Under the pieces are notes generated by a model that saw only the letters and a list, made by a program, of their open reading frames with translations, had not been told where the DNA came from and did no database searches. Positions 1-64,000 of a DNA stretch of 64,000 nucleotides are shown in pieces. Positions within the stretch are counted from its first letter, which is position 1. Each line of letters begins with the position of its first letter. The DNA is from Coprococcus eutactus (GTDB lineage: Bacteria; Bacillota; Clostridia; Lachnospirales; Lachnospiraceae): the NCBI RefSeq assembly GCF_025149915.1, contig NZ_CP102278.1, positions 1,844,001 to 1,908,000 on the forward strand, in the 5' to 3' direction. The position numbers and the translations under genes were made by a program.

Positions 1-1
1 C

Positions 2-67
2 GTTTCTATGCTAAGGCGAAGCGCGCAACGCCCTTATAGCACGCGTGAGCCGCATGCATATAGAAAC
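2..67. repeat. Imperfect inverted repeat / structured element
   Basis: The ends GTTTCTATGC and GCATATAGAAAC pair with each other apart from a two-base bulge, and enclose a GC-rich core containing GCGAAGCGCGC and GCACGCGTG. It lies downstream of the methionine aminopeptidase stop. It has no U-run typical of an intrinsic terminator, so it may be an RNA structure or a dispersed palindromic element cut off from its context by the window edge. I recognise no RNA family. Confidence 0.3.
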
Positions 68-150
68 CAGTCAAAGTAAAGGTAGTCAAATGTGATTGGC
101 TGCTTTATTTTATGGATATTTATCCCCATTGGGGCTATCGTTCATACTCT

Positions 151-1023
151 TTAGTGTGCCAGTATCTCTACTCCGTGATCAGTCATAACCAGTGTATACT
201 CCCACTGTGCAGATGGTGATCCATCCTCTGTATATATGGTCCATCCGTCGTCAGCATCCTGATATACATCAGGGCCACCAAGATTGATCATAGGCTCGAT
301 AGTGAACACCATACCCGGGGCAAGCACATAATCTTTGCCAGGCTGTCCTATATGGCATACATACGGATCCTCATGTATAGCAAGACCAACTCCGTGACCT
401 CCTATCTCCCTTACAACTGAGTATCCCTGCTCCTGTGCAAATTTGTTAATGGCATATCCTATATCGCCTATAGTAACATAAGGCTTGCCGCAGACCTCCA
501 CACCTATATCAAGTGCCCTCTTTGTATCCTCGACAAGTTTCTTCCATGCCGGATCAACATCGCCCAGCATGAACATTCTGGATGAGTCTCCAAAATATCC
601 GTTGTACTCTGTTGTACAGTCTATATTGACAATATCTCCATCCTGAAGAATGATATCGTCACTTGGAATACCGTGACACACCACATCATTTACAGATATA
701 CATACACTCTTTGGATATCCTTCATATCCAAGACATGCAGGAATCGCATTTATAGACTTGGTATAGTTGTAGATGAGATCATCAAGCTCTCTTGTCGACA
801 CACCGATCTTTACAAATGGAGTAATATAGTCGAGCACATCTGTATTGATCTTTGATGCAATTCTTATCCCCTCTATCTGCTCTGAGTTCTTGATCATCTT
901 GTGGGTTGGAATCTTGAAGCCTCTGTTCTTCATGTCCTCAAGCTTCTCATCCAGTGCCAGATGACACGCCTTATATTTCTTTCCACTGCCACACCAGCAC
1001 ATGTCATTTCTTCCAAGTTTCAT
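151..1023 (-). CDS. map: Methionine aminopeptidase with N-terminal SEC-C motif
   Basis: Type I methionyl aminopeptidase, 290 residues, which removes the initiator Met from nascent proteins in the cytosol. Residues 5-25 form a SEC-C zinc motif (CWCGSGKKYKACH). The pita-bread catalytic domain follows from about residue 40, with metal ligands visible in the segments NIDCTTEYNGYFGDSSRM (two Asp), GGHGVG (His) and TIEP (Glu), plus a late Glu in the segment QWEYTLVM. The SEC-C extension is common in Clostridia and may aid ribosome or protein contact (inference). The ATG is preceded by a purine-rich AGGAAAGAGG. It is the first complete gene of the window and appears to be transcribed alone. Confidence 0.95.
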   Translation of the reverse strand: MKLGRNDMCWCGSGKKYKACHLALDEKLEDMKNRGFKIPTHKMIKNSEQIEGIRIASKINTDVLDYITPFVKIGVSTRELDDLIYNYTKSINAIPACLGYEGYPKSVCISVNDVVCHGIPSDDIILQDGDIVNIDCTTEYNGYFGDSSRMFMLGDVDPAWKKLVEDTKRALDIGVEVCGKPYVTIGDIGYAINKFAQEQGYSVVREIGGHGVGLAIHEDPYVCHIGQPGKDYVLAPGMVFTIEPMINLGGPDVYQDADDGWTIYTEDGSPSAQWEYTLVMTDHGVEILAH

Positions 1024-1123
1024 AACTAACCTCTTTCCTATTATCTACATTTTATGTTTCATATCCACAAGTAAATATAATACATTTTGGAGAGAACTTC
1101 TACATTTTATGTGATAAATATTG

Positions 1124-3259
1124 TCATTTGCCAAGATACTCAGCAACATAGCTATAATATCCTGTCTCCGTTATATTGTCCGCTGCGGTAAATTTATCTG
1201 CAACATAGAGCTGCATAGCATCAAACGTCTCATCCGAGACATCCCCCACAATCGTACCAAGTGCGGCATTGTACTCATATGTATCAGTCACATAACTGCG
1301 GTCAGGGAACAGAACAAGCCCCGCGCTGTCCGACAAAATATCCCTGCCGATTATGAGTCTTGAATCATATTCTGCCCCCATAAGATTAAGCAGCGTTGGA
1401 AGAATATCTATACTGCTGCAGACCTTGTTTACCATCACAGGCTTTTCCATGGCCCCCGACCATATGACAAGCCTGCTTCTGTATGCATCCAGACTGTAGC
1501 CAAATTCCTGTCCAGCCAGTTCGTCTACAACTTCCATATTGTCGTATGGAACATGATCTCCCGCCAGCACTATGACCGTTTTGTCCAAAAGATTTTTCTT
1601 TTCAAGACGTTCCACTATCCCCTCAAGCATCTTCTCCATCTCATACTGTGACGCCAGATATGCCTTTGTCGTATCCGAATAGTTCAGGTCAGACACAACG
1701 TCTTTATTCTTCTCTGACATGGCATTAGCCGCACCGTACCCATAAGGCACATGTCCGCTCACCGTCAGATAATACAGATGGAATGGCTGATCGTTTGTAT
1801 ATTTGTCAAATGTCTCCTCCATCATTACTAGATCAGACTGAGGCCAGATGTCCTGTCCATATTCATCAGTCTGATATTCAAGCCCATTGCCACTGGCTAT
1901 CCACTCATAGCCAAGCGCGGGATGTGTTATATTCCTGTCATAATATGTATAGTCATTGTCATGGAATCCATAACAGCTATACCCCATGCGCTTCAAAGTG
2001 TTTGCCAGAGAAAAGTACATGCCATTTTCGTTGTCGGCGGCCCTGCACATGCTGAGATATGCTCCGTTCTTTGTCGGACTTCCCATCAGATTTGCATACT
2101 CCCCGCCGAGGGTCGAGCCGTACCACAAAGGCTGATAGTAACTATCAAACACAAACCCTTCATCAGCAAGCTTTGATAATGTAGGGAACAGCCCGGATTC
2201 AAGTGCATATCCCGTGAATCCCTCAGCGGTTATCCATATGACATTATATCCCTCAAACATGCCCGTATACTCATTCTTCTTTGTCGGCGTTACATTTTCA
2301 AAATACTCACTCAGAGAGGCAACTGCATCGCTGCCAGAAAGCTCATTTATAGCTTCAAAATCGAGATCAAGCATATTTGGAGATGTGTCAACCGGAACCT
2401 CGGTTGTCGCCTCCGTGGTCGATACACTCTTATCTCCGGATGTATCTGTATCTTCATCAACATTTTTATATGTATTTGGCTCTTTTGTATCTGAAGCATC
2501 TGGGATATTTTCTGATGTTTTTCCTCCTTCAAGAGGATCGACCACACTGTCCATTCCTGCGGAAGCAAAACTTATCTGGCCTTTATCCGATCCGCTTGTC
2601 ACTGATGCCCTTACATCTACTACAAAGCTCTCCATTACACCGAGCTTCTCCACCGCCAGATCAACAGATGTATACTGGCTGTATATCTTGTATGGACTAT
2701 ATACATCTGAATCAACAGCCCACATAACCATGATCGTTGCAATATACACCACCGCAACAATACCTGTTCCTATTAGATTAGTCCACCATCTGCGCCTGTC
2801 AAATGCCATTATCGTCCATATCAGAATTATCGCTATAATAACAGGGATAACCATTAGGATTATATCGGATATCTGCGCTTTCATATTAGATATGACCGTA
2901 TCCGCATTATCTGCCGCCTGATTGCCAAACCGTATCGTACCCATGACCGACAGATAATTGTTGAACACCGAGTGGTATATATACTGTGCAACAAATAAGA
3001 TTCCAATAAAAAGTGTGAGCACAGTGGCTATTATCTTGTCAACTATGACCGGAAATACATTTGTGATAATTCCGCATACACCCCCGCCGACAAGGGCAAA
3101 TATGATTATCTGCACAATATTTCCATCGCCGATACCAAAATTCAATTCATGGAACAAAAGCTCATAATACAACAATATGGCTGTAAATAAAATCCAGCCA
3201 GACCATTTCCCGAGATAATACCTCAGATCACCAAGCGCCGCCTTGCAATGATTTATCAT
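1124..3259 (-). CDS. LTA-synthase-like membrane sulfatase
   Basis: Polytopic membrane protein of the LtaS/alkaline phosphatase superfamily, likely a glycerophosphotransferase or phosphoethanolamine-type transferase acting on the outer membrane face. About five N-terminal TM helices occupy roughly residues 20-185. A Ser/Thr/Asp-rich linker follows (about 225-310), then the extracellular sulfatase domain from about 340. Visible motifs are the metal/nucleophile region around AEGFTGYALES and YGSTLGGE (the Thr aligns with the LtaS nucleophile) and LAGDHVPY near the C-terminus. I chose the ATG at 3259 because it has a GGAG box six bases upstream; the reading frame extends to a TTG at 3280 with no good box. 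It follows the pyr operon after a gap of about 165 bp. The substrate is not deducible. Confidence 0.85.
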   Translation of the reverse strand: MINHCKAALGDLRYYLGKWSGWILFTAILLYYELLFHELNFGIGDGNIVQIIIFALVGGGVCGIITNVFPVIVDKIIATVLTLFIGILFVAQYIYHSVFNNYLSVMGTIRFGNQAADNADTVISNMKAQISDIILMVIPVIIAIILIWTIMAFDRRRWWTNLIGTGIVAVVYIATIMVMWAVDSDVYSPYKIYSQYTSVDLAVEKLGVMESFVVDVRASVTSGSDKGQISFASAGMDSVVDPLEGGKTSENIPDASDTKEPNTYKNVDEDTDTSGDKSVSTTEATTEVPVDTSPNMLDLDFEAINELSGSDAVASLSEYFENVTPTKKNEYTGMFEGYNVIWITAEGFTGYALESGLFPTLSKLADEGFVFDSYYQPLWYGSTLGGEYANLMGSPTKNGAYLSMCRAADNENGMYFSLANTLKRMGYSCYGFHDNDYTYYDRNITHPALGYEWIASGNGLEYQTDEYGQDIWPQSDLVMMEETFDKYTNDQPFHLYYLTVSGHVPYGYGAANAMSEKNKDVVSDLNYSDTTKAYLASQYEMEKMLEGIVERLEKKNLLDKTVIVLAGDHVPYDNMEVVDELAGQEFGYSLDAYRSRLVIWSGAMEKPVMVNKVCSSIDILPTLLNLMGAEYDSRLIIGRDILSDSAGLVLFPDRSYVTDTYEYNAALGTIVGDVSDETFDAMQLYVADKFTAADNITETGYYSYVAEYLGK

Positions 3260-3424
3260 ATACTTCTCCATAATCCGCAAAATCCGTAAAAGATCCTTAA
3301 AGTAAACCGTATTGTATGTTATCTAAACAAAAATAAAGATGCAGCCCAATTATGACCACACCTTTATTTTATATATTATCCCAAGATATTTTACAATATT
3401 TTAAGGATTAATATGCCGAATTTT

Positions 3425-4099
3425 TTATTTTACGCCATACTGATCGTAATATGCATCTATGGCAGCCTTCAATGTGTCATCTATGATGACTCTGCCCTTG
3501 TACTCCTTATTATACAGATGCTCAACAACCTCTGCCATGGTTACAATGGCGGTTGTCTTGATTCCATAATTCTCCTCGATCTCAGTGAGAGCACTCTTCT
3601 CTCCCTGACCTCTCTCCATTCTGTCTACAGAAACAACAAGTCCCATAACATCCACATCGCCCTGTGCCTTGATGATAGGAAGTGTCTCCTGAATGGATGT
3701 TCCGGCCGTTGTGACATCCTCTATGATAACAACCTTATCTCCATCCTGTATAGGACTTCCAAGAAGGATTCCCTTATCTCCGTGATCCTTTATCTCTTTT
3801 CTGTTTGAACAATACTTGATGTCCTCGTCATACATCTCCGCGATGGACATAGTAGTTGCAACTGTAAGAGGGATTCCCTTGTATGCAGGTCCAAATAATA
3901 CATCAAAATCAAGTCCGAACTCAGCGTTGATAGCCTCTGCATAGTACTCACCAAGTCTCTTGAGCTGTGCTCCTGTTCTGTAGAAACCTGTATTTACAAA
4001 AAATGGTGTCTTTCTGCCACTCTTGGTAACGAAATCTCCAAACTTGAGCACGTTACAATCGATCATAAACTCAATAAATTCCTTCTTATACTGTTCCAT
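3425..4099 (-). CDS. pyrE: Orotate phosphoribosyltransferase
   Basis: Converts orotate and PRPP to orotidine 5'-phosphate in de novo UMP synthesis. The 224 residues show the PRPP-binding signature VVIIEDVTTAGTSI at about 122-135 and the substrate loop region FFVNTGFYRTG. Last gene of the pyrF-pyrK-pyrD-pyrE run, 18 bp after pyrD. A GGAGG box lies upstream of the ATG. Confidence 0.96.
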   Translation of the reverse strand: MEQYKKEFIEFMIDCNVLKFGDFVTKSGRKTPFFVNTGFYRTGAQLKRLGEYYAEAINAEFGLDFDVLFGPAYKGIPLTVATTMSIAEMYDEDIKYCSNRKEIKDHGDKGILLGSPIQDGDKVVIIEDVTTAGTSIQETLPIIKAQGDVDVMGLVVSVDRMERGQGEKSALTEIEENYGIKTTAIVTMAEVVEHLYNKEYKGRVIIDDTLKAAIDAYYDQYGVK

Positions 4100-4117
4100 A
4101 GTTCTCTGATCCTCCTT

Positions 4118-5032
4118 TTATTTAACACATCCAATCAACTCATGTATATCGCTGATGGAATTCTTCTTCATATACTCCTCTATGCCTTTGATTATCTCAA
4201 CTGTCGCATATGGGTTGTGGAAATTCGCTGTACCAACAGCAACCGCACTTGCTCCAACCATGATCATCTCAAGGGCATCCTCAGTTGTTGCAACACCGCC
4301 CATTCCGATGATCGGAAGCTTTATCGCATTTGCTACCTGATATACCATACGCACTGCTATCGGGTGGATCGCAGGGCCTGACACACCAGCTGTCTTATTT
4401 GCCACAGCAAATGTTCTTCTGTTCACATCTATCTTCATACCTGTCAGTGTGTTGATAAGTGATACCGCATCAGCACCGCCTGCCTCAGCCGCCCTTGCCA
4501 TCTCGGTTATATCTGTGACATTTGGGCTGAGCTTCATGATGATAGGCTGCTTTGCCGCTGCCTTAACCGCCTTTGTTATATCATAGAGAGCATCCGGCTG
4601 CTGACCAAATGCGATTCCGCCCTCTTTGACATTCGGACATGACACGTTGATCTCAAGCAGATCCACGTCACAGTCGCCAAGCTTTTCCACGCAGTCCACG
4701 TAGTCTTCCTTGGACTTTCCACACACATTGACGATTATCTTCGTATCATAATCTCTGAGGAATAGAATATCCCTCTTCTTGAACACATCTATTCCTGGGT
4801 TCTGAAGTCCTATGGCATTCATCATTCCGCCGTATGTCTCCGCTATACGAGGTGTAGGATTGCCCGGCCAAGGCACATTTGCCACACCCTTGGTGGTCAC
4901 TGCACCGAGCTGTGAAAGATCCACAAACTCACTGTACTCCATACCTGAGCCAAATGTTCCTGATGCAACTGTTATCGGGTTCTTGAGAGTAACACCTGCT
5001 ATATCCACTGACATATTGATCTTATCTGACAT
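4118..5032 (-). CDS. pyrD: Dihydroorotate dehydrogenase B, catalytic subunit
   Basis: FMN-containing class 1B enzyme that oxidises dihydroorotate to orotate, passing electrons to PyrK and on to NAD. It is a TIM barrel of 304 residues with VNVSCPN (active-site Cys region typical of class 1), LINTLTGMKID and the FMN phosphate site IIGMGGVATTEDALEMIMVGASAVAVGT. The frame is open upstream to 5077, but the ATG at 5032 overlaps the pyrK stop by one base (TAATG), which is the likely translationally coupled start and gives the family N-terminus MSDKINMSVDIAGV. Confidence 0.96.
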   Translation of the reverse strand: MSDKINMSVDIAGVTLKNPITVASGTFGSGMEYSEFVDLSQLGAVTTKGVANVPWPGNPTPRIAETYGGMMNAIGLQNPGIDVFKKRDILFLRDYDTKIIVNVCGKSKEDYVDCVEKLGDCDVDLLEINVSCPNVKEGGIAFGQQPDALYDITKAVKAAAKQPIIMKLSPNVTDITEMARAAEAGGADAVSLINTLTGMKIDVNRRTFAVANKTAGVSGPAIHPIAVRMVYQVANAIKLPIIGMGGVATTEDALEMIMVGASAVAVGTANFHNPYATVEIIKGIEEYMKKNSISDIHELIGCVK

Positions 5033-5796
5033 TACAGCTCCACCTCCTCTGCATAGAATACAGGACCGTCCTTGCATATCCTTCTGTTATGCACCTGTGA
5101 GTGCTCGTCTATATCCTTAGTCTTGCATACACAGGCAAGACATGCGCCCACACCGCACGCCATCTTCTCCTCCATGGATATCTGACACTCAATGCCCTTC
5201 TCCATGGCGTAAGCCTTGATTCCACGAAGCATAGGAGTCGGACCACACGCATATATGACAGCACCGTCCACGCCGTATTCCTTTATGGCATCTATTACAT
5301 TGCCCTTCACACCGTGCTGTCCATCCTCGGATGACATGTACACGTGTGCGTACGGCTCAAACTCTTCGTTAAGAAAGATTTCGTCCCTGTATCCGAGTAC
5401 AACCGACTTCTCGCAATCAAGCTCCTTTGCAAGCTGAAGCATAGGTGGGATTCCTATACCACCACCTATCAGGATCGCCTTCTTGTCTGACTTCATGAAA
5501 CCATTTCCAAGAGGTCCCAATATATCCACGGTATCGCCTGCCACAAGCTGTGAGAACTCCTTTGTTCCAAATCCAACCACTCTGTACACAAGACGGAGTG
5601 TTCCCACCTCTCTGTCTATTCCGCAGAGGCTGATAGGTCTCGGGAGCATCTTACTGCCATCATGAGTGTACACAGACACAAACTGTCCCGCTATAGCCTG
5701 TGCAGCTATATCAGGCGCTTCTAGTACCAGGCTGTATACGTCAGTGGCAAGTGTCTCCTGGCTGACCACCTTTGCTGTCATCTTAAGTTTGCCCAT
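5032..5796 (-). CDS. pyrK: Dihydroorotate dehydrogenase B, electron-transfer subunit
   Basis: FAD and 2Fe-2S flavoprotein that links PyrD to NAD. The 254 residues have an FAD-binding barrel (RPISLCGIDRE), a NAD domain (ILIGGGIGIPPML) and a C-terminal iron-sulfur cluster with four cysteines in CGVGACLACVC and RRIC. It overlaps pyrD by one base and lies 72 bp after pyrF. The pair PyrK plus PyrD marks the class 1B, NAD-dependent route. Confidence 0.96.
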   Translation of the reverse strand: MGKLKMTAKVVSQETLATDVYSLVLEAPDIAAQAIAGQFVSVYTHDGSKMLPRPISLCGIDREVGTLRLVYRVVGFGTKEFSQLVAGDTVDILGPLGNGFMKSDKKAILIGGGIGIPPMLQLAKELDCEKSVVLGYRDEIFLNEEFEPYAHVYMSSEDGQHGVKGNVIDAIKEYGVDGAVIYACGPTPMLRGIKAYAMEKGIECQISMEEKMACGVGACLACVCKTKDIDEHSQVHNRRICKDGPVFYAEEVEL

Positions 5797-5868
5797 AGTC
5801 TTCCTCCATCATCTCTTTATTATCAGTGTACGGCGGACTACATTGATCCGCCAAACACATTCTGCTTT

Positions 5869-6795
5869 TTACGCGTCAAGTGCGCCGTTGATATCCTCTA
5901 TCATGTCAACTACTGCCTGTCTTGAAGCATCAGCGTAGTTCTCTGCACCAAACTGTGCATACTTGTCCTGCTTATAAGCTGCAATGATTCCTCTTGATGA
6001 ATTGACGATCGCACCAAGTCTGTCTTCATTGAAGTAGTGTACAAGGTCTGCAGCCTTACCGCCCTGTGCTCCATAACCAGGTACAAGGATAAATGACTTT
6101 GGCATAACCTTTCTGAGCACCTTGCCCATCTCAGGGTATGTTGCACCGACAACAGCTCCAACTGCTGAGTAACCGGACTCGCCTATGACATCACTGCCCC
6201 ACTTGTCAACCATCTCTCCGACTATCTCATAGAGTGGACGTCCATCAACAAGTCTGTCCTGGAACTCACCTGATGATGGATTGGATGTCTTGACGAGAAC
6301 AAATATACCCTTGTTCTCCTCCTTGCACACATCCACAAATGGCTTGATTCCGTCTGTTCCAAGATATGGATTTACTGTGATGAAATCCTCATCAAATCCG
6401 GCGTATGTCTTGCTTCCAACCTGTACCTTGCCGATATGTCCAACCGCATATGCTGTTGATGTTGAACCTATATCGCCTCTCTTTATATCTCCGATAACGA
6501 CAAGTCCCTTCTCCTTGCAGTAATCAACTGTCTTCTTGAAAGCCTTGAGTCCTTCGATTCCGAACTGCTCGTACATAGCTATCTGTGGCTTAACCGCAGG
6601 AATGAGGTCATATGTTGCATCAACTATTCCCTTGTTGAACTGCCATATAGCCTCAGCAGCACCCTCGAGTGTCTCTCCATACTCTGCAAATGCAGCCTTC
6701 TGGATATGCTCTGGAACATAATTCAGCATTGGATCAAGTCCAACTACTATAGGTGCATTTGTCTTCTGAATGTTTTTCACTAACTTGTCTATCAT
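5869..6795 (-). CDS. pyrF: Orotidine 5'-phosphate decarboxylase (type 2)
   Basis: Decarboxylates OMP to UMP. At 308 residues it is the longer type-2 form, with the catalytic signature VIGDIKRGDIGSTS (Asp-Lys-x-x-Asp) at about 97-110 and the phosphate-site segment LVPGYGAQGG. A strong AAGGAG box precedes the ATG. It starts the pyrimidine part of the operon, 29 bp after the pheA-like gene. No PyrR-type attenuator or uracil riboswitch is visible between them. Confidence 0.95.
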   Translation of the reverse strand: MIDKLVKNIQKTNAPIVVGLDPMLNYVPEHIQKAAFAEYGETLEGAAEAIWQFNKGIVDATYDLIPAVKPQIAMYEQFGIEGLKAFKKTVDYCKEKGLVVIGDIKRGDIGSTSTAYAVGHIGKVQVGSKTYAGFDEDFITVNPYLGTDGIKPFVDVCKEENKGIFVLVKTSNPSSGEFQDRLVDGRPLYEIVGEMVDKWGSDVIGESGYSAVGAVVGATYPEMGKVLRKVMPKSFILVPGYGAQGGKAADLVHYFNEDRLGAIVNSSRGIIAAYKQDKYAQFGAENYADASRQAVVDMIEDINGALDA

Positions 6796-6824
6796 GATAT
6801 TTTCTCCTTAAAATGTATTTTTTA

Positions 6825-7688
6825 TTAAAACTGTTCCTCATCACAGGCATAACTGCCAAGTATCGTAAATTCTTCTGTCTCGTTCATAAGCTGGAATACT
6901 AAAGCCTGTATGTCTTTTCTAAGGAAATTGGCAGACAGCTCCACATAGAATCTGTAATTCCAATGCTCCTGCCTGTTCGGCGCCGAATGTATCTCTGTGA
7001 GGTTCACACCATAATCAGATATCATGGACAGTACACTACTGAGACTTCCGCTTTTATTCTTGCACACGAACATGACCTTCAGCCTGTTGTGGTTCTCCTC
7101 CACAATGAGGTGGTCGGCAAATGTGACGACCTTCTTGTTGTGTCCATTCTCCTTCACCACATTACATCTGTATATGTATAACTTGTTGTTTGTCAGAACC
7201 TCGTGAAGCGCATCTGACACACCATAACTGATGTCCTCCAGGATCCCCATTCCGGCATCAACACGTCCTGACTTTATAAGCTCGTACACTTCGTCATATG
7301 AATCGACCGCAACTACCTTATCCCTTGAACATCCCTGGCATATATACAGCTCCGGCTTTATCATTGCCACGGCATCTATATCCGGCTCATTCACATCATA
7401 ATTGACGTTCAGGCAGTTCCTAAGCTCCAAAGTTCTTCCATACTGATACTTTCTGCTTATCTCCATGATTCTCTTGATAAGCGCAGTATATTCCATCTTG
7501 ATATTATCATCCACATCCCCTGTCAGATTGGATATGATGATCTCCTCACGGTCAGGCTTGTATATGTCGTCCTCAGTCTCTGCCTTGACCTGGGCCACCT
7601 GATCAGCCAGCTCCATCCTCTCACGGAACAGCTTCTTGATCTCCTTGTCAACCCTGTCTATGTTTTTCCTGACATCTGCTAAAGTCAT
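6825..7688 (-). CDS. Chorismate mutase (AroQ) with shortened prephenate dehydratase-like region and ACT domain
   Basis: Residues 1-90 are an AroQ chorismate mutase; Arg7, Arg24, Lys35, Arg47, Glu48 and a late Gln align with the E. coli active site. Residues about 200-275 are an ACT domain (NKSGSLSSVL; HSAPNRQEHWNYRFYVEL in place of the ESRP motif), a usual Phe sensor. The segment between is only about 100 residues, roughly half a normal prephenate dehydratase domain, and the catalytic Thr-x-Arg motif is absent (HNKKVVTF at that point). The 287-residue product is therefore probably a feedback-regulated chorismate mutase rather than a working P-protein (inference). GGAGG precedes the ATG. It lies directly upstream of pyrF and may be cotranscribed. 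Confidence 0.8.
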   Translation of the reverse strand: MTLADVRKNIDRVDKEIKKLFRERMELADQVAQVKAETEDDIYKPDREEIIISNLTGDVDDNIKMEYTALIKRIMEISRKYQYGRTLELRNCLNVNYDVNEPDIDAVAMIKPELYICQGCSRDKVVAVDSYDEVYELIKSGRVDAGMGILEDISYGVSDALHEVLTNNKLYIYRCNVVKENGHNKKVVTFADHLIVEENHNRLKVMFVCKNKSGSLSSVLSMISDYGVNLTEIHSAPNRQEHWNYRFYVELSANFLRKDIQALVFQLMNETEEFTILGSYACDEEQF

Positions 7689-7793
7689 TATTTGTCCTCC
7701 AGTCGGGCATCTGGCATCTCCTGATGCTCATAGTCTTTATTAATATACCATCTGCAACAATCTAATTCAAGCTTACCCATGACTAAATCCCCA

Positions 7794-8345
7794 TTAAAAC
7801 GGCCACAAAAGCAGAAACATCGCCGCAGCCACCAATACTATACCTATCAGGAATCCTGTAACTACTCTTCCCCTTGTACTTTTCATACCTGATATGATGA
7901 GCAAAGCTATCACCGCTCCACACATATCTATAAGCACATCTGATCCCTTGCCTGCCCTGTCGGCAACAAACAACTGATGTATCTCGTCTGAACACGCATA
8001 GGCAAATGTTATAGCCGTAGACCACACATATGTCCATCCTGCAGATATCTTTCCACAGTTTTTCTTAACCGCAAGGACTAGCAACGCCATAAGAATTCCA
8101 TACTCTGTCATATGGGCACCTTTTCTGACCATCACCTCGACCACACCTGTCATACGGTCGACTGCCGGTGCTGTATCGTGTCTCGCTCTCTGAAATATAT
8201 CCACTATCAGATCAGTTATCGGATTGCTGACAGCAGATGAACCCTCTCCTGTTTTGGCTGACATATAGAATATAAATGTCATCCACAGAATGACCGGTAT
8301 TATATATATGTATTTTTTTTCTTTCTTCTTAGAGCTTCTTGCCAT
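7794..8345 (-). CDS. VanZ-like family membrane protein
   Basis: 183 residues with a basic cytosolic N-terminus (MARSSKKKEKK) and about four TM helices. Conserved VanZ features are FYMSAKTGEGS after TM1, the motif KGAHMTEYGIL, and SDEIHQLFVADRAGKGSDVLIDMCGA. The family is named after the teicoplanin-resistance accessory VanZ, but most members have no proven role and no van genes are nearby. An AGGAGG box precedes the ATG. Confidence 0.85.
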   Translation of the reverse strand: MARSSKKKEKKYIYIIPVILWMTFIFYMSAKTGEGSSAVSNPITDLIVDIFQRARHDTAPAVDRMTGVVEVMVRKGAHMTEYGILMALLVLAVKKNCGKISAGWTYVWSTAITFAYACSDEIHQLFVADRAGKGSDVLIDMCGAVIALLIISGMKSTRGRVVTGFLIGIVLVAAAMFLLLWPF

Positions 8346-8495
8346 AATTCTCGCACCTCCTGCATGAGTATAGCATAAAAAAGATTATTTTACATAAATT
8401 ACTTTTTTTAGCTTGAAATATCACTTTTTTACCTGTAATGTAAAAATGAGGTAATTGGAAGGGGCTAAACACATGAAAAAGAGAGGTAAATTATC

Positions 8496-9458
8496 ATGGC
8501 AAGACAAAGGAAAAAGGGAAATCCAATTGTAACTGCAGTCATATTCGGAATCTTTGGAATAGTTCTGTTATTTCTGGGTATACGTACTTTTATCGGTTTA
8601 CACGGCACACTGCTCAATGTAACAACCTGTGATCCGTCAGAGATCAAACCGGGTATATATGTAGAGGGAACCATATCATATGGTTACGGTGCATATATCG
8701 AAAAAACTACTACATATAACCACATTGTCACCAAGACAGACGGCTACTATTATCTTGTAGATATATGTGACAAGAATGCAGACGGATCAGACAATGACAC
8801 TGCAAGATGGATCGGAATATCCATATCCAAGAGCGATAACGATAAGTTCGATGCAATCTCCACACAGGATGACGCACCACCTATCGAGATAACCGGAGTT
8901 ATCCGCAAGAACAGCAGCAAGGTTCAAGGCTTCCTCGATGATTATATAACAAGCTACGTTGACATGTACGCAAGCTACTATGACTATACAGCAACCAGCG
9001 AGGATTATGCCAACGCCAAGGCCGAGGCCTTCCCTTATTATATAGAGATGGTCGATTCATCAGACTACATATTCAACCTTGTGCTCGGGCTTATATTCGT
9101 CCTCGTCGCAGTGTTCATGGTATTCAAGGCAACAAGAAGCAAGAACCATATCAGCGCTCCTGCCCAGCCGGCCGGAACAGCATACTACGATGGCAGTGGT
9201 GATTTCAATGGTATCAACGCAACAGGTTATGTGTATCAGCCAGGCAATACATCCGGCATGTATACTCCTGGCATGAGCAATATGGATAACACCAGTTACC
9301 TGCAGCATCAGACCACAACACCACAAACCCCTTACAATGATCCTTTCTATTCACAGCAGCCAACTGCAGATGAGCTGCAGGCCACTGATTCAACAACATA
9401 TGGAGCTACAGACACAGCAACCCTATCATCCTCGTTCACTCTCAAAAGCGACGACTAG
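8496..9458 (+). CDS. Unknown two-TM membrane protein with Pro/Gln/Thr-rich tail
   Basis: 320 residues, not recognised. One TM helix lies at about 12-32, followed by a predicted extracytoplasmic domain (about 35-190, with GTISYGYGAYIEKTT and WIGISIS), and a second TM helix at about 195-215. The C-terminal tail of about 100 residues is rich in Gly, Tyr, Pro, Gln and Thr and resembles in composition the repeat tails of the PrsW and DUF4173 proteins in this window. AGAGAGG precedes the ATG. An overlapping ATG at 8473 is in another frame. It is divergent from the VanZ-like gene and ends at a clear terminator. Confidence 0.75.
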   Translation: MARQRKKGNPIVTAVIFGIFGIVLLFLGIRTFIGLHGTLLNVTTCDPSEIKPGIYVEGTISYGYGAYIEKTTTYNHIVTKTDGYYYLVDICDKNADGSDNDTARWIGISISKSDNDKFDAISTQDDAPPIEITGVIRKNSSKVQGFLDDYITSYVDMYASYYDYTATSEDYANAKAEAFPYYIEMVDSSDYIFNLVLGLIFVLVAVFMVFKATRSKNHISAPAQPAGTAYYDGSGDFNGINATGYVYQPGNTSGMYTPGMSNMDNTSYLQHQTTTPQTPYNDPFYSQQPTADELQATDSTTYGATDTATLSSSFTLKSDD

Positions 9459-9479
9459 GACGATGATATAGACAATACA

Positions 9480-9536
9480 AAAAGAAGGCATATACAGATC
9501 ATAATCAATCTGATCCGCATATGTCTTCTTTTATAC
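9480..9536 (+). terminator. Intrinsic terminator after the two-TM protein
   Basis: The arms AAAGAAGGCATAT and ATATGTCTTCTTT enclose an inner CAGA/TCTG stem and are followed by T-rich sequence. It lies 22 bp after the stop and may also serve the converging rubrerythrin gene. Confidence 0.7.
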
Positions 9537-9575
9537 TTCTATATCCTACTTTTTATACTTCTATATCCTACTTTC
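9532..9575. repeat. Tandem duplication of a 22-bp unit
   Basis: Two adjacent copies of a unit reading TATACTTCTATATCCTACTTT, the second running into the stop region of the rubrerythrin gene. It looks like a recent slippage duplication. Confidence 0.7.
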
Positions 9576-10158
9576 CAAAGTATCTGTCAAGAAGTCCCTT
9601 GAGTGCCTTGCCATGTCTTGCTTCGTCACGAGCCATCTCATGAACTGTATCATGAATAGCATCCAGATTGTTCTTCTTTGCACACTTTGCAAGATCAACC
9701 TTTCCTGCTGTTGCTCCAAACTCGCAATCTACTCTCCATGCAAGGTTCTTCTCTGTTGAATCAGTCATGTTATTCTCAAGATCTGATCCGAGCATCTCTG
9801 CAAACTTTGCAGCATGCTCAGCCTCTTCATACGCTGCCTTCTCCCAGTACAGACCAATCTCTGGATATCCTTCACGATGAGCTACACGAGCCATGCACAG
9901 ATACATTCCAACCTCTGAGCACTCTCCCTCGAAGTTTGCCTTGAGCTGATCAAAGATATACTTCTTATCCTCATCACTGATCTCTGAATTGTTCTTTACT
10001 GTTGAAGCGTATACACCAAACTCATGCTCTGCTGCAAGTGTGAGTTCACCCTCAACCTTCTTAAACTTATCTGCTCCTGCATGGCAGATTGGACACTCAG
10101 CTGGTGCCTGCTCTCCTTCATAAATATAACCACATACTGTACATACAAACTTTGACAT
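9568..10158 (-). CDS. Rubredoxin-first (reverse) rubrerythrin
   Basis: Peroxide-scavenging diiron protein of anaerobes, 196 residues, cytosolic. The rubredoxin domain is N-terminal (CTVCGYIYEG and CPICHAG, four Cys Fe site), followed by a ferritin-like four-helix domain with the iron-ligand motifs EGECSEVGMYL, EEAEHAAKFAE and ARDEARHGKAL. This order is the reverse of classical rubrerythrin and is typical of clostridial NADH-peroxidase-type members. AAGGAG lies about ten bases before the ATG. Upstream are a consensus promoter and a PerR-like box, which fits peroxide induction (inference). Confidence 0.92.
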   Translation of the reverse strand: MSKFVCTVCGYIYEGEQAPAECPICHAGADKFKKVEGELTLAAEHEFGVYASTVKNNSEISDEDKKYIFDQLKANFEGECSEVGMYLCMARVAHREGYPEIGLYWEKAAYEEAEHAAKFAEMLGSDLENNMTDSTEKNLAWRVDCEFGATAGKVDLAKCAKKNNLDAIHDTVHEMARDEARHGKALKGLLDRYFGK

Positions 10159-10271
10159 AATCTTAAATCTCCTTTTCTTAATTAAATAATATTGTGTAGT
10201 ATCTGCGGAACTCTATTCCGCATTTTTTGTTTCTTTTGTTGTTGTTGATATTTTGTCATCAACTATATCCT

Positions 10272-10299
10272 ATTATAGCAATAAAAATCTCATTGTCAA
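10272..10299 (-). promoter_or_regulatory. Promoter of rubrerythrin
   Basis: On the minus strand TTGACA and TATAAT, both perfect consensus, are separated by 16 bp, about 110 bp before the start codon. Confidence 0.8.
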
Positions 10300-10305
10300 C
10301 CCTTA

Positions 10306-10322
10306 TTGGGAATAATTCTTAA
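10306..10322 (-). promoter_or_regulatory. PerR-like box
   Basis: On the minus strand the core AGAATTATTC, within TTAAGAATTATTCCCAA, matches ten contiguous bases of the Bacillus PerR box TTAGAATTATTCTAA. It abuts the -35 of the rubrerythrin promoter, a sensible place for a peroxide-sensing repressor. The assignment rests on motif and context only. Confidence 0.45.
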
Positions 10323-10393
10323 TTATCTTTTTTCTATATTATATAATATGTATATTTTCATTGTATATTATCCACTAAACTTTTTGTAGAAGT

Positions 10394-10424
10394 GGGGACG
10401 GAGGTACCTGGCCCCTCCGTCCCC
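10394..10424. repeat. Palindromic GGGGAC...GTCCCC element, copy 1
   Basis: A perfect 10-bp inverted repeat (GGGGACGGAG / CTCCGTCCCC) around an 11-nt loop containing GGTACCT. A related copy lies at 24558. It has no U-run, so it is probably a dispersed palindromic repeat rather than a terminator. Confidence 0.6.
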
Positions 10425-10436
10425 ATTGTACGCCCA

Positions 10437-10470
10437 CATAAAAAGGGACCAAAAATAATTTCTGGTCCCT
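10437..10470 (-). terminator. Intrinsic terminator of the EAL gene
   Basis: Minus-strand stem AGGGACCA/TGGTCCCT followed by TTTTTATG, 23 bp after the stop codon. Confidence 0.85.
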
Positions 10471-10492
10471 AAAAATAATATCTTATATATTG

Positions 10493-12322
10493 TCAATTCT
10501 GACCTAGCACAATCTTCTTTAGAAGATATTCATATCCGGAAATAGGTATCGGCTTGCTGTAGTAATAACCTTGAATATAATGGCATCCCCATTCTCTGAG
10601 GTATTCCTTCTGCTCAAATGTCTCAACGCCCTCTGCAAGGCTCTTGATTCCAAGGTGTCTAGCCATTGTCAGGATATCCTGTGTCATGAGCATGTCTTTG
10701 TTATTCAGCTCTCCTGTTGCTATACCATCTATAAAGCTCTTATCTATCTTGATAATGTCAAGTGGCATATCCTTAAGCAGCGCCATACTGGAATATCCAG
10801 TTCCAAAATCATCCATAGAGATCTTAAATCCCTTATCCTTCAGCTGGTTCAGTACCTCTATGAGATACTGTACATCTGCAAAATCAGCACTCTCTGTAAT
10901 CTCAAAATCTATAAGCGAGTGGTCAACTCCATACTCATCCACTATATCACACAAAATATATATCAGATCCGGTCTCGATATCTGATGCCTTGAGAGGTTA
11001 CAAGATATCGGATACAATGGATATCCCAGTTCTTTCCACTCCTTGAACTTTTTGCACACCTTTCTGAGTACATATCTGTCTATGATATCTATTGTTCCGT
11101 CTGCCTCAAACTGTGGAACAAAATACTTAGGTGACAGGATATCTCCACCTTTATAAAACCATCTTATCAAAGCCTCAGCACCAGTAAGTGTGTCATTCTG
11201 AGGATTATATTTAGGCTGTAGATATACCATGAGATCTTCATTCTCAATGGCATCTGGCAGTTCAAGCTTATACTGCTGAGCCATTACATACTCCCTCTTC
11301 ATCTCTGACGTATATATCTTTATCTCATTAACATTTGTCTTGATACATTGTAAATGAGCCATCTGTGCCATATCCTCTATGCGCATGGACATGTTAATCT
11401 TCTCAAACTCATCATAGAATACCAACCCACAGCTATAGAATATCTTGTACTTTTTATTCGTAGGAAGCTGTCCAATCTCCTCAAAGAATGTATATAGCCT
11501 GTTGACTATCTCATCCTCAGGCATATATTTGATTATCATGGCAAAATCGTCGCTTGTACACTTTGCTGAATACAGAATCCAATCCTGTTTCGACATCGCA
11601 TCACACACATATCTAAACAATTCCTTTGCAACATCTCTTCCCATGACATTGTTGATAAGTCTAAACCCCTTTATATCAAACCTTGCAAATATAAACTGAT
11701 CAAGACCTATATATTCACACTGTTCCAGCTTCTCTTTAAGCCATGTCCAGTTATAGTATCCTGTCGCTGGCTCTCTGTAGGCAATTTCATACAAATCCCT
11801 CTTGCTCATATTGTCTAGTGTAAGCATCTCTTCCGTCTTCGTCTTTTTCGACCACACAGGTATCTCAACGCATAGACTGTCCGAACTCTCCATATAACAT
11901 ATATATGGAAGTTTATGATTGGAAACTATATGAAGTTTCTCTGTCTCTATATACAGCTTGGCATATGAATAAGCCATAGTCATAAGCCTTGGTATATCCT
12001 CTATAAGAGATATATCAAAGCCTTTTATATCCACCACATCAAACCCCGGTATAGTCACACTGACGCAGCCCTGTGGAATCTGTTCCATGTCGCTGTAACC
12101 TATCTCAACACCACCACAAAGTCTTGAGTATCCGGCATCCATCATCTTATCAGGCATATAAAATAAGGCCCTGTTTGCCAGTGGCCTATACACATTGCTG
12201 AATATCTTATACCAATCATATCCGTTTTCTTGACAAAAATTGTCAAATCCTTCCGCCTCCCGAGATCTCAATACATAGAGTTTTCTCTTCGGCTTATATG
12301 CCTTTGACCATTGGTGTTCCAT
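10493..12322 (-). CDS. c-di-GMP phosphodiesterase (degenerate GGDEF + EAL)
   Basis: 609 residues. No TM segment or signal peptide is visible, so it is likely cytosolic. Residues about 1-180 are an uncharacterised N-terminal region, about 185-330 a GGDEF-like domain whose signature has decayed to TSDDF, and about 345-600 an EAL domain. The EAL domain keeps all the usual catalytic motifs: AEALIRW, SCNLSR, FEITESA, MDDFGTGYSSM, IIKIDKSFI and AEGVET. It should therefore hydrolyse c-di-GMP, with the GGDEF-like part sensory or structural (inference). It stands alone between its own terminator and a divergent promoter region shared with the transporter gene. Confidence 0.9.
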   Translation of the reverse strand: MEHQWSKAYKPKRKLYVLRSREAEGFDNFCQENGYDWYKIFSNVYRPLANRALFYMPDKMMDAGYSRLCGGVEIGYSDMEQIPQGCVSVTIPGFDVVDIKGFDISLIEDIPRLMTMAYSYAKLYIETEKLHIVSNHKLPYICYMESSDSLCVEIPVWSKKTKTEEMLTLDNMSKRDLYEIAYREPATGYYNWTWLKEKLEQCEYIGLDQFIFARFDIKGFRLINNVMGRDVAKELFRYVCDAMSKQDWILYSAKCTSDDFAMIIKYMPEDEIVNRLYTFFEEIGQLPTNKKYKIFYSCGLVFYDEFEKINMSMRIEDMAQMAHLQCIKTNVNEIKIYTSEMKREYVMAQQYKLELPDAIENEDLMVYLQPKYNPQNDTLTGAEALIRWFYKGGDILSPKYFVPQFEADGTIDIIDRYVLRKVCKKFKEWKELGYPLYPISCNLSRHQISRPDLIYILCDIVDEYGVDHSLIDFEITESADFADVQYLIEVLNQLKDKGFKISMDDFGTGYSSMALLKDMPLDIIKIDKSFIDGIATGELNNKDMLMTQDILTMARHLGIKSLAEGVETFEQKEYLREWGCHYIQGYYYSKPIPISGYEYLLKKIVLGQN

Positions 12323-12539
12323 AATCTATCTACTACCTCTTATCCTGCCCGACGGCAATATTACAATATTATTACAGCTTTTATTATTCTATCACATAAT
12401 CCGTCTTCAAGCCACACTTAATATATTTTTGTTTTGGAAAATAAATAGCAAAGTTTCGTTATTTTTCGTTGAATTTTTACCATATATTTGTTAGCATAGA
12501 TAAGGTTTTTCAATTATAATTAAATAGGAGGCAAAAACA

Positions 12540-13988
12540 ATGAAAAACAAGTTATTTCTAGGTCTTGGCACATTTATCTCACTCATTGGTCTTTCACAGA
12601 TAAATGTTCTGGCGGCAAGCAGCGAATCCGGTTCTAAGTCTCTTGGTGCCGAGCTTCCCCTTACATGGTGCATCCCTTTCGTATGTATGCTTCTATGTAT
12701 AGCGGTTATGCCACTTATCGCCGGTGAATGGTGGGATAAGCACAAGCAGTGGGCCGTTGCCGGCTGGTCTCTTTTATTTTTAATACCATTTGCCATATTC
12801 CATGGTTTTGGAACCATGGGCGAGCAGTTGCTGGAAGTAATGATAGGCGACTACCTCACTTTCATAGTATTGCTCTTCGCGCTCTTCTGTGTTGCAGGCA
12901 ATATATCACTTGAAGGCGATCTGGCCGGAACTCCAAAACTTAATGTGATTCTTCTGCTGATAGGAACACTTCTTTCAAGCTGGATCGGTACCACAGGTGC
13001 CAGTATGCTCATGATCCGCCCTATCATCAAGGCAAATAAATGGAGACGAAGAAAAGTACAGATCATCGTTTTCTTCATCTTCCTCGTATCAAATATCGGT
13101 GGATGTCTCACACCTGTTGGTGATCCTCCACTCCTGATGGGATTTATGAATGGAGTTGACTTCTTCTGGAGTCTGCGTCTGGCAAAGGTTATGGGGGTAA
13201 ACCTTATCATACTCCTTACAGTATTCTTCTTTCTCGACACCAGAGCATACAAGAAGGATATTGCTGACGGACGTGTGCAGCCTGTATTTGACAAGGATAC
13301 AAAGAAGCCCGTCAGACTCAAAGGCGCGCACAATATCATATTCCTTGTCATGATAGTCGGCGCAGTTATACTCAGCGGCGTTCTTCCTATGAAGTTCCCT
13401 GTATTTGCAAAGGGCATCAACTTCTGTGAAGGTGTGACTCTCTCATGGGCTTCAATCATCGAGATCGTCATCATGCTCGCTGCTGCACTCCTGTCATTCA
13501 AGACAACAAGCAAAAAAGTCCGCAAGGCAAATAACTTCACATGGGGGGCTATCGAAGAAGTTGCCATACTGTTCATCGGTATATTCATAACCATGATCCC
13601 GGCTCTTCTCATCCTCAAGGCGAGAGGCTCAGAGCTCGGACTCACACACCCGGCACAGTTCTTCTGGATGACCGGATTGTTATCAAGTTTCCTTGATAAC
13701 ACACCTACATATCTTGTATTCTTCACGACCGCTGCTTCCAGTGGATTTACTGAGGGTATAAGTACAGCTATGGGTATCGTACCTCAGGTTATGCTGATGG
13801 CTATATCATGTGGTGCCGTATTCATGGGTGCAAACACTTACATTGGAAATGCGCCAAACTTTATGGTGCGCTCAATAGCTGAAGAAAATGGTATCAAGAT
13901 GCCTTCATTTGTTGGATATCTTGCATGGTCAGTTTCAATTCTTGTACCTACTTTCTTTATTGATACACTGTTATTCTTCTTACACTAG
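12540..13988 (+). CDS. NhaD/citrate-transporter-superfamily ion transporter
   Basis: 482 residues with a signal-like first helix and about 11-12 TM segments. Conserved superfamily traits are WIGTTGASMLMIRPIIKAN, NIGGCLTPVGDPPLL (first inverted-repeat hairpin) and SSFLDNTPTYLVFF near the second hairpin. These fit sodium:proton antiporters of the NhaD/ion-transporter superfamily. The substrate ion is inferred, not proven. TAGGAGG lies seven bases before the ATG. A TerD-like gene follows after 12 bp in the same direction. Confidence 0.8.
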   Translation: MKNKLFLGLGTFISLIGLSQINVLAASSESGSKSLGAELPLTWCIPFVCMLLCIAVMPLIAGEWWDKHKQWAVAGWSLLFLIPFAIFHGFGTMGEQLLEVMIGDYLTFIVLLFALFCVAGNISLEGDLAGTPKLNVILLLIGTLLSSWIGTTGASMLMIRPIIKANKWRRRKVQIIVFFIFLVSNIGGCLTPVGDPPLLMGFMNGVDFFWSLRLAKVMGVNLIILLTVFFFLDTRAYKKDIADGRVQPVFDKDTKKPVRLKGAHNIIFLVMIVGAVILSGVLPMKFPVFAKGINFCEGVTLSWASIIEIVIMLAAALLSFKTTSKKVRKANNFTWGAIEEVAILFIGIFITMIPALLILKARGSELGLTHPAQFFWMTGLLSSFLDNTPTYLVFFTTAASSGFTEGISTAMGIVPQVMLMAISCGAVFMGANTYIGNAPNFMVRSIAEENGIKMPSFVGYLAWSVSILVPTFFIDTLLFFLH

Positions 13989-14000
13989 GGGGGTATTTTT

Positions 14001-14618
14001 ATGAATGAATTTGTTGTAAAAGATGATAACAAACTAACAGTCGGCATAGGCTGGGATGCCAAAAAAGTCGATCTCAAGAAAAAAATAAAAATAGCTATAG
14101 ACAGCATTATGAATGCCACCTCAGAAGATACCTACGATCTCAATCTTGCTGCCATCGTTGAACATAACGACGGCTCGGATCCTGAGCTGGTATTCTGGGG
14201 TCACAAATACAGCCGCAGCGATTCTGTTGTCCTCAAGGGCGATGAAAGGACCGGTGAAAAAGAAGGAATTGATGAGGAGATGCGTATCTACCTTGACAGA
14301 GGTGAAAATGTCGGACGTATCATACTCTTCCTCTACATATACAATGGCAATCTCCACAAGCAGTGTCTTGCCGAGGTTGATAATGTATTTGCACTCATAA
14401 AATGTAAGCACACTGAAAAGGTTTATGTCAGAGAGGATGCTATCTTCAAGGCATGTGAAGACGCAAAGCATAACAACTGCTATGTATTTGGCGAAGTAAT
14501 TCACAACGGCGATGAATGGATCGTGAGGGAGCGCTCACAGTTCCTTCCATACGACAAATCAGAAGATATATTTGAGTATTACACCTCAAGACATTATGTT
14601 CCTGAAGAGGACGACTAA
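14001..14618 (+). CDS. TerD-like protein
   Basis: 205 residues, predicted cytosolic. The first 130 residues follow the TerD/calcium-binding stress-protein pattern: LTVGIGWDAKK, DLNLAAIVEHNDG, VVLKGDERTGEKEGIDEEMRIYLDR and the internal strand VGRIILFLYIY. The acidic DERTGEKEGIDEE stretch corresponds to the calcium site. Usual ter partners (TerB, TerC, TerZ) are absent, and the gene pairs only with the upstream transporter, suggesting a two-gene unit. Residues 130-205 are less typical. Confidence 0.7.
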   Translation: MNEFVVKDDNKLTVGIGWDAKKVDLKKKIKIAIDSIMNATSEDTYDLNLAAIVEHNDGSDPELVFWGHKYSRSDSVVLKGDERTGEKEGIDEEMRIYLDRGENVGRIILFLYIYNGNLHKQCLAEVDNVFALIKCKHTEKVYVREDAIFKACEDAKHNNCYVFGEVIHNGDEWIVRERSQFLPYDKSEDIFEYYTSRHYVPEEDD

Positions 14619-14645
14619 TACACGACGACTAATACACAAGGAAAG

Positions 14646-14686
14646 CCCCCGGTTTCCGGTTTTTAAACCAGGAGCCGGGGGTTTTT
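14646..14686 (+). terminator. Strong intrinsic terminator
   Basis: CCCCCGG...CCGGGGG stem with a second inner arm, followed by GTTTTTG on the plus strand, 28 bp after the TerD-like stop. Its minus-strand form may also end the DUF4173 operon. Confidence 0.9.
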
Positions 14687-14716
14687 GTATATATTGATCT
14701 ATGATTTCTCATTCCA

Positions 14717-16699
14717 CTACTTTATATAATTCTCTATAGCCTTTGAAGCTCTGTATCTGGAGACGTTAAAGCCTCTGATATATCCCTTGTCATCATTCTC
14801 CTCAAGTATCTTTTCAAATCTATCTTCCACCGTGTCGTCTCTCCAGTAGTATTTGTCCTCGCTATACTTCGAAACTGTCTCCTCCATGGTCATTTCAGGC
14901 GTGATGTCTTTGGTTCTGAAATAATCGATCAAATATGGAACTCCATCACTACCTATATCCATCACATACTCAATATCCACTTTCTTTCCATTGTGTGCCT
15001 GACTGATATTGTACTTCGATATCACTGCACCAGGTCTGACAAATGCATATAGTGTAAACATAACCATAACCGTCAAAAATATGTATCTGAACAGCGGCAT
15101 ATTTCTCCAGAACAGGCTTATGATAACACCTAGCATCACAATAGACGTGACTATCAGTGCCCATATCGTATTAATCCTCAGATATGTGAGAGCATATTCC
15201 TTTATGTACATCGAAAGTCTCACCGCTGAAGACGCAATCATGATATAGGTGCATATACACATAACTACCAACACAGTCTTCAGCACTACGCTTTTTCTAA
15301 ATATAGCATCGAATATCAATACAATACATACATTTACGACTGCCACAAATAGAAGCTGGAAAAATCCACGTCTGGCATACTCTGCATAAGTCATATCATC
15401 AGGAAGTCCTGCACTGTTCATGAAAAGATATACGATCTGAACAACTGCAAATATGAGATAAAACGCAGTAAGCACAACCGTTATCGTTATTCCGATCACC
15501 GGTTCATAGCTTCCTTCCTTAGGTGCATTTGCCCCTAGATCTCTTCTGCCTGTCTTTACAATAAAACCATACACAAAGAAGAATATCACAGCTGCAAAGA
15601 TCACGATCTTGACAACATCCCACGAATAGAACAGCTTGCCAAATATATCCTTTATAACCTTGGCAAATACCGGATCAGCCGATGACAGCAGATTCAGTAT
15701 AATGACAAGAAGTGGAAGCGCTATTGCACAGCCGAGAAGAACATACATAAGCTTGGAATTGCGCTTTCGTCCCGTCTCTTCACGCTCTGCTCTTCTATCT
15801 GCAAAAGGCATATTTATATATCCAATAGCTCCGAAGAACATCTCTAGGAAGGATATGATCCCTTTAATAATGCCGTGATTTTCTGTATCATTGTAATATG
15901 ACATCACTGCGTACATTTCCGTCAATATTATTCCAACATTACAGCCAAATATCATACATGACTCATCTGTAAGACTAACCGCTATCGATAAAAGCATTAT
16001 GATAATAAAGTACGGTACAAGTTTCATCTGGCTTTTCGATACAGAACCTGTATCTGATCCCGAGTCAGAAGAACGCCTCTTTTCCCCACGAGAAATATTC
16101 ACGCTTATAAATGCTATCGATACCACAGCCATAACTGCAGACAAAATGCTTGACCAGTTATTATATAGACACGCTGCACTCACTATGGCATATATGAGTA
16201 CCGGTATTCCAAACATCTTAAACCGTTCTGCAGATATTGCAGGATTTCTCCTCTGCGGTGGTCTCGTGGCTCTATACCCCTGTGGTGGAACTCCCATTCC
16301 TCCGTTCATATATCCCGGCGGTGGTGGCGTGCCCGGTCCCATTCCATTCGTATATCCCGGCGGTGGTGGCGTGCCCGGTCCCATTCCATTCGTATACCCC
16401 GGCGGTGGTGGCGTGCCCGGCCCCATTCCATTCGTATACCCCGGCGGCGGTGGCGTGCACGATCCCATTCCATTCGTATATCCCGGCGGTGGTGGCGTGC
16501 CCGGTCCCATTCCATTCGTATACCCCGGCGGCGGTGGCGTGCACGGCCCCATTCCATTCGTATATCCCGGCGGTGGTGGCGTGCCCGGTCCCATTCCATT
16601 CGTATATCCCAGTGATGCTGATCCCGTATTAGCATTACCCATATTATCTGCTATTGCCTCAGATGAATGTTCTCCATCCTTATTTAATTCTTCTCCCAT
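14717..16699 (-). CDS. DUF4173-type membrane protein with Pro-rich tandem repeat N-terminus
   Basis: 660 residues. Residues about 30-135 hold about seven copies of a 14-residue unit TNGMGPGTPPPPGY, and from about 165 to 590 the protein is polytopic with ten or more TM helices, resembling DUF4173/DUF4153 proteins of unknown function. The C-terminus (about 590-660) is soluble. I chose the ATG at 16699 because GGAGTGGAGG lies just upstream; the frame runs open to 16762. Last gene of the six-gene run beginning at the PrsW protease. Confidence 0.75.
   Translation of the reverse strand: MGEELNKDGEHSSEAIADNMGNANTGSASLGYTNGMGPGTPPPPGYTNGMGPCTPPPPGYTNGMGPGTPPPPGYTNGMGSCTPPPPGYTNGMGPGTPPPPGYTNGMGPGTPPPPGYTNGMGPGTPPPPGYMNGGMGVPPQGYRATRPPQRRNPAISAERFKMFGIPVLIYAIVSAACLYNNWSSILSAVMAVVSIAFISVNISRGEKRRSSDSGSDTGSVSKSQMKLVPYFIIIMLLSIAVSLTDESCMIFGCNVGIILTEMYAVMSYYNDTENHGIIKGIISFLEMFFGAIGYINMPFADRRAEREETGRKRNSKLMYVLLGCAIALPLLVIILNLLSSADPVFAKVIKDIFGKLFYSWDVVKIVIFAAVIFFFVYGFIVKTGRRDLGANAPKEGSYEPVIGITITVVLTAFYLIFAVVQIVYLFMNSAGLPDDMTYAEYARRGFFQLLFVAVVNVCIVLIFDAIFRKSVVLKTVLVVMCICTYIMIASSAVRLSMYIKEYALTYLRINTIWALIVTSIVMLGVIISLFWRNMPLFRYIFLTVMVMFTLYAFVRPGAVISKYNISQAHNGKKVDIEYVMDIGSDGVPYLIDYFRTKDITPEMTMEETVSKYSEDKYYWRDDTVEDRFEKILEENDDKGYIRGFNVSRYRASKAIENYIK
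16300..16615 (-). repeat. 42-bp coding tandem repeat
   Basis: About seven in-frame copies of a 42-bp unit encoding TNGMGPGTPPPPGY. Variants include PGT to PCT or SCT. High copy similarity suggests recent expansion and likely length variation among strains. Confidence 0.9.
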
Positions 16700-16771
16700 A
16701 AAATATCCTCCACTCCTTGTAAATTCCCAAATCCATATACAATACATTGTACATTTTATCACACATATCTA

Positions 16772-18631
16772 TTACCTTCTCTGCACTAGAGCAGATTCGT
16801 CAAGGCTCACAACTCTATCCATACACACAGGGGCTGTCAGCCTGTATGCAAAGCTTCCTGACTCAAATAAACAATACAATCTGCCATTGTATGAATATAT
16901 CTGTTCCAATTTCTGCGGAAGCTTAAGTTCCTGCTTCGGCGTTTCGCTGCTATAGTTTGACCCGGATATTTTTCCTGATTTGATGTCATACACCTCTACT
17001 TTAGATTCATCTATACCGTATGATATCGAAAATATGATCTCATTTCTGTAAACCTGAAGCCCCTGAACTCTTCCGGGGATGTAAAACGCCTCTTCCGGAT
17101 CATCGGCAATTGCCGTCCCCCCATTCACTATCTTGTAACTGGCAGCCATACTATAGCCATTTTTCTCCTTTTTCCAATATCCCGCATATATGAGCCCATC
17201 ATAATATGTTATAAATGATGTAGCAGGGAACATGACTGGACAAGTATTTCTATACGCTATAGCTGTATTCTGGTTATCGAAATTATACGCAACCATAGAC
17301 TGAAGCGTCAGACAAGATATAGATGCATATTTCGTTCTGGTATCCTCCTCTTCCACTGACAAATATGAAGAGAACCACAAAACATCATTCTTATCATCAT
17401 AGGCCAGCCCGCCAGCATGAGTTGTATCCTTAAGAACGATCGTCTTGAGATATGCTCCAGTCTTTGAATCAAGCATGAATATAACTGATCTATGCGCCTT
17501 GGTCCTGCAATATGCGCTTATAAATGTATATTTATCAGTGACAGCGATCCCCTGCGGTGTCATGGAAGTGCAGCTATCCGGCTCTTTTGTCTCGCAATTG
17601 AGAGTCATCGCATAGTCAAGTCCCGGAATAGTCATCATATCATATGACCTCGTCATATCTGTATTGTACATACCCATATTGTAGAATTCTGACTCTGTTG
17701 ACATCTCCCACATCTGTGCCAGGAAAGAACCATTGCTTACAGCATGTGTACTCGTGCTATCCGAAACACCTGGCAACTCATAATTTCTGCAAAACACAAC
17801 GCTATATAAGGCAATTACTCCTATAGATCCGAAATATAACACCGCAAATGTCTTTATCAGCCGTCTTGGTATCTCCTTCGTTGACAGTAGGATCGCCATT
17901 CCCATATGGCATATAATGGTGACCAGCATCAGTGCATTTGTCAGCACATCCCCGTAACTTAGGAGCTGCAGTGGTATGCCGACAAACATTAACCAGTATG
18001 ACTTTTTCTTAACAGATAGCCTCAATATGCCAAGCCAGCCCTTTTTCTTCATAAACCACACCTGTATCGACTGCCATATAACGCACAATCCATACCCGAT
18101 ACACGCCACTCTCAAAAGCTGTCTACACACGGCGACCATGATAGCTTCCAATGGCTGCCCGGCAGCATACATTGCCTGATAATACACTCCATATGACAAC
18201 TGCCTGAGTCTCCATAGTATCATCATGATCATGGCTGCAAATGACACAAGGGCAAATATATTGGTGACCGTCTTTCTCCTGACTCCATCGCGATGTTCCT
18301 TCATATCCCGGTGCAGTTTTTTCTTTGTCTTTGTGAGGTCGCGAACATGTCTTTTTATCCTGCGCACTCTCTTGTATTCTGCACTAAGATACTTTAACGG
18401 AGCGTGCCGTTCTTTCATCTCATGATAATCTGCCTTTACACGTTCCAATTTTTTTTCTTCATCCACCAGCTCCTGCCTTACCGCCCTAAGTGCTGATCTA
18501 CATGTAACGTATCCCTCCAGATCGATCTGTGCCTGTTCCTGCAGCTCCTCGACTTGTTTTTTCAACTTCTGTTCTTTATTCAATTTAGGCCTTTTTCTGT
18601 CTTTTTTATTATCTTTTCCGTCATCCCTCAT
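16772..18631 (-). CDS. Coiled-coil membrane protein with predicted beta-propeller-like outer domain
   Basis: 619 residues, not recognised by name. A highly charged coiled coil fills about residues 10-120, followed by about six TM helices (about 125-285). A large extracytoplasmic domain (about 300-619) carries repeated strand patterns such as YTFISAYCRTKAHRSVIFMLDSKTGAYLKTIVL, compatible with a beta-propeller (inference). ATG 18631 has GGGAG eight bases upstream and begins 19 bp after the GTPase stop; the open frame reaches a TTG at 18661 that overlaps the previous gene. Confidence 0.65.
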   Translation of the reverse strand: MRDDGKDNKKDRKRPKLNKEQKLKKQVEELQEQAQIDLEGYVTCRSALRAVRQELVDEEKKLERVKADYHEMKERHAPLKYLSAEYKRVRRIKRHVRDLTKTKKKLHRDMKEHRDGVRRKTVTNIFALVSFAAMIMMILWRLRQLSYGVYYQAMYAAGQPLEAIMVAVCRQLLRVACIGYGLCVIWQSIQVWFMKKKGWLGILRLSVKKKSYWLMFVGIPLQLLSYGDVLTNALMLVTIICHMGMAILLSTKEIPRRLIKTFAVLYFGSIGVIALYSVVFCRNYELPGVSDSTSTHAVSNGSFLAQMWEMSTESEFYNMGMYNTDMTRSYDMMTIPGLDYAMTLNCETKEPDSCTSMTPQGIAVTDKYTFISAYCRTKAHRSVIFMLDSKTGAYLKTIVLKDTTHAGGLAYDDKNDVLWFSSYLSVEEEDTRTKYASISCLTLQSMVAYNFDNQNTAIAYRNTCPVMFPATSFITYYDGLIYAGYWKKEKNGYSMAASYKIVNGGTAIADDPEEAFYIPGRVQGLQVYRNEIIFSISYGIDESKVEVYDIKSGKISGSNYSSETPKQELKLPQKLEQIYSYNGRLYCLFESGSFAYRLTAPVCMDRVVSLDESALVQRR

Positions 18632-18650
18632 GAATAAACTCCCGGCATAT

Positions 18651-19586
18651 CTATTCTTCAAAGTATTGTTTTATTTTATCTTCCATAAGATCAGAGCCGA
18701 TAATTATGATTATTTTCTGTCCTTTATCAATGGGTTTTATCTCTGTCTTATGGACTGTGGCATTAAGCTCCAGCCAGCTGTCCTGTTCTACGCTAAAAAA
18801 TCCCTTTATCCTGAACACATCTCCGCAATCTTTATCCGAAAATACCCGATTCACTATATCGACAAGTTGTTCTCTGGTAAAATTCCTGTTCATTATATAT
18901 ACAGAGCTATAGACATCGCTTTGTTTGAACCAAAGCTTCGTAAAATCATTGAGCTTATATCCGACTGACATAAATCTCTCATAGTCTTCACTGCCAAACA
19001 ATTCCCAAGCCTTTGTGATCACATCTCCGTCAAACCGGCGTCTGCACTGAAATTCCTCCAGAGTTTTATTCACAAATTCCTTTGTATGCGATATTTCATC
19101 TTCCGAAACTCCGCTCGTCTTACTCATGACCAAAGCTCCGCAGTTGGCGATTTCAGATGCAAGAACATACCTTGACTGTCTGGACATATCTGTATCAAGC
19201 TTTGCATCGACTATTGCAATAATGCTTCCAACCTCATACCACCTGTCAAGCGGTTCCTCATGAAGAGTATCAAAGAATTCATCTACATCAAATATTCCAG
19301 AAGGTTCCACAATAACCCTGTCATATCCGCTCATCCCCATTGCTATGAGTTTTGTCTTGAATCTTCTCTTATGGCAATCCTCTCCACAGCCTCCTGCCAC
19401 CATCTCGGCATGACAATTAGGACCCATCAAATCCTGCAGCAGCATCATATCCACATTCACTGCACCATAATCGTTCTCCAATATTCCAACGTTGTATCCC
19501 TTATCAACCAAATATTTCACATATTTTCTGATAAATGTAGTCTTGCCTGATCCCAGAAATCCGGTTATCAAATCTATCTTTACCAC
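18651..19586 (-). CDS. CobW/COG0523-like GTPase with atypical Cys motif
   Basis: SIMIBI-class P-loop GTPase of the metallochaperone group. Visible are Walker A GFLGSGKTT, ENDYGAVNVD (switch I region) and IVEPSGIFDVDEF (Walker B-like), with a C-terminal CobW_C-like domain from about 215. The family's Cys-x-Cys-Cys metal motif is replaced by GGCGEDCHKRRF, two Cys and a His. I chose GTG 19586 because AGAGAGG lies eight bases upstream; an ATG at 19625 in the same frame has no box. The metal handled is unknown. It lies between acylphosphatase and the coiled-coil protein in one run. Confidence 0.8.
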   Translation of the reverse strand: MVKIDLITGFLGSGKTTFIRKYVKYLVDKGYNVGILENDYGAVNVDMMLLQDLMGPNCHAEMVAGGCGEDCHKRRFKTKLIAMGMSGYDRVIVEPSGIFDVDEFFDTLHEEPLDRWYEVGSIIAIVDAKLDTDMSRQSRYVLASEIANCGALVMSKTSGVSEDEISHTKEFVNKTLEEFQCRRRFDGDVITKAWELFGSEDYERFMSVGYKLNDFTKLWFKQSDVYSSVYIMNRNFTREQLVDIVNRVFSDKDCGDVFRIKGFFSVEQDSWLELNATVHKTEIKPIDKGQKIIIIIGSDLMEDKIKQYFEE

Positions 19587-19627
19587 AATGTATGCCTCTC
19601 TTTCTCTGCGACCTTTGCAGTACATCT

Positions 19628-19906
19628 TTACCAGCCAGACCTCACATGGAATCCCCTGTCATCTTCCAAAGGAATATTCTTCACATCCATATCCTCGATA
19701 AAAATATACCTGTCCTGTCTAAGAACCGACACAACCTTATCAAGTGCCTCTGGGATTCCTTCGGCCTCCATCTCAACCGATCCGTCATACATGTTGCGAA
19801 CCCATCCTGTGACACCGAATCTGGAAGCAGCGTACTCCGCCTTGTATCTAAATCCCACGCCCTGAACACGACCTTTAAACACATAATGTCTTCTAATTTT
19901 CTCCAT
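19628..19906 (-). CDS. acyP: Acylphosphatase
   Basis: 92-residue cytosolic enzyme that hydrolyses carboxyl-phosphate bonds. The signature GRVQGVGFR contains the catalytic Arg, and WVRNMYDGSVEMEAEG contains the catalytic Asn. Normal family length. It is five bases after pyrC, so translation is probably coupled. Confidence 0.93.
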   Translation of the reverse strand: MEKIRRHYVFKGRVQGVGFRYKAEYAASRFGVTGWVRNMYDGSVEMEAEGIPEALDKVVSVLRQDRYIFIEDMDVKNIPLEDDRGFHVRSGW

Positions 19907-19911
19907 GTAAT

Positions 19912-21198
19912 CTATCTCACCGCGTTATCATACTTATCTGCGTCAAATACTATTTTTCCGCCACACATTGTATAGTGTACCCTTCCCGGCAATGTCCATC
20001 CAGCAAACGGGCTGTTCTCCGCCTTTGATGCAAAATTGCCAACTGTCCACTGCTCATTTTCACCAAATATGACCAGGTCTGCCGGTGCACCCTCTGCTAT
20101 CTTCCCCGGCTCCATGCGGTAAAATTCCGCCGGATTCTTACTCATAAGCTCCATAAGCTTCATAAGTGATATATAGCCCGGCTGTACAAGAGAATAAATA
20201 CCTAATGCCAGCGATGTCTCAAGACCGGTTATGCCACTTGGTGCTTTGTCCAGAGCTCTTGCCTTCTCCTCACTGCTATGTGGCGCATGATCCGTAACGA
20301 TCATATCTATAGTTCCATCCTGAATGCCTTCTATGATCTGTCTTCTATCCTTCTCCGTTCTGAGTGGTGGATTCATCCTTGCCAGTGTGCCATATTTCAA
20401 CACAGCATCCTCTATAAGGGTAAAATGGTGTGGTGTTGCCTCTGCATGAACATCCGCACCAAGTTTCTTTGCCGTCCTTACTATATCCACCGAATTTCCT
20501 GAACTGATATGCTGTATACACACAGAGGCTCCGGTGTGGAGAGCCAGAACACAATCCCTTGCGACCATTATATCCTCGGCTGTCCTCGACGCGCCTCCAT
20601 ACCCAAGCTTTTCTGAGACTTTGCCCTGATTTACCCCCGGCTGTACTATAAACAGTGGATCTTCTTCATGAAGGCTTATAGGAAGATCAAGCTCTCTGGC
20701 CTTTTCCATGGCTTCAAGCAAAAGTTTCTCGTCCATAATAGGGATTCCATCATCCGTGAATCCTGCCGCACCAGCCGCTGCAAGACCATCCATGTCCACA
20801 AGTTCCTTGCCTGCGAGCTCTTTTGTCACTGTGGCAGTCTGAACAACGTGAATACCAGTCTTGGCGCCTTTCTCCTGTATATACTTCAGAGTATCCAGAT
20901 TATCCACTGCAGGCTTTGTATTCGCCATACATACAACCATGGTAAATCCGCCCCTGGCTGCAGCCGCAGCTCCTGTATTTATATCTTCTTTATATGTGAA
21001 TCCTGGATCACGAAAATGCACATGTGTATCCACAAGTCCCGGCGCGATCACAAGTCCCGTGGCATCAATCACCTCAGCACAATCCACATCCAAGTCCTTT
21101 CCGGTCTTTGCTATAGTATTTCCGTCAACCAACACATCCATAATCTCATCTGTACCTGTTACAGGGTCAACGACTCGTCCGTTTTTTATCAATATCAT
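19912..21198 (-). CDS. pyrC: Dihydroorotase
   Basis: Type I dihydroorotase, 428 residues, which cyclises carbamoyl aspartate to dihydroorotate. Zinc ligands are visible in DTHVHFRDPG, QHISSG and TDHAPH; the usual bridging Lys position lies in the CMANTKPAVDN to EEDPLF span. It lies 13 kb from pyrF-pyrK-pyrD-pyrE and completes steps 3 to 6 of UMP synthesis in this window; carAB and pyrB are not here. GAGGTGA precedes the ATG. Confidence 0.95.
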   Translation of the reverse strand: MILIKNGRVVDPVTGTDEIMDVLVDGNTIAKTGKDLDVDCAEVIDATGLVIAPGLVDTHVHFRDPGFTYKEDINTGAAAAARGGFTMVVCMANTKPAVDNLDTLKYIQEKGAKTGIHVVQTATVTKELAGKELVDMDGLAAAGAAGFTDDGIPIMDEKLLLEAMEKARELDLPISLHEEDPLFIVQPGVNQGKVSEKLGYGGASRTAEDIMVARDCVLALHTGASVCIQHISSGNSVDIVRTAKKLGADVHAEATPHHFTLIEDAVLKYGTLARMNPPLRTEKDRRQIIEGIQDGTIDMIVTDHAPHSSEEKARALDKAPSGITGLETSLALGIYSLVQPGYISLMKLMELMSKNPAEFYRMEPGKIAEGAPADLVIFGENEQWTVGNFASKAENSPFAGWTLPGRVHYTMCGGKIVFDADKYDNAVR

Positions 21199-21228
21199 TC
21201 TTTATTCACCTCATCACAATATTTAGTA

Positions 21229-22371
21229 TTATCTTCTATTATCTGGCTGTGTGCCATAATTTCCTGTCTGACCATATGTATCCGTATGCCCGAACTGTCC
21301 ATATATATTCAGCTGTGCTCCGTAGCCGCCCGGCTGACCGTATGTATTCGACTGTGCTCCGTAGCCGCCCGGCTGACCGTATGTGTTCGGATGCGCTCCA
21401 TAGCTGCCCGGCTGACCATATGTGTTCGGCTGCGTGCCGTAGCTGCCCGGCTGACCGTATGTGTTCGGTTGCGCTCCGTAGCCGCCTGGCTGACCGTATG
21501 TGTTCGGCTGCGCTCTGTAGCCGCCCGGCTGACCGTATGTATTCGGTTGCGCTCCATAGCCGCCTGGCTGACCGTATGTGTTCGGCTGCGTGCCATAGCC
21601 GCCTGGCTGGTTATAATGATTTGACTGACAGCCTCTCATAGGCATATATCTGAAATTGTATGGTGCTGTCCATATAGGCTGTACAGCTATAATATGATCC
21701 TCCTTTGCCGCATGTGTTATAAGAAGGAACATCAGAATTATCACTAGCGCAAGTACCGCTATACAGAGCAGAACACTGGTGTCCTCAACCGACAGAACGA
21801 AGTCATACAGACCATGTATTCCAAGAGGACACACATACGCAAGCAGAAGATTGCCAAATGCACTCTCACCATTATTGGCATCTTCTCTCGCTTTGGCATA
21901 TAAAAATCCCATAACAACACCACACGCACAGTGAAGCGGAACCGCAGATACGGCGCGCATGATTCCGGTACCTATTCCTCCCTGAAACACATATATTACA
22001 TTCTCAAGAGTTGCAAATCCGAGGGATGAGCAAACTCCATATATCACTCCGTCATAGCTGTGATCAAAATTCTTGTTCTTCCATGTCATCAAAAGCATTC
22101 CAAGGAATTTTCCAAGCTCCTCTATCATCGCAACTATGAAAAAACACTCCACAAAATTATACATTGCAGAGCTGGGATCCAATCCAAGCATATACAATAA
22201 TCCCGAACCCAAAATTTCAACAATGACCGCAGGTATGGCACTCACCGCGCCAAGAACCGCCAGCCACACAAGGAGACTGGTTGGATTTCTTCTCTGTTTA
22301 TTTTTCCCCACCACAAACAACAAAAGTAAAATCGATGGCAGTATCGCCAGCCTCAACGCAAATGCACTCAT
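21229..22371 (-). CDS. PrsW-family intramembrane protease with tandem-repeat tail
   Basis: 380 residues. About seven TM helices fill residues 1-230, with the family signatures IEELGKF (EExxK), [11 protein letters not shown] and GIHGLYDF carrying the metal-binding Glu/His residues. PrsW cleaves anti-sigma factors in Bacillus; the substrate here is unknown. Residues about 255-380 are eight or more copies of a 13-residue unit [18 protein letters not shown] precedes the ATG. It heads the run that continues through pyrC to the DUF4173 gene. Confidence 0.88.
21249..21611 (-). repeat. 39-bp coding tandem repeat
   Basis: About eight full plus partial copies of a 39-bp unit encoding [13 protein letters not shown] at the 3' end of the PrsW gene. 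Copies differ at single positions ([12 protein letters not shown]). Confidence 0.9.
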
Positions 22372-22483
22372 GTAACACTCTCCCTTTATCTTATGCTAAT
22401 AGACATATATATTCTAAGATACCATTTTTGATTGAAATTCACAATAAGCAGTGACCTTACATGATATTATTTTTCACAAATAC

Positions 22484-22522
22484 GCAAAGAGCGGACATCC
22501 CTCAAATGGAAAAGCCCGCTCT
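22484..22522 (-). terminator. Terminator-like hairpin after the DUF4097 gene
   Basis: Stem AGAGCGG/CCGCTCT followed on the minus strand by TTTG, about 85 bp after the DUF4097 stop. Confidence 0.5.
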
Positions 22523-22607
22523 CTGTCATACTATAAAATTGCTCTGTATACATGTATTATATATTCTATGATTTTACATGTACTATATACCTGCCTTATA
22601 TACGCAT

Positions 22608-23561
22608 TTAATCCCTCTTCGTCACATCTATATCACCGCTGCTCGTAATGATCTCACAGCTGCCCTCTGCATCAACATAAGAATCCGGAACATCTACATC
22701 GCCACTGCTTGTCTTTGTCTTATAATTGAATCTCTTATTTGAAGTTATATCCACTGATACATCACCACTTGAAGTTTCTATGGTGAATACTGCCGCATCA
22801 CTGTCCGAGAGTGTTATATCACCACTTGACGCATTGCATACTACCCTCTCTGATTTCATATTTGTTGAACTGATATCACCACTCTTCGTTGTGAATTCAG
22901 CCTTATCTGCAGCTACAGTGTCGCTGAGTGTGAGATCTCCGCTATTTGCGGAAAGATTCAGCTCCTCTGTCGCAACACTGTCAAGCTTTATACAACCGCT
23001 ACTTGCTTTTACTGTGATGCTGTCTGCATTTGCACCTGTTATACCGGTGTCTCCGCTCGAAGTAACAATGTCTATATCCTTCACCGCAAGATAATATTCC
23101 ACATCCACATCGCCGCTGCCTGTGACTATCTTTATATCCTCATATTCAGTCCCAGCGAGATATACTGTAACCGACGGCCATGCAACTGTACTCACACCCA
23201 GTGATATATTAAATGCTCTATTTCTCGTATCATCGGCTGTTATCTTCAAAACCCCATCCTTCACATCAACATGATGTGTAAGACCTGTGCAATCATAATA
23301 CTCAACGTAGTCTGCATCTCCCTCGGCCTTCTTCACCATGACATCTATATCCGATGAGCTCTCTATGTCTATGCTCTTGAATCCATCTTTTACATACTCT
23401 GTCTTTTTCTCATATTGTATATTCTCTGACTTCATATCCTTGAGATTGATCTGCACATTCGGCCAGCTGAAACCATTTGCCGCAAATGCAGATATTATAG
23501 TTATTATTCCGGCAACTATCATAACCGATGCCGCTATAACCGCTTTCTTTGTCCTGCTCAT
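22608..23561 (-). CDS. DUF4097 beta-strand repeat protein
   Basis: 317 residues. One N-terminal TM/signal segment (about 5-30) is followed by a long beta-rich region with recurring SSGD motifs (TSSGDTGITG, ANSGDLTLS, TKSGDISS, ASSGDITLS, TSSGDVSVD), typical of the putative adhesin DUF4097 family. Likely membrane-anchored outside the cell. Third gene of the PadR-DUF1700-DUF4097 module, three bases after DUF1700. Confidence 0.88.
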   Translation of the reverse strand: MSRTKKAVIAASVMIVAGIITIISAFAANGFSWPNVQINLKDMKSENIQYEKKTEYVKDGFKSIDIESSSDIDVMVKKAEGDADYVEYYDCTGLTHHVDVKDGVLKITADDTRNRAFNISLGVSTVAWPSVTVYLAGTEYEDIKIVTGSGDVDVEYYLAVKDIDIVTSSGDTGITGANADSITVKASSGCIKLDSVATEELNLSANSGDLTLSDTVAADKAEFTTKSGDISSTNMKSERVVCNASSGDITLSDSDAAVFTIETSSGDVSVDITSNKRFNYKTKTSSGDVDVPDSYVDAEGSCEIITSSGDIDVTKRD

Positions 23562-23564
23562 ATC

Positions 23565-24158
23565 CTATTTCTCCTTTACAAACATTCTCTTGATACCGTT
23601 CACACTGGCCTTGCACACCTTGAATATGCCCACTGTAACAGGTTTTACCGACACAATGAAAAGTATCGCAATTCCTGTACCGATAAGCGCTGCTCCAAGC
23701 ATGAGAAAAGCTGCATATGGGCAATGGGCTATGAACAGTGGGATTACACTCACTATTCCGCATATCCCTGCCACTACAAAACTGAGCACGACCACATAAA
23801 ATGACACAAGCAGTGTAAATGCTACTATCCAAAGTGTTAATAAAAGCACCGCTGCGGTTATGAGAAGCGGTATCCATACCGGCGATCCGAGAATTATAAG
23901 GATAACCTCCCAAGCTTTGAGCTCATGCTTTGGCTTTATCTTCTCTTTGACGATCTTTGCAAGAGGCATCTCCGAGAGTATCTGTTCTACCGCATCATCC
24001 GGCGACACCATATCCGCAACAGCATCATCCTCGGAAAGTCCATCCTCGATCCTGTCATCGATCATCTCACTATAATAATCTGTAAATCTCTCTATATCCT
24101 CAGCCGGCATGGCCTTGATCTTCTCCCTTATGGCCGTCAGATATTCCTGCTTATTCAT
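23565..24158 (-). CDS. DUF1700 membrane protein
   Basis: 197 residues. The N-terminal helical region has the DUF1700 pattern MNKQEYLTAIREKIKAMPAEDIERFTDYYSEMIDDRIEDGLSEDDAV, followed by about three TM helices. I chose the second Met codon (24158), which sits nine bases after GGAGG; the earlier ATG at 24167 abuts the box. It overlaps the padR stop. DUF1700 proteins regularly sit between PadR and DUF4097 genes. Confidence 0.88.
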   Translation of the reverse strand: MNKQEYLTAIREKIKAMPAEDIERFTDYYSEMIDDRIEDGLSEDDAVADMVSPDDAVEQILSEMPLAKIVKEKIKPKHELKAWEVILIILGSPVWIPLLITAAVLLLTLWIVAFTLLVSFYVVVLSFVVAGICGIVSVIPLFIAHCPYAAFLMLGAALIGTGIAILFIVSVKPVTVGIFKVCKASVNGIKRMFVKEK

Positions 24159-24471
24159 CTGCTTCATCCTCCTTCACTATGAACTGATATATAGATTCCA
24201 ATTCCTTCCACTCTTCTTTGAACTCTTCTATCCTCGCCCTTCCGGCATCTGTTATATGGTAATACTTTCTTAGTCTGCCATTATGCTCCACAGAATACAC
24301 ATTCAGGAAAGCGCCAGCTTCAAGTCTCCTGAGTATGGGATAAAGTGTTGATTCAGATATGGTCACATATGGTTTCATATCTTTGATGATCTGGTATCCA
24401 TATGAATCCTCGTCCTTTATGGCTGCCAGCACACATACATCCAACATTCCTCTTTTTAATTGTGTGTCCAT
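24151..24471 (-). CDS. PadR-family transcriptional regulator
   Basis: 106 residues with the winged-helix PadR domain: LDVCVLAAIKDEDSYGYQIIKDMK, ESTLYPILRRLEAGAF, and RKYYHITDAGRARIEEF (wing). Short form without a long C-terminal helix domain. Starts the three-gene module and probably represses it; AGGAGG lies before the ATG. Confidence 0.92.
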   Translation of the reverse strand: MDTQLKRGMLDVCVLAAIKDEDSYGYQIIKDMKPYVTISESTLYPILRRLEAGAFLNVYSVEHNGRLRKYYHITDAGRARIEEFKEEWKELESIYQFIVKEDEADE

Positions 24472-24557
24472 CGCTATACCTCCTAACGTGGTATACTATA
24501 CAACGCATAGTATTATGTGTCAAGTGGTATTTTCTATAATATCTCCACTTCGACAAA

Positions 24558-24580
24558 GGGGACAGGTACCTCCGTCCCCC
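24558..24580. repeat. Palindromic GGGGAC...GTCCCC element, copy 2
   Basis: GGGGACAGGTACC and TCCGTCCCC form an imperfect palindrome sharing GGTACCT and both GGGGAC/GTCCCC arms with the element at 10394. Confidence 0.6.
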
Positions 24581-24592
24581 AATGGAGTATAT

Positions 24593-24634
24593 AAAAAGTG
24601 CGGGATATCTCTGTTTTAGAGGCTCCCGCACTTT
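24593..24634 (-). terminator. Intrinsic terminator of the aldose epimerase gene
   Basis: Minus-strand stem AAAGTGCGGGA/TCCCGCACTTT followed by TTATATA, 43 bp after the stop. Confidence 0.85.
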
Positions 24635-24677
24635 CGATTTCTTTTATATATGCAATTCTAAATTTTCGGCACTTTTA

Positions 24678-25550
24678 TTATAAAACTTCTATAACGTACT
24701 CTTTGTTGAATGAATGTCCACTCTCAAGGCTGTTTGAATACTCACGGTCTTCTAGTTCACCGGCATAGCCCTCTCTGTCGCATCTGCCAAACCAAGGCTC
24801 TATGCAGACAAATGGTGCATGCTTCTTGGCAGGCGACCATATACCAATCTGTGGCACGTCAAATTCCAGCTGAAGAACCGGCTTATCCGATACGTCCTTG
24901 AGTGTCACGGTATTTATGCCCTTCCCGTCTATGATAAGGGCATCCTCGTCAAACATCTCATCGGTAAGCTTCAGCACACCAGCCGTGAGGCTATGGGTAA
25001 CTGTCCTGCTGCCAAGAACACCACTTTCTGTAAGCAGACCACATTCAACCTCGGACTTATTGGTATGCATATCAAGTGAATAACCATTTACGCCGCCATC
25101 GCAGGCAAACGCAGGATGTGCACCGATTGAGAAATGAAGCTTTCCGGCGCCTGTGTTGACCACTGTCCACATCACATGAACACCTGCGCCCTCAAGCCTG
25201 TAGCCAATGCGGAGAGTAAAATCAAATGGATAGTTCTTCTGCCACTTCTCGTCCTTCACCAACTCAAACCACACTGTATCCTCTGTCTGCTCTGCCACCA
25301 CAAACTCGCTGTCCCTTGCAAAACCATGCTGCGGAATACCCTCATATGTAACTCCATCATGTCTATATGTCTGATTCTCAAGCTTTCCGACAAATGGAAA
25401 CAGCACCGGAGAAACTCTTCCCCAATATGCTGCATCTCCGCACCACATATACTCTCTATCCGTCTCGTTACTCTTCAGACTCACAAGCTCTGCACCGTGA
25501 GTATTTACTCCGATAGCAATTCTGTCATTTTTTAATTCAACAATACCCAT
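24678..25550 (-). CDS. Aldose 1-epimerase family protein
   Basis: 290 residues, a GalM-like beta-sandwich of the YeaD/LacX group that interconverts sugar anomers. Visible features are GAELVSLKS, a Phe/Pro/Gly loop in SPVLFPFVGKLENQTY, PQHGFARDSEF and SIGAHPAFAC (catalytic His regions). The sugar substrate is unknown. ATG 25550 has AGGAGG five bases upstream, better than the adjacent ATG at 25553. Monocistronic. Confidence 0.88.
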   Translation of the reverse strand: MGIVELKNDRIAIGVNTHGAELVSLKSNETDREYMWCGDAAYWGRVSPVLFPFVGKLENQTYRHDGVTYEGIPQHGFARDSEFVVAEQTEDTVWFELVKDEKWQKNYPFDFTLRIGYRLEGAGVHVMWTVVNTGAGKLHFSIGAHPAFACDGGVNGYSLDMHTNKSEVECGLLTESGVLGSRTVTHSLTAGVLKLTDEMFDEDALIIDGKGINTVTLKDVSDKPVLQLEFDVPQIGIWSPAKKHAPFVCIEPWFGRCDREGYAGELEDREYSNSLESGHSFNKEYVIEVL

Positions 25551-25633
25551 CATGTCCTCCTATACTCCAGCCAGTCTGGCTGATCATAATTTACAAATAA
25601 TATTATACACATTTACAACATTATAGCACAGGT

Positions 25634-25678
25634 AAAAAAAATACGGTCACTTAATGAACTAATAAGCAACCGTATTTT
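25634..25678 (-). terminator. Intrinsic terminator of the nad operon
   Basis: Minus-strand arms AAAATACGGT/ACCGTATTTT followed by a TTTT run, about 110 bp after nadA. Confidence 0.8.
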
Positions 25679-25790
25679 ATATAATTAAGCAATAGTCGCT
25701 GTCGGGGTCCCAAGTATCACATGAAGCCTTGAAAGTAAAGGTTTATTACAAAACTTTGTTTATATACTGTTTCCCGGCATCCGCAAATCG

Positions 25791-26705
25791 TTATCCAAGC
25801 GCGATCATTCTGTTGATGCATCGGGAAGCTCCCTCCATCACCTCATCAGAAAGGACTATCTCTTCGCCACCTGTGCCCTTTAATACATTCAATATGTCAA
25901 CCAGGGTAGTAAGTTTCATATTATGGCACATCAGTTTTGAAGAAATTGGATAGAACATTTTGTCAGGGCACTCATACTGAAGATGCTCCACAATACTGTG
26001 CTCTGTACCGATGATAAATTCTTTTTTCTCTGACTTTCTGGCATATGCCATGATTCCTGTGGTTGAACCTACATAATCAGCTTCTGCTACTACATCCGGT
26101 CTGCACTCAGGATGGACAAGAAGTTCCGCATGTGGATGTAGCTCTTTTGCCTTCAAAGCATCATCTAGGGTAACCGCAAGATGTCTAGGACATCCGCCGT
26201 TAAAAAATGCAAATTCCTTTTCCGGCATCTGCTTTTGAACATAGCTTCCAAGATTCGGATCTGGAATAAAAAGAATCTTGTCGTTATCAAGCTTGCTGCA
26301 GATCTGCACTGCTGATGAGGATGTCACACATACGTCACAGGCAGTTTTTAATTCAGATGTCGTATTTATATAGGCGACAACCGCATATCCCGGATACTTC
26401 TTCTTCATCTCATTCAGCGTTTCAAGGTTCATCTGCTCAGCCATCGGACATCCGGCCTCAGGGTTAGGCAGGTACACATTCTTATCAGGGGACAATATCT
26501 TACATGTCTCCGCCATAAAACGCACACCACACATTATTATATTTTTGCGGGAATCCTTGCTCGCCTCCACGCTAAGTCCATATGAATCTCCCATATAATC
26601 TGCAACTTCAAGAATCTCATGTCCCTGATAAGCATGTGCCAGTATGCAGAAATCTTTCTCTTTCTTCAGTCTGATTATCTCTTCCTGTATCTCTTTTATC
26701 GTCAT
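25791..26705 (-). CDS. nadA: Quinolinate synthase
   Basis: 4Fe-4S enzyme condensing iminoaspartate with dihydroxyacetone phosphate to quinolinate. 304 residues. The cluster cysteines are visible in IMCGVRFMAETC, VHPECRPDV and the C-terminal segment EYSIVEHLQYECPDK-like region, with substrate motif HAYQGHEI at the N-terminus. It ends the nadB-nadC-niaR-nadA operon, 25 bp after niaR. Confidence 0.94.
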   Translation of the reverse strand: MTIKEIQEEIIRLKKEKDFCILAHAYQGHEILEVADYMGDSYGLSVEASKDSRKNIIMCGVRFMAETCKILSPDKNVYLPNPEAGCPMAEQMNLETLNEMKKKYPGYAVVAYINTTSELKTACDVCVTSSSAVQICSKLDNDKILFIPDPNLGSYVQKQMPEKEFAFFNGGCPRHLAVTLDDALKAKELHPHAELLVHPECRPDVVAEADYVGSTTGIMAYARKSEKKEFIIGTEHSIVEHLQYECPDKMFYPISSKLMCHNMKLTTLVDILNVLKGTGGEEIVLSDEVMEGASRCINRMIALG

Positions 26706-26730
26706 TTTATTCTCTCCAAATCATTTTATG

Positions 26731-27255
26731 TTATTTCTCCCACTCCTGCCACGGAACAAGGAAGCCTGTCTCATCAAGTTTCTGCTCTATGTTGTCCAGG
26801 ATCTCTTCACTTGGAGCCTCTATCAGATGGTAATGATATCCGTTCGTAGCATTTCCAAGCAGGGACGACTGGCTGTTTTCCAATTTTTTCATAAATTTTG
26901 CCACGTCGTATCTGGAAGCAATATTCATCTTTGCAGTAACACGATTGTACACCGTATGACTTATACTTACATTCTTTACAACACCGCCATAATCAACTAT
27001 GATCGTGAGTTCTTCCTCAGTCCTGTCATAACCGTGTTTTACTTTAAACTCTCTCTGACATTTTGATTCATTCTTGTATATATAACCCCTGTTAGTTGCA
27101 ATTATGCCATCATCAGCCGCCCTGATCACTGCAATATCCTGCACTATTATCTGTCTACTGACATCGAATTCTGACGCAAGCTTATTTGCCGGAACAGGGA
27201 CATCTGAATTCTTCACAATGTCAAGTATCCTTTCTCTTCTCTCTTTTGCCTTCAC
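26731..27255 (-). CDS. niaR: NAD-biosynthesis repressor (HTH plus 3H domain)
   Basis: Niacin-responsive repressor, about 174 residues. The N-terminal winged HTH (RRERILDIVKNSDVPVPANKLASEFDVSRQIIVQDIAVIRA) is followed by the 3H ligand domain with conserved His in SISHTVYNRVTAK and GYHYHLIEAP. GTG 27255 has GGAGG six bases upstream and begins one base after the nadC stop; an ATG at 27270 inside nadC is the alternative. Encoded within the operon it probably controls. Confidence 0.9.
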   Translation of the reverse strand: MKAKERRERILDIVKNSDVPVPANKLASEFDVSRQIIVQDIAVIRAADDGIIATNRGYIYKNESKCQREFKVKHGYDRTEEELTIIVDYGGVVKNVSISHTVYNRVTAKMNIASRYDVAKFMKKLENSQSSLLGNATNGYHYHLIEAPSEEILDNIEQKLDETGFLVPWQEWEK

Positions 27256-27256
27256 T

Positions 27257-28111
27257 TTATTCCTCCGCATGAAGATTTTTCATCGATATATCCATTATAG
27301 GTGAGCTGTGTGTAAGCGCACCGCTTGATATATAATCCACTCCCAATGATATCAGTCTCTCTATGTTCTCTTTTGTAACATTGCCTGAACATTCTGTCTC
27401 CGCACGTCCATCGATCAAATCGATCGCAGCCCTCATCTGATCCGTTGTCATATTGTCAAGCATAATGATATCGGCTCCCGCTTCAACAGCCTCTTTTACC
27501 TGATCCAGTGTCTCAACTTCAACCTCTATCTTGCGGACAAATGGTGCATACTCCTTTGCCATTCTCACTGCATTGGTTATACTTCCCGCAGCGCCTATAT
27601 GATTATCCTTAAGCAATACTCCATCCGACAAATTGTATCTATGATTGCTGCCTCCGCCGACTCTGACTGCATACTTCTCAAATATACGGCAATTAGGCGT
27701 AGTCTTTCTGGTATCCAGCAGAGTAGTCTTGCTTCCTTTAAGAAGTTCTGCAACCTCATGGGTATACGTAGCTATACCACTCATACGCTGCAGGTAATTA
27801 AGCGCAACCCTCTCGCCAGAGAGAAGAACCCTGATATCACCAGTCACAATTCCCATAAGCTGTCCAGCCTTCACCTCATCGCCATCTTTGCAGAAGAACT
27901 CAACCTCAGTGCTGTCATCTAAGAGTGTAAATACTCTTGCATATACATCAAGTCCTGCAATGATTCCATCCTGCTTGCATATCAGGTCTACTTTTCCTTT
28001 CTGTGCCTTTGGCATCACCGCATTTGTGGATACATCCTCACTTGTGATATCCTCCTGTAAAGCCATCATTATAAGCTTGTCCGCATTCAATTTCATTGTT
28101 ATCTGATTCAT
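27257..28111 (-). CDS. nadC: Nicotinate-nucleotide diphosphorylase (carboxylating)
   Basis: Converts quinolinate and PRPP to nicotinate mononucleotide. 284 residues, with ALNYLQRMSGIAT, TRKTTPNCRIFEKYAV and the barrel motif ADIIMLDNMT plus SSGALTHS. It begins two bases after the nadB stop. Confidence 0.95.
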   Translation of the reverse strand: MNQITMKLNADKLIMMALQEDITSEDVSTNAVMPKAQKGKVDLICKQDGIIAGLDVYARVFTLLDDSTEVEFFCKDGDEVKAGQLMGIVTGDIRVLLSGERVALNYLQRMSGIATYTHEVAELLKGSKTTLLDTRKTTPNCRIFEKYAVRVGGGSNHRYNLSDGVLLKDNHIGAAGSITNAVRMAKEYAPFVRKIEVEVETLDQVKEAVEAGADIIMLDNMTTDQMRAAIDLIDGRAETECSGNVTKENIERLISLGVDYISSGALTHSSPIMDISMKNLHAEE

Positions 28112-28113
28112 TC

Positions 28114-29394
28114 TCAGCCTCTTCTTTCCGTTTCTGTCAAAACTATATTCTTATATTCTCTAAACAAACCATCTATATCTTCATATTCAGACAGATCTAT
28201 GTTGTCTTCTCCACAGCCTCTGTGCTCTCTGCTGAACATGATATCATCTGACGCCCTCTGTGCAAATACAAGCGACTCAAGTAACGAATTGCTTGCCAGT
28301 CTGTTTCTGCCATGCACTCCATTACATCCGGCTTCTCCTACCGCGTACAATCCTTCCATGGATGTCCTTCCGGCGAGATCTGCCTTCACTCCGCCCATGT
28401 GGTAATGCTGAGCCGGCACAACCGGTATTGGTTCAACAAGCACATCATACCCCTCATCCTTGCACTGCCTGTATATATGTGGAAAATGCTGCAGGATCAC
28501 ATCTCTTCCAAGCGGTCTCAGATCTTCCCATACATGCTCCGTTCCATCTAGCTCCATCTGTTTCCATATTGCATGGCTGACTACATCACGAGGCTGCAGT
28601 TCATCTGTAAACCTTTCGCCCGCCTTGTTTAGAAGCCATGCGCCTTCGCCTCTCACAGATTCAGATATCAGAAACCTTCTTCCTTTATTCCGGCTAAACA
28701 GTGTCGTCGGGTGGATCTGCACATAATTCAGATTCTCTACCTCTACACCATGTTTTAAGGCAATTGCTATGGCATCACCTGTTATATGGGCAAAATTCGT
28801 TGAGTTTTTATATATGCCTCCGATTCCACCACACGCCAATACAACGTTGTTGGATCTAAGTATGCTTATATTCTTCGCTTCATCAGCTATAACCACGCCA
28901 CCACAGGCATTGTCATTGCAGACGATGTCGAGCATAGTCGTATACTCATATATCTCGATATTGGATTTCTTCTTTGCACACTCCAGCAAAGTGGATGTAA
29001 TCTCTTTGCCGGTAATGTCCTCGTGGAACAATATTCTTGGCTGGCTATGAGCTCCCTCCTTGGTGAAGGCAAGCTTTCCGCTCTCATCTCTCTCAAATCT
29101 GACTCCAAGCCTTATCAATTCTCTGATAACAAGATTCGATGATCTGATCATCAGATCGACTGTCTTTTTATTGTTCTCATAATGACCGGCTCTCATGGTG
29201 TCTTCAAAATAATCTTCGTAATCTTCCTCACCCCGCAGCATACATATGCCGCCCTGGGCCAAAAAAGAGTCGGACTCATCAGCCCGCTTTTTTGTGATAA
29301 TACAGACTTTTTTTGTCTCTGGAAAATTTAACGCACAGAATAAACCTGCAGCGCCAGTTCCAACGATAATAACATCATATACAGTGTTCATCAT
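28114..29394 (-). CDS. nadB: L-aspartate oxidase
   Basis: FAD enzyme oxidising aspartate to iminoaspartate, the first step of de novo NAD synthesis. 426 residues, shorter than the 530-residue E. coli form because the C-terminal helical domain is largely missing, as in many Firmicutes. Motifs: VIIVGTGAAGLFCAL (FAD), FLAQGGIC, THAGRxxF-like SQPRILFHEDITG, and YHMGGVKADLAGRTS near the FAD end. First gene of the operon, with an upstream repeated motif cluster that may bind NiaR. Confidence 0.93.
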   Translation of the reverse strand: MMNTVYDVIIVGTGAAGLFCALNFPETKKVCIITKKRADESDSFLAQGGICMLRGEEDYEDYFEDTMRAGHYENNKKTVDLMIRSSNLVIRELIRLGVRFERDESGKLAFTKEGAHSQPRILFHEDITGKEITSTLLECAKKKSNIEIYEYTTMLDIVCNDNACGGVVIADEAKNISILRSNNVVLACGGIGGIYKNSTNFAHITGDAIAIALKHGVEVENLNYVQIHPTTLFSRNKGRRFLISESVRGEGAWLLNKAGERFTDELQPRDVVSHAIWKQMELDGTEHVWEDLRPLGRDVILQHFPHIYRQCKDEGYDVLVEPIPVVPAQHYHMGGVKADLAGRTSMEGLYAVGEAGCNGVHGRNRLASNSLLESLVFAQRASDDIMFSREHRGCGEDNIDLSEYEDIDGLFREYKNIVLTETERRG

Positions 29395-29455
29395 TTCTCC
29401 TCTTCAAGTAGGCATCATATTATTCTTTATAACCTGACTTGCATATAAACATAAC

Positions 29456-29554
29456 ATATGTAAACTCATATGTAAAGATATATGTAATGTTATGTGTAAA
29501 CTTTTGATGTAAAGTTTTGAATTAGAGTTTTGAATTAATGTAAGTGCATGTAAA
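29456..29554 (-). promoter_or_regulatory. Cluster of TATGTAA repeats upstream of nadB (candidate NiaR operator)
   Basis: On the plus strand TATGTAA occurs at 29457, 29469 and 29481 (12-bp steps), then TATGTGTAA at 29491 and ATGTAA-type copies at 29507, 29538 and 29548. The cluster lies 60-160 bp before the nadB start. Spacing near one helical turn suggests a protein-binding array, and NiaR is the obvious candidate since it is encoded in the operon (inference). Confidence 0.5.
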
Positions 29555-29647
29555 CCTTAAGTCCATATAAATTTTATATAAAAGAATAAATATTTCATAT
29601 AGAGTGACTACTATAGGAGTAATTGCTATGTCATCCAATTTATTTCA

Positions 29648-29695
29648 TAAAAAACTGCACCAACATGACTATTTTCAATCGTATTGATGCAGTTT
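29648..29695 (-). terminator. Intrinsic terminator of the AlkZ-related gene
   Basis: Minus-strand stem AAACTGCA/TGCAGTTT followed by TTTATG, 44 bp after the stop. Confidence 0.8.
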
Positions 29696-29738
29696 CCATA
29701 CATATAAATATTTTCGTCATCTTGTCTGTATATCGTAT

Positions 29739-30521
29739 CTACTTTAAGACTTTTTTTATCTGTTTCTCTGTGGCAATCGGGTAGATATCATCCATATGCT
29801 TCACTATCCTCTCCCACGATTCCTCAGGGCTCTCACCATATGCGGACGTCACATGATCATATCCCCACAGCTTTTCCGGCATGGAATACACAGCCACATT
29901 CCAGCCGTATTCCGCTCCCTTTTTGTTCACCCGCTTTCTAAAATCGCATGCACACAGATAGGTCTGCATCTGAAGCTGTGTCATCGTACCCTCAAAGCCC
30001 TTCTCGCCGTCCTTGCCAAATCCGGCAAGCTTCTTGATATCAAATGATAACAGCTCTGTATCATACAGGCTCTCCGGTTTTTCTGCTGCAAATTCCGCAT
30101 CGCTTTCCTCATCTATCCGGTCATCCATGAACAGATCCATGATCTTCTTCTGTCTGAATGATGCAAGCTCATCATCCCATCTGGCATCGAAATCATATCC
30201 TGATCTTCTGTAATTTGCAAAATACGGGAACCATTTCTTTGAGATAAATCCCGCCTTATTGTGGAAAAATTTGCCATATGCGATATCGCCTCTTCTGGCT
30301 ATGATCTCACGCCATACCCAAGGATCCATCTGTGCATCCTCACTCCACCAGTACTTCTCCGTGGTTCGCTCCTCCACTGAAAATCCAGGTATCTCATTGC
30401 GGAAAAGAGGCAGAAATCCCACTTCCTCTATATATCCGATAAGCTCATCCACCGTGTGCAGGCACTCCGGATCATCCTCCGAAACTCCATACATGATCCA
30501 TGTTCCGTCTTTTGATTCCAT
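29739..30521 (-). CDS. Conserved AlkZ-related-type protein
   Basis: 260 residues, soluble. The sequence (DDPECLHTVDELIGYIEEVGFLPLF, WWSEDAQMDPWVWREIIARRGDIAYGKFF, FISKKWFPYFANYRRSGYDFDARWDDE) matches my memory of a conserved clostridial family often labelled AlkZ-related, whose biochemical role I do not know. It starts eight bases after the deformylase-like gene and probably shares its mRNA. Confidence 0.6.
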   Translation of the reverse strand: MESKDGTWIMYGVSEDDPECLHTVDELIGYIEEVGFLPLFRNEIPGFSVEERTTEKYWWSEDAQMDPWVWREIIARRGDIAYGKFFHNKAGFISKKWFPYFANYRRSGYDFDARWDDELASFRQKKIMDLFMDDRIDEESDAEFAAEKPESLYDTELLSFDIKKLAGFGKDGEKGFEGTMTQLQMQTYLCACDFRKRVNKKGAEYGWNVAVYSMPEKLWGYDHVTSAYGESPEESWERIVKHMDDIYPIATEKQIKKVLK

Positions 30522-30529
30522 AAACTCTC

Positions 30530-30940
30530 CTAAATTATTCGCCCCTCAAGGTGATCCATCTCATGGAGCACTATCTGGGCTATATATCCGTTGAACTTCA
30601 TACGCTTTTTTGCAAATGATGCATCCTGAAACTCTACCTCTATGTCTCTATACCTTGTCACCTTTCTCGTGCCGTCCAGAGACAGACATCCCTCCTCTGT
30701 CTCGTAAGCCCCCGACTTTGACAGAAGAACCGGATTCAGCATGACAACATTGGCAAATCCCATGCTGACGATGATTATCCTCTTCTTATACCCGATCATG
30801 TTGCCCGCCATTCCGACGCACCTCGCCTGATTTGCCGCTAATGTGTCCTGCATATCTGCAATGATACCCGCATCCATAGGAGTCATCGGAGATGACTTCT
30901 GGCTGAGAAACATCTGGTCTCTTACTATCTGTTTTACCAT
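30530..30940 (-). CDS. Peptide deformylase-like protein with altered motif 1
   Basis: 136 residues, short for the family. Motif 2 (EEGCLSLDG, Cys metal ligand) and motif 3 (VLHEMDHLEG, two His and Glu) are intact, but motif 1, normally GxGxAAxQ, reads CVGMAGNMIG, so the conserved Gln that stabilises the transition state is a Met. It may be a paralogue with changed or reduced activity; another def gene presumably exists elsewhere. It starts 20 bases after the methyltransferase. Confidence 0.85.
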   Translation of the reverse strand: MVKQIVRDQMFLSQKSSPMTPMDAGIIADMQDTLAANQARCVGMAGNMIGYKKRIIIVSMGFANVVMLNPVLLSKSGAYETEEGCLSLDGTRKVTRYRDIEVEFQDASFAKKRMKFNGYIAQIVLHEMDHLEGRII

Positions 30941-30960
30941 GGTCTATTACCTTTCCTTAT

Positions 30961-32154
30961 CTACTCACCATTCTTCACGTACAGGAATATTTTTGACTTG
31001 AGAAGCCTCTTCGGTGTTGCCGAGATCTCGCATATCTCCTCATATATACGGTTGCACACGATAAAATACGCTGCCATCGCCGTCAGCACATTCTTCTGAT
31101 TTGCCCGCTGGAAATTATACATTCCAGTCTTCTCGTTCCTGTCACTTCTGGCATGTTTTACCAGATTATAGTCATTCCACCAATCTGCGATACGGTCACC
31201 CACAAACGCACTGAACGGCTTCAGCTCAATATCCTCAAAAGTATCTATCGTCCTCACCGCATCCAGCCGGATATCCGGGAATTTTCTAAGCACAGGAGTG
31301 AGCCTGTCATGTATGCTGTACTTCTTCCTGTAATCATCCTCCTCGACTATCTTGCAATATATCTCTATCAGAGAGTCTATATTGCTGCAGATATTCAGGA
31401 ACATATTTATGTATCTGCTTGAAAATGTCGAGAAGTTGCTCTTGTGGATATCCACATACTCAGAACTGATCCGGACGTCCTTCTCAATGATCTGGTATTG
31501 CTTCCAGAAAATATTCAGGAACTCCTTCTCAGTTATGACAACTCTGGTCTTCTTTACCAGAACATTTACCCACAAATGCCCCTGACCTGTCCTGTCAGGT
31601 CTCACATCCTGACTCGTCCATACATCCTCAAGGGCCGCGCCAGAAACCGAATACACCATATCACAAACCTTTGTCTCAGTATAATTGGCAAATGTTCTTC
31701 CATCATCCCGCGTCTGCTCACCTTTTCCATACTTCCACGAAGCATAAAATACACCGCCAACCTTAAGCGCTTTCATAACCTTCGCAAAGATCCTGATCAT
31801 ATCACCCTTGTCAACATGGAGCATCGAGGCACACGCCCACACCGCATCAAATTCATTTTCGCAGTTTATATCCTCAATACGCATATTCAGAGCAGGTCTT
31901 CCCGTGAGCTCATATGTCTTCTTACACATTGTTTCAGACGCATCCAGAGATACGACATCATATCCCTTGTCCAGAAAATATTTGCTGTCGCGGCCACTGC
32001 CGCAGCCAAGATCAAGAATCCTGCTGCCTGGCTTTAGATGTTCCTCAAAGCGCTTGTAAATGTCCGACATGTCTGCATTTCTGGTTATCTCGGAATACCT
32101 GTCAGCATGTGTGTTGTAGTATTCTATTGTTCTGTTTGTATTTTTATCATCCAT
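30961..32154 (-). CDS. SAM-dependent methyltransferase with C-terminal helical (HEPN-like) domain
   Basis: 397 residues. Residues 1-190 are a class I methyltransferase: RILDLGCGSGRDSKYFLDKGYDVVSLDAS (motif I), AVWACASMLHV and GGVFYASWKYG. Residues about 195-397 form a separate, mostly helical domain containing WWNDYNLVKHARSDR and FQRANQKNVLTAMAAYFIVCNRIY, a pattern seen in HEPN-like proteins; no canonical R-x4-6-H motif is clear. The substrate is unknown. The domain pairing is unusual for a housekeeping methyltransferase. Confidence 0.75.
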   Translation of the reverse strand: MDDKNTNRTIEYYNTHADRYSEITRNADMSDIYKRFEEHLKPGSRILDLGCGSGRDSKYFLDKGYDVVSLDASETMCKKTYELTGRPALNMRIEDINCENEFDAVWACASMLHVDKGDMIRIFAKVMKALKVGGVFYASWKYGKGEQTRDDGRTFANYTETKVCDMVYSVSGAALEDVWTSQDVRPDRTGQGHLWVNVLVKKTRVVITEKEFLNIFWKQYQIIEKDVRISSEYVDIHKSNFSTFSSRYINMFLNICSNIDSLIEIYCKIVEEDDYRKKYSIHDRLTPVLRKFPDIRLDAVRTIDTFEDIELKPFSAFVGDRIADWWNDYNLVKHARSDRNEKTGMYNFQRANQKNVLTAMAAYFIVCNRIYEEICEISATPKRLLKSKIFLYVKNGE

Positions 32155-32220
32155 TAAAATCTGACCTCTTCCGGTTCATGTGTAGTAAGGGTGCGAATCC
32201 CCCTCCACTTTCATATGTAT

Positions 32221-32670
32221 CTACAAATTATTTGCCTTTCGCAGCAGCTTCTCAAAAGACTCCGCAAATCTCTGGTCATCCTCGTCTGTCCTCTTCCTCG
32301 GCCCTTTGATATGATTCCTGCTCGATGCCCTTCTCGCTTTCTTGTTCAGATGCCTCTCCATAAGCATCTGATCGATATTCTCATTTGTATACCATTTACC
32401 CGATTGGTGTATCGCAAATGCACCTTTTCCCAGTGCCATCGCAGCCACGCCATAATCCTGAGTTACAACTATATCGCCTCTATGGCAAATGCTTATCAGC
32501 TTGTAATCCACCGCATCCGCTCCAGCACCGACTACTACAACCTCACTGTAATCAGATGTGAGGACATGGTTCGTATCGCATAGAAGCGTTACCGGGATGT
32601 TATATTTTGTTGCTATGTCTTCAACTATATCAACCACCGGACACGCGTCAGCATCAACAAATATCTTCAT
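32221..32670 (-). CDS. YaiI/YqxD family (DUF188) protein
   Basis: 149 residues. Characteristic segments are IFVDADACPVVDIVEDIA, GADAVDYKLI, GDIVVTQDYGVAAMAL and the basic NHIKGPRKRTDEDDQRF. A PIN-like fold with clustered Asp residues suggests a nuclease or nucleotide-binding role, unproven. It starts 26 bases after ydbC. Confidence 0.9.
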   Translation of the reverse strand: MKIFVDADACPVVDIVEDIATKYNIPVTLLCDTNHVLTSDYSEVVVVGAGADAVDYKLISICHRGDIVVTQDYGVAAMALGKGAFAIHQSGKWYTNENIDQMLMERHLNKKARRASSRNHIKGPRKRTDEDDQRFAESFEKLLRKANNL

Positions 32671-32696
32671 TGACCTAGTCCTTTCTCGTGCTGTCT

Positions 32697-32903
32697 CTAC
32701 AGCAACGACTTTAATTTAGACGCCTCCTCTTCTGTAAGTGTCACACCCTTACCCATCTTCTCATGCTCCGGTGCCCACTCTCTGATATCATACTTCGGTG
32801 TGCCACCGTTCCACGATATCTTATTAAGTTCCTTAGTCCATCCCTTTGCACTTTCCGAGATTACTCCTATGTGCTCCACTATTTCGTATTTAAAATCTGC
32901 CAT
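32697..32903 (-). CDS. YdbC/PC4-like small DNA-binding protein
   Basis: 68 residues of the transcriptional coactivator PC4-like family common in Firmicutes: YEIVEHIGVISESAKGWTKELNKISWNGGTPKYDIREW. The fold binds single-stranded DNA in characterised relatives; its role in bacteria is unclear. Family length is normal. Confidence 0.88.
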   Translation of the reverse strand: MADFKYEIVEHIGVISESAKGWTKELNKISWNGGTPKYDIREWAPEHEKMGKGVTLTEEEASKLKSLL

Positions 32904-32931
32904 TTTCTATGTATCTCCTTTATCCTTTAAA

Positions 32932-32970
32932 GATAAAGCCCGTCACAACTCTTTGTTTGATGTGATGGGC
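32932..32970 (-). terminator. Intrinsic terminator after the broken glycohydrolase
   Basis: Minus-strand arms GCCCATCACA and TGTGACGGGC (one G-T pair) followed by TTTATCTTT. Confidence 0.75.
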
Positions 32971-33043
32971 CGTTGTTAATCATTATATCTGTTTTTATGA
33001 GGTTTTTCAATGATGCTATATCCTCAGAGACGTGGGATTGCAA

Positions 33044-33686
33044 TTATTGGAGCAAAGAAAATAATTCTTGATCTATCATGTCCATTGACTTCATCTTTGA
33101 CAACCACTCATCTGGTATACCTTCAAGTCCATACATGATTCCCGCAAGTCCCCCGGCTACCGCTGCGGTCGTATCCATATCGCTACCCAGATTCACAGCC
33201 TTGAGCACACAATCCCTGTAGTTATCCGTCGTAAGCAGGCACCACATAGTCGCCACAAACGTATCAACAACGTACCCCGAAGATCCTACGGATAAACTGT
33301 TAACCATATTCTCTATTCCAATAGCTGCCGATAGCTTTGAACCTTCCGGTACATGTTCCATTATTGCCTCTGCAAGCGGCACACCATTTACAAGAATATG
33401 CTCCTTCTTTTAGCCATCTGCGGAATCTATCTCTGATGTCGTCCACATCAACTCTGCCACACGCTTTGATACTGGCGCAAGTGGCAAGCGCCATACTGGT
33501 ATCATCCGACCAGGTTCCCTCCGGCTGATTGTGCGTACCATAGCCTATCATATCTGTACACTCAAATGCGCCCCTGAATTTAAATTCATACGGAACTCCC
33601 AACGCATCGCCTACGGCAAGACCGTAGATGGCGGATTTTAAAGTATTTGTATTATCACGCCCACTTAAATCCTCCCTGTTTATCAA
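33044..33686 (-). pseudogene. ADP-ribosylglycohydrolase, internally deleted and frameshifted
   Basis: The 5' part (33686 down to about 33400) encodes a normal start of the family, AIYGLAVGDALGVPYEF and GTWSDDTSMALA with the metal-binding Thr/Asp/Asp. The 3' part, in another frame, encodes ILVNGVPLAEAIMEH and later AVNLGSDMDTTAAVAGGLAG with the second metal site. Between WLKEGAY and ILVNG the central portion expected in this family (about 120 or more residues including the DIGNT and NGNGSLMR segments) is missing and the frame shifts. The product cannot be a full enzyme. Confidence 0.85.
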
Positions 33687-33831
33687 TGATTTACTTGTCC
33701 AGCGGTCTTGTAAATTTGCACTTTAGATATGCACTACATCGCCTGTAATTCTCGGTGTCATGTGCACGTTGAACATACTTATTCATATTTTGTTAATATC
33801 TGGTTCATTTGCACCTGGCACCTCGTTTGTA

Positions 33832-36800
33832 AACGCAATCCACGCTCCGGCAAACGGAGCGACAGAAGACCAGCATCAAGCCACGGAAGTACATCCAATT
33901 TCAATCAACGCTCTGACAAACGGAGCAACTGCAATAAAGAACTTGCAGATGACCTTATCGACAAATTTCAATCCACGCTCCGGCGAACGGAGCGACGATC
34001 AAGCTTATGACTTATGAGAGAGACACAGAATTTCAATCCACGCTCCGGCGAACGGAGCGACACCAACCATTCCTGCCATCTGTGCAGCAATCTGATGATT
34101 TCAATCCACGCTCCGGCGAACGGAGCGACATTGTATGACGTGCTTATTAAGATAAGACCAAACATTTCAATCCACGCTCCGGCGAACGGAGCGACCTGCA
34201 CAAACCGAGAGCCACGGAGCAAGAACGCAATTTCAATCCACGCTCCGGCGAACGGAGCGACAGCGTGGACTTACACTAAAGACGGTAAGAATACAGATTT
34301 CAATCCACGCTCCGGCGAACGGGGCGACCAGCATCCCATGTGTTAAGAAATCCAGTTATTGAAATTTCAATCCACGCTCCGGCGAACGGAGCGACGACTT
34401 TTATGCTTTTTCGTGGGTTTATGCTAATATTTCAATCCACGCTCCGGCGAACGGAGCAACGATATTTACCATTACAACAAACAGGATCTTCTAAAATTTC
34501 AATCCACGCTCCGGCGAACGGAGCGACTCGTTATAGTTTCAGTGTCAGAACGTTTAGGAAAATTTCAATCCACGCTCCGGCGAACGGAGCGACGTGCAGA
34601 GTAAAGCTATTTTTGGTGACTGTTATGTATTTCAATCCACGCTCCGGCGAACGGAGCGACCATACACAATCTTGGATGGAGCTGGTGTGACATGGGTATT
34701 TCAATCCACGCTCCGGCGAACGGAGCGACACAACATCCATTAAACAATTCTCAAGTGCATCTTATTTCAATCCACGCTCCGGCGAACGGAGCGACTAGCT
34801 GTGCCATAGTTCTGTGATGCCGCATTAGCATTTCAATCCACGCTCCGGCGAACGGAGCGACATCATGCCGGTGATAATCTCTATAGATATGAATATTTCA
34901 ATCCACGCTCCGGCGAACAGAGCGACTGGAAATACTCATCAGCCGTGTACCCGGCCTCAGCATTTCAATCCACGCTCCGGCGAACGGAGCGACCGTCTTC
35001 CGTCGTCTTAACTGTTGGAATATTTGTATTTCAATCCACGCTCCGGCGAACGGAGCGACTATGCCTTGTATTTTATATTCTCATCCTCATCAAATTTCAA
35101 TCCACGCTCCGGCGAACGGAGCGACTAACTCAAGAAAATCATAGCAGAAAAGGGGAAGAATTTCAATCCACGCTCCGGCGAACGGAGCGACTACATGTGA
35201 TTTCTACTATCAGCGCATTGAAACATTTCAATCCACGCTCCGGCGAACGGAGCGACTGTGGTATACCATTTATTTCCTCCTACAAAAAAATTTCAATCCA
35301 CGCTCCGGCGAACGGAGCGACGTGTCCACTTGGGCGGTTCATTCGCTTTGCCATATTTCAATCCACGCTCCGGCGAACGGAGCGACCTCCAGCTTATCAA
35401 AGAGTATAGAGAATTTAACATTTCAATCCACGCTCCGGCGAACGGAGCGACTTTAATAAATATGACGGTCTCCCGGTCTGGAACATTTCAATCCACGCTC
35501 CGGCGAACGGAGCGACTTATTCAGGCAGGTGAAAGCGGGCTTACAATTAAAATTTCAATCCACGCTCCGGCGAACGGAGCGACCCATAATCATGATCACA
35601 GTAATCAATTAAAGATATTTCAATCCACGCTCCGGCGAACGGAGCGACATTATGCAGGAAGTGCTTGACGGCACTAATGTGCGAAATTTCAATCCACGCT
35701 CCGGCGAACGGAGCGACCACATGAATATGGTCATTATTTCGATACTAAAGCAATTTCAATCCACGCTCCGGCGAACGGAGCGACGACGTACACAGATTAC
35801 TATTATGCGGATGAATTTAAATTTCAATCCACGCTCCGGCGAACGGAGCGACTTCTTCCAGTTACGACCTTTTTCCTGAGTTGGAGATTTCAATCCACGC
35901 TCCGGCGAACGGAGCGACACGTTGATTTTCCGTTATTTCCCATTCCGTACAAATTTCAATCCACGCTCCGGCGAACGGAGCGACTGCCTGTATTGCCATT
36001 CTATAAGCACTTTCAAAAATTTCAATCCACGCTCCGGCGAACGGAGCGACCTTTTTGCTGTGCCCTAGTGTGGACAAGCACACAATTTCAATCCACGCTC
36101 CGGCGAACGGAGCGACACAAGTTTTATTTCATCCCTGAATAATTCCTCCATTTCAATCCACGCTCCGGCGAACGGAGCGACGATTAACGCCATCTGCTGT
36201 GCTGAAATCAATATTGGAATTTCAATCCACGCTCCGGCGAACGGAGCGACGCTAGAGAAGTATCAGCATCTCCTATTATAATTATTTCAATCCACGCTCC
36301 GGCGAACGGAGCGACAAAAATGTGTAAATTACCTTACAATGTATATCAGTATTTCAATCCACGCTCCGGCGAACGGAGCGACTGTATAATTCCGGATGAT
36401 GTAAAAGCTCTGCTTTATTTCAATCCACGCTCCGGCGAACGGAGCGACATTCTTTATACAAAATATCAAGCTGTTCAATAAATTTCAATCCACGCTCCGG
36501 CGAACGGAGCGACCTACCCTTTTCGATATCTCCGCCCATCTTGATAGAATTTCAATCCACGCTCCGGCGAACGGAGCGACCGGGCGTACGCTGTGGCTCA
36601 CACATACACAAATTTCAATCCACGCTCCGGCGAACGGAGCGACCATTTCTCGCCTCCTTCACCCTGCAGATGTGCTATTTCAATCCACGCTCCGGCGAAC
36701 GGAGCGACAATTGTTACAAGCTCGGCCTTATTGTCCTTAAAATTTCAATCCACGCTCCGGCGAACGGAGCGACTTCTTGATCTTAAGCGCATTCTCATGC

Positions 36801-38693
36801 ATCATCAGATTTCAATCCACGCTCCGGCGAACGGAGCGACTTAATTCTCCGTCCTTATTTTCATCTTTATCATGCAATTTCAATCCACGCTCCGGCGAAC
36901 GGAGCGACTTTTTAAAATCTGTCAATATCCTTGATACTGTACATTTCAATCCACGCTCCGGCGAACGGAGCGACTCCAGAAGATGTACTATCACCATTAC
37001 CACCAGACATTTCAATCCACGCTCCGGCGAACGGAGCGACAATTTCCTTTGTCAAACGGACTCTCTTCATCAATATTTCAATCCACGCTCCGGCGAACGG
37101 AGCGACTAGCATAATCCCACTTAAAAGTTCTAACATCTGACATTTCAATCCACGCTCCGGCGAACGGAGCGACGCATTTCTGCCTCACCTATGGTCATTC
37201 CCTCACGATTTCAATCCACGCTCCGGCGAACGGAGCGACAGGCTATCAATGCTGACACTGTAGCTGGTATGCAATTTCAATCCACGCTCCGGCGAACGGA
37301 GCGACAGCCAAACACCGTTATATTGTCCCCTAAATCGGGATTTCAATCCACGCTCCGGCGAACGGAGCGACGTAGGTGAGGGTGATGAAGGTATCACCCG
37401 GACTATTTCAATCCACGCTCCGGCGAACGGAGCGACGGATTCAATCTGTAAGTGGTTCGGTATCACATCATTTCAATCCACGCTCCGGCGAACGGAGCGA
37501 CCAAAGGAACCCACTTTGGCATGGATTGTTTGAAAATTTCAATCCACGCTCCGGCGAACGGAGCGACAGGAATTTGTTAGGGTAAATGCTACAGATAACC
37601 TACAATTTCAATCCACGCTCCGGCGAACGGAGCGACCTTTGTCACAGTCAAAGCCAAGATCTTTAATGTATTTCAATCCACGCTCCGGCGAACGGAGCGA
37701 CGTTGAAAGATATAGTCGATTACTATTTTGATGACATTTCAATCCACGCTCCGGCGAACGGAGCGACGGTCACAATGTTGAATGGACCTTATTATTCATT
37801 CATTTCAATCCACGCTCCGGCGAACGGAGCGACGCGGAATTAAATGACGCGATGGCGCAAGTGGGCATTTCAATCCACGCTCCGGCGAACGGAGCGACTT
37901 ATTGCTCGGCCTGCTGCAAAAAACACACTGATATTTCAATCCACGCTCCGGCGAACGGAGCGACGATAATATCTCATGTTTTTATACCTCCTTAACAATA
38001 TTTCAATCCACGCTCCGGCGAACGGAGCGACCCTCAGTTGCTTTGACAATACAAAAATCAAAAGATTTCAATCCACGCTCCGGCGAACGGAGCGACACAT
38101 GCAGATGGGGCAAGACGCATATATGCAGAGCATTTCAATCCACGCTCCGGCGAACGGAGCGACATATCAGACAAAGCTAACCCGGTTTGAACTGCTAATT
38201 TCAATCCACGCTCCGGCGAACGGAGCGACGCAAAATCGGGTTATTTAGCAGTGCGCAATTATATTTCAATCCACGCTCCGGCGAACGGAGCGACGGTAAA
38301 CACTCTATAAACCGTCCTTATTACATTCCAATTTCAATCCACGCTCCGGCGAACGGAGCGACGCAAGCTCTATATAAAAATGACACCGCTTACAATATTT
38401 CAATCCACGCTCCGGCGAACGGAGCGACTTATTAACACAATAAAGACTTCCAGTGATCTGACATTTCAATCCACGCTCCGGCGAACGGAGCGACACCTGC
38501 ACTTGCACGCTTTTGCACTCTCACCTTATTTCAATCCACGCTCCGGCGAACGGAGCGACTATCATAACAAGTTGTAAGCCTTTTTAATCCATAATTTCAA
38601 TCCACGCTCCGGCGAACGGAGCGACGTAAAATCCGGGGAGATCACAATTGATGAGCTTGGCATTTCAATCCACGCTCCGGCGAACGGAGCGAC
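33832..38693 (-). CRISPR. Type I-C CRISPR array, about 74 repeats
   Basis: I count 74 copies of a 32-bp repeat at about 66-bp intervals (spacers about 33-36 bp). Read on the minus strand the repeat starts GTCGCTCCG, holds the palindrome GCTCCG/CGGAGC and ends GTGGATTGAAAT, the type I-C form. Transcription is therefore leftward from the leader beside cas2. The two leftmost repeats (33832 and 33898) are degenerate, as expected at the old, leader-distal end. Single-base variants also occur near 34317 (GGGGCGAC), 34450 (GAGCAAC) and 34915 (CAGAGC). A more decayed repeat may lie just left of 33832. No spacer was seen to match elsewhere in this window by eye. Confidence 0.98.
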
Positions 38694-38868
38694 AGCAATT
38701 TTGCACAAAAAAATTTAAAAAACTATACAAAACCGCTTAATAATATTATTGCTTTTTACAATTAAATCTGTTTCTTATGCATATATAGATAGATACGCTT
38801 CTCAGCTGTATATTTTTCATGGTGCGAATGACCTTGTAATTCTATGTTCACTATCATTACGCACAACA
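38694..38868 (-). promoter_or_regulatory. CRISPR leader
   Basis: 175 bp of AT-rich sequence between cas2 and the first intact repeat, including a poly-A/T stretch within 40 bp of the array. This is the side where new spacers enter and where the pre-crRNA promoter should lie. I do not call exact promoter boxes. Confidence 0.8.
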
Positions 38869-39159
38869 TCAAAAAATTAATGGCTGATCAACATCTATCC
38901 CCTTATCACATCCTATATGATCAACTTTAGTTTGATATTTACTTCCCAAATAATAAAACCTGAGACTGTCCACTGTATCATCAATTATTTCAGACAACAA
39001 GGCTTTCAATTTAACGCTCTGTGCTTGGTCCACTATACATTCGAAAACTGAATTCTGTACTCGTCGGCCATAATTTTCACATTGTTTTGCAACCTTTCTC
39101 AATCTATTTTTTCCTGCAGATGTTTCCGTATTAACATCATAGGTTATCAATAATAACAT
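38869..39159 (-). CDS. cas2: CRISPR-associated endonuclease Cas2
   Basis: 96 residues, Cas1 partner in spacer integration. It shows the ferredoxin-like start MLLLITYDVNTETSAGKNRLRKVAKQCENYGRRVQNSVFEC with the conserved Asp after the first strand. I chose ATG 39159, preceded by GAGGTGATAAGA; the open frame runs to 39243. It starts ten bases after cas1. Confidence 0.96.
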   Translation of the reverse strand: MLLLITYDVNTETSAGKNRLRKVAKQCENYGRRVQNSVFECIVDQAQSVKLKALLSEIIDDTVDSLRFYYLGSKYQTKVDHIGCDKGIDVDQPLIF

Positions 39160-39169
39160 TCTTATCACC

Positions 39170-40201
39170 TCATTTCCACAAAAAAACAGGGTATCCATCA
39201 ATATCCCCTCGGAGATATCTTGCCAAAAGCATTGTCTGAACATATGGCACTATTCCCCACTCAACCTTTTCCTTCAAATATGGATGTGTAATTACTTCTT
39301 TCTTTTTATTTTGCCACTCCACCAATACCTTTTTTCTTGCATTATCACTTAGTAATACTGCCCCATTTTCTTTTTTAGAAAAATCCTTTCCTGTTATTAT
39401 CCTTTTATTTATAAGTGACAGAACAAACCTATCTGCATAAACCGCTCTAAATTCCTCAATTAAATCTAACGCCAACGAAGCCCTGCCAGGTCTATCCGTA
39501 TGTAAATACCCTATATACGGATCCAACCCTACAACTTCCAAGGCCGATGCAATCTGATTGGTCAATAATGTATAAACAAATGACAGCATAGCATTTATAT
39601 TATCTTGAGGAGGTCGTTTATTTCTTACTTGAAACACAAAATCTCTTTTTTGCTGTAATATAAGCTCATTGAACACCCCAAAATAAATACTTGCCGCCTC
39701 TCCCTCATATCCTCTTAATTCATCATTTGACTTAGCACCTCTTATTAATTCCAAGGAATTTTTTAAATGTAATGATGCGCGTTTCACCCGTTCCGCATCT
39801 ATCTGCATCGCATGATCCCTAATAGCCCTCTCCAAAACCCATCGTGCATTATATACTTTACCCAATATACAACTTTTGGAAATCTCTAGGCTTTTTTCTG
39901 CATCTAATGAGCTATCATATTGTTGTCTCCGCAAAATAACATTTCCCTTTACTTTTCCCGTTATACGAGCTAGAAATTTTCCTTGAGGAGTTACATAACA
40001 TAATGAAATATTCCGATCTGCACATGCGCCCATAAGTGCCGGACTTGTTCCTTTATACCCAAACACAACTATCCCATCCAAATTATGCAAAGGCAATCGG
40101 CCAATCTCTAGGCTATCTTGATATACTACAACAGTTTCTCCTTCTAACCCCAAATAACCATTTTCAGATGTTACATAAAGTGTATTTAATAATTTTTTCA
40201 T
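39170..40201 (-). CDS. cas1: CRISPR-associated integrase Cas1 (type I-C)
   Basis: 343 residues. Metal-binding residues are visible in RGYEGEAASIYF (Glu), GYLHTDRPGRASLALDLIEEFRA (His, Asp, Glu). The N-terminal beta domain (LLNTLYVTSENGYLGLEGETVVV) mediates dimer contact. It overlaps cas4 by four bases (ATGA). Confidence 0.97.
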   Translation of the reverse strand: MKKLLNTLYVTSENGYLGLEGETVVVYQDSLEIGRLPLHNLDGIVVFGYKGTSPALMGACADRNISLCYVTPQGKFLARITGKVKGNVILRRQQYDSSLDAEKSLEISKSCILGKVYNARWVLERAIRDHAMQIDAERVKRASLHLKNSLELIRGAKSNDELRGYEGEAASIYFGVFNELILQQKRDFVFQVRNKRPPQDNINAMLSFVYTLLTNQIASALEVVGLDPYIGYLHTDRPGRASLALDLIEEFRAVYADRFVLSLINKRIITGKDFSKKENGAVLLSDNARKKVLVEWQNKKKEVITHPYLKEKVEWGIVPYVQTMLLARYLRGDIDGYPVFLWK

Positions 40202-40863
40202 TCAACATTATCTCCTAACATCTGTGATATATAATTTTTTACTGATCCAGCTTTATTTAATCTTGGCAAACAAATGTCTTTCAATGAGCAAGAATTACAT
40301 GATTTGCTTTGTTTTACCTTGGGAGTATACCCTCTCTTAAAATAATCATGCATCTCTTCAAACATTTTAGTTGCCATATCTCTTAGCTCCTGAGAAACCT
40401 GCACAACTTCTCTTCTTCTTGTTTCTCCATAATATATTGCGCCCTCTTCTATTTGTGTAGAAAACATCTCCTCTAGGGCCATTGTCTGTACTACTAATTG
40501 AAGTTTATCCTCCTCCGACACCTTGGGCTTTCCTTTTTTATACTCAATTGGATATATGCTATATAATCCACGATGCCCACGTAGAGAAACTCCATCATCA
40601 CACTTATGGAACTCAACAATATCACACTCCCCTACTGCACCCAGTTTCCTGGATGCAATTGGAAGTGCTCTCACTATAAGTACATCTTTTCTCTTCTCCG
40701 TAATATATGGATCATGAGCTTTCTTATGCATAAGCTCACCTACTGCAGTATGATAATTTTCAGACCACTGCTGCTCTATATGTATGAGTGCCCATTGGCG
40801 TCTGCAAAACTTAAAATGCTGTATACCAGATATCATCAAATACTCTTCTTCTGCGTACTCCAT
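40198..40863 (-). CDS. cas4: CRISPR-associated exonuclease Cas4
   Basis: 221 residues, a RecB-type nuclease that trims prespacers and selects their PAM. It has an N-terminal Cys (HFKFCRRQWAL), nuclease motifs GECDIVEF and YPIEYKKGKPK, and C-terminal cysteines in CNSCSLKDICLP completing an iron-sulfur cluster. It overlaps cas7 by one base. Confidence 0.96.
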   Translation of the reverse strand: MEYAEEEYLMISGIQHFKFCRRQWALIHIEQQWSENYHTAVGELMHKKAHDPYITEKRKDVLIVRALPIASRKLGAVGECDIVEFHKCDDGVSLRGHRGLYSIYPIEYKKGKPKVSEEDKLQLVVQTMALEEMFSTQIEEGAIYYGETRRREVVQVSQELRDMATKMFEEMHDYFKRGYTPKVKQSKSCNSCSLKDICLPRLNKAGSVKNYISQMLGDNVE

Positions 40864-41774
40864 TAAACCATCCTTTTTACCTCTACTGAGTCTGGAATAT
40901 TATCATTATGTATCTCTACAATATAATCCTGATATCTTCTTGGATATTCAATACCATCCATCTTCTTAACTTCAACAGAATCAAACAACTTATATGCTGG
41001 ACAATCACCAAGTTCTTTACTGTGCTTAAATACTATCAACTCACGCACAGCCATCTTGCCTCTAGCGGCAGAATGATCATTTTCAAACATATTGATAAGT
41101 GCATCCCATAGTAAATCAAGATCCTCTTCTGAAAATCCCGTTACCTTTCTTGCAAGATTTGCTGATATATATCCCTCCAAACGATATAACCCATATGGTA
41201 CAATACTTTTTCTTCCCATCTCTGTACTCTTGTTTTCAGCATCCTTTTCAGTTGTAATTGCAACTCTGGTAATTGTAACTTCCTGACTGATAATTGGATC
41301 TATGCTCCTAGCAAATCCTAACTGTACCGGTCCCCTGACCTGTCCGCAATTCAATGAGGCTTTAACAAACGTAGTCATAACTGCTCCAAATGTCCTAATA
41401 TCATAAAAATTCTCGCACATATAATCTCTCAATTTTCTATCAACATCTGGATCTGACTTTTTTAATTTCTTTATTTCTTCCGTAAGTTTTTTGTCTTCAG
41501 TCTCCTCAACCCCTAAACTTTTACAAGCATTTCTGTCACTCTTATTTAATGGCACATCCTCTTTTATATATATTCCATATCCCTTTTCATCTTCTTTAAC
41601 AGTTTCAACATAATTACGTATTTTCCGTTTTATACAAACATCTGTAACCAAACCCAATCCACTCTCAGGATCAATTCTTGGCATATTGCCAGCATCAGGA
41701 TCTCCATTTGGATTTCCATTCTCAACATCAAATAACACTACAAATTCATATCTGTTTTTTATTACATCACCCAT
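40863..41774 (-). CDS. cas7: Cascade backbone subunit Cas7 (Csd2, type I-C)
   Basis: 303 residues, RNA-binding backbone of the interference complex. The N-terminus NRYEFVVLFDVENGNPNGDPDAGNMPRIDPESG is diagnostic for Csd2, as is IRTFGAVMTTF and the RGPVQL segment. It starts directly after the cas8c stop (TAAATG). Confidence 0.97.
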   Translation of the reverse strand: MGDVIKNRYEFVVLFDVENGNPNGDPDAGNMPRIDPESGLGLVTDVCIKRKIRNYVETVKEDEKGYGIYIKEDVPLNKSDRNACKSLGVEETEDKKLTEEIKKLKKSDPDVDRKLRDYMCENFYDIRTFGAVMTTFVKASLNCGQVRGPVQLGFARSIDPIISQEVTITRVAITTEKDAENKSTEMGRKSIVPYGLYRLEGYISANLARKVTGFSEEDLDLLWDALINMFENDHSAARGKMAVRELIVFKHSKELGDCPAYKLFDSVEVKKMDGIEYPRRYQDYIVEIHNDNIPDSVEVKRMV

Positions 41775-44197
<2,423 letters not shown>

Positions 44198-44216
44198 TTA
44201 AATATATTGTATTTCT

Positions 44217-44245
44217 ATAATAACGCATTGTGATACGTATAGCAA
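44217..44245 (-). promoter_or_regulatory. Promoter of the cas5c operon
   Basis: On the minus strand TTGCTA (44245-44240) and TATTAT (44222-44217) are 17 bp apart, placing the start near 44210, about 30 bases before the cas5c ATG. The -35 box lies inside the sequence matched by the small RNA encoded opposite. Confidence 0.6.
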
Positions 44246-44269
44246 TACAATATTTAAAACATTATTGAA
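44233..44269 (-). promoter_or_regulatory. Predicted Cascade target site (PAM TTC plus protospacer) in the cas5c promoter
   Basis: Minus strand: TTC at 44269-44267, then AATAATGTTTTAAATAT from 44266. Against the guide of the small RNA (AATAAGGTTTTCAATAT) positions 1-5, 7-11 and 13-17 are identical, with mismatches at 6 and 12; pairing is lost from 18 on. Type I guides tolerate mismatches at every sixth base. A 34-nt protospacer spans the cas5c -35 box, and the PAM and seed lie in the -35 of the small RNA promoter. Confidence 0.75.
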
Positions 44270-44293
44270 ATTTATTATATTTTTATATATACT
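44265..44293 (+). promoter_or_regulatory. Promoter of the CreR-like RNA
   Basis: TTGAAA (44265-44270) and TATACT (44288-44293) at 17-bp spacing predict a start near 44300, 12 bases before the conserved repeat end. No open reading frame follows on the plus strand, which supports an RNA product. Confidence 0.75.
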
Positions 44294-44299
44294 AAACGT

Positions 44300-44388
44300 G
44301 TCTGTTTTACAGTGGATTGAAATAATAAGGTTTTCAATATGATTACCTGATGCGGTGGATATTTATATACCCACCGCATTTCATTTAT
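44300..44388 (+). ncRNA. CreR-like cas-regulating RNA (degenerate mini-CRISPR)
   Basis: About 89 nt in the gap between cas3 and cas5c, antisense to the cas genes. In order: a small CTGT/ACAG hairpin where the repeat hairpin would sit; GTGGATTGAAAT (44312-44323), identical to the 3' end of the array repeat and containing the whole 11-nt handle left by Cas5c; a spacer-like segment from 44324 (AATAAGGTTTTCAATATG...); and a 9-bp terminator stem at 44350-44379 with a T-rich tail. The rest of the repeat is degraded, so it is not a normal array unit. The guide matches the cas5c promoter beside a TTC PAM with limited pairing, which suits binding without cleavage. CreR RNAs of this design are established in archaeal type I-B; the function here is inference. 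Confidence 0.8.
44350..44388 (+). terminator. Terminator of the CreR-like RNA
   Basis: Stem ATGCGGTGG (44350-44358) with CCACCGCAT (44371-44379), then TTCATTTATTT on the plus strand. On the minus strand no U-run follows, so the polarity favours a plus-strand transcript, although it may also stall cas3 transcription 10 bases after its stop. Confidence 0.75.
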
Positions 44389-46530
44389 TTATAAAAATAT
44401 CGCATCCCCCTCATCTACCAAGCAAACTAAACCACATTCTTCTGAGTAGTATTCCATTGATGTCAATTCATAAAAATCTCGCACATCATCTGAAACGAGG
44501 CGTATTATTCCTGCATCATACAATTTCTGAAATTCTGATTTTTCACCACAATAAACCTGAACACAAAACTGTCCTGCTTTTCGCATTCTTTCTTTTGATA
44601 TGCCTTTTAGCTTTATCTCATCCATCAACTCTTTTGCCTCATCTGTATTACCGACAAAAATTGTTGCCATATCCTGCTCAATTATTTTAAACTCTTTTCC
44701 GACCTTTGCATAATTATACTCAGGATGAACAAACTCACCTAAAATTTTCTTCTTATCAAGGCCATCGCCCCTGAAATGATACAGTCTCTTAAAATAATCT
44801 GATATACACTCTGGACTATCTACTATTTCATAATCACATAATACAGACTTAGCAACCTCAATCTGTTGTTTTTGATTTAACGGAATCCTGCAATTCTCAA
44901 TATCAAAAATATTAACTATACTCTCAGCTTGATTTCTTTTTCCCTCTCTATTGCATCTACCTGCAGCTTGTATAATAGAATCTATTCCTGCAATCTGACG
45001 ATACACATGCTTAAAGTCTAAATCCACCCCTGCCTCGACTAAACTTGTTGATACTACGACACATTTTTCTCCATTCTGCAAACACTTTCTTATTTTTTTC
45101 AAAACAATTTTTCTATGCAATGGGTACATATTTGTTGATAGATGAAACACTCCTATTCCACATAGTTCCATATAAATATCTTGAGCCATTCTCTTCGTAT
45201 TTACGATACACAAAGCACAATCTTCATCTTTTAGCATACTTGTCAATTTATCTCTCGATATTGTTCCGATGTTATTGTATTTAACTCTCTTAAAATATCC
45301 AAATTGTTCATGCATCCTTGGACATAGTTCCATAAATTGTGTGTTTTCTGGAAATAATGAACCTAACGCTGGCTGTGTCGCCGTGCATAATACTATACTT
45401 GATCTATATCTAATTACTAGTTCGCTAATCATATAAATACAAGGTTTCAGATAATCAGTCGGCAACATCTGTGCCTCATCAAATATAATGACACTATTTG
45501 CTATATTATGTAATTTCCTGCATTTTGAAGATTTATTTGAGAATAACGACTCAAAAAACTGAACATTCGTTGTAACTACAATGGGTTTATCCCAATTTTC
45601 ACTAGCCAATTGCATTGGCTCAAAATCTTCTCGTCCATCATAATCTACATTACAATGATTTTCCAAAACGTTCTGTTCTCCAAGTATGTCCCTGAACACC
45701 TGCGCATTCTGCTCTATAATACTGGTATATGGAATTACATATATTACACGATCCATATCATTTTCTACTGCATGTTTTAGTGCAAATGCAAGTGATGCAA
45801 TAGTCTTTCCTCCCCCAGTTGGAACTGTTAGTCTAAAATAGCCTTTTTCATTCTGCCCTTCATTTAAACAATGTTTTAATATTTCTGTTCTACGTCCATT
45901 TATCGATTCTGTATTATCATTTTTCAACCATCTACTAATATGTGTTTCAAGTTTGCTCAATAATATCTTTACATTTTCCCCTGAGTTTCTATTAACATCC
46001 CCATTTTTCATAAAATACTCAGTATCAAGGAAATCTGCATCAACCAAACACGAATAAATCATTCTAAGAAAAACGCTTAAAGGAAAATCTGCATCTGAAA
46101 GATTCTGTAATATAATTGGATCTGTTTTCAATTCAGGAATCTCTATTTCATATTTATACGAACTATAATCATATATCTTTTTCTTTTCACATCTATACCT
46201 TAAACTTGAATGAATAACTGTATTTCCATAATCTGGTAACCCAGCATGGTGTCCTGCTATACAATAGCTTAATAACTGATAATACCCCCCCAATTCCATA
46301 CATAGTTTTGCACCTGCTGTGGAATGATCGACTTTATCATCTGTGTTATTAATTATTTTATTTTGAAACTGCTTTGAATATTTACCAATGTCATGCAATA
46401 ATCCACAACAATATCCCCAGTCTGCTTTTCCAAACTTATCAGCAAATTGAGCTGTTAACCTTGCTGTTCCTATCAGATGATCCTTAACACTTTGTTCTGA
46501 AACACCATTTATATGTGCAATATATTTCAC
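44389..46530 (-). CDS. cas3: CRISPR-associated helicase-nuclease Cas3
   Basis: 713 residues. An N-terminal HD nuclease (His18 and the pair in GLLHDIGKYSKQF) is fused to a superfamily 2 helicase: VPTGGGKTIASLAFAL (Walker A), VIIFDEAQMLP (DEAQ box), CTATQPA (motif III) and AAGRCNREGKR (motif VI). It degrades DNA after Cascade binding. The start is GTG 46530 with AGGGGG upstream. It has its own promoter and is separated from the Cascade genes by the regulatory RNA locus. Confidence 0.96.
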   Translation of the reverse strand: MKYIAHINGVSEQSVKDHLIGTARLTAQFADKFGKADWGYCCGLLHDIGKYSKQFQNKIINNTDDKVDHSTAGAKLCMELGGYYQLLSYCIAGHHAGLPDYGNTVIHSSLRYRCEKKKIYDYSSYKYEIEIPELKTDPIILQNLSDADFPLSVFLRMIYSCLVDADFLDTEYFMKNGDVNRNSGENVKILLSKLETHISRWLKNDNTESINGRRTEILKHCLNEGQNEKGYFRLTVPTGGGKTIASLAFALKHAVENDMDRVIYVIPYTSIIEQNAQVFRDILGEQNVLENHCNVDYDGREDFEPMQLASENWDKPIVVTTNVQFFESLFSNKSSKCRKLHNIANSVIIFDEAQMLPTDYLKPCIYMISELVIRYRSSIVLCTATQPALGSLFPENTQFMELCPRMHEQFGYFKRVKYNNIGTISRDKLTSMLKDEDCALCIVNTKRMAQDIYMELCGIGVFHLSTNMYPLHRKIVLKKIRKCLQNGEKCVVVSTSLVEAGVDLDFKHVYRQIAGIDSIIQAAGRCNREGKRNQAESIVNIFDIENCRIPLNQKQQIEVAKSVLCDYEIVDSPECISDYFKRLYHFRGDGLDKKKILGEFVHPEYNYAKVGKEFKIIEQDMATIFVGNTDEAKELMDEIKLKGISKERMRKAGQFCVQVYCGEKSEFQKLYDAGIIRLVSDDVRDFYELTSMEYYSEECGLVCLVDEGDAIFL

Positions 46531-46557
46531 CTTATCCCCCTACTCGTATAAATTGAC

Positions 46558-46590
46558 TTTTATATTATTATACACCATCCCCCCATCCCT
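46558..46590 (-). promoter_or_regulatory. Candidate cas3 promoter
   Basis: Minus strand AGGACA, 17 bp, TATAAT (in GTATAATAA), about 40 bases before the cas3 GTG. The -35 match is moderate. The remaining sequence to 46730 is C-rich on the plus strand, with no other feature seen. Confidence 0.5.
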
Positions 46591-46730
46591 GTCCTACCAT
46601 TCACTCCCGATTTTCGACCACTCATTCCAGCACCCCCTCGAAATCTACAACATTTACCATCCCTTAACCGCGATTATTACCACCCACTTACTCTGTCATT
46701 CTCTCCCATCTATCCCATTCTTCCCAAGAA

Positions 46731-46748
46731 GGCTGCCTTCCGGCAGCC
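46731..46748 (-). terminator. Hairpin after the exonuclease gene
   Basis: GGCTGCC/GGCAGCC stem with a 4-nt loop, 15 bp after the exonuclease stop; the following minus-strand sequence TTCTTGG is only weakly T-rich. Confidence 0.5.
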
Positions 46749-46762
46749 CCCTATCGTTCATC

Positions 46763-47434
46763 TCAAGCCCCAACTCCGTTCCACGCTGAGAAGTCTATCA
46801 AACTTCCTATGCTCGAGGTCAGTTCTTCATGATTGAATGCCTCCAGCACACTCTTCATTGTCTTGGCAAATCTTTTCTCGTCCTTTGTGAGTGCCAGAAG
46901 ATATGCGGTGTTTCTGGCATCACAGCAAGCGTCATGCTTCTGACCTGCGAAGTCTATACCTGCATAATCCACCGCCTGGGATAAAGTAATGATCCTTCCA
47001 ATGCCAACCAGATCGCTGAATTCCTTCTGGAAGTCATGCCACTGTCTGAATACCTTGTCTACATCTTCTTTCCACGGTATGTTCTTCAGCTTCATTTCTC
47101 TGCGAAGCTGAAGTTCATCAGAATCGCTCCAGCCATACATGACCACTTCTTCTCCGAAACTAATGCACCACTTTATGAAAGCGTCAAATGCGTCTGCAAA
47201 CACAGGACTATCCTGAAGCTTATCCATGGTTATTCCCGTGAGCTTCTCAACCTTTTTTACCACCTTTTCGTTGAACTGCGGTTTTACATACATCTTAAAT
47301 GCGCCTATTTCCTCGAATTTTTCATTCATGGTAACGGCTCCGATCTCTATCACCTCATTGGTGCTTATCTTTCTCTCATTTTCATATTTGAAGTCCAACC
47401 AGTTCATCTCAAGATCTACAACTATATGTACCAT
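46763..47434 (-). CDS. DEDD-family 3'-5' exonuclease
   Basis: 223 residues of the RNase T/DnaQ-like fold. Motif I is VVDLEMNW (Asp-x-Glu), motif II lies around MYGWSDSDELQL, and motif III is GQKHDACCDARNTAYL (His and Asp, DEDDh type). Its nucleic-acid substrate is unknown. ATG 47434 has AAAGGAG six bases upstream; the frame is open to 47461. Monocistronic and separate from the cas operon. Confidence 0.88.
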   Translation of the reverse strand: MVHIVVDLEMNWLDFKYENERKISTNEVIEIGAVTMNEKFEEIGAFKMYVKPQFNEKVVKKVEKLTGITMDKLQDSPVFADAFDAFIKWCISFGEEVVMYGWSDSDELQLRREMKLKNIPWKEDVDKVFRQWHDFQKEFSDLVGIGRIITLSQAVDYAGIDFAGQKHDACCDARNTAYLLALTKDEKRFAKTMKSVLEAFNHEELTSSIGSLIDFSAWNGVGA

Positions 47435-47540
47435 TTTTGCTCCTTTCCGACACCGTATCATATTTTTTCACAATCCTAACTTTTCTCTTATGCAATTCTA
47501 CCTCATTCAGTGTACTATTTTTTTCACACCGGGGTAAAAC

Positions 47541-47575
47541 AAAAAGGGCAGCCACCAATCCGGTAGTCTGTCCCT
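47541..47575 (-). terminator. Intrinsic terminator of the helicase gene
   Basis: Minus-strand AGGGACAG pairs imperfectly with CTGCCCT, followed by TTTTTGTTTT. Confidence 0.75.
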
Positions 47576-47627
47576 GTCTGTTTCATATATCATTGTTCGC
47601 TGCTTTCACTGACTAGTGTTTCCTACG

Positions 47628-49934
47628 CTATCGGCCAAACTTTTCAAGAGCCGTCCCAATCTTCAGATTTCTCTCAGTTGCCATCTTGTCAAACTTTATG
47701 ACATAGCAGCCTATATCTGTCCGCATAGCTGTTATAGTGCCCTCTCCAAATACTTTATGCATCACACGGTCACCCACTGAAAGTTCCGTATCCGAAGGGC
47801 ATATCCTGGATTCATTTGCCGCTATGTAGCTCATAGCATCGTCCACCAGTCTTTTAGGGAGATCATGTGCATAGTCTATCACGTCACGGTCTATATTGAA
47901 GATGAATCTGGATGGATACCGGAAAGACTCATCATAGTTCAACCCCTCGGCATCACTGATATACAGAGCCTTCTCCGCTCTAGTGAATGCCACATACGCC
48001 ATTCGTCTTTCTTCCTCTAGGCGTTCCTCTGTATCCACATGCTTACTTGGAAATATCCCCTCATTCATCCCGCACACGAACACATAAGGGAATTCCAATC
48101 CCTTTGCCGTGTGAACTGTCATCATGGACACTGTCTCTTTGTCTTTTTCACGGTCATTGTTCGTGTAGAGCGCGATGCTCTGGAGATATTCCTCCAGGGT
48201 ATTCTCTTCACCTGATGTCTTCTCGTATTCATCTACAGACTGCTTGAATTCCGCCAGATTATCCAGACGCTCCTGCTCACCCGACTGTCTGAGCATCGCC
48301 TCATACCCGGTCTGATCCAGTACCTCCGTCACCAGATCTGACAGACTCTTTTCCTTATAGGTCTTCTTGAACGCCTCTATGGTATCCACAAATGCTGCAG
48401 CCCCAGTTGACTTGATCGTTTTATCCTCCAGAATGTCCAGGAGGCCGTTATACAGTGAACATCTGTGACTCTCCGCGTATGCCTTTACGAGAGCCATTCG
48501 TTTCTTGCCGAAGTTGCGCTTTGGCTCATTGATCACGCGGCGAAATGACAGATCGTCCGAATAGACTATCATTCTGAGATATGCAAGTACATCCTTTATC
48601 TCTTTTCTTTTATAAAACTCCATTCCACTGTACAGTGTATACGGAATCTTTGCCTTGATGAACGACTCCTCTATATTTCTCGATACAAAATGAGATCTGT
48701 ACAGCACCGCCATCTCGTTGTACGATGCACCTTCTGAAACCAGTCTCTGTATCTCCGAGGTCATCCACTGAGCCTCATCCCCGGTCGTCCTGGAATGTAT
48801 ATATATAGGTCTTCTGCCCGACTCCTTATACGCCTCAAGCCTGTGCGGAAGCCTCTTCTTGTTCTTCTCTATGAGCGAGTTGGACACAGCAAGTATCTCT
48901 GGTGTTGATCTGTAATTCATATCAAGGAATATGGTTCTGGTATTCTCATGTGTCTCGTCAAATTCAAGTATGTATTCTATCTGTGCCCCGCGCCATGTAT
49001 ATATGGTCTGATCCGGATCTCCCACTATGAACAGATTCCTGTGATATCCACTGAGAATCTCTGCCAGCGCATACTGACTGTTGCTCACATCCTGAAATTC
49101 ATCCACCATGACATACATCATCCGCTCCTGCCATTTGATCCGCTTCGTTTCATCTGTCTGAAGTATATACAATGCAATCGTTATGAGATCGTCATAGTCA
49201 AGCCCATACACCTTCTTCTGCTCATACAGATATCCTAGGAATACCTTATCCTCCACCTTCTCTGCCTTCTCATAGTCTGCAAGAAGTTTTTCGTTCCCTA
49301 TCTCCGCAAGATACGGTATATGCAGCATCTGACTTTTCAGGGCTGTTATATGATCTCTCGCAGAGTCAAATGTATATGTTCTCGACTGTATATGTGCATT
49401 CTCATACACAGTCTTGAGTATCTCCTCTGTATCTTCGTCATCCATAACAACGAAGTTCTGTGGGAAGTTGATCGCATGTATGTCTTCCCTCAGCAGCTTC
49501 ACACAGAATCCATGAAATGTACAGATATAGCCAGTATCACTGTCACCTATCATCTGTCTTATCCTCTTGCTCATCTCCCTGGCTGCCTTGTTCGTAAATG
49601 TGACACACAATATATTCGAAGTTGATATTCCCAGCTCATTGACAAGGTATGCATACCTATGAGTAAGCGCCTTCGTCTTGCCGGTCCCCGCACCTGCAAT
49701 GATCCTCACGTATCCTTCTGTGGTTGTAACAGCATCAAGCTGCCTCTCATTGAGTGTGCTCAGATAATTCTCTTTATCTTCCATTCTGTTATCTTTCATC
49801 CCGTTATCTTCCATCCTGTTATCTTGAATCCTGTTATCTTGAATCCTGTTATCTTCCATCCCACTATCTCCCATCCTGTTATCTATCATAAAATCTTTAA
49901 TATTATCTTTCTTATAATCTTCTCTAAAATCCAA
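47628..49934 (-). CDS. pcrA: PcrA/UvrD-type DNA helicase with repeat-rich N-terminus
   Basis: About 768 residues. SF1A 3'-5' helicase for repair and replication-fork processing: LNERQLDAVTTTEG (Q motif), IIAGAGTGKTKAL (Walker A), YVMVDEFQDVSNSQY (Walker B), GDPDQTIYTWRGA (motif III), MTVHTAKGLEFPYVFVCG (motif V) and YVAFTRAEKALYIS (motif VI). The C-terminal tail VGDRVMHKVFGEGTI is PcrA-like. Residues about 16-52 are tandem DNRM(E/Q)-type pentapeptides unusual for the family. The open frame begins at TTG 49934 without a convincing ribosome site, so the true start may be one of several ATGs between 49889 and 49790. Confidence 0.9.
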   Translation of the reverse strand: MDFREDYKKDNIKDFMIDNRMGDSGMEDNRIQDNRIQDNRMEDNGMKDNRMEDKENYLSTLNERQLDAVTTTEGYVRIIAGAGTGKTKALTHRYAYLVNELGISTSNILCVTFTNKAAREMSKRIRQMIGDSDTGYICTFHGFCVKLLREDIHAINFPQNFVVMDDEDTEEILKTVYENAHIQSRTYTFDSARDHITALKSQMLHIPYLAEIGNEKLLADYEKAEKVEDKVFLGYLYEQKKVYGLDYDDLITIALYILQTDETKRIKWQERMMYVMVDEFQDVSNSQYALAEILSGYHRNLFIVGDPDQTIYTWRGAQIEYILEFDETHENTRTIFLDMNYRSTPEILAVSNSLIEKNKKRLPHRLEAYKESGRRPIYIHSRTTGDEAQWMTSEIQRLVSEGASYNEMAVLYRSHFVSRNIEESFIKAKIPYTLYSGMEFYKRKEIKDVLAYLRMIVYSDDLSFRRVINEPKRNFGKKRMALVKAYAESHRCSLYNGLLDILEDKTIKSTGAAAFVDTIEAFKKTYKEKSLSDLVTEVLDQTGYEAMLRQSGEQERLDNLAEFKQSVDEYEKTSGEENTLEEYLQSIALYTNNDREKDKETVSMMTVHTAKGLEFPYVFVCGMNEGIFPSKHVDTEERLEEERRMAYVAFTRAEKALYISDAEGLNYDESFRYPSRFIFNIDRDVIDYAHDLPKRLVDDAMSYIAANESRICPSDTELSVGDRVMHKVFGEGTITAMRTDIGCYVIKFDKMATERNLKIGTALEKFGR
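49785..49890 (-). repeat. 15-bp coding tandem repeat at the helicase 5' end
   Basis: Seven or so in-frame copies of a 15-bp unit (plus strand TTATCTTCCATCCTG and variants) encoding DNRME/DNRIQ/DNGMK. Each methionine-bearing copy offers a potential start codon. Confidence 0.85.
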
Positions 49935-50035
49935 ATTAAATAGAATCCCAATTAAATCTCCATCAACGCCGCAAACATATGTTCAGTATAACAAATATAT
50001 CCTGTACTGTCATCACCCTTTTAGTTTGTAACAAT

Positions 50036-50081
50036 TACAAAAAGCAGGGCACAACCAACCCGAAAGCTGATCATGCCCTGC
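50036..50081 (-). terminator. Intrinsic terminator of the giant surface protein
   Basis: Minus-strand arms GCAGGGCAT/GTGCCCTGC followed by TTTTTG, about 45 bp after the stop. Confidence 0.85.
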
Positions 50082-50124
50082 CATAAATACTGCTATGTCT
50101 ATTTCTTGTAACTTATGCTACTTT

Positions 50125-53100
50125 TTAATACTTTTTATATATCGCATTCTTTGGCGCTGCCACACCCTTTGCCTTAATCTTAGCCATATATGACTTATAG
50201 TATTTCTTTGGTATCTTGAATGTTATCTTTGACTTTGTACCCTTGAATGCATTCTTTGATACAGTCTTGAGTTTTGCCGAACCAACTTTGACAGTGGCAA
50301 GGCTCTTGCAGCCGCTGAATGCTGATGCACCTATAGTCTTAACATTTGCGCCAATTGAGACTGCTGTCATCTTGCTGCATCCGCCGAATGCACTCTCTCC
50401 TATGGTTGTCACCTTTCCGCCAACAGTCAGTGTCTTAAGTGATGTGCAGCCATAGAAAGCGGCCTTGCCTATGGTTTTAAGCTTATTATTTACCGGCATT
50501 GCTGTGAGCGACTTACATTTATAGAATGCATAACCACCTATGGCTGTAACATTCTTGAATGCCGGAATAGTCTTGAGTGCTGTACATCCGCTGAATGCAT
50601 ATGTTCCTACAGAGACAACATTTGCACCTCCAGCAACCTTGACAATACTCTTGTAGTCCTTGAATGCTTTGCTGCCTATAGCTGTAACTTTAAATTTCAC
50701 TCCGTCTATAGTTACAGTATCACTGATCGTAAGTATCTTGAACTTTCCATTGGTCTTGGCAACTGTTGTGCCTATAAGTCCTACAGTTCCCTTGCCCTTC
50801 AGATCAGCATTTGTAATCTTGTACTTGTATACTATGTTAGTTCCTGGCTGCTTTACTGCAAATACAGAATTCCTTACTATCTTGATCTGGAATGTCTCTG
50901 TGATAGTTCCTCTGTATTTTCCGATACCATTTATTGTAACCGTTGCAGTGCCATGTTTTTTATTGTTCGAATATGCTACCGTGTAATCAGTACCCTTTCT
51001 TAGAACCGTTCTGCCCGATGTAACTTTCAGATTCTTTAGGGTAATTGTGCTTCCAGTATATTTCTGAGGATCAAGTCCGGATACCTTTATCTTGTATTTT
51101 GGATTAGTGATATCCCTGCCAAGTGCCGGGATCGGCACAGTCTTCACATATCCGCAGACCTTACACTTATATACCTTGCTTCCGGCTGCTGTATCAGTAG
51201 GACTTGTCTTTATGCTTCCTGAGTCGAATGTATGCCTTGCCTTATTCTGGATATCCTTGCAGCTGCATTCCTTCCAGTGATATGTAGCATTGCTCTTGTA
51301 TGCATCGCCATAATCATGTACATGTTCTTTGATGATTTCAACCTGTACTGGGAATACCACACCTCTGTAAGCTCTGTTCCAACCCTCTACTCCTGACCAG
51401 TCATAGTTAGTTATATCAGCAGGCTTAAAGCACAGCTTGTATGTTCCGCCATCTTCAGCCTTTGTTGTTCTGTCTGTGTACCATGTGTAGATTCCATTCT
51501 CTGCCTCCGGAAGTACTATATCAGCCAGAGTGTCATTTTCTTTTGCTGTGAGCTTGTCTATAGCCTGTGTGAACTTAGCCTCAGCCGGCTTTATCTCAAC
51601 TGTGATCTCTATATGCTCTGCTCTTTCATATACATCCTCATCAGATGGCACAAATGTTGCAAGGAACTTCTTTGTTCCAACGTCGCCGACTGACTCATCA
51701 GCATTTTCCCAGATGAACATTCCGCCTTCTGCTTCTGGAATAACAGCCTTTCCTACAGTTTCTCCATATATAGCTGTCACTCCCTCAGGTACAGTGTATA
51801 CAGGATCCTGCTTTCTCACATATACCGCAAGCTTCACTGATATTCTGACACTGCCGTCCTCTAACTGCTCATACGTTCCTGAGGCAGTATCAAACTTGCT
51901 CCAGTCATAGTTGACTGTATCTTTCGGTACAAAGTATGCATCGTAATTGTCTTCGGATCCAGCCTTGCCAACCAACTGTGTGCTGTCTGCCCAGCTATAT
52001 ACACCAAGTACTGACTTTGGAAGTGCTACATCAGCAAGTGTTTTGCCTGCATATGCGGTTCCGGCCTTTGATGCAGCAAGTGTCGGGATACCCTTCTCTA
52101 TCTTCTCTATGGTAAGCGTGAATTCAGCTGTGGTCTGGTTCTGTCCTCTCACAATGATATTCACTGTCTGAGCCTCAGCAGAAGCCTTGACCGGAGTACC
52201 GTATATCTTGCCGCCTGACATCGCAAGTCCATCAGGAAGGGTCTGCCCCTTAGCAAGTGAGTATGCGACATAGCCGTTTTCAACATTCTCATCATTCTGA
52301 ACCTCGATCTTTGTGAGGTCATAGAGTGGATCAAACTTGCTAGTTGTCACTCCAACCTGTGCTGTAACCTTGTCCTCAGCCTTCGCAAGAGTTATATTGG
52401 TTGCTTCCTGCTTTGCCATATTGATCACAGCATGTGTCGGCTCATATGCCACTGTTCCGCGCCACTTGACATTGTTACTTGACGTTGCCTCATTCTGTGC
52501 TGAACCATATACCACAGAATCTATCTTCATTCCGTCTATCGGTTCGCCGTCAACTGTCACATAGAAATCCATATTTCCAGCTATGTATACATTTGTATCA
52601 CCGTCAATGCCTGACGTCTTCTGATAGTTAGCATTTGTTGCCGCTATGCTTATCTTTGCATCCTCACCCTTGAAGCAGTATGCCGGATACTCTGCATCAA
52701 CTTTATAGTACACACTGCTGTAATTTTTCAGCACATACTTAAGATTCGGAATCGTTGTTGTGAGTACCTTTCCAACATCCGAGAAGTTGTTATAATATGT
52801 CTCTTCCAGAGAACCATAATTTACTATGATTCCACTGTTGACCATATTTCCGAATGTAAATGTAGCAGCTTCACGGTTGATGAACATTGAAGAAGCATTG
52901 ATCCTTGTACTGTATGACCTGTCAGAAACCGTTGTGACGGTTCCATAGTTGTCAACTTTACCGCTGATACTTGATGCGCTGCTGTCACCAACGTACATAT
53001 ACTTCTTTGTATTCCAGATTCCATTGTTGACAAATGTTCCCTCTACATAAACATTGCCCTCTGAGGTCCATGTTCCGTTATTCTCAATATCTCCTTCGAT

Positions 53101-56100
53101 GACAGCATTTGCTGTATGCTTAATTGATGCACCCTCAGCAACTTTGATCTTTGAACCAGAAGTTACATTGAGGATATCAGTCTCAATGTTCTCATCAACA
53201 GTGTATGTACCGCCGAGGACAAGTTTATCATTGAGTTTTAAGAAGAGTGAGCCATTATGTGTCACCTGGAAATTCTCTGAAAGTCCTTTAACACTCGCAG
53301 TGGTATTGCCACTGACATCATTGAAATAAATATCATTTACCTCTCCGCTTGCAGCAAGAACGATCTTACCGCTCACGATACCTTCTGTAGCCGATCTTAC
53401 ATTTATATTGCGTATCTTATTGTTCGTATTGCCGTATACGAATGCTTTTGAACCATCATTTGAATTGGCGCAGCTTATATAACCTGATTTCAGCTCAGCA
53501 TTCAGATCTCCATCCACATTAGAACTATTTACAAATGTATTTGTTCTTCCTGCATACCATTCACCATTCAGAGTGTAATTTACATCTCCTGACACAGGTG
53601 TCCTGTGAACTCCGTAGAAGAAAGCGTACGTGCTTCTATACATCTTTGAACTATAGGCAAATGCCTCTCTTGTACTCAACACGCCTACCTCTGCATTTAC
53701 ATCTCCAGATACACTTCCTCCGCTTATGACATACAATTCTTCCTTACCTGTGCTTGAATAATTGTCGTCTGCATACATCATAGCTGTCTTTGTGAATGCA
53801 AAATTCATCGTCTGAACATCTGAATTATATGCGCCATAGGCCTTCTTATATATCTTTCCGCCTTCTGCAATGAAATTCACCGCAGCAGCATGTACATTAT
53901 ATGCACCATATATTTCTGTTCTTACAGTGCCGCCCAGCACCTTTACAGTAATATCACCCTCAACAGTTACATTTGCAGCTCCGGACTCGTTTGAACCTGC
54001 ACCATACAGGGAACCTACCGTACCGCTTCTGAGAACTATTGATATATCGCCAGTATATGCATTGTCTCCATCTGTATAACCATATATCTTGCACTTCGAC
54101 AGGTCGTAACTTGTCTCACCACCTATCTTAAGTGCTCTGTTGTTGTCTGCTATTCCGTCATGGTCTGCATCCATGTATATGGAAGACTTTGATGCATTTG
54201 ACGGATCAGCTATTATCACAACTGAACTTCCAGCAAGATTTATCTTACTTACGGATGCGTCAGTTACCACTTTGTTGATATCGGACACTTCCGTGCCGGC
54301 AGCCTTTACTGTAAACTTTACGTTTACATCAACGGATGTTCCATTTCTTCCTGTCACAACAAATGTCACATCTGTTTCACCTGTTTCGGATGTCTTGCCT
54401 GTTATCTTGCCATCAGCAAGCACAAGTCCCTCCGGAAGCTTTGATCCGCTCTTTACTCTGTACTGCATATCTGTACCGTATGATGAAGTGGTGTCTCCTG
54501 TCACATCAAGTGCTGTGAGATCATATACAGGTTCCTCGGCTGTATAGCTTGTATCTGCTACGATCACAGGATCAGCATATTTCTTTGTCACTGCGATCTG
54601 ATCTGCCACGTAATCAGCAGTTGCGCTCATAACTGTATTTGCTGTTGCGACCAGCGCCGATCCCGAATCTCCCTTTATTGGATCTCCGCCATTTATCGAT
54701 ACATATACTGTGTATCCCGGTACATCTGTATACTTTGCCGTGACTAAAGAATTGTTTCTTGCATATATCAGTCCCTCGTATTCCACTACCCTGCTCTGAG
54801 TTGGAATGGAAACCGAAGTTCCCTTCATATTCGTAGTACCGCGTTCAACATTGTAGTAGATTCCGGCCCACTCGCCTGCATCTACATCTTCTGCAAATTC
54901 TCCTGCCTTTACCCATGTTCCCTCATTTGAGAACTTGTCTGAAGGGCACTTGAATGTTCCTTTCTGATATACTTTTGCCCAGCTGTCTGATATCTTGACT
55001 TCATCTGTCTCAAACTCCGACTCTGCCCCTATAATAAGTACATTATTGTAACTCGTCATATACAGAGTATTTATCTTGACATCTCCATCAAACTGAGCAG
55101 ACGAATTTCTCGAGAATGAAAGACTGCCGGCGGTAATCGCAGCCGTTGCTGTAAGCTTAGATTTTTCATACATCCTCAGATATCCTGTGAGCTCAAGCGG
55201 AGCCTCCACTGATACTTCAGATTCATTGTCCAAATCAAAATCATTTGCAGCAAGCTTCTCTGTAACTGTATACTTCTTGTATATCATGATATTGTCTTTT
55301 GCTGTTCTGAGAAGCGCTCCTGTGTATGTTGATGTACTTCCACTTACCAAACCACCTGTGATTACTGCACCTGTGCAGTTCTCATAAGAGATCGTACCAT
55401 CTACCTGGGTATTTACAATCGCATATACCTCACCCACATTACCGCCTTTGATAACTACCGCAACCGCATCTCTTCCGCTGAAGCTCAGTTCTGAGTCAAC
55501 CGCACCATATATCTTCTTTACGCTTCCTCCCAGCATAGTTATCTTTACACTGCGCTTAAATTCGCTGTCATCAACTCCAACCACAGTGTATTCTGACAGG
55601 TCTCCGCTGACTAATGGTGTCTTGTTGTCAGCCTGTCCATCCTTGTTAGAATCGATATAGATCTCTGTGATCACAGGACTTTCAGCCCCTGTTTCATCCG
55701 ACGAAGCTTCCGCACTGTTCTCTGCAGCCTGCAATACAACTGATGTTCCATTCAGACTTATCTGTTTATTCTCTTCATCGACTGTTATACGTCCGTCTGT
55801 ATTGTCCTGTATCTTCTGCTCTTTCGAAACAACAACATTTAGCGTGATCTGTGTCCTTGTTCCATTCTTTCCTGTTATATAGATTACTGCTTTCTTTCCA
55901 TCCTCATATGCCGAGGTCGGTGTTCCAATTATAAGACCGCCATCAAGCTCAAGCCCCTCCGGAAGTATATAATCCTTGTCCATCTCATAGGTAACTTTGC
56001 CCTCTTTGCCATCATTCAGGATCACAACATCCGACATATCATACAGAGGTTTTTCTGCTGTGTATTTCTGACCGAGCACAGCTGAAGGATCTGACACTGT

Positions 56101-58944
56101 CTTTGATGCCTTTATCTGCTTACCCTTTGTTGAGACTGTCACTATACATGGTTTTTTCGGCATGGCAAATGTATACTTGCCTGATGTCTCTGTCAGCTCA
56201 TTATCCTGAGTCTCATCACTTTCCCTAAACACTACCTTTTCAAGTGTATATCCTCTCTTGATAACCGGTGTCAGCGTCAAGACTGAATCTACATATGCAT
56301 ACATAGTATCCTTGTCAAGATAACAGGTGTAGCCAGGATTGCTCACTGTCACAGCCTTGTCATCACATACCAGAGTAACCGGATAGTATACATGGGCATT
56401 TTCATACAGCGTTTCGTCTGCCACTATGCCCTCTTTCATATATACAGAACCGTATGCAGAATCATCTGTTCTCTTAAATGTTCCAGAGAATTTTCCCGAG
56501 TTAAGGATATTTGCACCCGCGGTGAAATATATCCCTTCCTGAGCACTTACTGTTACTCCCTTGTTAATGACTGCATATACAGCAGATGTCGATTTTCCGC
56601 TGGCATAATTACCAAAGTAGATGTTATCAGCATTTATATCTTTATCTATAACTACTTTATCGCCGCCATAGTATACATCTCCTCCATATGTGACAATCGA
56701 ATCCCCATAACCGTTGTATGCAGGACATATGTAATATCCATCAGGGAGAATACACGCCTCGTCAAATGCTACCCTTACTTTTCTGTTCTGATTCGCATTT
56801 ACCTGAAAGCTTGCATTCTTCATACCTGTAAAGTCTGTATTCTCTATCTTAATATCAGCAGAAAGCTCTATGGCTGAATCATTGTTTGATCCATTGCCAT
56901 ACTCATTCAGAAGATATACTGTACTGCCGTTATATGTACTTTCAAAGCTGCTGTCTTTCAAAGTGACCGTTGTATTTCTGCCACTCACTTTTCCGCTGTA
57001 GCTGCCACCTGCAAGACCGCACGCTGCATAATGGATATTGGACAGATCTGCAGTCAGATCACCGATAACCGAATAACTGCTCAGGAGATTAAACTCACCC
57101 TTTCCTGCATTGGTATATGAGTCTACCACCGGATTGCCAGCCGCATCGACAATTGCCTTGTCATTTGCATACTGCATATTGACATCCAGATTCTTAGCAC
57201 ATGTACCTGAATATGCCACTGTACACAAGTTGCTGATGACATTCCTGATGTCAACAGATGCATTTTCTGCGAATGTAGCTGTATTCAGCACGTACAGACT
57301 GTTCTTGAATGCACTGTCTGTCAAGGTAAGATCAAAATCCCCAACAACCGTCGATGAACTGCCATTTCCCCTCAGAATATATGCATTTTCTGCACTGCAG
57401 TTGGACATATCCATCTTGAGTTTTCCTGTTATGGCACCTGAAAAATCCAATCCATACAGATAATTACCTGACTTTATATTATCCAGGATCATGTGTGTCG
57501 AACCCATAGTTGAAACGTAGTACACGCCATATGTGTAATATGAACTGCTTTCAATGTTCTTAAGCGTTATCACATTCGCATAGGCATCAGCTCCCTCCGG
57601 TGACGACTGTTCAAGCTTGGCTGAATAAATACCATACATAGAACTTGATACATTGATATTCTCTATATCGATATTTACCATGCCCTTCACGGTTCCACTG
57701 CTGAGTCCGTATACTGAATCAAATTCAGCGCCCTGTCCATCTATATCTATATCTACATCACCCAATATATCTGAATTAGAGCTACCATAGACATAAATGC
57801 CTTGTCCTTTTGCATTCTTTACTTCAAATTTGAGTTTTCCTGCAATATTTGCACTATATGCTCCGTACATATATGAATATCTGTCACTGCACTCTATGCC
57901 GTTTAATCTGATACTTACATCACCGGCTGCACTGGCACTGCTGCTCACACCATACATCGAATTGAGTGTTGTATCACTTATATCCACAGTAACACCACCC
58001 AGCGTATTAGCGCCATTGGTCACCGCATACACATATCCAAGCTTGGCATTCTTTGCCGTCAGGACAACATTGCCCTTCACTGCATAATCTTTGCCTGAGT
58101 ATGTGCCATTTGTCGCAGCATACACATATCCACTGCCCTTGTCAGCCTTGAACAAACTGTTCACTGTGAGGCTGCCATCGATGGTCGATGCATACACACC
58201 GTACAGATAACCGATGTCAACTGTATTGTCTGTATCCACGTCCACGCTTCCTGTGGCATATCCTACCTGGATACCGTACACAGTTCCAGCAAATGCATTG
58301 TCGGTTATATCAATGTCAATATCCCCATCCACCTTGCTCTGCAATGCACCTTGCAGCTGGGAAACATTACAGTCTCCAGATATGTTGATCTTCATTGATC
58401 CTACAGCCTCTGACGAATATAAACATGTCGCCGCAGAAACATTTGATCCCTTGTTCACAGTTATTGAGACTGCAGGATCTGAGCCTGTGCTCTCATATTC
58501 CATGGCGCCTTTGTAGACACCCCATACATTCCCAAGGGATGCCCCGTCAACGGTGATTGAGATCGGAGTCTTAGTCTTTTCTCCATAAACGCCATATACC
58601 TGATATGGAAGTATATCTGTGCTGCCATCGATCTCAAATGCTTCCTCACCTTCATCCAGAACTCCATCCCGATCCTTATCATTGTAGACATTGAGTCTCG
58701 GCTCCGAACTCGTAGAATTCGGTGATTGCCTGATTATGACAGAATTACCATTCAGATTGATTCCTTCTACACGTGTGGTCGAGCCTTCGTAATACCTGTA
58801 CTCTATACCCTTTGACAGATCTGCCGTGACAAGCGTACTGCCATCATCAGTCCCCTCCGCATAGACCGCTACGCCCTGTGCCAGACACAGAGCCGTCGCC
58901 AGCGAAAGTACAGCTATACCTCCTCTTAGCTTTCTTTTTCTCAT
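50125..58944 (-). CDS. Giant modular surface protein with BspA-type leucine-rich repeats
   Basis: 2939 residues, secreted: a signal peptide MRKRKLRGGIAVLSLATALCLAQGVAVYAE. Three similar modules follow, each opening with an LNG/LAG-SVVI strand and a calcium-loop-like DKDRDGVLDE, DSNKDGQADN or DADHDGIADN, then a long stretch of beta-helix-like repeats. Putative Ig-like domains with the pattern YTAEKPLYDMS...GLELDGGLIIGTP lie near residues 945, 1450 and 2180. Then come about three 85-residue beta domains (2285-2560), a Cys-rich module HWKECSCKD...CKVCGYVKT, and BspA/LRR_5 repeats (about 2710-2939). No LPXTG or SLH motif is seen. ATG 58944 follows GGGAGGG. Probable adhesin or glycan-binding protein (inference). 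Confidence 0.85.
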   Translation of the reverse strand: MRKRKLRGGIAVLSLATALCLAQGVAVYAEGTDDGSTLVTADLSKGIEYRYYEGSTTRVEGINLNGNSVIIRQSPNSTSSEPRLNVYNDKDRDGVLDEGEEAFEIDGSTDILPYQVYGVYGEKTKTPISITVDGASLGNVWGVYKGAMEYESTGSDPAVSITVNKGSNVSAATCLYSSEAVGSMKINISGDCNVSQLQGALQSKVDGDIDIDITDNAFAGTVYGIQVGYATGSVDVDTDNTVDIGYLYGVYASTIDGSLTVNSLFKADKGSGYVYAATNGTYSGKDYAVKGNVVLTAKNAKLGYVYAVTNGANTLGGVTVDISDTTLNSMYGVSSSASAAGDVSIRLNGIECSDRYSYMYGAYSANIAGKLKFEVKNAKGQGIYVYGSSNSDILGDVDIDIDGQGAEFDSVYGLSSGTVKGMVNIDIENINVSSSMYGIYSAKLEQSSPEGADAYANVITLKNIESSSYYTYGVYYVSTMGSTHMILDNIKSGNYLYGLDFSGAITGKLKMDMSNCSAENAYILRGNGSSSTVVGDFDLTLTDSAFKNSLYVLNTATFAENASVDIRNVISNLCTVAYSGTCAKNLDVNMQYANDKAIVDAAGNPVVDSYTNAGKGEFNLLSSYSVIGDLTADLSNIHYAACGLAGGSYSGKVSGRNTTVTLKDSSFESTYNGSTVYLLNEYGNGSNNDSAIELSADIKIENTDFTGMKNASFQVNANQNRKVRVAFDEACILPDGYYICPAYNGYGDSIVTYGGDVYYGGDKVVIDKDINADNIYFGNYASGKSTSAVYAVINKGVTVSAQEGIYFTAGANILNSGKFSGTFKRTDDSAYGSVYMKEGIVADETLYENAHVYYPVTLVCDDKAVTVSNPGYTCYLDKDTMYAYVDSVLTLTPVIKRGYTLEKVVFRESDETQDNELTETSGKYTFAMPKKPCIVTVSTKGKQIKASKTVSDPSAVLGQKYTAEKPLYDMSDVVILNDGKEGKVTYEMDKDYILPEGLELDGGLIIGTPTSAYEDGKKAVIYITGKNGTRTQITLNVVVSKEQKIQDNTDGRITVDEENKQISLNGTSVVLQAAENSAEASSDETGAESPVITEIYIDSNKDGQADNKTPLVSGDLSEYTVVGVDDSEFKRSVKITMLGGSVKKIYGAVDSELSFSGRDAVAVVIKGGNVGEVYAIVNTQVDGTISYENCTGAVITGGLVSGSTSTYTGALLRTAKDNIMIYKKYTVTEKLAANDFDLDNESEVSVEAPLELTGYLRMYEKSKLTATAAITAGSLSFSRNSSAQFDGDVKINTLYMTSYNNVLIIGAESEFETDEVKISDSWAKVYQKGTFKCPSDKFSNEGTWVKAGEFAEDVDAGEWAGIYYNVERGTTNMKGTSVSIPTQSRVVEYEGLIYARNNSLVTAKYTDVPGYTVYVSINGGDPIKGDSGSALVATANTVMSATADYVADQIAVTKKYADPVIVADTSYTAEEPVYDLTALDVTGDTTSSYGTDMQYRVKSGSKLPEGLVLADGKITGKTSETGETDVTFVVTGRNGTSVDVNVKFTVKAAGTEVSDINKVVTDASVSKINLAGSSVVIIADPSNASKSSIYMDADHDGIADNNRALKIGGETSYDLSKCKIYGYTDGDNAYTGDISIVLRSGTVGSLYGAGSNESGAANVTVEGDITVKVLGGTVRTEIYGAYNVHAAAVNFIAEGGKIYKKAYGAYNSDVQTMNFAFTKTAMMYADDNYSSTGKEELYVISGGSVSGDVNAEVGVLSTREAFAYSSKMYRSTYAFFYGVHRTPVSGDVNYTLNGEWYAGRTNTFVNSSNVDGDLNAELKSGYISCANSNDGSKAFVYGNTNNKIRNINVRSATEGIVSGKIVLAASGEVNDIYFNDVSGNTTASVKGLSENFQVTHNGSLFLKLNDKLVLGGTYTVDENIETDILNVTSGSKIKVAEGASIKHTANAVIEGDIENNGTWTSEGNVYVEGTFVNNGIWNTKKYMYVGDSSASSISGKVDNYGTVTTVSDRSYSTRINASSMFINREAATFTFGNMVNSGIIVNYGSLEETYYNNFSDVGKVLTTTIPNLKYVLKNYSSVYYKVDAEYPAYCFKGEDAKISIAATNANYQKTSGIDGDTNVYIAGNMDFYVTVDGEPIDGMKIDSVVYGSAQNEATSSNNVKWRGTVAYEPTHAVINMAKQEATNITLAKAEDKVTAQVGVTTSKFDPLYDLTKIEVQNDENVENGYVAYSLAKGQTLPDGLAMSGGKIYGTPVKASAEAQTVNIIVRGQNQTTAEFTLTIEKIEKGIPTLAASKAGTAYAGKTLADVALPKSVLGVYSWADSTQLVGKAGSEDNYDAYFVPKDTVNYDWSKFDTASGTYEQLEDGSVRISVKLAVYVRKQDPVYTVPEGVTAIYGETVGKAVIPEAEGGMFIWENADESVGDVGTKKFLATFVPSDEDVYERAEHIEITVEIKPAEAKFTQAIDKLTAKENDTLADIVLPEAENGIYTWYTDRTTKAEDGGTYKLCFKPADITNYDWSGVEGWNRAYRGVVFPVQVEIIKEHVHDYGDAYKSNATYHWKECSCKDIQNKARHTFDSGSIKTSPTDTAAGSKVYKCKVCGYVKTVPIPALGRDITNPKYKIKVSGLDPQKYTGSTITLKNLKVTSGRTVLRKGTDYTVAYSNNKKHGTATVTINGIGKYRGTITETFQIKIVRNSVFAVKQPGTNIVYKYKITNADLKGKGTVGLIGTTVAKTNGKFKILTISDTVTIDGVKFKVTAIGSKAFKDYKSIVKVAGGANVVSVGTYAFSGCTALKTIPAFKNVTAIGGYAFYKCKSLTAMPVNNKLKTIGKAAFYGCTSLKTLTVGGKVTTIGESAFGGCSKMTAVSIGANVKTIGASAFSGCKSLATVKVGSAKLKTVSKNAFKGTKSKITFKIPKKYYKSYMAKIKAKGVAAPKNAIYKKY

Positions 58945-59122
58945 CAATTACCCTCCCTGATAAAACTTTTGTGACCCTTCGTGATACATCTGTATGCTAT
59001 ATTTTGTGCACTATAACACAAAAAGTCCTGTGAATATGTTAGTTTTTGCCACTTTAACCATTCTATCACAGCAAAGTTGCAAATACTATCACCAAATTCA
59101 CAAGACTTTTTTATGCATATTT

Positions 59123-60256
59123 CTATTTTATATTCAATTTTATATCTAATTTCATACATTCCAGATATGTTTCCGTATCCATCACGTCAGAATTGGTATA
59201 TGAATGAGCTGATATGGTATATATCTGCCCTTCTCCAATATCGCAGTACGCTTTGAAGTTATATTCAACGATCACACTTCCATCATCACACCAGTTCTGT
59301 GCAAAATAGCTGTAATAATAAAATACCCTTCCATCCATCTCCCTGCTTCCACAGTTCTGAGGCATGGCATGGTCATTCTTCGCATAGGAATCGACATACT
59401 CTTTCAACGATTCATCATCCGTAAGCAACGCTGAATAATCTTCTATAGCTATGTATAAATGTGTTTTTCCAGAATCCGACTCATAATATGCTGAATCCAA
59501 ATCTGAATCATCTTTTCTCAAATAACCATACGGAAGTCCATACTGAACAGTACGGCATGCACTGGTTAGGGTGTCACTGTCTGCATAATTTTCCTTGTTC
59601 TTCAGCGCAGTTGCAGAATAAATGATCTTGCCCGTATCGTCATCCGGCTCATCAGTCGACTCACCAGCATCCATCAGCTCCTGTATCCACGCAGATGACT
59701 TATCATACATCGCTTTTCGTTCCGCCTCTGTCATATCATCCATATCTTTATTGTAATTTATACAGATAAACAATCTGTCACCTTTATAATCAGGTGTAAG
59801 TAATATCTGCATATACTCACTGTAGTCTGTTGTCTCATCATCAGACTGCTGCCTGAGCGCATATTTTATATAATCTCTGTCCGCGGAATTATACTTTTCA
59901 GGATCTGAGTCAACCTCAAACCCGGCTGATCTGCCGGCATCCATCCTCTCATCTTTCGTGTCCCAGAAATCATCCAGAGTCTTTTCCTGATGCAACACCT
60001 GTATCCGATGGCCTGTATCAGTATCCAGAAATACACCGTTTTCTGTAACCATAACCAACTCATACTGACCACAGGAAAACTTTATCCCATCGTATACTAC
60101 ATACTCTTCACTCTCATCTGTTTCTCCATACCTTGTAACATCTCCCGCACCATGTCCCCAGGTTATCACACCCATGAACCACAGTGCTGTGATGACGACC
60201 AGCACGATTCCTGCGATCACACATGAACTCCGTATATATTTTCTCCTGCTATCCAC
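59123..60256 (-). CDS. Unknown membrane-anchored protein paired with the HTH regulator
   Basis: 377 residues. One TM segment (about 10-32, SCVIAGIVLVVITALWFMGVITW), then a soluble, acidic, Tyr/Asp-rich domain predicted outside the membrane. No family recognised. The GTG start at 60256 overlaps the stop of the upstream regulator by one base (TAGTG), so the two are translationally coupled and probably act together. Confidence 0.7.
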   Translation of the reverse strand: MDSRRKYIRSSCVIAGIVLVVITALWFMGVITWGHGAGDVTRYGETDESEEYVVYDGIKFSCGQYELVMVTENGVFLDTDTGHRIQVLHQEKTLDDFWDTKDERMDAGRSAGFEVDSDPEKYNSADRDYIKYALRQQSDDETTDYSEYMQILLTPDYKGDRLFICINYNKDMDDMTEAERKAMYDKSSAWIQELMDAGESTDEPDDDTGKIIYSATALKNKENYADSDTLTSACRTVQYGLPYGYLRKDDSDLDSAYYESDSGKTHLYIAIEDYSALLTDDESLKEYVDSYAKNDHAMPQNCGSREMDGRVFYYYSYFAQNWCDDGSVIVEYNFKAYCDIGEGQIYTISAHSYTNSDVMDTETYLECMKLDIKLNIK

Positions 60257-61062
60257 TATACCTTCTCCTGTATATCACTAATTGCTCTCTCTATATCCCT
60301 CTGATGTTCCTTTGTCAGCTCTATTCTCAGAGAAATAAACATTGCCAGAAATATAAGTGCCAGAACGCACGGTATCACAAATGTACTTATGTCATGATCC
60401 ACATTTGCCAGTTCGCCATCGTCATCTATATATCCGGGCAGTGTGTCCCCAGCTCTGATTCCCTTTGCATCTATCCACATCAGCCTGTGTTTGTCGTCAA
60501 GATCGTCATTCAGATATGACACATCAGCCAATGTGTACTGTGCATGAACCTTGTCCACATGCATCAAGACTTCATCACTGTGCTTCCATGCATTCTGAAG
60601 TATAATGACAAAGCTTACCACAATACAGAACACTGCCAGAGCCGCAGCTGCATACATAACCACACGCAGCCCACCATGACTGCCAATTCTTACTGTATGC
60701 TTCTTGCTGTCACTGCTTTCCTTATCACTGCCTTCCTTGTCACTGATCTCAGATTCTATATTGTCAGTTACAGTCTGGTTGTCACCCACATCTGACACAT
60801 TTACCGGATCATTGGGAATCTCCACTCTCTGCTCTGCTTCCATCACAGGTTCCTCATCCTGTTCCACACCATTTACAAGTTCATCCAGGCTCAGCCCGAA
60901 CATTCCGCATATATCCACCAGTTTGTCAAGGTCAGGATAAGCTTTGTCAAGTTCCCACTTGGACACTGCCTGTCTGCTGACGCCTATCTTATTGGCAAAT
61001 TCCTCCTGGCTCATGTTCATTTTCTTTCTATATTCCAGTATTCTGCTTCCTATCTGTACCAT
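60256..61062 (-). CDS. XRE-family HTH regulator with membrane domain
   Basis: 268 residues. The N-terminal HTH is clear (IGSRILEYRKKMNMSQEEFANKIGVSRQAVSKWELDKAYPDLDKLVDICGMFGLSLDELV). An acidic linker with SDKEGSDKESSDSKK follows, then two TM helices at about residues 140-165 and 225-250 flanking a short outer loop. This suggests a membrane-bound transcription factor. ATG 61062 has GGGAG about ten bases upstream; the frame is open to 61149. Confidence 0.85.
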   Translation of the reverse strand: MVQIGSRILEYRKKMNMSQEEFANKIGVSRQAVSKWELDKAYPDLDKLVDICGMFGLSLDELVNGVEQDEEPVMEAEQRVEIPNDPVNVSDVGDNQTVTDNIESEISDKEGSDKESSDSKKHTVRIGSHGGLRVVMYAAAALAVFCIVVSFVIILQNAWKHSDEVLMHVDKVHAQYTLADVSYLNDDLDDKHRLMWIDAKGIRAGDTLPGYIDDDGELANVDHDISTFVIPCVLALIFLAMFISLRIELTKEHQRDIERAISDIQEKV

Positions 61063-61161
61063 CTGGCATATCTCCCACAATATCACTCTACAATATATAT
61101 GTATTTGCACACCTACTCTCACGGCGCACACATGAAATAAGTATATCACCTTGTGCCAATT

Positions 61162-61220
61162 AAAAACAGCCCTATGCAGGCGATATACAAAGAATATATC
61201 TGTCCCGCACAGGGCTGTTA
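61162..61220 (-). terminator. Intrinsic terminator of the Zn peptidase gene
   Basis: Minus-strand arms AACAGCCCT/AGGGCTGTT followed by TTTAATT, 13 bp after the stop. Confidence 0.85.
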
Positions 61221-61232
61221 TTTTGATATTAT

Positions 61233-61940
61233 TTAGTTATCATCTCTGCTATTTCGAAGTATTACAAGTCGTAACAACTGAAGTGATACTGACACCATAG
61301 CTGCCACATATGTCATGGCTGCCGCCTTGAGTACGCTCTTTGCCCCCTTCAGCTCATCTGGGGCAAGATAACCACTATCTCTTATTATCTGGATCGCTCT
61401 CCTTGATGCGTTGAACTCAACCGGAAGTGTCACTAACTGCAGTATCACCACCAGCGAGAATAACAGGATTCCAATTGTCATACAGAAATTCAGTCTCGGT
61501 ATGATAAGTCCGATCAGAACCAGAGGCCAGGCAAATGATGAACCAATATTCGCCGCTGGTATAATCGCGGATCTGACGGTCAGTGGTACATAATGTCTTG
61601 CATGCTGTATCGCATGGCCACACTCATGTGCCGCAACTCCTATGGCCGCTATCGATCTAGAACCGTACACCTTATCAGAAAGGTTGAGGGTGTGTTCCCG
61701 CGGATTGTAGTTGTCCGTGAGATCTCCCGGTATATGATGTATCGACACATCAGTTATCCCTGCATTTCTGAGTATCATATAAGCTACCTGATCCGCTGTA
61801 TATCCAGACCTCGATATCACGTGCTCATACTTCTTGTATGTCGTCTTGACCTGTGCAGATGCTATAAAACACACCGCCACGCCTATGAGTACCAATATAT
61901 ATGTCGGATCGAAATAAAAACCAAAATATGGCATATCCAT
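61233..61940 (-). CDS. YugP-type zinc membrane metallopeptidase
   Basis: 235 residues. A TM helix near the N-terminus is followed by the zinc motif AAHECGHAIQHA (HExxH) and later TM helices (about 120-180), with the family pattern ASAQVKTTYKKYEHVISRSGYTADQVAYMILRNAGI. Likely membrane protease of unknown substrate. ATG 61940 has AAGGA about seven bases upstream; a GTG directly before it is less favoured. Monocistronic. Confidence 0.9.
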   Translation of the reverse strand: MDMPYFGFYFDPTYILVLIGVAVCFIASAQVKTTYKKYEHVISRSGYTADQVAYMILRNAGITDVSIHHIPGDLTDNYNPREHTLNLSDKVYGSRSIAAIGVAAHECGHAIQHARHYVPLTVRSAIIPAANIGSSFAWPLVLIGLIIPRLNFCMTIGILLFSLVVILQLVTLPVEFNASRRAIQIIRDSGYLAPDELKGAKSVLKAAAMTYVAAMVSVSLQLLRLVILRNSRDDN

Positions 61941-62051
61941 CACCTTTTCCTTTCATGTATTTATTATCTTTTTCGTTTACACTATCCTATATTATATGCC
62001 ACTTCCCGTCAACATATATGGACAATACTTCATGCAAATTTCATTTTTATG

Positions 62052-63062
62052 TTATTTCCCCAGAAGTTCATTTACTCTCTTCTGCACCTTATCATATTCA
62101 TAGCCCGATTTCTTCAACCTGTTTTTTCGATCCTCGCCATTTCCCCAATCTCCGGCTATCACCTCTCTGGCTATCTCGTCAATTGATTTCTTCTGCGAAG
62201 CTTTCACTATAGCGTTCACCTTCTCCTGAACTTTATCGTAATCATATCCCGCCGTTTTTAATCTCTTTTTTCGATTCTCGCCGTTCCCCCATCTGCCCGC
62301 TATGACTTCCTTCGCGATCACATCTATGCTTTTCTTTTTTCTATTCTTATTATTCTTGTTATTCTTATCATTACTTTTCCCGCTATTGCTGTCAGAGCCT
62401 TTCCCTTTCGTTTTTCCATTATCACTGTCAGTCTTTATCGCAGCACATTTTCTCCATGTTGCTTTGTCTATATAAGACTTGTTCAGATCAAGATTTCCTT
62501 CATACCCCGGAAGCCGACCCACAGAAGTGTACTGCCTGATAGAACAATCATACTGCCCCTCATTCCACGGATGCTCCTGATATCCAGTCTGCTCATAATC
62601 AGGATACTGAGCGACCCACAGCCTGTAGCCAAGATTTTTCACATTATCCATGGCACTCTTCTGAATATATATCAGCGGTTTTACCCTGGTTTTTCTGTAC
62701 ACATAATCGCACCACTCCTTGCACCACGCCCTATCGCTCCTGCCAAACTGTGGATTGTTCTGTCCCTCCCAATCTAGCACGAGTATGGCTTTGCCCACAT
62801 ATTTCTTACTGTATGCAAGGAAATACTCAGCCTCACTGTGGGGATCGCCACCATTTGCATAGTGGAATGCCCCCAGAAGTTTTGCCGCTTTCATCGCCTG
62901 GTCACAGTGCTTTGCAAAAAATCTGTTCTTGTAGTCCGTGCCCTCCGTCGCTTTCACTATCACAAAGTCACAAGGCACCTTGGTTATATCTATAGTATCC
63001 TGCCATGCTGATATATCTATACCATCCATGTATCCTTTTAACGGAGTCTTATTAGAAGCCAT
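62052..63062 (-). CDS. GH25 lysozyme with two CPL-7 repeats
   Basis: 336 residues. The GH25 muramidase domain (about 8-215) has GIDISAWQ, VIVKATEGTDYKN and ILVLDWEGQ with the catalytic Asp/Glu pair. A basic Lys/Asn/Ser linker (about 220-245) leads to two CPL-7 cell-wall-binding repeats (each IAxEVIAGxWGNGExRxxRLxxxGYxYDxVQ). No signal peptide, as in phage endolysins that need a holin; a holin-like gene lies just upstream. Probably a prophage-derived or co-opted lysis module. Confidence 0.92.
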   Translation of the reverse strand: MASNKTPLKGYMDGIDISAWQDTIDITKVPCDFVIVKATEGTDYKNRFFAKHCDQAMKAAKLLGAFHYANGGDPHSEAEYFLAYSKKYVGKAILVLDWEGQNNPQFGRSDRAWCKEWCDYVYRKTRVKPLIYIQKSAMDNVKNLGYRLWVAQYPDYEQTGYQEHPWNEGQYDCSIRQYTSVGRLPGYEGNLDLNKSYIDKATWRKCAAIKTDSDNGKTKGKGSDSNSGKSNDKNNKNNKNRKKKSIDVIAKEVIAGRWGNGENRKKRLKTAGYDYDKVQEKVNAIVKASQKKSIDEIAREVIAGDWGNGEDRKNRLKKSGYEYDKVQKRVNELLGK

Positions 63063-63192
63063 AAAATTGTCTCCTGAATTCTTTTGTCTGTATATAATAT
63101 TCCAGACATTGAATCAAGAGACAAACTCATGATCATTATTCCTAATCTATACATCTTTGTACCGCATTACATTTGTTGTAGCCATGTCACCT

Positions 63193-63516
63193 TTATTCAT
63201 GCCACTTTTCCTTATCTCCGCCCTTGTAAAACCGCTTAAATATCGATATCAGGTAGTCCCATCCCCGGGTACATATAATCGCAATGACAAATGCCCCGAA
63301 AAACGCAGCCACAGGATAATACCACGCAAATGCTATGTGATAGAATGATAGTCCAACAAAAAGCCCCACCTCACACACAATGACACTGGTGATCAGAACC
63401 TGAAAAGAGGTAGGGATCTTCTTCAGCACTCCTACCTCTTTCGTAAATTCCGTTATTACCGATATCAAAGTGCAAAGAACCGCAACAACTACAAGATATA
63501 CTGCGAATCTGTCCAT
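63193..63516 (-). CDS. Holin-like small membrane protein
   Basis: 107 residues with about three TM helices (about 5-22, 38-58, 62-85) and a charged C-terminus (KRFYKGGDKEKWHE), the layout of phage holins. It lies 130 bp before the lysozyme gene in the same direction. The family assignment rests on topology and context; a specific phage holin family was not recognised. Confidence 0.6.
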   Translation of the reverse strand: MDRFAVYLVVVAVLCTLISVITEFTKEVGVLKKIPTSFQVLITSVIVCEVGLFVGLSFYHIAFAWYYPVAAFFGAFVIAIICTRGWDYLISIFKRFYKGGDKEKWHE

Positions 63517-63681
63517 GCGTATTCACCTCCTTGTCCATGATATAGTTTAATGTATTCCGGAAGGTGGTATGTGGTTATAAAATATTATTGTGTTCTTAAA
63601 TCACATTGACTATAATTTTGATATAACTTATACTGTAATTACAATTTTATACATACAATTTGTAATTCTTTTTAAATTAAA

Positions 63682-63708
63682 CCTCGCATTAATGCGGGGT
63701 GTTTTACG
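63682..63708. other. Palindromic hairpin CCTCGCATT/AATGCGGGG
   Basis: An 18-bp near-perfect palindrome followed by TGTTTTACG on the plus strand and TTTAATTT on the minus strand. It could be a bidirectional terminator or the 3' end of an antisense RNA. From 63517 to 63844 there is otherwise only AT-rich sequence, presumably with the holin promoter and the toxin leader. Confidence 0.4.
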
Positions 63709-63844
63709 TTATATGGGAATCTCCAAAATGTATATATACATATAGTAAAATTACTTCTGTAATAAAATAGAATAACGTATTTAACTAGGCAGCCGAGGGG
63801 TGTTACACCATATCCGTTCGAGTCTTGGAAGGGAGTGGTGCCTT

Positions 63845-63922
63845 ATGAGTACATATGAGGAATTTATGGTTTTACTTACCATTGCAATACTTATTGTAAC
63901 TATTCTGAATAATCGAAAGTAA
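63845..63922 (+). CDS. Holin-like type I toxin candidate, 25 residues
   Basis: Too short for usual gene calling: MSTYEEFMVLLTIAILIVTI followed by LNNRK, one TM helix with a short charged end. The pattern MSxYExxxxMI...ATLIVxLL with a basic tail is that of the putative holin-like toxin family of Firmicutes. GGAAGGGAG lies about nine bases before the ATG, and a strong terminator follows directly. An antisense antitoxin RNA was not located; the window ends 78 bp later. Confidence 0.65.
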   Translation: MSTYEEFMVLLTIAILIVTILNNRK

Positions 63923-63924
63923 GA

Positions 63925-63962
63925 AAAAAACACCTCAGCCGGCTAAGCATTGAGGTGTTTTA
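63925..63962 (+). terminator. Intrinsic terminator after the small toxin
   Basis: AACACCTCA/TGAGGTGTT stem with A-run before and TTTTATC after, seven bases past the stop; symmetric, so usable from both strands. Confidence 0.85.
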
Positions 63963-64000
63963 TCTTAAATAGCTTTTCACCGGACGGATAGGAAGTATCT

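What the first reader, a model, noticed from the sequence alone, without database searches (positions are those of the whole stretch)
44300..44388. CreR-like cas-regulating RNA hidden between cas3 and cas5c of a type I-C system
The sequence shows a near-consensus plus-strand promoter (TTGAAA, 17 bp, TATACT). It is followed by a repeat fragment whose last 12 bases equal the array repeat end, a spacer-like segment and a terminator with plus-strand polarity. The conserved part is exactly the 5' handle needed to load into Cascade, while the rest of the repeat has decayed, which is what selection for a regulatory guide rather than an array would leave. Cas-regulating RNAs are established in archaeal type I-B; I infer an equivalent here.
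Basis: partly seen in the sequence, partly recalled or inferred. Interest (0 to 1): 0.95.

Follow-up and report, generated by a model that had tools for sequence, protein, structure and literature searches.

The report
CRISPR guide RNA silencing its own genes
Between two genes of a bacterial type I-C CRISPR system sits a tiny crRNA-like stretch whose guide matches a site beside the neighbouring cas gene, and in dozens of related loci guide and site have changed together, so the CRISPR complex is predicted to switch off its own production; this would extend a self-regulation known from other CRISPR types to one of the commonest.

Summary
The plus strand of the 209-nt cas3-cas5c gap carries a predicted promoter (44265-44293), an I-C crRNA handle (44313-44323), a ~25-nt guide and a terminator-like hairpin. 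It is unique in the 3.11-Mb genome and covers the predicted cas5c -35.
Relatives yield 42 distinct elements, each with a TTC site matching at >=10/15 positions (29% of swapped guides reach that); >=9 leading matches: 36/42 own, 24/1722 swapped. In 18 disjoint pairs, 29 of 30 seed differences between guides are mirrored in the targets, 0 of 16 flipped ones. The repeat hairpin is rebuilt, not just decayed. In 21 of 24 relatives with a DUF3990 pair between cas3 and cas5c the element is present, its target usually just before that pair. Best reading: a type I-C CreR repressing the Cascade operon. Transcription, loading and repression are untested.

The parts
44265..44293 (+). predicted creR promoter: -35 TTGAAA (44265-44270), 17 nt, -10 TATACT (44288-44293); predicted start about 44300
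   Evidence: consensus scan, 10 of 12 matches; similar TTGAA/TATACT motifs stand upstream of many elements in relatives (listing; a promoter-like pair found mechanically in 38 of 42, some weak or oddly placed)
44302..44312 (+). mini stem-loop CTGT-TTT-ACAG flush with the handle, in place of the array repeat hairpin
   Evidence: 34 of 42 elements have a flush stem of >=4 bp with 16 distinct stem sequences; 17% of shuffled flanks (1426/8400); 6-13 of 42 when shifted by 1-3 nt. The lone RNA's MFE fold does not show it
44313..44323 (+). crRNA 5' handle TGGATTGAAAT, identical to the array repeat end
   Evidence: only plus-strand copy; 72 array copies on minus. That the I-C handle is 11 nt is recalled
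44324..44348 (+). guide AATAAGGTTTTCAATATGATTACCT
   Evidence: matches target at positions 1-5, 7-11, 13-17; mismatches at 6, 12, 18
44349..44380 (+). terminator-like hairpin of the small RNA
   Evidence: predicted fold; strict terminator scan negative; GC-rich hairpin-like sequences follow many guides in relatives (by eye, listing)
44267..44269 (-). TTC PAM, inside the predicted creR -35
   Evidence: no PAM was required; TTC is a tested I-C PAM in Xanthomonas (PMC8406640, passages)
44233..44266 (-). protospacer of the guide (34 nt taken as footprint)
   Evidence: 15/15 leading non-flipped matches, unique in the genome
44217..44245 (-). predicted cas5c operon promoter: -35 TTGCTA (44245-44240), 17 nt, -10 TATTAT (44222-44217)
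   Evidence: consensus scan, 9 of 12; -35 lies inside the protospacer
43517..44179 (-). cas5c, first gene of the predicted target operon
   Evidence: TIGR01876 E 1.7e-54
41775..43520 (-). cas8c
   Evidence: TIGR01863
40863..41774 (-). cas7
   Evidence: TIGR02589
40198..40863 (-). cas4
   Evidence: TIGR00372
39170..40201 (-). cas1
   Evidence: TIGR03640
44389..46530 (-). cas3, upstream of the gap
   Evidence: cas3 core and HD models; PADLOC Cas3c
33965..38693 (-). I-C CRISPR array, 72 repeat ends, 69 perfect 32-nt repeats

Best explanation
The plus-strand element at 44300-44391 is a predicted CreR-type RNA of a type I-C system: it carries the array's 5' handle and a guide that matches a TTC-flanked site at the predicted cas5c promoter, and it would load into I-C Cascade to repress the cas5c-cas8c-cas7-cas4-cas1 operon. 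Shown by sequence: handle, guide, PAM, target, the 6-nt mismatch rhythm and guide-target co-change across relatives. Predicted: both promoters, the hairpins and the RNA start. Inferred steps: the RNA is made from about 44300; Cas5c cuts after the mini-hairpin as it does in array repeats; Cascade with this guide forms an R-loop of about 17 positions from 44266 downwards; this match is too short to trigger Cas3 cutting but covers the cas5c -35, and because the PAM lies inside the element's own -35 it should also damp the small RNA itself. Cascade would then be held at a set level, and the brake would ease when array crRNAs occupy Cascade or an anti-CRISPR disables it.
For: Target is unique in the genome and not reached by 100,000 guide shuffles. 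With no PAM required, the best site had TTC in 20 of 21 loci. With TTC required, 42 of 42 distinct antisense elements from 168 regions of 104 loci have a site with >=10/15 non-flipped matches (29% of swapped and 11% of shuffled guides also reach 10); >=9 leading matches: own 36/42, swapped 24/1722, shuffled 2/1680. The 73 other handle-like sites in those regions, 40 of them array repeats, reach 10/15 in 0 of 73. Mismatches per guide position over the 42: 0 at 1-5, 33 at 6, 1/4/1/1/7 at 7-11, 35 at 12, 33 at 18; 6+12 versus 5, 7, 11, 13: 68/84 versus 20/168. Co-change in 18 disjoint pairs: 29/30 seed differences, 0/16 flipped. All 8 sites on the creR strand overlap the -10 of the mechanically best cas-sense promoter. 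Unbiased scan of 80 loci plus 16 kb of the window: TTGAAAY 35 hits in 1412 sites (3 of them array or chance-like: L080, L087, L102), 12 control motifs 16 in 3937.
Against: No transcript, Cascade binding or repression data. The element is absent from many I-C loci: 0 of 23 compact cas3-cas5c gaps (2 have it upstream of cas3), missing in 9 of 27 wider gaps without DUF3990 (one of these, L124, has the same gap as L122, which carries it) and 3 of 24 with DUF3990; outside the family only 2 of 101 upstream regions have it (my count). The lone RNA's MFE fold pairs the handle with the 5' end instead of forming the mini-hairpin. The terminator fails a strict scan. The predicted cas5c promoter is only 9 of 12; the mechanical call puts the top sense promoter's -35 under the target in 17 of 34 sense-type elements (21 of 34 for -35 or -10). 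Loci are related and guides resemble each other, so shuffle and Fisher figures overstate independence. 6 of 42 have fewer than 9 leading matches.
Confidence: 0.88

Rival explanations
1. A dead solitary repeat-spacer from an old array, whose match to the promoter comes from local sequence duplication.
For: Only one handle copy, short guide, no second exact repeat.
Against: 42 loci with different guides keep the handle and a matching site, many with promoter and hairpins; mismatches fall on every sixth base and 29/30 seed changes are mirrored in the target against 0/16 flipped ones, which duplication and drift would not give.
Confidence: 0.03
2. A CreA-type antitoxin RNA that keeps a toxin silent (CreTA or CrePA), with cas repression a side effect.
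For: In 21 of 24 DUF3990-bearing loci the element is present, and in 20 of those 21 its target lies 66-205 nt before the DUF3990 gene (2078 nt in L052); in L047 the pair matches PADLOC candidate defence models PDC-M10A/B, and DUF3990 is listed in the Pfam ADP-ribosyltransferase clan (PMC7955679, passage).
Against: In the window about 30 nt separate the predicted cas5c transcript start from the ATG, leaving no room for a toxin gene, and the genome has no DUF3990 match. Toxicity of the pair is unknown.
Confidence: 0.06
3. The RNA acts on mRNA by antisense pairing or on the array/adaptation step, not through Cascade at DNA.
For: It would be transcribed opposite to the cas genes and end near the cas3 stop codon (44389).
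Against: A TTC PAM flanks the best site in 20 of 21 loci even when no PAM was asked for, and the sixth-base rhythm is that of a Cas7 filament (I-B structure, PMC11096372, passage); antisense pairing needs neither.
Confidence: 0.03

Closest known systems
CreR cas-regulating RNAs (types I-B, I-E, V-A)
   Same: crRNA-like guide beside cas genes, partial match to a cas promoter, autorepression of the effector (PMC13131331 and PMC12737573, passages)
   Different: Subtype I-C; one shortened repeat with its own mini-hairpin and a terminator-like hairpin instead of a second exact repeat; the PAM sits inside the small RNA's own predicted -35 (8 of 42 elements); in many relatives the target stands before a DUF3990 pair that precedes cas5c
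CreTA, type I-F in Acinetobacter
   Same: CreA guide pairs with its target except at the 6th, 11th and 18th bases (PMC10097628, passages), much like 6, 12, 18 here
   Different: Its target drives an RNA toxin; here it lies at cas5c
CrePA
   Same: Cascade guided by CreA represses a protein toxin gene (PMC12737573, section 10); DUF3990-bearing relatives could work like this
   Different: CreP there typically has a KilA-N domain; the relatives carry DUF3990; the window's genome has no DUF3990 match
Racr, phage solitary repeat RNAs
   Same: Solitary repeat-like RNAs that act on CRISPR-Cas (PMC10651486, abstract in the listing)
   Different: Virus-encoded inhibitors; here a chromosomal guide with a matched cas target

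Membership tests
CreR | crRNA-like RNA carrying the subtype's own handle, outside the main array | tested here: met
   exact 12-nt match at 44312-44323, 72 array copies elsewhere; sequence only, RNA not seen
CreR | own promoter, placed beside cas genes | tested here: met
   predicted promoter 44265-44293, between cas3 and cas5c; similar motifs in relatives
CreR | PAM plus partial complementarity to a cas promoter | tested here: met
   the promoter itself is a prediction
CreR | RNA loads into the effector and represses cas transcription | not testable with these tools
   needs RNA-seq, pull-down and reporter
CreR | repression eased by array crRNAs or anti-CRISPRs | not testable with these tools
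   experiment needed
CreTA / CrePA | toxin gene driven by the target promoter | tested here: not met
   short predicted leader before cas5c; no DUF3990 match in the genome. In relatives with DUF3990 the question stays open
Canonical mini-CRISPR | spacer between two repeats | tested here: not met
   single plus-strand copy of GGATTGAAAT; a strongly degenerate second repeat is not excluded
Type I-C CRISPR-Cas | cas3, cas5c, cas8c, cas7, cas4, cas1 with I-C array | tested here: met
   cas2 not tested (one search failed)

The most novel reading that the evidence does not exclude
Type I-C systems of this bacterial family share an RNA-guided master switch: one Cascade-bound guide site sets Cascade levels and the guide RNA's own supply, and in many relatives the same site also holds back an embedded DUF3990 (ADP-ribosyltransferase-clan) pair, so that disabling Cascade releases new Cascade and a second defence together. 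The window shows the form without that pair.
Probability: 0.4. Interest if true: 0.87.

Novelty: new variant of a known kind. Interest (0 to 1): 0.74.

Why it matters
[quoted passage not shown] Comparative evidence here ties guide, PAM and cas promoter region together at single-base resolution and gives dozens of natural guide-target pairs for testing. If right, I-C effectors monitor their own loading state, anti-CRISPR inhibition would trigger more Cascade, and I-C editing or CRISPRi tools taken from such loci should keep or remove this element on purpose. The DUF3990 variant would link the same sensor to a second defence.

Tried and rejected
Rfam: no family reached its gathering score; the three sub-threshold matches (SpF39, mir-4536 twice) were taken as chance. 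Other targets: no other site with >=8 leading non-flipped matches in the window besides the guide itself, and the seed pattern once in the genome; weaker genome targets were not searched. Loci lacking the element were searched with a relaxed handle (>=6/11); nothing convincing except L124, whose gap equals that of L122. Wider taxa: 119 further upstream regions gave 535 handle-like sites and 7 with a target. By my count regions are from the window's own family and 101 from others. These regions reach only about 1.5-1.7 kb before cas5c (a few less), and at most 30 loci were kept per search, with 60 more fetched by hand. The first unbiased guide scan was swamped by arrays and only its class counts were used. 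Mechanical promoter calls were noisy for AT-rich gaps. NCBIfam had no model for the DUF3990 pair of L047. A homologue search of the partner protein gave 2580 relatives; none of the 120 listed had a Pfam domain.

Papers: the primary CreR paper did not appear in the held library (one search returned three reviews), so whether it or its supplement lists I-C candidates could not be checked. Searches behind the statement that I found no I-C CreR in print: (listings, plus passages of the papers named in this report).

Full report
The locus. The window holds a type I-C system on the minus strand: cas3 (44389-46530), then cas5c, cas8c, cas7, cas4 and cas1, an ORF in the place of cas2 (38869-39243, not tested), and an array with 72 repeat ends of which 69 repeats are perfect. 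Between cas3 and cas5c lie 209 nt with 25% G+C.

The observation. On the plus strand of that gap the promoter-like pair TTGAAA-17-TATACT (44265-44293) scores 10 of 12; the stretch 44100-44500 has 6 such sites against 2.7 expected, this being the best. The 12 bases GTGGATTGAAAT at 44312-44323 are the array repeat's 3' end and occur nowhere else on the plus strand of the window, nor on the minus strand outside the array. In the D. vulgaris I-C structure Cas5c and Cas7 clamp the crRNA 5' handle (PMC7684278, passages); its 11-nt length is recalled. A strong hairpin follows at 44349-44380, though the strict terminator scan finds none. So the description is right; the promoter lies just before the given coordinates.

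The guide from 44324 was compared with every position of the window, with no PAM required. One site stood out: minus strand, PAM TTC at 44269-44267, protospacer from 44266 downwards, matching positions 1-5, 7-11 and 13-17, with mismatches at 6, 12 and 18. In type I Cascades each Cas7 holds six crRNA bases with the sixth flipped out (shown for I-B in PMC11096372, passage; that I-C does the same is recalled). TTC is a tested I-C PAM in Xanthomonas (PMC8406640, passages). TTC plus the first 11 positions (position 6 free) occurs once in the 3.11-Mb genome (the longer pattern also once). Of 100,000 shuffles of the guide none reached 15/15 at the gap's five TTC sites. The site covers the predicted cas5c -35 (44245-44240), and its PAM lies inside the element's own predicted -35.

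Relatives. Cas5c searches gave loci mostly from the window's family in the unnamed set and from contigs named Blautia, Roseburia, Mediterraneibacter, Lachnospiraceae and the like, with a few other names (for example L122, Phascolarctobacterium); some are the same contigs as unnamed hits and were removed by identical sequence. A first look at 105 distinct cas5c upstream stretches found 21 with an antisense handle; with no PAM required, the best site by leading matches was TTC-flanked in 20 of 21 (L086 is the exception). In 168 regions of 104 loci there were 115 handle-like sites. I kept the 42 antisense ones with the core handle and dropped 73: 9 looser antisense sites and 64 on the sense strand, 40 of these array repeats. 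With TTC required, 42 of 42 kept elements have a site with at least 10 of 15 non-flipped matches, against 0 of 73 dropped ones. That threshold alone is not strict: 29% of guides swapped between loci and 11% of shuffled ones reach it, as the guides resemble each other. Leading matches of 9 or more separate better: 36 of 42 own, 24 of 1722 swapped, 2 of 1680 shuffled.

The rhythm. Sites were chosen by all 18 positions weighted alike, yet mismatches over the 42 number 0 at positions 1-5, 33 at 6, 1, 4, 1, 1, 7 at 7-11, 35 at 12, 12, 8, 11, 8, 17 at 13-17, and 33 at 18; beyond that they are near chance. Positions 6 and 12 against 5, 7, 11 and 13: 68 of 84 against 20 of 168 (Fisher p 8e-28, not corrected for relatedness).

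Guide and target change together. Among 18 disjoint pairs of elements with similar guides, 29 of 30 differences at non-flipped positions 1-11 are mirrored in the target, against 0 of 16 at flipped positions and 8 of 21 at 13-17. Because the target is picked as best match, some mirroring is built in; the flipped positions are the internal control. This is what R-loop formation by a type I Cascade would select.

Architecture. The aligned listing shows, in many elements, a TTGAA-like -35, a TATACT-like -10, a short hairpin of GTCAGG..CCTG type flush with the handle, the handle, a guide of roughly 25-30 nt, and a GC-rich hairpin (read by eye). A flush stem of at least 4 bp is found in 34 of 42, with 16 different stem sequences; 17% of shuffled flanks and 6-13 of 42 shifted frames have one. 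So the repeat's hairpin is replaced by a smaller one, not just lost. In isolation the window's RNA is predicted to pair otherwise.

Where the guide points. 34 of 42 targets have the PAM on the cas-sense strand; 8 of 42 are on the opposite strand and all 8 cover the -10 of the mechanically best sense promoter. For the 34, the best promoter's -35 is covered in 17 and -35 or -10 in 21. In 8 of 42 the PAM lies within the element's own predicted -35, as in the window.

Gap classes (with; 80 named loci plus the window). Loci with a DUF3990 gene between cas3 and cas5c: 21 of 24 have the element (L058 holds only a partial DUF3990 match). Wider gaps (>=140 nt) without it: 18 of 27 (19 if L124, whose gap equals that of L122, is counted; the 18 include L090, whose handle ends in A and is outside the 42). 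Compact gaps: 0 of 23, but 2 of 23 have it upstream of cas3, with the target about 110 nt (L110) and 506 nt (L098) before the cas3 open frame. Contigs lacking cas3: 0 of 7, six of them with 402 nt or less before the first gene examined. In 20 of the 21 DUF3990 loci with the element the target lies 66-205 nt before the DUF3990 gene; in L052 it is 2078 nt away. DUF3990 was confirmed by Pfam in L047 and L061 and by BLAST to L047 in the others; in L047 the two proteins match PADLOC candidate defence models PDC-M10A and PDC-M10B. DUF3990 is listed in the Pfam ADP-ribosyltransferase clan (PMC7955679, passage). The window's genome has no DUF3990 match.

Breadth. In 119 further upstream regions from order and phylum samples (18 from the window's family, 101 from others by my count), 7 of 535 handle-like sites had a target: two repeats of known loci, one likely chance, two new in the family (L152, L234) and two in other families (L164, L173) (reversed and permuted controls 1 of 361 and 0 of 248). 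L164 mismatches at 6, 10 and 12, L173 at 6, 12 and 16-18. The element is thus common in this family and rare in the sampled loci outside it.

Mechanism. The most likely reading is autorepression: the RNA loads into I-C Cascade, whose R-loop blocks the cas5c promoter. Pairing stops near position 17; in the Xanthomonas I-C system at least 27 matching bases are needed for interference (PMC8406640, passages), so cutting is not expected. Array crRNAs would compete for Cascade and anti-CRISPRs would disable it; both would ease the brake, as reviewed for CreR (PMC12737573, passages). cas3 has a separate upstream TATAAT sequence (read by eye) and might escape this control. Everything in this paragraph about the window is inference.

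Novelty. One review passage names I-B, I-E and V-A for CreR; another speaks broadly of type I and V-A. I found no I-C CreR in the papers searched, but the primary paper was not available, so priority is not settled. I rate it a new variant of a known kind.

Noticed in passing
L047:5108-5996 and 23 other loci with cas3 on the same contig: A DUF3990 gene, with a partner gene, sits inside the I-C cas locus between cas3 and cas5c (in L047 the pair matches PADLOC PDC-M10A/B), usually just behind the CreR target site.
   Followed up: partly
L098, L110: In two compact cas3-cas5c loci the element and its target sit upstream of cas3 (about 110 nt before the cas3 frame in L110, 506 nt in L098), so the guide may follow the operon's first promoter.
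   Followed up: partly
L164, L173: CreR-like elements in two other families of the same phylum, with mismatches again at guide positions 6 and 12.
   Followed up: partly
L072 (cas3-cas5c gap): A small CRISPR array (5 like repeats) lies between cas3 and cas5c where others carry the element.
   Followed up: no
window 49744-49899: 15-nt tandem repeats encode an N-terminal repeat (NRIQD/NRMED type) of a long minus-strand ORF, 47628-49934.
   Followed up: no
window 50125-58947: A single minus-strand ORF of 2940 aa with internal repeats, perhaps a large surface or secreted protein (guess from sequence, not tested).
   Followed up: no
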